A DNA stretch of 33,911 nucleotides from Fidelibacterota bacterium (GCA_016783665.1 JADHWC010000020.1:1-33911), one strand, 5' to 3'. Shown: positions 1-33,911, counted from the stretch's first letter. Program-made: numbers and translations. Notes: generated by a model not told the origin, from the sequence alone.

Positions 1-2495
1 ACAGCGCCTGGTCTGCCGTGTGGGTTAACAGCCTGATCAATGTTGCCCTTGGAGATTCGGTTGAAGTCGAAGCCACTGTTACTGAAAATTACGGTTTTAC
101 CGAACTCGATGCATTCGCGGTTACAGTTATCAATTCCGGCAATACAGTTCCGGCGCCACTTGCACTGACAACCGGTGCAGCCAGCGCTGAAATGTATGAG
201 AGCGTTTTACTCTCTGTATCCGGCACATGTGATAATCCCAATATTGGCTATGGCGAATGGTCAATCGATGACGGCTCCGGTTCAGTTATATTCGACGATT
301 TGTTTTATGCATTCACACCAACCATAGGATGGGATTATGACGTAACCGGTGTACTGCTCTACTCTTTTAGTGCATTCAAGGTCCTGCCGCGTGACGCAGA
401 CGATATCATAGAGCACCTGCCTGACGTTGTTCTGCCGCTATTTGAAGGCGCCACTGATGGTACTTTCGATCTGGAATGGACATTCAATGAATGGGGTGGC
501 GGTGATGTTGACGGTGATCTTGTTATTATTGATTCCACCGGATCCGCCTGGGCAAGTCATGTTATAGCTTACTCTGACACAGGCTATACAGGTATTGCCC
601 ACGTCGAAGATGCGCTATTCATGAGCTACACGATATCAGCGGATATCTATATTGTCGGTCCCCAGGACGCCAATTTCAATTTGTATACTGGCCTGGCTGT
701 AAAATCCGCGCATAATACCGGTGAATATTACCGTTTCATCATTCGGAATAGCAGTACAGATAACGGCCAGTTAAAATTCCAGGGATACGATGGCGTCAAT
801 TTTCACATCAGCAAAGCCTGGAACCCCGGGGTAGATTTTACGGCATTGGAAACCGGCTGGCATAATTTCAAAGTCACAGTAGTCGGCAATAATTTCTGGG
901 CTTATGTTGACGGACTGGAATTACCTGGCTGTCCGCTCAGTGATGATGCTCCGTTTATGACCGCCGGTTTTCCGGGAATCTTCAAATACAATACCGGCGT
1001 GGGCACAGTGATGTTTGACAACTTTAGTGTCGTCGAACCAATATCCGGAATCATGCCGATTGCAAATGCCAGAGCAGATGCTGACGGTGACTTCATGCCG
1101 GATCTGTTAAACGAATACGTAACCGTCAACGGTATTGTAATTTCACCCGATTTCGGTCTGGGTTATACAACCACAACCGACATCTGGATTCACGATGGCA
1201 CAGGCGGTATTCATGTTTATACCGGCGTTTTTAAATCCGCAGCTGTATTGGGTGACAGCATCGAAGTTACCGGAAAAATAGCCGATTACAATGGTGAAAT
1301 TGAACTCGTGCCTGATGCTGCGGAAGACATAGTTGTTCTCAGTTCAGGTTGCGCTCTGCCGGAGCCCACGTTGATTACTATTGCTGACATTGATGAACCG
1401 GATGAGGCTGACCTTGTTATTATTAAAAATGTACATATGGTAGATCCTACCGAATGGCCACCTGCCGGGGAAAACGCCAACGTGTTCATCACTGACGGTG
1501 GACCGGATACTTTGATCATGAGAATCGATAAAGATACCGATCTGGCGGGATGGATTGTACCGTACGACGTTTTCGATGTCATTGGTATAGTTGATCAATA
1601 TTCTTTCTCAGATCCACCGAATGATGGATACCAGATCAAACCACGCTTTCAGACAGACTTTTTAGATGCAGAAGTGATTGTACCGATTGCCGAAATGAAT
1701 GAAGGTTTCGAAGATGTATTTCCACCGGACGGCTGGAAAGTGTTCGCAACGAATATCTTAGCGGGCAACCCGGCAGAACCCTGGAGTAAATCCGATAATG
1801 CGCCGGTAAGCGGAACCTATAACGCCTATATGTCAAATTACGACACACAGTCTGATTGTTGGCTTGTCACTCCTCCGATTGATCTGCTTGGCGATATGGA
1901 TCTGTTGAAGTTCTATGCCAGGGATGACCTGAACACATCCGCCAACGATTTCGGATCGGAATTAAAGGTTTATGCTTCTATTTTAAGCGGCAGAGACACG
2001 GCGGATTTCGTCCTGGTCTCAACTATTAGCGAAGCCGATTGTTATGACGCAACTCCGGAATTTACTATTGATCTGAAACAATTTACCGATGCCGACTATG
2101 TCTTCATCGGTTTCATGGTTCATAACTTTGGTGATCCGGCTGATCCCGATGCCGGTGGTGATAACTGGAGTCTCGATGATGTCCGGCTTGATAGTACTCA
2201 AGTTGGCATTGATAAAGACGCCCAGTTGCCAATGGAATATTCTCTAAGTCAGAACTACCCGAATCCGTTCAACCCGACAACTAATATCAAGTTGGCTCTA
2301 CCCGAAGCCGCCAATGTGAACTTATGTGTCTATAACCTAATTGGTCAGGAAGTAGCCGTTATTCACAAAGGTCAGCTGCAGCCGGGATATCACAGCTTCA
2401 TCTTGGATGCATCCAGACTGGCAAGCGGTGTTTACTTCTATAAAGTGGAAGCAAATAACTTCTTCGACCTCAAGAAAATGACGATTCTGAAGTAA
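1..2495 (+). CDS. Secreted multidomain protein with OB-fold/YhcR-like region, choice-of-anchor J-like region and C-terminal type A (T9SS) sorting domain; 5' end truncated by window
   Basis: Reading frame is open to base 1 upstream of the listed GTG at 18 (…SAWSAVWVNS), so the gene is partial. C-term YSLSQNYPNPFNPTTNIKLALPEAANVNLCVYNLIGQEV...GVYFYKVEANNFFDLKKMTILK; GFEDVFPPDGW...DNWSLDDVRLD choice-of-anchor J pattern. Confidence 0.85.
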   Translation, partial: SAWSAVWVNSLINVALGDSVEVEATVTENYGFTELDAFAVTVINSGNTVPAPLALTTGAASAEMYESVLLSVSGTCDNPNIGYGEWSIDDGSGSVIFDDLFYAFTPTIGWDYDVTGVLLYSFSAFKVLPRDADDIIEHLPDVVLPLFEGATDGTFDLEWTFNEWGGGDVDGDLVIIDSTGSAWASHVIAYSDTGYTGIAHVEDALFMSYTISADIYIVGPQDANFNLYTGLAVKSAHNTGEYYRFIIRNSSTDNGQLKFQGYDGVNFHISKAWNPGVDFTALETGWHNFKVTVVGNNFWAYVDGLELPGCPLSDDAPFMTAGFPGIFKYNTGVGTVMFDNFSVVEPISGIMPIANARADADGDFMPDLLNEYVTVNGIVISPDFGLGYTTTTDIWIHDGTGGIHVYTGVFKSAAVLGDSIEVTGKIADYNGEIELVPDAAEDIVVLSSGCALPEPTLITIADIDEPDEADLVIIKNVHMVDPTEWPPAGENANVFITDGGPDTLIMRIDKDTDLAGWIVPYDVFDVIGIVDQYSFSDPPNDGYQIKPRFQTDFLDAEVIVPIAEMNEGFEDVFPPDGWKVFATNILAGNPAEPWSKSDNAPVSGTYNAYMSNYDTQSDCWLVTPPIDLLGDMDLLKFYARDDLNTSANDFGSELKVYASILSGRDTADFVLVSTISEADCYDATPEFTIDLKQFTDADYVFIGFMVHNFGDPADPDAGGDNWSLDDVRLDSTQVGIDKDAQLPMEYSLSQNYPNPFNPTTNIKLALPEAANVNLCVYNLIGQEVAVIHKGQLQPGYHSFILDASRLASGVYFYKVEANNFFDLKKMTILK

Positions 2496-2517
2496 TTCAG
2501 AACATTTCAGATAATGC

Positions 2518-2547
2518 AAAAAAGGCTGCCTCCGGGCAGCCTTTTTT
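2518..2547 (+). terminator. Rho-independent terminator after the sorting-domain protein
   Basis: AAAAAAGGCTGCC-TCCG-GGCAGCCTTTTTT: perfect 7-bp GC-rich stem, tetraloop and T tract. Confidence 0.93.
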
Positions 2548-2568
2548 ATATACGGTCAATAAATGCTA

Positions 2569-3819
2569 TTAGACAGTCATAATCGATTCGGTCCTGATGC
2601 TTTTATTCTTCAGCCTCGGCTCAAAAATCACATGCAACGCCATAGCAATTACACCTTTAATACAGCCTTCTTCTTTCAGCTCCCCCACAACAATCGGCGT
2701 TGACTGGAAAGGAATATTATGCATATTCTGCTTGACAATATCCCGACACTTTTCAAGCAGGTAATCGGAATATTCAACTACACTCCCGCATAAAATAATT
2801 TTACTGGTATTGAGAGTTTTAATCAAATCCGAACACAACGTCGCTAAAAGCATCGCGTATTCATCCAGCACTTCCTGTACAAGCGCAGAAATCGTCTCGT
2901 TTCGATCATCCAGCAGTTCCTGTAACGAAAAATGTTGTATATCCATTTCCGGTAACTGGTGCTTCAATTTCATTTTAATAGTATCAATTAAATGTTGCTC
3001 CCTCAAAATATCACCAAAATAATGTTGGTTTGTATATAGATTTCGAAAATATGAGCGATTAGCTATATGATGTCCAAGTTCAATATATCCAATCTCTCCG
3101 GCGCTGCCGTAGCGACCGCGTAGCAAGCTGCCGTCAACAATCACACCGCCGCCAATACCTTCACCGAGCCAAATACAAACCATATGATCCGTATCCTTTC
3201 CGGCTCCCAGCAAGTGCTCACCGAATGTTCGGGCGTTTACATCATTTTCAATAACGACCGGAACTTTATATTTTTCACTGAATACAGATGCCAGGGGATG
3301 TTGCACCCAGCCATGCAGGGTTACGGCAAAAGCCAGTTCGCCTTTTTCATAATCAATAAAACCGGGCAGTCCAATCCCGATACTGATTAATTTTTCTTTA
3401 TATTTTGGGTTGCCGCTAAAAATCTGATCGATACAACGGGTAATCTCAGGCAAAACTGAGACTATCGTTCCCCCTGTTTCAAAATGAACAATTTCTTCAC
3501 GGATAATCTCAGAATTCAAATTTGCCAAAGCAATTTTTGCATGGCTGCTGTGAATTTCAATACCTACGACAAACCCATTATCAGGATTCAATTTCAATAA
3601 AGTTGGGCGTTTTCCACCCTTTTTAGTCGACTCACCTTTGCCTATTTCAACAATATATCCGGCTTCGCTTAATCGGTTCACGATTTCCGAGACGGCGACT
3701 TTGGAAATTTTAGTTCTTCTCGCCAGTTCAATTCTTGAAATTATTCCTTCGTTCTTAACGAGCGTCAGGATTCTGATCTCGTTAAGCTCTTTGATAAATT
3801 GGGAATTGACAATATTCAT
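2569..3819 (-). CDS. ROK-family transcriptional regulator (N-terminal winged helix + ROK domain)
   Basis: N-term NEGIISRIELARRTKISKVAVSEIVNRLSEAGYI helix-turn-helix; IGIGLPGFIDYEKGEL, VVIENDVNARTFGE, GEGIGGGVIVDGSLLRGRYGSAGEIGY ROK motifs. Confidence 0.9.
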   Translation of the reverse strand: MNIVNSQFIKELNEIRILTLVKNEGIISRIELARRTKISKVAVSEIVNRLSEAGYIVEIGKGESTKKGGKRPTLLKLNPDNGFVVGIEIHSSHAKIALANLNSEIIREEIVHFETGGTIVSVLPEITRCIDQIFSGNPKYKEKLISIGIGLPGFIDYEKGELAFAVTLHGWVQHPLASVFSEKYKVPVVIENDVNARTFGEHLLGAGKDTDHMVCIWLGEGIGGGVIVDGSLLRGRYGSAGEIGYIELGHHIANRSYFRNLYTNQHYFGDILREQHLIDTIKMKLKHQLPEMDIQHFSLQELLDDRNETISALVQEVLDEYAMLLATLCSDLIKTLNTSKIILCGSVVEYSDYLLEKCRDIVKQNMHNIPFQSTPIVVGELKEEGCIKGVIAMALHVIFEPRLKNKSIRTESIMTV

Positions 3820-4126
3820 GATGGCTACTCAATATTTTCCACTATTTTTATTATAATTTTCCGTGTTATACATAAATCCGCAGGTAAAATAATATATCCT
3901 TACAAATTTAAAAAGAACGTTTATTAGTTTATGCAACTAACTCAGGCAGACACTGTATTTTTGATTTAAGATCAGTCCAAAATTTCCATAAAAATCGGAT
4001 TAAGCAGGCACAATCCGGATAGACTTCATTCCCCGTGGAGTTTTATCTAAATTGGACAACCTGGTATAATTTGTATTTTCTTACTACTTTAGCTTAGATT
4101 TTTGTCAACACAACCGAAGAAATGAT

Positions 4127-4552
4127 ATGATTAACAATATTCAAGTAAAAATACGCGGCTATCACCTGGACTTGTACGGTCATGTCAACAATACCCGCTA
4201 CCTGGAGTTTCTGGAAGAAGCTCGCTGGACAATTAAAGAGAAATATTTCGATTTCCCGGACAAGCATGATGAAGGATTCGGATTTGTGGTCGTCAATACT
4301 AACATCAATTATCGGAATTATGCTCAATTGGGCGATACACTGGAAATTCGCACGACTATTTCTCATATCGGTAATAAAAGCGCCGTATTCCGGCATGAAA
4401 TTTACCTAATCGGATCTGATAAATTAATCGCCGATGCCGATGTGACTTTTGTGATCATCGACCGAAACACTGGTAAAGCTATGCCGATTGAAGGTGAATG
4501 GCGGACACAGCTTGAGGTTCTTTATGACCAGCCCTTTTCCGGTCACCAATAA
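4127..4552 (+). CDS. Acyl-CoA thioesterase, 4HBT hotdog fold (YbgC/FadM-like)
   Basis: VKIRGYHLDLYGHVNNTRYLEFLEEARW: D-x-YGHVNN-x-x-Y hotdog thioesterase signature; 141 aa. Confidence 0.9.
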   Translation: MINNIQVKIRGYHLDLYGHVNNTRYLEFLEEARWTIKEKYFDFPDKHDEGFGFVVVNTNINYRNYAQLGDTLEIRTTISHIGNKSAVFRHEIYLIGSDKLIADADVTFVIIDRNTGKAMPIEGEWRTQLEVLYDQPFSGHQ

Positions 4553-4585
4553 AACCACCAAATCCTGCATTTTTCCTTGAATGTA

Positions 4586-4617
4586 TAGACCTGGAAGGTT
4601 TTAAGAACCTTACGACG
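4586..4617. repeat. Degenerate REP-like palindrome
   Basis: tagacctggAAGGTTttaagAACCTTacgacg; resembles the copy at 28405-28437 (tagaccttgcaggtttttaaaacctacaaggtct). Confidence 0.5.
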
Positions 4618-4826
4618 AATTATAACCGACCTTTGTACCAAAATAAATGAAATTATTAAAATAACGTTTGGTTTATCCGAATTAATATCTTATATTTTAA
4701 AGATTTGAATTCGACTGCCACAAACCTGACCAATTGTAATAACTTAAATAATTAAGCAGGATTGGTAGGTCGTTTTCGCAATGTTAATTAAATAAATAGA
4801 ATGATTTTCAGTAATCAAAGGAGTCA

Positions 4827-5120
4827 ATGTTGAATATCTACGTGGGTAACCTACCCAAAAACACAAATGAAGATGCAGTTCGCAGTCTGTTTGAAAAACA
4901 TGGTGTTGTCGCTGATGTTAAATTAATCAAAGACCAATATACCAGAGACCTTCGCGGTTTTGGATTTATTGAAATGCCAACCAAAGCAGAAGCATTAAAA
5001 GCAATTCAGGAAGTCAATGGTACAGAGCTGGAAGGAAGCTCATTAATCGTTAATGAAGCCAAACCTCGCGGCGAACGATCAGGCGGCGGTCGCGGTGGTA
5101 GCCAACGGAACCGTTGGTAG
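4827..5120 (+). CDS. RNA recognition motif (RRM) RNA-binding protein with Gly/Arg-rich tail
   Basis: RNP2 NIYVGNLP, RNP1-like LRGFGFIEM, C-term RGERSGGGRGGSQRNRW; AAAGGAG RBS just upstream. Confidence 0.95.
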   Translation: MLNIYVGNLPKNTNEDAVRSLFEKHGVVADVKLIKDQYTRDLRGFGFIEMPTKAEALKAIQEVNGTELEGSSLIVNEAKPRGERSGGGRGGSQRNRW

Positions 5121-5151
5121 ACCACAAATAAAATCACTTAACAGATTTTTA

Positions 5152-5180
5152 AAGCCTCGTATTTGTGCGGGGCTTTTTTT
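5152..5180 (+). terminator. Rho-independent terminator of RRM gene
   Basis: AAGCCTCG-tatttgtg-CGGGGCTT followed by T tract. Confidence 0.85.
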
Positions 5181-5340
5181 GTCTCAAAGAGACCACCTTA
5201 AGGCAATTCACCATATATTTTAACTTGCTAAGAATCATTTTTATCTGAGCTCAGCTGATTCAGGCCGACTGAACCGGATAAAAAAGTTTTTTACCTCGAC
5301 GGAAACCGCCAAATTTAAAAATTATAAGTAATTATGTGGA

Positions 5341-5895
5341 CTAAATTGTCAGCAAGAAAAGGTTCTGACGCCCTATCGACTTTACATCCACATTGATGAA
5401 TCCCAATTTCTTCGCAACTCTTCGCAGGCGCCCGACTTTTATGCGGTGCCATAGTGGCGGTCCATGTTTTGTGATCTTAAATTGCCATTCAAGTGCCGCG
5501 ACATATTTGGAAGCGACTCTCTTTGCCTCGTTCAAGGCTTTTTCCAGGCTGTCGGCTTCGTGCAGGGCATGAGCATAGAAGACCAGGTCAAAGCTATTTA
5601 CGTCATAAGGCAGCCGCTCCAACTCTCCCACTTTGAACTCACCCTCGGGAACATGCTGCCTGGCAGCTTCGATCATCTGCGGATTTATGTCAATCCCGGC
5701 TATTTTCAAACCTCGCTGATGAAATGCCTCTGCAAAAACGCCGCTGCCGGTGCCGGCATCCAGCACAGAATGGATATCCCTGTCTTTCAAACACAGGTCA
5801 ACGACGCGGTCAACCTGTAGGATTTCCAGCCGTTCGGCTCTACGTAGGCGGTCAGTTGAACCCTGATAGACTTTTTTATGCATATTATCCCTCAA
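5341..5895 (-). CDS. Class I SAM-dependent methyltransferase
   Basis: VLDAGTGSGVFAEAFHQRGLKIAGIDINPQMIEAARQ motif I/II; FDLVFYAHALHEADSLEKALNEAKRV. Confidence 0.9.
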   Translation of the reverse strand: MRDNMHKKVYQGSTDRLRRAERLEILQVDRVVDLCLKDRDIHSVLDAGTGSGVFAEAFHQRGLKIAGIDINPQMIEAARQHVPEGEFKVGELERLPYDVNSFDLVFYAHALHEADSLEKALNEAKRVASKYVAALEWQFKITKHGPPLWHRIKVGRLRRVAKKLGFINVDVKSIGRQNLFLLTI

Positions 5896-5957
5896 TATGC
5901 CATCAGAATATTATCGCAGGGTATCATCTTTATAATAATCAATAGTTACAGATATAA

Positions 5958-7550
5958 TCAGGGCAAATAAAGCGGCGCACCGACTCCGATGGGCAATCCT
6001 AACAACATCCAGATTGCCAGAAGTATTATCCAGGCAATGGTCAGGAATATCGTATAGGGCAGCATTGTGGCGATAATGGTACCGATACCCGCCTTTTCAT
6101 CATACTTCTGGGCAAAAGCCACAATGAGCGCAAAATAGCTCATCATCGGCGTGATTACATTCGTCACGGAATCTCCAATACGAAAGGCAGCCTGGGTAAC
6201 GGCAGGATGATAACCGAGCAGCATAAACATAGGAACAAAAATCGGCGCCATGATAGCCCATTTCGCGGAAGCGCTTCCCATGAACATGTTAATAAATGCT
6301 GATAAAATCACAAAAGCAATCAGAAGTCCGATCCCTGTAAAACCAATAGACTTAAGCAATTCCGCACCCTTTATAGCGAGCAGCACACCAATATTACTCT
6401 GCTTGAAATAGTAAACAAACTGGGCTGCGAAGAAAACCAGTACGATATAACCGCTCAGACCTCTCATGGAATTAGTCATGTGTTTTACCGCATCCTTGTC
6501 ATTTCTAATCGTGCCAACGACAATACCATAAACTATGCCGGGAATAAAAAAGAAAATCAGGATAGCGGTAATCAATCCGGACATGAAGGGCGAATTGAGC
6601 AGTGAGTTTGTTACCGGGTCTCTCAACAGGGCATTATGAGGCAGGGTTAAAAGTAAGAATACGGCGATCGTGACCAGGCAAGCAACGCCCGCCCAGATTA
6701 AACCAAGCTTTTCTTTAGGTTCGATTTTATCGAAATCTTCCAGTTTGCCTTTGTATTCGCCAAGCCTTGGTTCCACAAATTTCTCGGTGATCCAGGTACC
6801 GATAATTGTAACCATAATTGCCGAAGTCATCATAAAATAGACGTTTATCGCCGGACTAAGTTTCATAGCAGGATCAATAATATTAGCGGCAGATTCCGAA
6901 AGACCCGCCAAAATGGGATCGATAGTTCCGATTAAAAAGTTTGCGCCAAATCCTGCCGATACACCACAAAAAGCCGCGGCTAAACCAGCCAGGGGATGAC
7001 GTTTAAAGGCAGCGAAAACCATCGCACCCAGGGGAATCAGGATAACGTATCCGGCACTGGAAGCAAGGTGTGATAGAACACCGGCAGCCACAACTGCTGC
7101 AGTAATAAGACGTCCCGGTGCGGTAGTGACCAGATGTCTAAGCGCCGCAGTAATTAATCCTGAACCTTCAGCCACACCGACACCGATCATGGCAACAATA
7201 ACTATTCCTAACGGTGGAAATTTTACAAAGTTATCAGTGGCGCTGGAAAAGATAAACCGAAAACCATCGGCGCTAAGTAAATTAATAGCACGGATATTTT
7301 CACCAGTTCCGGGATGAATTGTGACCATGCCGGAACGCTGAATGAGATATGATAAAATGAGCGTCACCAAGGCAAAGATTGCAAATAATGTCGCCGGATG
7401 GGGTAACTTATTTCCAACCAGTTCAATCCCATCCAGTGCCCGCAGGCTGAATGGCCGTTTATCGGGATCCTTTTTACGCTTAAAAAGGCATTTAATAAAA
7501 CATTTACTATCTTTATCGGGTGATGCTGCCGATTTTTTATTCATCATCAT
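5958..7550 (-). CDS. AbgT-family transporter (p-aminobenzoyl-glutamate transporter family)
   Basis: 530 aa, polytopic; LDGIELVGNKLPHPATLFAIFAL, FPPLGIVIVAMIGVGVAEGSGLI, LIGTIDPILAG, FINMFMGSASAKWAIMAPIFVPMFMLLGYHPAVTQAAFRIGDSVTNVITPMMSYFALI are characteristic AbgT segments. Confidence 0.92.
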   Translation of the reverse strand: MMMNKKSAASPDKDSKCFIKCLFKRKKDPDKRPFSLRALDGIELVGNKLPHPATLFAIFALVTLILSYLIQRSGMVTIHPGTGENIRAINLLSADGFRFIFSSATDNFVKFPPLGIVIVAMIGVGVAEGSGLITAALRHLVTTAPGRLITAAVVAAGVLSHLASSAGYVILIPLGAMVFAAFKRHPLAGLAAAFCGVSAGFGANFLIGTIDPILAGLSESAANIIDPAMKLSPAINVYFMMTSAIMVTIIGTWITEKFVEPRLGEYKGKLEDFDKIEPKEKLGLIWAGVACLVTIAVFLLLTLPHNALLRDPVTNSLLNSPFMSGLITAILIFFFIPGIVYGIVVGTIRNDKDAVKHMTNSMRGLSGYIVLVFFAAQFVYYFKQSNIGVLLAIKGAELLKSIGFTGIGLLIAFVILSAFINMFMGSASAKWAIMAPIFVPMFMLLGYHPAVTQAAFRIGDSVTNVITPMMSYFALIVAFAQKYDEKAGIGTIIATMLPYTIFLTIAWIILLAIWMLLGLPIGVGAPLYLP

Positions 7551-7753
7551 TCTCCCTAATTCTTCAAATTGCTATCAATACTGCTTAAATAATTTAAGTT
7601 TAACAATTGCCAATGATACAAAACAATTTCCAAGAATAAAAATTATTTCAACCTGAAAATATTCTCACAGTAAAATATTCACAAACAACATCAACACTAA
7701 TATAACTGCTATTGATAATTGGGATAATTCAATACAGGATGTATATTAAAGCA

Positions 7754-8431
7754 ATGACTAAATCTAAATTTCAGGCAATTCTTTTCGACCTCGATGGCAC
7801 TCTGGTAGATTCAAGCCGGGATATCGCCACTTCGATAAACCTTACATTAAAACATCTTGGATACGATCCGATTACATTGAACCAGAGTAATTCATTCGTC
7901 GGCGACGGGATTCGCATGTTGGTTAAAAGGGCTTTAGGTAAATCAATTTATAATGATGAACGCCATATAATTGAGCCTGACTTACTCTCTGAAGCAGATA
8001 AAATTTACCGGAAATATTACGCTCAGCATGTACTGGATACAACGCTCCCTTATCCGGGAGTTGTAGATACTTTAAATCGAATTGCCGGGTTACAATTAGC
8101 CGTGATTTCAAATAAAGCCGTTGTATATGTGAACGAAATCATGATTCATTTTCAACTTGATAAGTATTTCAAGCTTATTCTCGGCGGTGATTCGTTGGAA
8201 CTGAAAAAACCGGATCCTTATCCCCTGTTGTATGTTGCTCAACAATTCAACATCGATCCACAACAATGCTTGATGGTCGGCGATAGCGAAAAGGATATTA
8301 TCGCCGGAAAAGCAGCCGGAATGATCACATGTGCCGTCACCTACGGTATGCGATCCGAAGAGTCTCTAATAAAACAACAGCCCGATTACATCTTTTCAAG
8401 TTTTTCTGAGCTCACTTCCCATCTTGCCTAA
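7754..8431 (+). CDS. gph: HAD-superfamily hydrolase, phosphoglycolate phosphatase-like
   Basis: FDLDGTLVDSSRDIATSINLTL, AVISNKA, LKKPDPYPLL, MVGDSEKDIIAGKAAGM HAD motifs. Supplied ORF starts at a TTG (7712); ATG at 7754 (MTKSKFQAILFDLDGT) looks more likely. Confidence 0.88.
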   Translation: MTKSKFQAILFDLDGTLVDSSRDIATSINLTLKHLGYDPITLNQSNSFVGDGIRMLVKRALGKSIYNDERHIIEPDLLSEADKIYRKYYAQHVLDTTLPYPGVVDTLNRIAGLQLAVISNKAVVYVNEIMIHFQLDKYFKLILGGDSLELKKPDPYPLLYVAQQFNIDPQQCLMVGDSEKDIIAGKAAGMITCAVTYGMRSEESLIKQQPDYIFSSFSELTSHLA

Positions 8432-8472
8432 AATATTATTAACATTGATAAAAAACATAGTCATTATAATTA

Positions 8473-8603
8473 CCATAAAGACACTAAGTCCCTAAGATTA
8501 ATATGGTTATAAAGAAATGTTTTACTAAACTAAGTTTTATTTCTTAAACTAAATTTTACTCTAATTTTGGCATTTTAAAAAGTTTGTGACTTCGTGGTTA
8601 TGG
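8473..8603. repeat. Degenerate inverted-repeat, MITE-like intergenic element
   Basis: Left ACCATAAAGACACTAAGTCC (from about 8472), right arm aagtttgtgacttcgtggttatgg whose reverse complement contains ACCACGAAGTCACAAACTT. Confidence 0.4.
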
Positions 8604-8612
8604 GCAATTAGG

Positions 8613-9119
8613 TTAGATAGTAGAGTTATCAAAGTGAATCTCTAAAGATTTTCGACCGATTTTCATTTTTCTGAGCGTTACACCCGCTTGATCAAACATA
8701 ATTTTAGACGCCTTGGCTGCGTCGGTATCCTTATATTTATCAGAAAGATATACGACCTCTTTAATGCCTGTTTGAATAATTGCTTTGGCGCATTCATTAC
8801 AGGGAAATAGAGCCACATAGATGGTACAGCTATTCAAATCCCTCGAGATACTGTTAAGAATGGCATTCAGCTCTGCATGACAGATAAAGGGATATTTGGT
8901 CTCTAAAAAAGAGCCTTCTCTATTCCAGGGTAGAAGTTCATCGGAACAACCGGTAGGAAAACCGTTATATCCAACTCCGACAATCTTTTTCTGCTGGTTA
9001 ACTATACACGCACCAACTTGAGTATTGGGATCTTTACTCCGTTGAGCCGAAAGCAGCGCAACACCCATGAAATAATCATCCCAGCTGATATAATCTCTTC
9101 GTTTTTCGATCTTTTCCAC
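8613..9119 (-). CDS. Deoxycytidylate (dCMP) deaminase family / ComEB-like protein
   Basis: [45 protein letters not shown] (HAE), [11 protein letters not shown] zinc-binding deaminase motifs. Confidence 0.92.
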
Positions 9120-9324
9120 AAATAGCTCCTTAAAAATACGCAGGAATTTACAGTATCAATACACTAAAAACCACTTTTGTATTTCAGGCCAACAACCTTG
9201 CTAATAATCATGTGAAGAATCTTAATTAATTTAAGCATACTGCCTGCTTTTTTGTTGTTATAATTAAATTGTTTACGTTATATTACCCTTTGAATGAATA
9301 TAATTAAAGTTTAAAGAGGTTCGT

Positions 9325-10761
9325 ATGTTTACTGCATTGGAAGGAGCAACGGAATTTATCGGGAAAAATGATATTCGTTTCATCGATTTAAAATTCACAA
9401 ATCTGTTTGGCGGGCTTCATCATATCACCATTCCGACGCACCAGCTTAATGATCAACTCATGCAGGAAGGAGTCGGGTTCGATTCCTCTTCCACTCCCGG
9501 ATTCAAAGCTCTCGAAACCGGCGATATGGTATTGGTACCGGATCTTGAAACGGCATTCATGGATCCTTTTCACGAATATCCAACCTTGAGTATTTTATGC
9601 AATATCGCCGAAGCGGATACAAAGAAACGCTTTCACAGGGACCCCCGATATATTGCTGCTCTTGCCGAAAAATACCTGTTATCAACGGGAATTGCAACCG
9701 AGAGTAGATGGGGACCGGAATTCGAATATTACATTTTTGATAGTATCGATTATCGAAATGATCCCTTTTATTCCTATTTTAAAATCAATTCTAATGAGGC
9801 TCAGTGGAGTAATTATTTCGATAAAGGTAAACAAGATGGCTACCAGCTGTTTAATCATCGCGGATATCATGCAGCTCCTCCCTGTGATGAACTTTACAAC
9901 ATCCGTTCCGAAACGGTTAAAGTAATGGAAGATTGCGGAATCCCCGTAAGGTACCATCACCATGAAGTCGGCAGTTCCGGACAGGTTGAGATCGAAGTGC
10001 TACTCGGCAAATTAACCCGTATGGCGGATGTCACAATTCTTACCAAATATATCGCTAAAATGGTTGCTAAAAAATATGGTAAAACCGCTACCTTCATGCC
10101 GAAACCGCTCCATTACGAACCCGGCAGCGGTATGCACTTTCACCAGCATCTTTTTAAAGATGGGAAGCCGCTTTTCTATGACGCCGATGGATATGGAGGA
10201 CTAAGTCCGCTGGCACAATCTTATGTGGCTGGCATTTTAAAACATGCGCCGGCAATCACCGCCCTGACAAATCCTTCGACCAATTCCTACAAACGCCTGA
10301 TCCCCGGTTTTGAAGCGCCGGTGGCTCTATTCTTCAGCCTTGGAAACCGCAGTTCTGCTATCCGCATTCCCAAGTACGCCACCAGTCCGGAATCAAAGCG
10401 CATCGAATACCGTCCACCGGACGCCACCTGCAATCCGTACATTGCCATGTCGGCTATGCTGCTTGCCGGAATCGACGGAATCCAGAATAAATTAAACATT
10501 ACAGATGAAGGATTTGGTCCTCTCGATGTAAATCTCTTCGATCCGCAAAATGATAATGTTCGGAATTCAATCAAATCATTACCAATCTCACTTGAATCGG
10601 CGCTCGACCATCTGAAACAGGATTACAAATTTCTCCTTAAGGGAGATGTCTTTCAGGAAGATATTTTCGAGACCTGGATCGATTATAAAATCACGAACGA
10701 ATACCTGGAAAACCGGAACCGACCGACACCATATGAATATTTGCTTTACTACGGTGTTTAA
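9325..10761 (+). CDS. glnA: Type I glutamine synthetase
   Basis: WGPEFEYYIFD, GYHAAPPCDELYNIRSETVKVMEDCGIPVRYHHHEVGSSGQVEIE, KPLHYEPGSGMHFHQHLFKDGKPLFYD, NPSTNSYKRLIPGFEAPV, RSSAIRIPKY GSI motifs. Confidence 0.97.
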   Translation: MFTALEGATEFIGKNDIRFIDLKFTNLFGGLHHITIPTHQLNDQLMQEGVGFDSSSTPGFKALETGDMVLVPDLETAFMDPFHEYPTLSILCNIAEADTKKRFHRDPRYIAALAEKYLLSTGIATESRWGPEFEYYIFDSIDYRNDPFYSYFKINSNEAQWSNYFDKGKQDGYQLFNHRGYHAAPPCDELYNIRSETVKVMEDCGIPVRYHHHEVGSSGQVEIEVLLGKLTRMADVTILTKYIAKMVAKKYGKTATFMPKPLHYEPGSGMHFHQHLFKDGKPLFYDADGYGGLSPLAQSYVAGILKHAPAITALTNPSTNSYKRLIPGFEAPVALFFSLGNRSSAIRIPKYATSPESKRIEYRPPDATCNPYIAMSAMLLAGIDGIQNKLNITDEGFGPLDVNLFDPQNDNVRNSIKSLPISLESALDHLKQDYKFLLKGDVFQEDIFETWIDYKITNEYLENRNRPTPYEYLLYYGV

Positions 10762-10863
10762 GGCTATATTTGACCGATGTTAAAGACAATGTAACAAAAT
10801 CAAAATATTCTCTCCATATATCCGGAGATTTAATGTATATTTCAATTCAAACGAGGGGGTGTC

Positions 10864-12747
10864 ATGAAACAATTTATTGGTGTACTTATGGTATTTTTAA
10901 CTCTTAGCTTCTTTAATAATGAAGTCCTGTCACAAACGCGCGACCGGTCTGAGATTGCAGATCAGTATAAGTGGGATCTGACGGATCTTTATTCTTCCGA
11001 GGAAGCATATCAAAAAGCCAAAGATGAAACTGTAAGGAAATTCGACGGCATCCTGGAATACAAAGGCAAGCTGACGAAATCTCCTGTTTCACTCTTAAAG
11101 GGTTTGGATTACCACAGCAATATTATCAAGGAAATGCTACGACTTTCAAGTTATGCCGGTCAAAAATCGGACCTCGACACACGGGATTCCAAATATCTTG
11201 CCATGCGCCAGGAAATAAGCCAGTTGTTTACTCAATATAACTCAAAATCTTCCTTCATCGATCCGGAAATCCTGACAATGAATAAAAAGAAGATCGACAA
11301 ATTCCTTGCCAAAGAACCCAAATTAAGAATTTACAAACACTACCTTCACGACCTGCTTCGCAGTAAAGAACATATGCTTGGTGAAAAAGAGGAAAAGATC
11401 GTCGCCGAAGCCGGACTGGTTACAGGTACTGCCGGTTCAATTTACAGTATTTTCAAAAACGCCGATATGCCCTATCCGACAGTTAAATTAAGCAATAGCG
11501 AGGAAGTGCTCGTCGATCAGGCTGGATATGGTCGGTATCGTGCTACTCCGAATCGGGAAGACCGTAAAATTGTATTCGAAGCATTTTTCGGAAAATTCAA
11601 CGATTTCAGTCGTTCGTTCGGTACTCAGATTGACGGAAATGTAAAGTCACATATCTTCTATACCAATGTCAGAAACTACGACAATACACTCGAAAGAGCA
11701 TTGGATGCCAACAACATCTCCACCGATGTCTATCATTCACTAATCGAAAACGTGAATAAGAACTTGGATTCCTTTCATCGTTATCTGGAAATCAAACGCC
11801 GTATGCTGGGTGTGGATACACTGTTTTATTACGACTTGTACGCTCCGACAGTAAAAGGCATCGATGCTGATTTTGAATATGATGAGGCTATTGATATGGT
11901 CCTCTCCGCGGTGAAACCGTTGGGAAAAGATTACGTTAAAACAATCGATGAAGCATTTAAAAATCGCTGGATCGACGTTTATCCCACTCCCGGTAAACAT
12001 TCCGGCGCTTACATGTCCGGCAGAGCTTATGATGTTCATCCCTATATATTGCTGAACTATAACAATCTCTACAACGATGTGTCAACTCTGATACATGAAC
12101 TTGGTCATACAATGCAAAGCTATTACAGCAATAAAACCCAGCCTTTTCAGACAGCCATGTACCCGATTTTCGTAGCCGAAGTCGCATCAACACTGAATGA
12201 AATCCTGTTATTCACCGATGTTTACAATAAAACCACCGATGATGATGTGAAATTATCACTTCTCATGGAATACCTGGATGGTATCAAAGGGACCCTTTTC
12301 CGTCAGACTCAATTCGCCGAATTTGAGCTGCGCATGCATAAAATGGCTGAAAAAGGCGTACAGATCACCGGCGATTCCATGTCAGAGCTATATAAGAGCA
12401 TCGTACAGGCATATTACGGACACAATGTAGGTGTATGTGTCGTTCCCGATTATATCGACGTTGAGTGGGCTTATATCCCCCATTTTTACTATAATTATTA
12501 TGTCTATCAATACTCAACATCCTTTACGGCTTCCACAGCGCTTGCCGAGAAGATCATAGCTAAAGAACCCGGCGCTTTGGATAAATATATTGACTTCCTG
12601 TCTGCCGGAGGTTCCGATTACCCGATCAATCTTCTCAAAGACGCCGGCGTGGATATGACCACCTCCGAACCATTTGACAAAACCATGAAAATGATGAACT
12701 GGGCAATGGATGAAATCGAGAAGATTTTGGATGAAAAAGAGAGGTAA
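10864..12747 (+). CDS. pepF: Oligoendopeptidase F-like M3-family metallopeptidase with signal peptide
   Basis: Signal peptide MKQFIGVLMVFLTLSFFNNEVLSQ; DQYKWDLTDLYSSEEAYQKA; LIHELGHTMQSYYS (HEXXH); FVAEVASTLNE. Confidence 0.93.
   Translation: MKQFIGVLMVFLTLSFFNNEVLSQTRDRSEIADQYKWDLTDLYSSEEAYQKAKDETVRKFDGILEYKGKLTKSPVSLLKGLDYHSNIIKEMLRLSSYAGQKSDLDTRDSKYLAMRQEISQLFTQYNSKSSFIDPEILTMNKKKIDKFLAKEPKLRIYKHYLHDLLRSKEHMLGEKEEKIVAEAGLVTGTAGSIYSIFKNADMPYPTVKLSNSEEVLVDQAGYGRYRATPNREDRKIVFEAFFGKFNDFSRSFGTQIDGNVKSHIFYTNVRNYDNTLERALDANNISTDVYHSLIENVNKNLDSFHRYLEIKRRMLGVDTLFYYDLYAPTVKGIDADFEYDEAIDMVLSAVKPLGKDYVKTIDEAFKNRWIDVYPTPGKHSGAYMSGRAYDVHPYILLNYNNLYNDVSTLIHELGHTMQSYYSNKTQPFQTAMYPIFVAEVASTLNEILLFTDVYNKTTDDDVKLSLLMEYLDGIKGTLFRQTQFAEFELRMHKMAEKGVQITGDSMSELYKSIVQAYYGHNVGVCVVPDYIDVEWAYIPHFYYNYYVYQYSTSFTASTALAEKIIAKEPGALDKYIDFLSAGGSDYPINLLKDAGVDMTTSEPFDKTMKMMNWAMDEIEKILDEKER
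12689..12747 (+). repeat. Direct repeat copy A: 3' end of pepF
   Basis: atgatgaactgggcaatggatgaaatcgagaagattttggatgaaaaagagaggtaa = MMNWAMDEIEKILDEKER*; near-identical to 15088-15144. Confidence 0.85.
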
Positions 12748-12822
12748 ATCAGACCTATTGAATAAAATTTTATATCTGAAAATACTGTAATAGATTAATA
12801 CTCAGAGAATTAAAGCGAAATT

Positions 12823-13365
12823 TTATACTATAATAAATTTGATGTTGTAGTTATTCCACAAAGAATAAATCAATTCTTTCTCTTTTTTAGCAGATGAATT
12901 ACTCTTTATATCACAGCCGGGAGATGTGTCAACAAAGAAATATAAAACAAAATCAAACTGTGTGGAATAAACAATTGATTGTCCAATCCCCGACCTTAAA
13001 GCATTTCCATTGTTCCCTTTTTTTATTTCAAAGGCAATCCTGAGATTATTATATGGAATAAATACTGCATCTGGTCTATGATTAGTCGAAAAAAATGGAA
13101 AATTTGAAACTGTTGTTTTAGTATTTTGCTCCCACTTAAATTGTTTATCTACTTGATATTGTGCCTTTTTAATACTTATCCCAAGCCGTTCTACCAATAA
13201 TTGAGGTAATTCTTTTTGCAATCTAAGAAATAAAGCTTTTTGAATTTGGTTTTCAGTATCATTCTTTCTGCTAACAATTTCACAAAACATCTCGTGTTCT
13301 TCCATAATGGCAAGAATACCTTCTAGAATATTAATTCTTTTACTTGTTCGGGATTTTTTTACCAT
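12823..13365 (-). CDS. Stand-alone PD-(D/E)XK nuclease-like protein, AT-rich
   Basis: E-x-x-IQKALFLRLQKELP; RPDAVFIPYNNLRIAFEIKKG (D…EIK catalytic-type motif); RSGIGQSIVYS (motif IV-like Gln) …FDFVLYFFVD. Confidence 0.6.
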   Translation of the reverse strand: MVKKSRTSKRINILEGILAIMEEHEMFCEIVSRKNDTENQIQKALFLRLQKELPQLLVERLGISIKKAQYQVDKQFKWEQNTKTTVSNFPFFSTNHRPDAVFIPYNNLRIAFEIKKGNNGNALRSGIGQSIVYSTQFDFVLYFFVDTSPGCDIKSNSSAKKEKELIYSLWNNYNIKFIIV

Positions 13366-13608
13366 TTCTTTCTCCTCAATTTTACCATTTTCTATATATC
13401 TGCATTTTAGAATAAATGTCCGGTAAAAGACACTTTTTAGTGATTTCCCTAAATACAGTTATTTTCAAACTTATTAACATCCCTAGATTTTTCCGCATAA
13501 CATATTCACTATAACGGTAAACAATAATCATCAAAATGTCAATAGATTTTTTATTTCTAAATATATCAGTAAATTTTCTCAGTGGATAATTGACAAAAGG
13601 AGAAAATC

Positions 13609-13662
13609 ATGGATTTTATTGTCGAATTAAGCCAACTTTCTATCGTAAATGAACCTCTCTGA
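13609..13662 (+). other. Short ORF with strong RBS, possible gene remnant
   Basis: acaaaaggagaaaatcATG…: MDFIVELSQLSIVNEPL*; a +1 frame continues SEASLGEFFD* to a TAA. Confidence 0.25.
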
Positions 13663-13726
13663 GGCAAGCCTAGGGGAATTCTTTGATTAAAAATACAAAT
13701 AAAAAAATATATGAAAGGAAAAGAGA

Positions 13727-15037
13727 ATGCTTAAGAAAATTTTATTAGTAAGTATTTTATTATGTATATCATCATTATTTGCAAAAGACAAAGTGGCAAT
13801 CATACCAACATCGGATTATCATACTAATGTAAATATTGTAGATGAATTAACAGTATATATGGTTAATTGTGGAAAATATTCAATTGTTGATAGAGCAAGC
13901 ATGGAAACAATATTAGGAGAAATGGTATTTCAATTATCTGATGTATCAAATGAAGCAGTAATTAAAATAGGTGGATTGTTAAATGTTAAATATATTATTA
14001 CTGTAAGTAAAATAGGAAGTAATGTTACAGCAAAAATGATCGATGTTTCTACAGCTCAAATTGTAAATGCTGCAACTGATATATCATTTCAAAAAATTGC
14101 TAATGAACTGTCAAATACTACAGTATCTCTACCATCATCAACAAATAAAGATAAAATTGCAATATTGAAATTTGATACTATTATGTTAGAGGGAGTTGCA
14201 AGAGATTTTGAAAAGAAATTAGAAGCAAAAATGATGAAATTAAATAAATATTCAATTATTGATAGAAATAATTTAAGAAATATTTTAGATGAACAAGAAT
14301 TTCAATTTTCAGATAAGTCAGATGGAAATGGAGCTGAATTAGGGCAAATATTAAACGTTGATTATATCATTGTTGGATATATAGATAGATATCAAGTTAC
14401 AGTAAAAATGATTGACATAAAAACAGGAGAAGTTGTAAAGGCAATGGCACACGATACAAATACCCCTGTTCAGATGTTTAGTAGCAGTTTATTAATAAAC
14501 ATGAGAGTAATAAATGCAATTGCCAAAAAATTGTCTGCCACTGATAATTTATCTGAGAAGGTGGAAAAAGAAAAAATTGCAATTTCATCCTTTGGTAGAA
14601 CTTTTCAAAATGAGTTAACAGCCGAAATGATTAAATGTGGTAAATATTCAGTTATTGATAGATTGAATATACAACAAATCTTAAAAGAACAGAAATTCCA
14701 ATTATCTGATATATCGAGCGACGATTATAAAGAAATCGGTGAATTATTAAATGTTAAGTATGTTGTTACAGGAAGTGTTTCATCAGAGAAAGCAATGGCA
14801 AAAATGATTGATGTTTCAACAGGTGAAATTGTAAAAGCATCAGTACAAAGTACTTATGATAGTCGTAAGCAGTCATCAGTGTTATTTAATGGACATGGTG
14901 ATGCTGCAAAATATATTGCAAAGGATTTATCAGGTATTAAAATTGATGCTAAAAAACGTATAGTTAAACAGGGTTTTAAAACATTAAAGAAAATACTTGT
15001 TTTGGTTGTTCTTCTTTGTTTATCTTCACAAATTTAA
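13727..15037 (+). CDS. Exported protein with three tandem CsgG/LpoB-like (GNA1162-type) domains
   Basis: Signal peptide MLKKILLVSILLCISSLFA; three copies of the pattern CGKYSIVDR…ILxEQ.FQLSD…iGxLLNVKYIITV…AKMIDVSTGEIVKA. Confidence 0.75.
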   Translation: MLKKILLVSILLCISSLFAKDKVAIIPTSDYHTNVNIVDELTVYMVNCGKYSIVDRASMETILGEMVFQLSDVSNEAVIKIGGLLNVKYIITVSKIGSNVTAKMIDVSTAQIVNAATDISFQKIANELSNTTVSLPSSTNKDKIAILKFDTIMLEGVARDFEKKLEAKMMKLNKYSIIDRNNLRNILDEQEFQFSDKSDGNGAELGQILNVDYIIVGYIDRYQVTVKMIDIKTGEVVKAMAHDTNTPVQMFSSSLLINMRVINAIAKKLSATDNLSEKVEKEKIAISSFGRTFQNELTAEMIKCGKYSVIDRLNIQQILKEQKFQLSDISSDDYKEIGELLNVKYVVTGSVSSEKAMAKMIDVSTGEIVKASVQSTYDSRKQSSVLFNGHGDAAKYIAKDLSGIKIDAKKRIVKQGFKTLKKILVLVVLLCLSSQI

Positions 15038-15075
15038 ACAGGGTTATAAAACTTTAAAGATAATACTTTGGTAAC
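14964..15075 (+). repeat. Short direct repeat, offset 70 bp
   Basis: ttaaacagggttttaaaacattaaagaaaatactt (14964) versus ttaaacagggttataaaactttaaagataatactt (15034). Confidence 0.8.
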
Positions 15076-15085
15076 AACTAAATGT

Positions 15086-15144
15086 AAATGATGAACTGGG
15101 CGATGGATGAGATCGAAAAGATACTGGCAAAAAAGGGTATATAA
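15086..15144 (+). pseudogene. Direct repeat copy B: orphan duplicate of the pepF 3' end
   Basis: atgatgaactgggcgatggatgagatcgaaaagatactggcaaaaaagggtatataa = MMNWAMDEIEKILAKKGI*; the first three differences from copy A are synonymous (GCA/GCG, GAA/GAG, GAG/GAA). Confidence 0.8.
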
Positions 15145-15190
15145 TTCAATCTGAATTATTCAAATTTTGAATATAAACAAATGTAATGAG

Positions 15191-15219
15191 AAAAGGTGGG
15201 ATTTCACTCCCAACTTTTT
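15191..15219. terminator. Possible bidirectional terminator between convergent genes
   Basis: AAAAGGTGGGA-tttcac-TCCCAACTTTTT, one mismatch, A-tract/T-tract flanked. Confidence 0.65.
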
Positions 15220-15242
15220 ATTTCAATGTTTAATCGAAATTA

Positions 15243-16907
15243 CTAAAGTTGCTCAACAAAATATTTTGACGTCAGTTTCTCACCGGTTGCCCGAATGATC
15301 ATTTCGTCCCAGCGATACAGGGAACCGGGTTTAAAAACATTCTCGATAAAATAGCTGCCGATTTCAGGATTGTTCGTGAAACGGACTTCCGATACATTAT
15401 CCAATCCCTGGCTGACAGCAATAGCATTCAAATATTGCGCCGCCAGTAACCCTCCTAATTGGTAATTATGATAATAAACCGGGTATAGACAGACATGTAT
15501 CTTTGCGGCATAATCAGGCATATTACGGTTTTCAGGTCGTTTAACCATCTGGTATTTTTCAACTATATTCCACCAGAGTTTATTCAAGTCCTGAGCAGGG
15601 TTTGAGTACAATTCTCTTTCAAAATTCAGCATCACTAAAGACCAGCGGGCGAAGATCAATTTCTCCAAACGTAATGTTTTTGCGGTAACATCTATAATTT
15701 CCTGTTTTTGCTCATCAGTAAGATTAAGTGCTTCCTGCATCCAGGATGGATTTTTTGAAAGACGTTCAAAGAAAATGGCAACGGCTTCCGTAGTGAAGGC
15801 ATGAGCTGGTTCTCTTAAAAAGAACGGAAGATCTTTATCATGTTTCAGATCGTAAATCGCATGTCCGAGCTCATGGAGAGAAGTTGACATCCAGGATTCT
15901 GTTGCCTGGACATTCATCATAATCCGGACATCGCCTTTTCGATCCATATCCGTACAATATGCATGAGGATACTTGCCTTCCCTTTCATACAGATCGCTGG
16001 AATCCAGTATTTGATCAACATTAATATTGATGCTGTTGAAAAATTGCCGAGCCAATCCGACAACATCTTGATCCTCGTAATAACGATCCAGATTTATTTC
16101 CGTAATAACCGGCGCTTCCTGGAAAAAGGGATCGGAATAGTGCCAGGGGCTCAAATCACCGACACTGATTCCAAACCGCTCTGCCAAAACCTGATCCATC
16201 TCCATTTTAGCATCCATAAAAGGTTGTTTGGTATCCTCGTCAAGTCCATCGAAAATCCGTTGAATTTCATCAGGATCCTGCTCACTGATAATCAGGCTCA
16301 TTTGATAATAATTATCGAAGCCCATGGATTTAGCCGATTCATTGCGGAGTTTAACAAGTTTTAAAAAATCTTCTTCGACAACAGTGGCGACCTGTTTGGA
16401 TGCCTCCCAGGCTTTTTCCCGTAATGTCACGTCATTGCTTTCAGATAAAATCTTCTTAATAGCATTTCCGGTCACGGGTTTGCTATCGATTTTTCCTCTG
16501 AAAGTATTAAATCTCTGTTCGACTTCGGTCGATATTTTAGTAATTTTATTCAGTAATTCAGGATCGGTTTGATTAGCCAAAAATCCAAGGTACAATACTT
16601 CAATTGTGCGAGCAAGAACCGGATCTTTAATTTTGGCATTTTTGAATGTTTCGAGTCTATCAAAATCAGATTTATTCGAGTATATTTTTGTCAATTCAAT
16701 ATTAAGCTCGGCATATCGCTTATAGTATTCATCTTGTCCGGTGGCGGTCGCATTCCAGTAAGCAAGCGCGCTTTCCGATAATAGCGGCTCAATGACAGTT
16801 GTTAAGCTATCTACAAATTGTTTCGTTCCCATTTCAAGCTTCGACGGTTTTATTGTACAACTGATAACAAGCAGAAAAACAAGCATTATCGTGAAAATAC
16901 TTTTCAT
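15243..16907 (-). CDS. M2-family (peptidyl-dipeptidase A/ACE-like) metallopeptidase lipoprotein
   Basis: Lipobox LLVISC; ESALAYWNATATGQDEYY M2-like N-term; STSLHELGHAIYD HEXXH with downstream TTEAVAIFFERL glutamate. Confidence 0.85.
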   Translation of the reverse strand: MKSIFTIMLVFLLVISCTIKPSKLEMGTKQFVDSLTTVIEPLLSESALAYWNATATGQDEYYKRYAELNIELTKIYSNKSDFDRLETFKNAKIKDPVLARTIEVLYLGFLANQTDPELLNKITKISTEVEQRFNTFRGKIDSKPVTGNAIKKILSESNDVTLREKAWEASKQVATVVEEDFLKLVKLRNESAKSMGFDNYYQMSLIISEQDPDEIQRIFDGLDEDTKQPFMDAKMEMDQVLAERFGISVGDLSPWHYSDPFFQEAPVITEINLDRYYEDQDVVGLARQFFNSININVDQILDSSDLYEREGKYPHAYCTDMDRKGDVRIMMNVQATESWMSTSLHELGHAIYDLKHDKDLPFFLREPAHAFTTEAVAIFFERLSKNPSWMQEALNLTDEQKQEIIDVTAKTLRLEKLIFARWSLVMLNFERELYSNPAQDLNKLWWNIVEKYQMVKRPENRNMPDYAAKIHVCLYPVYYHNYQLGGLLAAQYLNAIAVSQGLDNVSEVRFTNNPEIGSYFIENVFKPGSLYRWDEMIIRATGEKLTSKYFVEQL

Positions 16908-17042
16908 TTTCCACCCCTTCCATATATTGGTTTTAACCTCACATTTGAATATAGATAGATAAAATAATTAAAACAAGGGCGTCAAAATTTCAAGATTGCA
17001 GGAACTTTACCTGTCCTTTGTTTTTAACAACCATCATGTCTT

Positions 17043-17099
17043 ACTCGTTACAAAGCCCCCGCCTTCTCACTCGTTACAAAGCCCCAGCTTTGTAATGAG
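17043..17099. repeat. REP-like palindrome plus half-copy
   Basis: CTCGTTACAAAGC-CCCA-GCTTTGTAATGAG (17070-17099; 13-bp stem with one G-T) and a direct half-copy actcgttacaaagcccc at 17043-17059. Confidence 0.75.
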
Positions 17100-17207
17100 A
17101 AGCGCATCCTTTGCTAAGTCAAGTAAAATTTTGTGGTCCCACTCATAATATTTGGTACAATTTTTGAGATAACCGAGCTTGTATATTTTCTTCTAAAAAT
17201 TCCAACT

Positions 17208-20200
17208 CTATTTCAAAATCATCATTTTCTTTGTTTTTAAAAAAGATTTATTTTCAGATTGTGCTCGTATCTGGTAAAAGTATACTCCGCTTGACAGCAT
17301 TTGGTCGAACCTGTTCTTACCATTCCAATTGACGCTATAATATCCGGGATTATGCTCTTTTGAAATTAGTTCACTGACCAATCTACCCTGGATATCATAG
17401 ATATAAACACTAACTTTTGAATGAATCGGTATCTGATACTTGATAATTGTCACAGGGTTGAAAGGATTCGGATAGTTCTGGTAGATTGCAAAGGATTCCG
17501 GGATAAGAAGTTTGGAATCGATCTGAACACTTTCATAACCATCGTCAAGTAATTCCGCTTCATCTCCGTAAGCCGAATAAAAATACTCAATATCAGACAC
17601 TCCTGCTTTGACGGCGCTAAATTGTAAAATCAGGATATTGTCATTTTCATCAACAAATTCACTTTCTCCGAACATCTGAACAATATCCAACAGCACTGTA
17701 GATTCATCTTCATGCTGCAATATCAGTTTGTCGGAATTCATGCTGATCCCTGTAATATTGTTCAGTTCCTGAGATTCCAGTGATTTTGATAATGACTTTG
17801 CCATAGATTCAGACTGTTCCGCGGCTTCCCGAAATCCATCAAATCTCAATAAGTCCTTGTTGTATTTAAATATGATCTGTGAACCTTTCAGTTGCATGTA
17901 CTGATCTGTTTTTATTTCAACTTCAAAACTACCGTTCTGGGAATTATTCCATGGGTCTTGACTGATTATCGGGTTCAGGTATATCATCGGAATGTGTGGC
18001 TCTTTATTTTTTACTGACTGATATTTTGATGTGATCACCGGTCGTGTTTCTTCAGTTATAGCAGGTATCTTTGCTAAGGATCGTGTATTTTCAATGTCCT
18101 GCTGAGCACCTGTCAAGTCGTTTTCATCCGGGTTTTCGGCAAACAAAGTACTGATTTTTGATAAACCAACCGTATAATTCCACATTCTCGCCAATGTAAC
18201 AAAATCCTCAAAATCTATCACTCCATCGGGATCCAAATCAAGGTACGGCAGCTCTCCGAGTGCAGGACCAATCTCATATAGCAGGTTTTGGTCTTCCTGA
18301 CTCCATTCCTCGGAAAAAATGATCAAGTCCTGGACATCGATAACATCAGAATTATCATAATCACCTAAGTATGGACTCGTGAACTGCCAGGAATAATCAT
18401 CGATTGGCGAACCTTCGGGATCGCCGTCTTTATCGCCGTCTAATCCTTTGCCCAGACTGTCTAATATTCCAGCGCCCAATTTGACGCTTAAAGTCTCTTT
18501 CGCCATGAACGGGTTGCCGGGAATGAAAAACAGTGACTGAATATTATCCGGGAATAAATTCTTTCCTGAGATTTCACCTGATCTCGTTCCTGAAACCTCA
18601 ATATTTCCAGGCAACGATGTTGTATCTATACGACGGTCAAAGTCTATTATGATTGTATCTTGCCATAATGCAAATTCTTTAGGATAATTGCCTATGACAA
18701 TTGGTCCGGTTTCATTATCTACGTGAAAGGCGCCGGTTCGCCCGGCAAGCCCGGTATCATTATCCAATGGAGTAACCTGAAACATTACTGTGCTGATATC
18801 AAGATTGGGGGTATCCTGATCTGAATGCCAAATAAAGGATAATGTATCTTTAGGCGCCGGTATATCATTGTAGTTAAAACTTATTGATGTAGCGTTCCAA
18901 TTATTACCTGAATCCGTTGAATATTGCATCAGGTAATTCAGTGTGTCATTTTCTGCATCTGTTACAATGAACTGTAATTCGATATCACCGGTTTTTTCTG
19001 AAAAGGGAGTAAACAGAGTATCAACAACAGGTATATCATTATTGTCAAGATGAAAAGCATTGGTAGAATCTGCAAACCCGATACTGATATCATAAGGAGT
19101 AATTTTAAATGTTACCCGTGTCAGATCCAGACCATTCAGGTCAATCATTGAATTCCAGATCAAACTGTCTATATAATTATTAAAATCTATGTCAGATGTA
19201 TCACCATCAACGGCTGCAATTTTCCAGTTATTACTGCCGTCTATTGAATATTCACAATGGATGGAAACGACGCTTAAAGAATCATTATCAATTGTATAAT
19301 GAATCAGCACGCCACCGGTCTGTTCGCCCTCAATATCTTTCAGGGTTATTGACGGAACGTTATTATCTACAAATACTGATATTGTATCAGTATAGCCTGT
19401 ATCATTGTCAGCCGGTGTCAGACTGAAAAGGATTGTATCGGTAACATTCGGAATATCTTCTCTTGAATTCCAGACTAACATTCCTGCATACCCTGTGCTA
19501 TCAAGGTCTGTAATATCACCGGTTATTGTGGCGGGTTTAAACAGATCTGTTTCCTTATCGAAATACTCAGCAAATATATCCAGTGTATCACCTTCTGTAT
19601 CGCTCAATGTATAGTTGATTGGAATATCGCCTGTATTTACACCGGGAATTTCTGCTAATGTTACTTCAGGAATATCATTATTGTCGAGATGAAAATCTGC
19701 TGTTTCATCAGGAATACCAGTATTGACATCCTTTGGTGTTATCCTGAACCGCACTGTGTGTAAATCAATCCCCGGAAGGTCTGATTCCGAGTTCCAGATT
19801 AAACTATCAATATAGTTTTGAAATCCGATATCAGAGGTATCGCCTGTAACAGATGCGTTTGACCAGTTATTTCCGCTATCGATTGAATATTCACAATGTA
19901 AAGAAACAGTAGTCAATGAATCATTGGCAATCTCATAGGGAATCAGGACATCCCCGGATTGCTCTCCTGAAATATCATCAAGCGCTATTGCAGGTAAACT
20001 GTTATCTACGAATATGGCAATTGTATAAGCCAATCCCGTATCATTATCCATTGCAGTCATGCGGAACTGTACCGTGTCGGCAATATTTGCAAAATCCTCC
20101 AGGGAGCGCCAGATAATATCGCCGGAGTATTGACTGCTATCCAGATTAGCCATTGTTCCGCTGACAGTTGCCGGTTTAAAAATCCGGGCTGCTTTATCAA

Positions 20201-23200
20201 AATACTCAGCGAATATATCCAGCGTATCACCTTCGGTATCACTCAAAGTATAGTTGATTGGAATATCGCCTGTATTTACGCCAGGAATTTCTGCTAACGA
20301 AACTTCCGGTATAGCATTGTTATCGAGATGGAAATCCGGCGTTTGATCAGGAATACCGGTATTTACATCCTTCGGCGTTATCCTGAACCGCACGGTATAT
20401 AAGTCAATGCCCGGAAGGTCCGATTCCGAGTTCCAGATTAAACTATCAATATAGTTTTGAAACCCAATATTAGAGGTATCGCCTGTAATAGTTGCTATAT
20501 TCCAATTCATCCCCGAACTTGTAGAGTATTCGGGGTAAATTGTTAACGTATCGCCCTCATCATCGCTTAAAACATAATCAAACCTGACATCCCCACTTAA
20601 CTCTCCCTCTATTACAGTTGTTATCGCTATCGAAGGCACTCCCAAATTGTCTAATAATATTTTCGTAGTATCCATCAGTCCGATATCGTTATCAGTCGGT
20701 GTAATACGGAATAAAATATATTGAGCCGCTTCGGGCAAATCTATCCTGCTTTGCCATATTACACTGTTTGAGTATTGCGTGATTCCTTCAGTATTGCCTG
20801 TAATAGTAGCATGAATCCAATTTTTTAACGTCTCGTCATAATATTCACACAAGATACTGAGCGTATCGTTTTCTGCGTCACTGAGTTGATAATTTATGGC
20901 TATATCATTATGCTGTTCGCCTGGCAGGTCGCTTATCACAATCAATGGTGCTTTATTATTATCAAGATGTATTGAAACAGTATCACCTTTGCCGAAAATA
21001 CCATTATCTGAAGGCGTTATAGCAAATAAAAGATCGAAGATATCATCAATTGGTAAGTCAGCCTGAGAATTCCACTCCAGTTTTCCTGAATAATTATCAA
21101 CAGTTATCCCTGTTGTATCACTATCCGTGCTGACAACATTCCAGTTATTACCATTATCTGCAGAATAACGACATATTAAATCAGTTGGATTATCTAATGA
21201 ATTCCCGATTTGATAATCGAATTCAACACTCTGTGAATATTCAGGAAGATTCATTGGATTAATCGAAACATTCAATTCCCACTTTGCGCTATCTTCATTC
21301 GAAAATCCACTTTCATTTCCGATACTATCAACCGCCGTGACGCGGTAATAATACATCTGCCCATTTAGTATATCCGTGTCTACATAAAATGTATCTGGTG
21401 GTGATGAAGCAACTACACTATCAATCAGAGTTGTTGCTGGTGACGAGGTATCCCTATAGATGTTGTATTTATGGAGATCAGATTCGGTGTTTTGATCCCA
21501 TCGGAGGATAATCTGATGGTTTCTGGGGGTAGCAGAGAGACCGGCTGGTGGCTTTGGAGGTATACCGGTTTGATCGAAATATAATGCTCCCATATCCAAT
21601 CGCGTGCCATCTGGATCCTGGTCATCCGGGTCGTCTACCCAGGTAATACCATCCCCGTCCAGATCGGGATCGCCGGCATTTATGCAAGGGGACATTGTAG
21701 AATCTGGTGTTGGAAAGTTCGCCCAGGACAAATGAAAATCCCCGCTACCGGGATCTAAAAAAAGAGGATCACATATGAGATTGTTTGAGCACTCAGGAAC
21801 AAAATTCTCTAACATCATGAGACTGGAATATGCAGAAAGCCCTTCATCGTAGTACAAATTGGTATTCCCATAAAAACAGTTGTATGCGCATGTATTTGGA
21901 TCTGAATTTTCCCCGGTCTCATATATACCATAACCTGTGTTTTCAGAAATAATATTATTAACGATAAGAGGACCATGTTGACTAATGCTTATGCCACCGC
22001 TGTTCGCATGGATAGTATTGTTGAAAACGAACGTAGAATCACTGCCTGATAGTATGAAACCATAATTATCATTTAAAAAGACCAAATTGTAGGAAATTTC
22101 AGCCCGGTCAGTGGTCTTAATGTCTAAGCCATAATCACTATTGGAAAAGATTAAATTCTTGAAAATCTCGGTACTACCGTAAGATGCTACTATACCTGTG
22201 AGATGATTATCAAATATTGTATTATATCTAATTATACTATGGAACCTAGGGGGAAAAAACCATGAGTGAATCCTTATGCCTTCATTGTTTGAGCTGACTT
22301 GATTGGAATCTACTCTTACATAGCCATCCCAGCTACCACCGCAACATATACCTGCACCACCTTCTCCACGATTTGCTTCGACTTCGTTATCTACCACAAT
22401 GACAGTATCAGCACTAATCAATATACCATATCCCTCCCAAGAAGCGCTGCTGCTTCCATTATATCTAATTTGGTTCTCCCGTATAACCACATGTCCGCTA
22501 CTTTGGCAACATATACCATAACAATATCCAGAAGCAATATTATTCTTGATTGTGTTGTTGATAATAATGAGGTTACCTCCTGAACAATAAATGCCGTAAG
22601 CATTTCCAGAGGTTTCTCCATTGTTTTCAATAATATTATTTTTTACTTGTAAGATATCACCTGAAGATAAAGAAGCCATCAATCCGCTTTCAGAGTTATT
22701 TAAAATATAGCATGAGCATACAACAGCACTAGCATTTTCACACTTTATTCCAGCTGGATTACCTCCCGTTATTGTAAAGTTTTTTACAGTAGTAGAACTA
22801 TCCGAAATGTCTTTAATAAGCAATGTATACCCATTATCTCCTGCATCCAATATTGTAGTATCCGCCCCTGCACCAATTAATGAGACCCCATCCTTCATCG
22901 TAATAGGGAATATCTCGCACCATCCTTCACTACCTACAGTACGGTCATATATGCCTGGCTTTACATGCACCGTATGATCCGTGCCGGTAATCTGTGATAA
23001 CGCAAAGGAAATGGTTTCCCAGGGGTTGCTTTCGGTTCCATCACCTGTGACATTGCTGCCATTGTTTCGATCCACATAGTAATCTATCACCTGAGTCGTA
23101 TCCCGTGGCGTTGCATTCACTTCATTCGAAAAAACGCTTTCGTTACCAGCGCTGTCCACTGCTGTAATTCGATAATAATAAGTCTGCCCATTCGTTAAGC

Positions 23201-26200
23201 CGGTATCAACATAAAATGTATCCGGTGGCGAAGATGCAACGCAGCTGTCAATGAGGGTTGTTGCTGGTGATGATATATCCCGGTAAACGTTATATTTATG
23301 AAGATCGGATTCAGTGTTTGTATCCCAGCGAAGTGTGATTTGCTGGTTGCCAGGAGTGGTAGAAAGGTTTTGGGGAGCAGTTGGTGGAGTTGTATCTATC
23401 TTAAAACTATCTTCAGCGGCCCAGGATGATCCTGCAAACGCATTGTCTATCGCTTGCACGCTCCAGTAATATTTGCCATCAGGAATACTTTTCAGAATAT
23501 AGGAATTGCAATGATTCATATTCCCAAGTTGAACGACTTTTCGATAACCTGATGAAATATCCGCCATCGGTGATTTTATTTCACAGCCACCCGGTGTAGT
23601 ACCGACCCGCAGATTATAGGTCAATCCATTCTGAAGTGTCTCAGCGTCAGTGGATTTATCCCAATTGAAAGTAACATTAGAATCTGTCACAGAAGTCGTC
23701 AATCCGGATGGTGCGGTTGGGACGGAATTCGGCGTTAGATTGTTATTGCGATAAATCTTAGAAACTCCACCCCCAAACTCTCCTGTGAGCAAGATATCGA
23801 GGTCACCGTCGTTGTCATAATCGCCCCATACAGAACTACGACCAACTCCCGTTAAACTAATTTCCGTCTGCTCGGTGAATGAGTTATTGCCGTTATTGCG
23901 GTAAATCTTGGAAATGTAGATACTGCTACCTGAATCTCCTGTGAGTAAGATATCGAGATCGCCATCATTGTCGTAATCGCCCCAGGCAACAGAACTATGA
24001 TCAACCCCAGTTAAACTGATTCCCGTCTGTTCTGTGAATGAGTTATTGCCGTTATTGCGGTAAATCTTGGAAACTAAACCATATCCAGTAAGCAAGATAT
24101 CGAGGTCACCGTCGTTGTCGTAATCGCCCCAGGCGACGGAACTTAAATAAACTCCTTTTAAACTGATTCCCGTCTGCTCCGTGAATGAGTTATTACCGTT
24201 ATTGCGGTAAATCTTGGAAATTGAACCACTACCCGTATCTCCCGTAAGTAAGATATCGAGATCACCGTCGTTGTCATAATCGCCCCAGGCAACAGAACTC
24301 CAAGTAACTCCCGTTAAATTGATTCCCGTCTGCTCCGTGAAGGAATTATTGCCGTTATTGCGATAAATCTTGGAAACAGGGGAACCATCAGTTGTACGAC
24401 CAGTAAGCAAGATATCGAGATCGCCATCGTTGTCGTAATCGCCCCAGGCAACGGAACCTTCGACTCCCGGTAAACTAATTACCGTTTGCTCTGTAAATGA
24501 GTTGCTGCCATCATTTCGGTAAATCTTGGAAACGTAATTGTAACTACCTGTATATCCTGTAAGTAAAATATCAAGATCGCCGTCGTTGTCATAATCGCCC
24601 CAGGCGACAGAACAGTAACCGACTCCCGTTAGACTAATTCCCGTTTGTTCGGTGAATGAGTTATCACCGTTATTACGGTATATCTTGGAAACATAGGCAC
24701 TACTACCTGTAATCCCAGTAAGCAAGATATCGAGATCGCCGTCATTGTCGTAATCACCCCAGGCTACGGAACTGTTATAGACTCCCGTTAAACTGATTCC
24801 CGTCTGCTCGGTGAATTGTTCGGTGAATAGTTCCGGAATTATGCTGATTTCATCTGAAAACTCACTCTCATTTCCAGCATCATCCACCGCTGTAATCCGG
24901 TAGTAATAGATCTGCTCGTTTGTCAAGCCTGTGTCCACGTAAACCGTATCCGGCGGTGATGAAGCAACACAGCTGTCAATGAGGATAGTCGCTGGAGATG
25001 ATGTATCTCGATATATATTGTATTTATGGAGATCGGGTTCTGTGTTGGCATACCAGTAGAGGGTGATTTGTTGGTTGCCGGGAGTGGCGGTGAGGTTTTG
25101 GGGTGGTTCAGGGGAAACACCCACTGGTGCAGCTCTGTTATTCTCATACGTTCCCATATCCGGGTTTGAGCCGGCGGGATTGGGGCGGGGATTGCCATCA
25201 AAATCTGTATCTGGTGCATAATACCAGATACCGTCAATCTGAATTGTATTGGTACCAGCACCAATGCAGGGTGAGGCATCAGTTAGATGGTAATCGCCGT
25301 TAGCCAAATCGACGAATTCGGGATCAACATCAATGTTGCCACTACCCCAGTTCACTGTGCCGTTGCTGTTGGTAACAATACTATCCCGTCCACCTTGGAT
25401 ATCAGAATAAGAAATTGTAATTGTATTAGAGGCATAAATTTCGCGGAACTCAATATTTGGGGAATTATTCCAGAAAATAGTATTCATCACTACGCAGCTT
25501 GCACTATTACTTAGAATAATGCCACCATTTGTATTTTCAGTGAGTGTAGCGTTATACAAAATTGGGTTGGATAAATATTCACACCAAATTCCGCCAGCAT
25601 ATGTGGCGGTGTTCCCGCTTATAACTGCATTCTCTAAGGTCGGGCTGGAATAATGATCTAAGAACATACCACCTCCATGCGCCGCCGAGTTTCTACTCAA
25701 CATAACATTTTTTATTCTGGGACTCGAATTATAACAATAAATTCCACCTCCATAGCGCCATGAAACTGTTTCATTCTCCCTTATATTTAGATTCAATAAA
25801 CTAGGACTCGAGTTACTGAGATAAATCCCACCACCATATGTCGCTGAACCATTCTGGATCGTTAACCCCTGCAGAATCGTGGTGGAGTCCTGTCCAGCAT
25901 CGATAATCACCACACTCCCACTCTGATTCCCATCAATCACCGTCTGTGATATATACGAAGTATCCTGAGTCGTCAGGAAAAGCGAACCGACAACAATATT
26001 CTTACCATTAAAGTTGATGTTTTCAATATAGGTGCCGGGATGAACAAGAACAGTGTCGCCATGAGCAGAAGCATCAATCGCCGCCTGTATTGTTGTGAAA
26101 TTGCCGGTGCCATCTTTCTTAACGGTCAGCATTACAGGGCTTGGAGTTCCCGATGTTTCATCAGAATAATCACTCTCATTTCCCAATCCATCAACAGCAG

Positions 26201-27803
26201 ATACACGATAATAATAAGTCGTTCCATTTGTAAGATTTTGATCAGCGAAAGATGTTAGAGAATCATCCACCGAAGCGATAGTATCAGCAACTCCCGACGG
26301 TGTGAATCCTTCAGTGGTACTGCGATAGATATAGTACCTATCCACGCTTGGAGCCGTGCTTGCTGTCCAGGAAAGAGTCAATTGGGTATTGCCGCTTGAT
26401 ACTGTTAAGTTGGTTGGTGCATCCGGTGATAGTGGCGCGGATCGAGGACTTTCATAGGCTCCCATATCGGGAATGGAACTTGGTGGATTAGGACGGGGAT
26501 TGCCGTCGATGTCTGTGGTTGGAGCGCCCTCGCTTGTGCCGGCGCCAATGCAGGGGCTGAAGTCTGAAAGGTTGAAGCTATCACTAGAAACATAAACAAA
26601 TAACGGATCACTGTTAAGATTCCCCTCACCGGGCCAACCGCCTTCCGCATCTGTGTAGGTAATAGCGTAATTAGCCGAATAGATACTGTTAAAGGATGGA
26701 TTACCAGCCGTATCCCCCCAAACAATCGTATTACGAACTTCTAAGGTTGAAGAACCGCTATGATAAATCCCACCACCATTACCACTTGCCGTATTATATG
26801 CAATAGTATTATTGATAAAAGTCGGAATATTAATACCACTACAATATACCCCGCCACCATGCGCATCACTACCCCCCGATACACTGTTTTTTACAATAAC
26901 ACAGTTTTGAATCGTCGCTGAAGAATTACTGCTGTTTATCCCCCCGCCATCACCACCGGAATAGCTGATTGTATTTTCCTTAATGACACAACCTGTTATG
27001 CTAGGAGAATCACCAGTAATGTAAATACCAGCACCATTCATCGCTGTGTTTGGCTTGTTCAATTCCCCAATAGTACAATTTGTAATTGTTGCAGAGCCAC
27101 CAGATATATGTATCCCACCGCCCTTACCATTATAAAGGCTTGAACTGTTGCCCGTGACATTGCAATCTGTAATCGTTGGAGAACCACTAGATATGTAGAT
27201 CCCGCCACCATAAGCGAAAGAACCGTCTGCACTGTTATCGGTGATAATACAATTTGTGATTGTTGGGGAACCACTAGATATAGCGATGCCACCGCCATAA
27301 GCGAAAGAACCGTCTGCGCTGTTGCCCGTGACATTGCAACCTGTAATCGTTGGAGAACCACTAGATATATTGATCCCACCACCATATGCGGAAGAACCGT
27401 CTGCACTGTTATCGGTGATAATACAATTTGTGATTGTTGGGGAAGAACCCGAACAGTAAATACCACCTCCCTCATTTGTAGAGCCCCTCGTGATCGTAAA
27501 TCCACTCAATACAGATGTTGAATCCTCGCTGTGACTAAAAATAAAACCCCCACCATTGCTCTGGCAGTCAATAATAGTCACATCTTTACCATTCTCTGAA
27601 ATTACCACTATCGCTTTACCCAAAAAATCAATGTCCCACTCCGTATACGTACCATCTGCTACCAATACAGTATCTCCATCTGTAGCGAAAAGGATTGCGG
27701 ATTGGATAGTAGTGTATTGAGATGGTACATTAAGCGTTTTTGCACTTAGAAATAATGGAATGGTTGTTAGTAATAGTAAAAATGAAATATTTTTTAGTCT
27801 CAT
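17208..27803 (-). CDS. Giant (3531 aa) secreted repeat protein: parallel beta-helix/choice-of-anchor Q-like, FnIII, VCBS/FG-GAP, Ig-like repeats, dockerin-like, cohesin-like, type A sorting domain
   Basis: Signal peptide MRLKNISFLLLLTTIPLFLSA; GGGIYISSGSPTITNC repeats; PPxNLTATPGNQQITLYWxxNTExDLHKYNIYRD FnIII repeats; SSVAWGDYDNDGDLDILLTG repeats; GDYDNSDVIDVQDLI…DLDPDGVIDFEDFVTLARMW; YQNYPNPFNPVTIIKYQI…GVYFYQIRAQ…KKMMILK. Confidence 0.95.
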   Translation of the reverse strand: MRLKNISFLLLLTTIPLFLSAKTLNVPSQYTTIQSAILFATDGDTVLVADGTYTEWDIDFLGKAIVVISENGKDVTIIDCQSNGGGFIFSHSEDSTSVLSGFTITRGSTNEGGGIYCSGSSPTITNCIITDNSADGSSAYGGGINISSGSPTITGCNVTGNSADGSFAYGGGIAISSGSPTITNCIITDNSADGSFAYGGGIYISSGSPTITDCNVTGNSSSLYNGKGGGIHISGGSATITNCTIGELNKPNTAMNGAGIYITGDSPSITGCVIKENTISYSGGDGGGINSSNSSATIQNCVIVKNSVSGGSDAHGGGVYCSGINIPTFINNTIAYNTASGNGGGIYHSGSSTLEVRNTIVWGDTAGNPSFNSIYSANYAITYTDAEGGWPGEGNLNSDPLFVYVSSDSFNLSDFSPCIGAGTSEGAPTTDIDGNPRPNPPSSIPDMGAYESPRSAPLSPDAPTNLTVSSGNTQLTLSWTASTAPSVDRYYIYRSTTEGFTPSGVADTIASVDDSLTSFADQNLTNGTTYYYRVSAVDGLGNESDYSDETSGTPSPVMLTVKKDGTGNFTTIQAAIDASAHGDTVLVHPGTYIENINFNGKNIVVGSLFLTTQDTSYISQTVIDGNQSGSVVIIDAGQDSTTILQGLTIQNGSATYGGGIYLSNSSPSLLNLNIRENETVSWRYGGGIYCYNSSPRIKNVMLSRNSAAHGGGMFLDHYSSPTLENAVISGNTATYAGGIWCEYLSNPILYNATLTENTNGGIILSNSASCVVMNTIFWNNSPNIEFREIYASNTITISYSDIQGGRDSIVTNSNGTVNWGSGNIDVDPEFVDLANGDYHLTDASPCIGAGTNTIQIDGIWYYAPDTDFDGNPRPNPAGSNPDMGTYENNRAAPVGVSPEPPQNLTATPGNQQITLYWYANTEPDLHKYNIYRDTSSPATILIDSCVASSPPDTVYVDTGLTNEQIYYYRITAVDDAGNESEFSDEISIIPELFTEQFTEQTGISLTGVYNSSVAWGDYDNDGDLDILLTGITGSSAYVSKIYRNNGDNSFTEQTGISLTGVGYCSVAWGDYDNDGDLDILLTGYTGSYNYVSKIYRNDGSNSFTEQTVISLPGVEGSVAWGDYDNDGDLDILLTGRTTDGSPVSKIYRNNGNNSFTEQTGINLTGVTWSSVAWGDYDNDGDLDILLTGDTGSGSISKIYRNNGNNSFTEQTGISLKGVYLSSVAWGDYDNDGDLDILLTGYGLVSKIYRNNGNNSFTEQTGISLTGVDHSSVAWGDYDNDGDLDILLTGDSGSSIYISKIYRNNGNNSFTEQTEISLTGVGRSSVWGDYDNDGDLDILLTGEFGGGVSKIYRNNNLTPNSVPTAPSGLTTSVTDSNVTFNWDKSTDAETLQNGLTYNLRVGTTPGGCEIKSPMADISSGYRKVVQLGNMNHCNSYILKSIPDGKYYWSVQAIDNAFAGSSWAAEDSFKIDTTPPTAPQNLSTTPGNQQITLRWDTNTESDLHKYNVYRDISSPATTLIDSCVASSPPDTFYVDTGLTNGQTYYYRITAVDSAGNESVFSNEVNATPRDTTQVIDYYVDRNNGSNVTGDGTESNPWETISFALSQITGTDHTVHVKPGIYDRTVGSEGWCEIFPITMKDGVSLIGAGADTTILDAGDNGYTLLIKDISDSSTTVKNFTITGGNPAGIKCENASAVVCSCYILNNSESGLMASLSSGDILQVKNNIIENNGETSGNAYGIYCSGGNLIIINNTIKNNIASGYCYGICCQSSGHVVIRENQIRYNGSSSASWEGYGILISADTVIVVDNEVEANRGEGGAGICCGGSWDGYVRVDSNQVSSNNEGIRIHSWFFPPRFHSIIRYNTIFDNHLTGIVASYGSTEIFKNLIFSNSDYGLDIKTTDRAEISYNLVFLNDNYGFILSGSDSTFVFNNTIHANSGGISISQHGPLIVNNIISENTGYGIYETGENSDPNTCAYNCFYGNTNLYYDEGLSAYSSLMMLENFVPECSNNLICDPLFLDPGSGDFHLSWANFPTPDSTMSPCINAGDPDLDGDGITWVDDPDDQDPDGTRLDMGALYFDQTGIPPKPPAGLSATPRNHQIILRWDQNTESDLHKYNIYRDTSSPATTLIDSVVASSPPDTFYVDTDILNGQMYYYRVTAVDSIGNESGFSNEDSAKWELNVSINPMNLPEYSQSVEFDYQIGNSLDNPTDLICRYSADNGNNWNVVSTDSDTTGITVDNYSGKLEWNSQADLPIDDIFDLLFAITPSDNGIFGKGDTVSIHLDNNKAPLIVISDLPGEQHNDIAINYQLSDAENDTLSILCEYYDETLKNWIHATITGNTEGITQYSNSVIWQSRIDLPEAAQYILFRITPTDNDIGLMDTTKILLDNLGVPSIAITTVIEGELSGDVRFDYVLSDDEGDTLTIYPEYSTSSGMNWNIATITGDTSNIGFQNYIDSLIWNSESDLPGIDLYTVRFRITPKDVNTGIPDQTPDFHLDNNAIPEVSLAEIPGVNTGDIPINYTLSDTEGDTLDIFAEYFDKAARIFKPATVSGTMANLDSSQYSGDIIWRSLEDFANIADTVQFRMTAMDNDTGLAYTIAIFVDNSLPAIALDDISGEQSGDVLIPYEIANDSLTTVSLHCEYSIDSGNNWSNASVTGDTSDIGFQNYIDSLIWNSESDLPGIDLHTVRFRITPKDVNTGIPDETADFHLDNNDIPEVTLAEIPGVNTGDIPINYTLSDTEGDTLDIFAEYFDKETDLFKPATITGDITDLDSTGYAGMLVWNSREDIPNVTDTILFSLTPADNDTGYTDTISVFVDNNVPSITLKDIEGEQTGGVLIHYTIDNDSLSVVSIHCEYSIDGSNNWKIAAVDGDTSDIDFNNYIDSLIWNSMIDLNGLDLTRVTFKITPYDISIGFADSTNAFHLDNNDIPVVDTLFTPFSEKTGDIELQFIVTDAENDTLNYLMQYSTDSGNNWNATSISFNYNDIPAPKDTLSFIWHSDQDTPNLDISTVMFQVTPLDNDTGLAGRTGAFHVDNETGPIVIGNYPKEFALWQDTIIIDFDRRIDTTSLPGNIEVSGTRSGEISGKNLFPDNIQSLFFIPGNPFMAKETLSVKLGAGILDSLGKGLDGDKDGDPEGSPIDDYSWQFTSPYLGDYDNSDVIDVQDLIIFSEEWSQEDQNLLYEIGPALGELPYLDLDPDGVIDFEDFVTLARMWNYTVGLSKISTLFAENPDENDLTGAQQDIENTRSLAKIPAITEETRPVITSKYQSVKNKEPHIPMIYLNPIISQDPWNNSQNGSFEVEIKTDQYMQLKGSQIIFKYNKDLLRFDGFREAAEQSESMAKSLSKSLESQELNNITGISMNSDKLILQHEDESTVLLDIVQMFGESEFVDENDNILILQFSAVKAGVSDIEYFYSAYGDEAELLDDGYESVQIDSKLLIPESFAIYQNYPNPFNPVTIIKYQIPIHSKVSVYIYDIQGRLVSELISKEHNPGYYSVNWNGKNRFDQMLSSGVYFYQIRAQSENKSFLKTKKMMILK
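19590..20490 (-). repeat. Long direct repeat inside the giant gene, period 639 bp (213 aa, two Ig-like domains)
   Basis: ggaatatcgcctgtatttac at 19621 and 20260; NSESDLPGIDL(Y/H)TVRFRITPKDVNTGIPD…LAEIPGVNTGDIPINYTLSDTEGDTLDIFAEYFDK repeated. Confidence 0.9.
23735..24835 (-). repeat. Seven tandem VCBS/FG-GAP-like coding repeats
   Basis: Seven units EQTGISLTGV-xxx-SVAWGDYDNDGDLDILLTG-(variable)-SKIYRNNGNNSFT. Confidence 0.93.
27140..27450 (-). repeat. Beta-helix coding repeats, 87-bp unit with 174-bp higher-order period
   Basis: Alternating SPTITNCIITDNSADGS.AYGGGI and SPTITGCNVTGNSADGS.AYGGGI; actgttatcggtgataatacaatttgtgattgttgggga repeats 174 bp apart. Confidence 0.85.
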
Positions 27804-27890
27804 TACATTTATCCCAATTAATTAATTGTCACAAGCGACACTCTCACAAGAAGTCTGAAAGGTTTGTGTTTTTGGAAGATTTGAGTCATT

Positions 27891-28661
27891 TCAATCCTCA
27901 ATTATGTACTTATCGATTTCTTTAAAATTTCTTTTCATCTTACTGTGAAAATAAATATAGTTTTCCTTCCCTCCAAAAAACTCCAAAACTTCCTTTTTCT
28001 TCAATTTTGATTGTCTGTTGTTGAGAATTTTAGCGTAGGAACTCCACGGATAATTTTCAAAAGATTGGCAGAGATGATGATAAACCGGATTTAAGTGTAT
28101 GTAGAAAATAATTCTGGAAAGATAATCTTCTTTATCTATGATTTTTCTTTTAAAATGTTTTTCAAACAGGCTGCCGTGACGATTTTCTTGCTTATTAATT
28201 GACTTAGCATAACAGTTAAAAAAATTGGAGAAAGATTGAATAATTGTTTTGTTGATCTCTAAACCTTGTAGGTCTCCCTGACCTGCAAGGTTTAAATATT
28301 CGGAATTGTCATTACTATCGTCTCTATTTATTAGACCTTGCAAGTCTTCCCGACCTGCAAGGTTTAAACACTCGGAATCGTCATTACTATCGTCTCTATT
28401 TATTAGACCTTGCAGGTTTTTAAAACCTACAAGGTCTTTGCTTCCTTTTACCTTAACTAAAAAGTGAAAGTGCGTTGGCAACAGACAGAAGGCATAGACT
28501 TCCAGGTATTCCAATAAGTATTTATCAAATTTCTGCAGAAAATATTTGTAGTTATCATCAGTATAAAAGATTTTTTCTTTGTTATTGCTTCGGTTGAAGA
28601 CATGATAGAAGTATCCTTCAATAAAGGGAATTTTGGTTTCTATGTGAAGATCACCGGTCAT
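27891..28661 (-). CDS. REP-associated tyrosine transposase (RAYT; Y1/Transposase_17-like)
   Basis: GYFYHVFNRSNNKEKIFY, AFCLLPTHFHFLVKVK (HUH-type HFH), RHGSLFEKHFKRKIIDKEDYLSRIIFYIHLNPVYH, YPWSSY. Confidence 0.9.
   Translation of the reverse strand: MTGDLHIETKIPFIEGYFYHVFNRSNNKEKIFYTDDNYKYFLQKFDKYLLEYLEVYAFCLLPTHFHFLVKVKGSKDLVGFKNLQGLINRDDSNDDSECLNLAGREDLQGLINRDDSNDNSEYLNLAGQGDLQGLEINKTIIQSFSNFFNCYAKSINKQENRHGSLFEKHFKRKIIDKEDYLSRIIFYIHLNPVYHHLCQSFENYPWSSYAKILNNRQSKLKKKEVLEFFGGKENYIYFHSKMKRNFKEIDKYIIED
28261..28293. repeat. REP palindrome within RAYT CDS (copy 1)
   Basis: AAACCTTGTAGGTC-tccct-GACCTGCAAGGTTT. Confidence 0.9.
28333..28365. repeat. REP palindrome within RAYT CDS (copy 2)
   Basis: agACCTTGCAAGTC-ttccc-GACCTGCAAGGTtt. 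Confidence 0.9.
28405..28437. repeat. REP palindrome within RAYT CDS (copy 3, variant arms)
   Basis: AGACCTTGCAGGTTTT-t-AAAACCTACAAGGTCT. Confidence 0.9.
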
Positions 28662-28702
28662 TTTTGTTGGTTTCTTTCATTACACTTCAGGTTATTTCCG
28701 AT

Positions 28703-28735
28703 AGACCTTGCAGGTCTTCCTGACCTGCAAGGTTT
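28703..28735. repeat. REP palindrome upstream of RAYT gene (copy 4)
   Basis: agACCTTGCAGGTC-ttcct-GACCTGCAAGGTtt. Confidence 0.92.
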
Positions 28736-28746
28736 TATTTGAATTT

Positions 28747-29589
28747 CTACCTTATTTCTATCAAAGATGAGACCTTCGAAATAATTTCTATTGGGTTATT
28801 ATTTGCTTTGCGGAAATAGCAGCCATCGTCGAATGTGATATTGGTTGTTCCTCGCTGAACTGCCTTAAAAACCACCCGAATAATTGGACCGCTGCCGTTC
28901 AGACTTTCCTGTTCACTTGAGATTAATGCAAGATAAACTGTCAAAATGCCATTCACAAGATCAAATTTATCAGTTCTTATTACCTGATGACCATTTAATA
29001 TAGAATCGTCTTCACATATTTCATATTCTTGAATCTGCAGATAGGCGGGATCAAAATTCAAAACAATTGACATTATCGCCAGTTCGGTTACCTCTTCCGC
29101 CATTACATATATGGAAAAGGTGTTATTAACAGAAGTTTCGATTTTTTTATGATAGAGCCACAATGCCGGACCTTCGATTGCATCCACCGTAAATGTCACT
29201 GTACTCGGCACATGTTGAACAGAGTCGGTTGAGTATTTGGCTTTGACCTGAAAAACATGATTGATTTCATCCAGATAATCAAGGATTGTGACGGTATCCG
29301 TGCTCCAGGACGACCAATCGTTATTGTTCAGTCGATACGAAAACTCACATTGATCGTTATTCCCGTACCATTTAAATGTCGTAAAATCATCATTGATAGT
29401 GCTGCCGTTTGCAGGTCCTTCGGATATGGTTGCCAGGGGTGGTTCATATTCAGGATTATCCGGATCTAACGGATTATCATCAGGATTTACATCATCTACC
29501 TGAGTCGTTAAAACATCGCACGACATTATGAATAACGACAACGGTAACAATAATGTGAAAATCAATAATGTTATTGTTTTTCTATTCAT
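28747..29589 (-). CDS. Lipoprotein with Ig-like region and C-terminal cohesin-like domain
   Basis: MNRKTITLLIFTLLLPLSLFIMSCD lipobox; LAIMSIVLNFDPAYLQIQEYE…NGILTVYLALISSEQESLNGSGPIIRVVFKAVQRGTTNITFDDG cohesin-like pattern. Confidence 0.7.
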   Translation of the reverse strand: MNRKTITLLIFTLLLPLSLFIMSCDVLTTQVDDVNPDDNPLDPDNPEYEPPLATISEGPANGSTINDDFTTFKWYGNNDQCEFSYRLNNNDWSSWSTDTVTILDYLDEINHVFQVKAKYSTDSVQHVPSTVTFTVDAIEGPALWLYHKKIETSVNNTFSIYVMAEEVTELAIMSIVLNFDPAYLQIQEYEICEDDSILNGHQVIRTDKFDLVNGILTVYLALISSEQESLNGSGPIIRVVFKAVQRGTTNITFDDGCYFRKANNNPIEIISKVSSLIEIR

Positions 29590-29608
29590 TTGTACTTCTT
29601 CTGTTTCA

Positions 29609-31816
29609 TTAAAATTTATATGAAAGTTTTACGGTGTTCGGTTTGTTCAGGCTGACTTCGATATCTTTCTGCAAATGTTTAAAATTCCGTCCTGAATCCC
29701 AGATATTGTACAGCCAGACAATTCCAAGCATCCCGGCGGAACCCAGGGTCATATTCCGGTCTTTCAATGCTGCCGCATGACTGTCGTCTTTGATTTTACG
29801 GGTTCTTTCAATTTCAGTGACTGTTGTAGCATTGCGATAATTCTCAAGATCAATATTGAACTGGCCCCAACTTTCACTGAAGCTGTCATTATAAAAATAG
29901 GCGGCATAGGCAAGACCTAGCGAAATCCCGGCTAATATCAATCCTTTTCCGGCAGTTCCATAATACATCTGTCCCGTACCGGGTAGCATTGCCGACATGA
30001 GCACGGCTTTTCTTTTGGATTTCGGCTCTAATTGTATGTTTTTAGTAAAAGGTTCGGACGAATTAATAATTAAGTCTTCGTTATATGTGAAATAGCCCTT
30101 TCTTTTAGCCTTTAATTGATGATTACCAAAAGCGATTTTAACATTCTTATCTGGTATGTAGTCAATAATTTTATCGCTAATAAAAACTGCGGCTCCGGCA
30201 GGTTGTAAGGATAATGATAATTCGCCGTACAATTTCGATAATTTTTTTGTAATGTTAAAAAGTGGTTTAGATGCTGATATTTCTGCTTTCAATGAAATCG
30301 TCTTATAGTTCTTTTTTCGCAATTCTACTTCATAATTCCCAAATTTCATTAGTCCGGATTGGAATGGTGTTCTTGATTTAAAATCTCCATCAATAAAAAC
30401 ATTTGAAACAGGTTCGGATCTTACTATTATTCTGCCGCCTTTTTCCAATTTAGCATCGATCCTGGATACTAATTGAACGTTTTCACTTATCTGTGTTGTA
30501 TCAGAAAAATAGCCTTCTTTTCGGATTATTATTTCAAAAGGGACACTCGCCTTTTTAAACGCGAATTCCGTCGGAGTCTGTCCAACTGTTTTATTACCGA
30601 TTGTAACAGTCGCTCCAGCCGGATTGGAATAGACAATTAAGGTATAAGTCTTTTCTTCCAAAATTAAATTTGCCCTGTTTAATTTACCTTGTACCAGTTC
30701 GATCTCTTTTTCTGCAAATAATTCGCCCTTTTCGACTTTGATTTTATGCTTTCCAGCCGGCATATTTTTGAATGTAGCCGGAGTCACTTTATTCAGCGGC
30801 GCTCCGTCAAAGTATATCACACCGCCTGCCGGACTGGAACTAATAATAATATCAGCCTGTCCTGTATAAACTGCTGTTGTTTCCTGGGTTAATTCAGACT
30901 CTTCTCCGGCGAGTTTCTGAGCAAGTTTTTTCGTGGTATTAACGAGGAGTAGTTCTATCGGTCCCGAATAGTCTTCGGCAACGTTTTTATCAATACTGCC
31001 GGTTTCCACATCAATAATCCTTGCTTCGATAACATATAAATTACCGATCTTTGAAATACTGCCGCCAACCATTTTTTCAACCGCCAGAAGTTGTCCAACT
31101 TCCACAAGACATTCGGAATCGGTACAGCCGGTCTGCTGAAACTGCTGCTCATTGAGGATTGCCTTCATCATCTCTCTTTCAAGCACATTAAAGACGCCGG
31201 TGTTTTTCAATTCCAGTCTGATTCTATCCGATATGATCGCAGCTTCAGTTTCACCCAGCCCTCTTGACACAAATTCAAACAGTGCAATATTTAGCTCCGG
31301 TTGAGAGGATGCAAATTGCTCTTCGGTGGACAGTACCTGTGCAATTTCAGGCACAGTTTGAGATAACAGCAATTCATAGGGACCGGAGAAATCCTTGATT
31401 ACATTTCTTAAAATTTCACCTGTTTCAACGTCAACAAGTTTTACCTCTACAGTAAACTGTTTTCCCATCTTTGAAACGCTGCCACCGACAATTTGCCTGA
31501 CAGAAAGCAGCTCGCCAACTTCCGCCATACATCCCGATTCCGTGCAGCCGGATTGCTGGAATTTCTGCTCATTCAGCAGTTTATCCATGAGATTTCGTTC
31601 AATTACCGTAAATTTCCCGGAATTCTTCAAGGCGATGCGTATTCTGTCCGAGACAACCTGCGCTTCGACGTCGGTAACATCACGGGCAGTAAAGTTAAGC
31701 ACTGCAATATTTGTCTGGGCAATAACATCCTGACTAAATATTACCAACAATGCCAATAGTACGTTACAACTACGTCTTACTGCTATGTTTATAAACCTTT
31801 GCAAATTATATCCCAT
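29609..31816 (-). CDS. Exported protein: two CsgG/LpoB-like domains, PEGA repeats, C-terminal DUF5683-like membrane region
   Basis: SDRIRIALKNSGKFTVIERNLMDKLLNEQKFQQSGCTESGCMAEVGELLSVRQIVGGSVSK twice; SSPAGGVIYFDG, SNPAGATVTIGNKTVGQTP, SEPVSNVFIDGDFKSRTP PEGA; AMLPGTGQMYYGTAGKGLILAGISLGLAYAAYFYND. Confidence 0.85.
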   Translation of the reverse strand: MGYNLQRFINIAVRRSCNVLLALLVIFSQDVIAQTNIAVLNFTARDVTDVEAQVVSDRIRIALKNSGKFTVIERNLMDKLLNEQKFQQSGCTESGCMAEVGELLSVRQIVGGSVSKMGKQFTVEVKLVDVETGEILRNVIKDFSGPYELLLSQTVPEIAQVLSTEEQFASSQPELNIALFEFVSRGLGETEAAIISDRIRLELKNTGVFNVLEREMMKAILNEQQFQQTGCTDSECLVEVGQLLAVEKMVGGSISKIGNLYVIEARIIDVETGSIDKNVAEDYSGPIELLLVNTTKKLAQKLAGEESELTQETTAVYTGQADIIISSSPAGGVIYFDGAPLNKVTPATFKNMPAGKHKIKVEKGELFAEKEIELVQGKLNRANLILEEKTYTLIVYSNPAGATVTIGNKTVGQTPTEFAFKKASVPFEIIIRKEGYFSDTTQISENVQLVSRIDAKLEKGGRIIVRSEPVSNVFIDGDFKSRTPFQSGLMKFGNYEVELRKKNYKTISLKAEISASKPLFNITKKLSKLYGELSLSLQPAGAAVFISDKIIDYIPDKNVKIAFGNHQLKAKRKGYFTYNEDLIINSSEPFTKNIQLEPKSKRKAVLMSAMLPGTGQMYYGTAGKGLILAGISLGLAYAAYFYNDSFSESWGQFNIDLENYRNATTVTEIERTRKIKDDSHAAALKDRNMTLGSAGMLGIVWLYNIWDSGRNFKHLQKDIEVSLNKPNTVKLSYKF

Positions 31817-32395
31817 ATTATAAAATTGTCAATTCTCTGATAAAAATTTCACTTTGAAATATTCTATTCGTGTCAGCCAGATAAACGCCAATACAATAGT
31901 GTCTAACAGGACACTTTAATGACAAGTGTCGTCCGAAACGTGTCTTAAAAACCGAATGAGGCTCGACTTTACCAGTCATTTCACGAATAGATGAATATTC
32001 TTTCGGCATCCATTTTCTCCGAATGTTGTTAGATTATATGATAAAATGAGGATAATATCAACTAAAAATATTTCTAAAGAATTAAAAGTAATCAGGTGAT
32101 AAAATCTATTATGATCAAATTCAGATTGTAATGTGAGATAAATCACAAATTTTTAATGTTCGCCAAGTTTAACATTAACTAATAATAGACGTGTTATCGA
32201 AGAGAAATAAGTAACTTTTCACTGAATATTAATGAATGACATTCGAGTGTTTCATGAGAACAAAATGTCCTAAATTTATATTGCAAAAAGTCATTACATA
32301 CGATAAATTGCCTAACAAAAGAGTTTAAGTATCAGAACAATAAAACATCATACTACCATTTTTTTATATTTTAGAGAGTTTGATAGGAGCGCTAA

Positions 32396-33346
32396 ATGAA
32401 AGTCAAGTTTTGGGGAGTCAGAGGGTCTATTCCAACTCCACCGACAAGCGATCAAATAAAGAAAAAAATACGAAAATTTGCACAGCGAATAGTAGAAGAA
32501 AAAATTAGCGACCAACACAAAATTGATACGCTAATTGACACACTGTCCCCGGTCGAAGCAGGTTTGATCGGTGGCAATACTTCCTGTGTGGAAGTGCGTG
32601 CAGATAACAAATTAATAATTTTTGATATGGGATCAGGACTGAAAAACCTGGGAAATTATATTGTGAAACATGATCAAAATACAAATGGTCTGGAAATTCA
32701 CATATTTTTAAGTCACACTCACTGGGATCATATACTTGGTTTTCCTTTCTTTGCCCCTGCCTTTTTTCCCAATAACAAAATCTTTATCTATGGCGGACAC
32801 CCGAACATCAAGGAACGCCTTGAAACCCAACAGGATTTTCGGTTTTTTCCTGTTGCTCTTCATCATATGAAAGCAAAAAAGGAATTTATCCAGTTGAAGC
32901 ATCGAACCAGTGTGGAAATCGGTAATGTGACTGTTAAGAATTATCCTCTTTACCATCCGGGTGGATCTTTCGGCTATAGGGTGGAGTGTGGAGGAAAATC
33001 CCTTGTATATGCAACGGATTCAGAGTATAAAGACCTTTCAAAGGGAAATATTAATAAATATGTTGAATTCTTCAAAAACGCTGATTTACTCGTATTTGAC
33101 GCCCAATATACATTTGAAGAGGCCATACATAAAGAGGATTGGGGACACAGTTCCGCTCTCGTCGGGATTGATTTTTCAATACAGGCAAATGTCAAACGGA
33201 TGGCTATCTTTCATCATGAACCGGAACGCGACGATTTTGAAGTCGATGAAATATTGCATAAATCCATCAACTATAAAAAAATCAATCATCCTGATGCCGA
33301 TTTAAAAATATTTCTTGCTACCGAAGGTTTGGAAATACAGTTATAA
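32396..33346 (+). CDS. MBL-fold metallohydrolase
   Basis: VKFWGVRGSIPTP, GGNTSCVEV, FLSHTHWDHILGFPFF (HxHxDH), VYATDSEY, HSSALVGIDFSIQANVKRMAIFHHEPERDD. Confidence 0.93.
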   Translation: MKVKFWGVRGSIPTPPTSDQIKKKIRKFAQRIVEEKISDQHKIDTLIDTLSPVEAGLIGGNTSCVEVRADNKLIIFDMGSGLKNLGNYIVKHDQNTNGLEIHIFLSHTHWDHILGFPFFAPAFFPNNKIFIYGGHPNIKERLETQQDFRFFPVALHHMKAKKEFIQLKHRTSVEIGNVTVKNYPLYHPGGSFGYRVECGGKSLVYATDSEYKDLSKGNINKYVEFFKNADLLVFDAQYTFEEAIHKEDWGHSSALVGIDFSIQANVKRMAIFHHEPERDDFEVDEILHKSINYKKINHPDADLKIFLATEGLEIQL

Positions 33347-33355
33347 CCACTTTTT

Positions 33356-33793
33356 GATATTTCAATTAATAAGAACAAGCAAATAGATTTACAAATACAC
33401 AATAAAATTCCTGAAATAGAACGTGTTTGTGAGTCTATCGCTGAATTTTGTCGGGAACATTCAATTTCTGATAAAATCATTTTTTCTTTACATCTTGCGT
33501 TAGATGAGATTCTTACCAATATTATTTCATATAGATATTGTGATTAAAACGACCATTTGATAGATATACGCTATTCCTTGTAAAATAATTATTTAACCCT
33601 CGAAATAGAGGATGATAGTAATCCATACGATCCAGCCAACGCACCTACTCCAGACGTTAATGCATGTCTTGAAGATCGAAAAATTGGCGGTTTGGGAATC
33701 TACCTCATAAAAAATATGATGGATGAGATAAAACACAGTACTAAAAATGGGAAAAATAAGTTAATTGTAACCAGGAAATGTCAGTTTTCTTAA
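33356..33793 (+). pseudogene. RsbW-like anti-sigma factor/HATPase interrupted by two in-frame TAA codons
   Basis: Single frame: DISINKNKQIDLQIHNKIPEIERVCESIAEFCREHSISDKIIFSLHLALDEILTNIISYRYCD*NDHLIDIRYSL*NNYLTLEIEDDSNPYDPANAPTPDVNACLEDRKIGGLGIYLIKNMMDEIKHSTKNGKNKLIVTRKCQFS*; stops at 33545 and 33581; no clear ATG. Confidence 0.82.
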
Positions 33794-33818
33794 ATGCCAA
33801 GTTGAAGAAAAGATAATA

Positions 33819-33911
33819 ATGCAGATCAATATCGAAAAAATTGAAAATATTTATATCTTTTCACTTGAGGGGAATTAAGATTCGAATACGTCTGGTGATT
33901 TAGAAAAAAAA
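33819..33911 (+). pseudogene. RsbV-like STAS anti-anti-sigma factor, interrupted and truncated by window end
   Basis: MQINIEKIENIYIFSLEGN*DSNTSGDLEKK…; in-frame TAA at 33876. Confidence 0.65.

Follow-up and report, generated by a model that had tools for sequence, protein, structure and literature searches.

The 3' end of pepF, the gene of oligoendopeptidase F, is present twice in the window (the whole stretch of 33,911 nucleotides analysed here), and the two copies enclose about 2.3 kb of DNA that looks foreign. The duplication itself is real. As for its origin, the account that we prefer, at a probability of about 0.45, is that imported DNA bearing a pepF tail would have recombined within the tail of the resident gene, displacing the gene's own end. 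In the same genome, other gene ends also have tail-flanked inserts, which suggests that small cargo is parked in this way repeatedly, with the host gene left unbroken.

The duplicated end of pepF

The pepF gene (M3 family; Pfam Peptidase_M3, E 2e-68) is intact, occupies positions 10864..12747 on the plus strand, and has an end, ILDEKER, that is aberrant in comparison with the gene ends of relatives. The terminal segment fused to the gene, copy A (12691..12747, plus strand; MMNWAMDEIEKILDEKER followed by the stop), has about six final codons unlike those of the relatives. The original prediction placed a repeat of this end about 2.4 kb downstream on the same strand, at 15088-15144, and both copies are indeed there: copy B (15088..15144, plus strand; MMNWAMDEIEKILAKKGI followed by the stop) is an orphan with a native-like pepF end, and the start-to-start distance is 2397 bp. 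Over the last 57 coding bases, compared without gaps, the copies are identical at 43 of 57 positions, the longest exact run common to both being 16 nt.

When 1,354 ORFs of the same genome were surveyed, the best downstream matches to gene tails were nearly all at or below 36/57, and the nine ORFs with a match of at least 40/57 represented paralogues or similar partial tail copies. A degenerate DNA pattern of the pepF tail, sought in 61 genomes, occurred in two copies only in the source genome and was single-copy in each of 12 relatives, that is, in every other genome with a match. No second pepF was found in the source genome, a draft assembly of 2.38 Mb in 121 contigs, and the gene is otherwise single-copy there.

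Native-like and probable substitute tails

In the closest relatives pepF ends, as read in frame from the DNA, with ILAKKGI (G003), ILANKGI (G009) or ILAKKGM (G013, a same-family relative whose pepF is 83% identical), and the ends in more distant relatives are related to the ILAKKGI type. This conserved ending is present in copy B and absent from copy A. Thus, the polarity assumed in the original prediction is reversed: copy B looks like the native-like, original-type end left as an orphan, and the tail now on the gene, with its ILDEKER, looks like a substitute.

In the first 13 codons, copies A and B have five differences in 39 nt, all of them synonymous (P about 5e-5 under neutral change), and their last six codons differ in amino acids. 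Copy B differs from the pepF end of G003 at six positions, exclusively third positions of codons. Taken together, the synonymous-only divergence between A and B and the third-position-only differences between B and G003 indicate that B would, until recently, have evolved as the end of a functioning pepF; the two copies look like the ends of two functional pepF alleles. Such allele-like divergence argues against duplication in place followed by decay, and one allelic exchange within the tail would yield both the native body with a foreign end (A) and the native end (B). Hence, of the earlier proposal that B came from a related allele or paralog and not from a fresh duplication, the notion of two alleles stands and the polarity does not. 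The proposed replacement of a tail at the 3' end of a gene is supported, though the substitute is copy A, on pepF itself.

The hairpin scan revealed a bidirectional terminator-like hairpin after copy B, at 15197..15212, and none after copy A; hairpins, read by eye, also follow pepF in several relatives. Comparison of the 3' flank of copy B with the relatives' flanks gave a marginal P of 0.06-0.09, which carries little weight, as the latter flanks contained the gene tail and had been cut off frame by one base.

Flanking regions in related genomes

The next gene encodes an M2/M3-like peptidase (15243..16907, minus strand; assigned from Pfam and comparison with congeners) and is convergent with pepF; homology to the congeners starts at its stop codon. 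In G007, which belongs to another genus of the same family, pepF and the M2 gene are convergent, about 154 bp apart and uninterrupted, and the 98 bp between the stop of copy B and the M2 stop in the source genome are comparable with this spacing. In G006 the two are separated by one other gene, presumably encoding a magnesium-transporter-like protein. In the congeners G001 and G002 pepF is not adjacent to the M2 gene, similarity begins at the M2 stop with other DNA beyond it, and the pepF contig of G002 ends inside pepF. The empty site envisaged by the original prediction is therefore seen as an uninterrupted pepF-M2 junction in another genus, whereas the congeners are broken or rearranged there; judging from these comparisons, an empty site in the genus is plausible.

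The N-terminal part of pepF is near-native relative to G002 outside one diverged block at about nt 180-330, where G002 looks like the odd one by third-position identity. Such a block hints at recombination between pepF alleles within the genus, and it does not mark the insert.

Composition and content of the insert

Between the tail copies the GC content drops from about 0.42 to 0.26-0.30, and among 1,048 ORFs of the same genome the two cargo genes fall at percentiles 2.9 and 1.0 by GC and 3.4 and 0.4 by GC3. The GC check thus agrees with the AT-richness noticed earlier, and it is by this composition that the approximately 2.3 kb between the copies look foreign.

One cargo gene (12823..13365, minus strand) encodes a 180-aa protein resembling PD-(D/E)XK nucleases, with the motifs HRPDAV, FEIKKG and GQSIVY and a Pfam match to Tox-REase-9 below the cutoff. 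The gene is where it had been predicted, its label being drawn from motifs and weak matches only. A search through 199 genomes, GTDB contigs, viral contigs, plasmids and phages returned only two distant homologues, both in the phylum, with motif residues in common (HRPDAV, FEIKK, Q), and plasmid and phage records gave no match. Comparison with solved structures and a single-sequence fold (mean pLDDT 41) were uninformative. The other gene (13727..15037, plus strand) encodes a 436-aa protein with three CsgG/LpoB-like units; the triple CsgG-like architecture predicted for it is confirmed by the internal repeats D1, D3 and D4 and by Pfam CsgG (E 7e-21). For this protein 298 genomes and the viral contigs yielded only partial CsgG matches. 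Its final 18 or so residues read like a signal peptide; a run-on of the C-terminus into a truncated second gene with a signal peptide was considered and had no support at the DNA level.

These are the only two ORFs of the insert, and neither is a recombinase in Pfam or PHROGs, as expected from the prediction that the cassette has no recognisable integrase. PADLOC gave no defence-system match for either cargo protein, no methyltransferase gene lies beside the nuclease-like gene in the insert, and there was no match in Rfam.

Just past copy A, the segment 12780..12830 (plus strand) is what is left, in decayed form, of the left end of a dispersed IS-like element. Over 49 bp it is 86% identical (E about 1e-8) to seven contig ends of the source genome, where the element breaks the assembly, and to two of G011. 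The remnant may, with some uncertainty, start with GGTAAATCAGAC at 12743, a sequence similar to the terminus of the element, GGTATAATAGAC; the first codons of the element (MVKKTCPRCHSRQTK) resemble, as we assume, InsA of the IS1 type. An IS-mediated composite would have complete IS ends and short target duplications, and neither was found at the two borders, where one decayed left-end remnant lies beside tail A. The insert further contains a short degenerate copy of a dispersed intergenic repeat (ctgaggcaagcctaggggaattc) at 13645..13692 (80-82% to contigs C20 and C7 of the source genome, E 2e-4 and 3e-3) and, at its right edge, a 35-bp direct repeat, D5 (14964..15068, plus strand; 91%, spacing 70). 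A dispersed repeat, R1, was rejected as a candidate cassette end: it recurs at other intergenic sites and, after the urocanase-like gene described below, adjoins the same gene in G002 too, and so R1 probably represents an older, REP-like repeat.

Tail-flanked inserts elsewhere in the genome

A survey for orphan tails covered 1.67 Mb of the source genome (the first 20 kb of each of the contigs C1-C119). The tail of an acyl-CoA dehydrogenase gene (L267, contig C64) recurs on the far side of an AT-rich AAA/DUF4143 gene as a 164-bp copy (92%); a shorter third copy (82%) follows after more AT-rich genes, among them an HNH gene. A urocanase-like gene (L291, contig C88), which we take to be that of urocanase, has a 143-bp tail copy (94%) beyond a DUF6364 and PIN pair, likely a toxin-antitoxin module. 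An ABC-F-type gene (L316, contig C113) has an 89% copy of a near-3' segment beyond a pair that, by eye, resembles RHH and PIN. Finally, at L183 (contig C1) an 89% tail copy is separated from the gene by only about 180 bp that are not AT-rich. The parallel inserts are mostly AT-rich, and some carry toxin-antitoxin or ATPase cargo.

At the acyl-CoA dehydrogenase and urocanase-like loci, the congeners match the gene to just past the stop, and then similarity is lost, so that they read as apparent empty sites; homologues of the cargo sit elsewhere in relatives. The differences between tails at these loci (P 0.14 for the urocanase-like gene; P 0.02 for acyl-CoA dehydrogenase) could have arisen by neutral decay or under weak constraint, and these two cases therefore need not share the exact history of pepF. 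Across the parallel cases, the tails have no obvious core in common, and this speaks against a single dedicated integrase.

As a control, 80 other bacterial loci totalling 1.17 Mb were scanned and yielded one weak 3' case. Orphan copies of 3' versus 5' ends were observed for about five genes versus one in the source genome and in one versus four rows in the control loci, which is too few to prove a bias; the excess of 3'-tail-flanked inserts over the control is suggestive.

Possible origins of the insert

According to the preferred account, an imported AT-rich segment with a short pepF 3' end from a foreign allele would have recombined with the resident pepF inside the tail. In the exchange, the body of the resident gene would acquire the imported tail end (copy A) and stay intact, and the resident's own end with its terminator (copy B plus 15145-15242) would be pushed 2.4 kb downstream, beyond the cargo. 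Both junctions would stem from one reciprocal exchange relying on tail homology (by homologous or homology-facilitated illegitimate recombination), not on a dedicated integrase. Copy B keeps the residues conserved in the closest relatives and copy A deviates from them, as such an exchange would have it, and homology fits tails with no obvious core better than one site-specific enzyme would. The GC and GC3 extremes, the lack of a second pepF, the spacing in G007, which resembles that of the reconstructed empty site, the near-native N-terminal part of pepF and the parallel inserts also speak in its favour. On the other hand, 57 bp with a 16-bp exact match are very short for homologous recombination; as pepF and the M2 gene are not adjacent in G001 and G002, the pre-insertion state is not seen in the genus; and the urocanase-like and acyl-CoA dehydrogenase inserts, whose tail differences fit decay or weak constraint, may have formed differently. 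No donor locus combining a foreign pepF tail with the same cargo was found in these searches, and no clear donor tract was seen in the 3' half of pepF.

A possible, if unlikely, alternative is a dedicated element of the e14 or phage 21 type, with the pepF tail as attP and a site-specific integrase that was lost or acts in trans, the insert being a small satellite or a decayed remainder. The product would be topologically the same as e14 in icd, and the two further, successively more decayed tail copies at the acyl-CoA dehydrogenase gene look like tandem accretion at one site. However, neither of the two genes of the insert encodes a recombinase, the tails at other genes share no core, and the tail pattern occurs on no viral contig. 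The first two of these observations, together with the lack of close cargo relatives elsewhere in the searches, do not sustain the original idea of a mobile satellite-like element with its own attachment site.

If instead the entry of the cargo had produced a duplication of about 60 bp at the end of the resident pepF, and the copies had then diverged, the copy freed from selection should have gained non-synonymous changes. Copy B has none and keeps the family consensus, whereas it is the gene-linked copy A that deviates. Insertion with long target duplication is thus rather improbable for pepF, even though long direct repeats flank a nuclease-like gene, as in the process cited in PMC3031569 and PMC4978471, so far as these citing papers describe it. 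It fits well the other inserts with 60-230-bp repeats and decayed orphan copies (the ABC-F-type, urocanase-like, DUF559 and toxin-antitoxin loci).

We give a similarly low rating to the possibility that a second, complete pepF (resident or acquired) was deleted or replaced by AT-rich DNA, copy B being its last remnant. Allelic divergence would be expected in this case, B is an intact coding sequence followed by a terminator-like hairpin, and a partial tandem gene remnant exists elsewhere in the source genome (L200). Yet pepF homology is absent upstream of 15082, and the N-terminal part of the present pepF is largely native relative to G002, which makes a wholly foreign gene unlikely. An assembly artefact joining unrelated pieces of this metagenome-assembled genome is very improbable: the draft is fragmented into 121 contigs and congener homology stops exactly at the M2 stop codon, but an ordinary k-mer mis-join would need more than the 16 exact bases common to A and B, and several contigs have similar structures independently of one another.

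Comparison with known systems

A broader version of the preferred account, which we regard as a long shot, is that small cassettes with nuclease, ATPase or toxin-antitoxin genes repeatedly enter genomes of the lineage at the 3' ends of ordinary genes, with no integrase involved and each cassette bringing a functional replacement tail; host genes would serve as neutral landing sites, and tandem stacking would be possible. If gene tails were such a general docking device, islands could be recognised by orphan gene tails, with neither an integrase nor a tRNA mark, and synonymous-only tail divergence would identify imported copies. The settling of toxin-antitoxin and nuclease genes in uncultured bacteria, with no damage to host genes, would then have an explanation that can be tested. 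What merits further work is the recurrence of tail-flanked cargo within one genome.

Insertion with long target duplication was proposed for restriction-modification genes (Nobusato et al. 2000, cited in PMC4978471 and PMC3031569). As far as these citing papers portray it, the pepF insert is similar in that long direct repeats flank a small nuclease-bearing cargo with no transposase, and differs in that the repeats diverge as two functional alleles, not as one decayed duplicate, and that the insert has no methyltransferase. With synonymous-only divergence and a non-native end of copy A, the two repeats do not appear to come from the same resident sequence.

In homology-facilitated illegitimate recombination, foreign DNA enters via one homologous stretch and an illegitimate junction, and no integrase is needed (PMC3240628). 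The process is known from laboratory transformation and conjugation; it fits the pepF insert, but with the short homology there and no donor found, we only infer it.

A close parallel in architecture is provided by prophage e14 and phage 21 of E. coli, which insert at the 3' end of icd, where, as at pepF, the 3' end of a gene is duplicated, the gene is left intact and the original tail is displaced to the far end. In the case of e14, the 165-bp duplicated tail has 12 exchanges, the reading frame is kept, and two residues are replaced conservatively (PMC11148124, PMC6379469). Similarly, the pepF tail copies differ mainly by synonymous changes (all five in the first 13 codons), although the last six codons differ in amino acids, so that, unlike in e14, the substitute tail alters the last residues of the protein. 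Another difference is that e14 is a prophage with an integrase, whereas the pepF insert is about 2.3 kb long and has no recognisable recombinase. The pepF insert thus looks foreign and has most likely pushed away the gene's own end, one allele's tail taking the place of another's; the product is like that of e14 with no visible integrase, and the mechanism that we infer is recombination within the tail.

Comparison of the pepF and M2 regions with congeners

In the alignment of the oligoendopeptidase F gene (pepF) of the congener G002 (locus L098, 3346-3786) with window positions 10864-11304, about 150 nt form a diverged block bordered by high-identity stretches on either side, a sequence pattern that points to allelic recombination. 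In the comparison with another congener, G001, both sides of the M2/M3-like peptidase (M2) gene of the window are rearranged. Relative to G001, the window additionally contains about 15 kb between the M2 gene and position 32270 (16989-32270), with genes for a repeat protein of 3,531 aa, for a protein with a cohesin domain and, at 29609-31816, for a CsgG/PEGA protein.

Gene tail copies at other loci of the same genome

The acyl-CoA dehydrogenase gene (L267; G000:C64, 12746-18512) is accompanied by two additional tail copies (identity 92% and 82%), which set apart AT-rich blocks carrying one gene of AAA/DUF4143 type and one of HNH type; similarity to both G001 and G002 stops just beyond the stop codon of the dehydrogenase gene. 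At L291 (G000:C88, 2829-6100), a 143-bp tail copy (94%) of a urocanase-like gene flanks a DUF6364/PIN pair, and two mutually related RAYT-like transposase genes come next. The near-3' segment of an ABC-F-type gene (L316; G000:C113, 2538-4662) is repeated immediately after an RHH-like/PIN-like pair. At L183 (G000:C1, 8539-8931) a gene 3' segment is present twice, and the spacer of only about 180 bp contains the dispersed REP-like repeat R1, also found 3' of the ABC-F-type and urocanase-like genes.

Genes associated with direct repeats

An IS200-like transposase gene (L275; G000:C72, 3039-3972) lies between 143-bp direct repeats (90%), and a DUF559 family gene (L217; G000:C36, 7198-7857) between 135-bp ones (93%). 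The latter repeat is shared with L289 (G000:C86, 673-1797), where direct repeats of 57 bp (95%) and 70 bp (87%) enclose an AT-rich interior with an AbrB-like/RelE-like pair. At L218 (G000:C37, 814-4358), direct repeats of 86-229 bp separate a RelE-like gene from one for an MscS-like channel, an arrangement resembling stacked cassettes.
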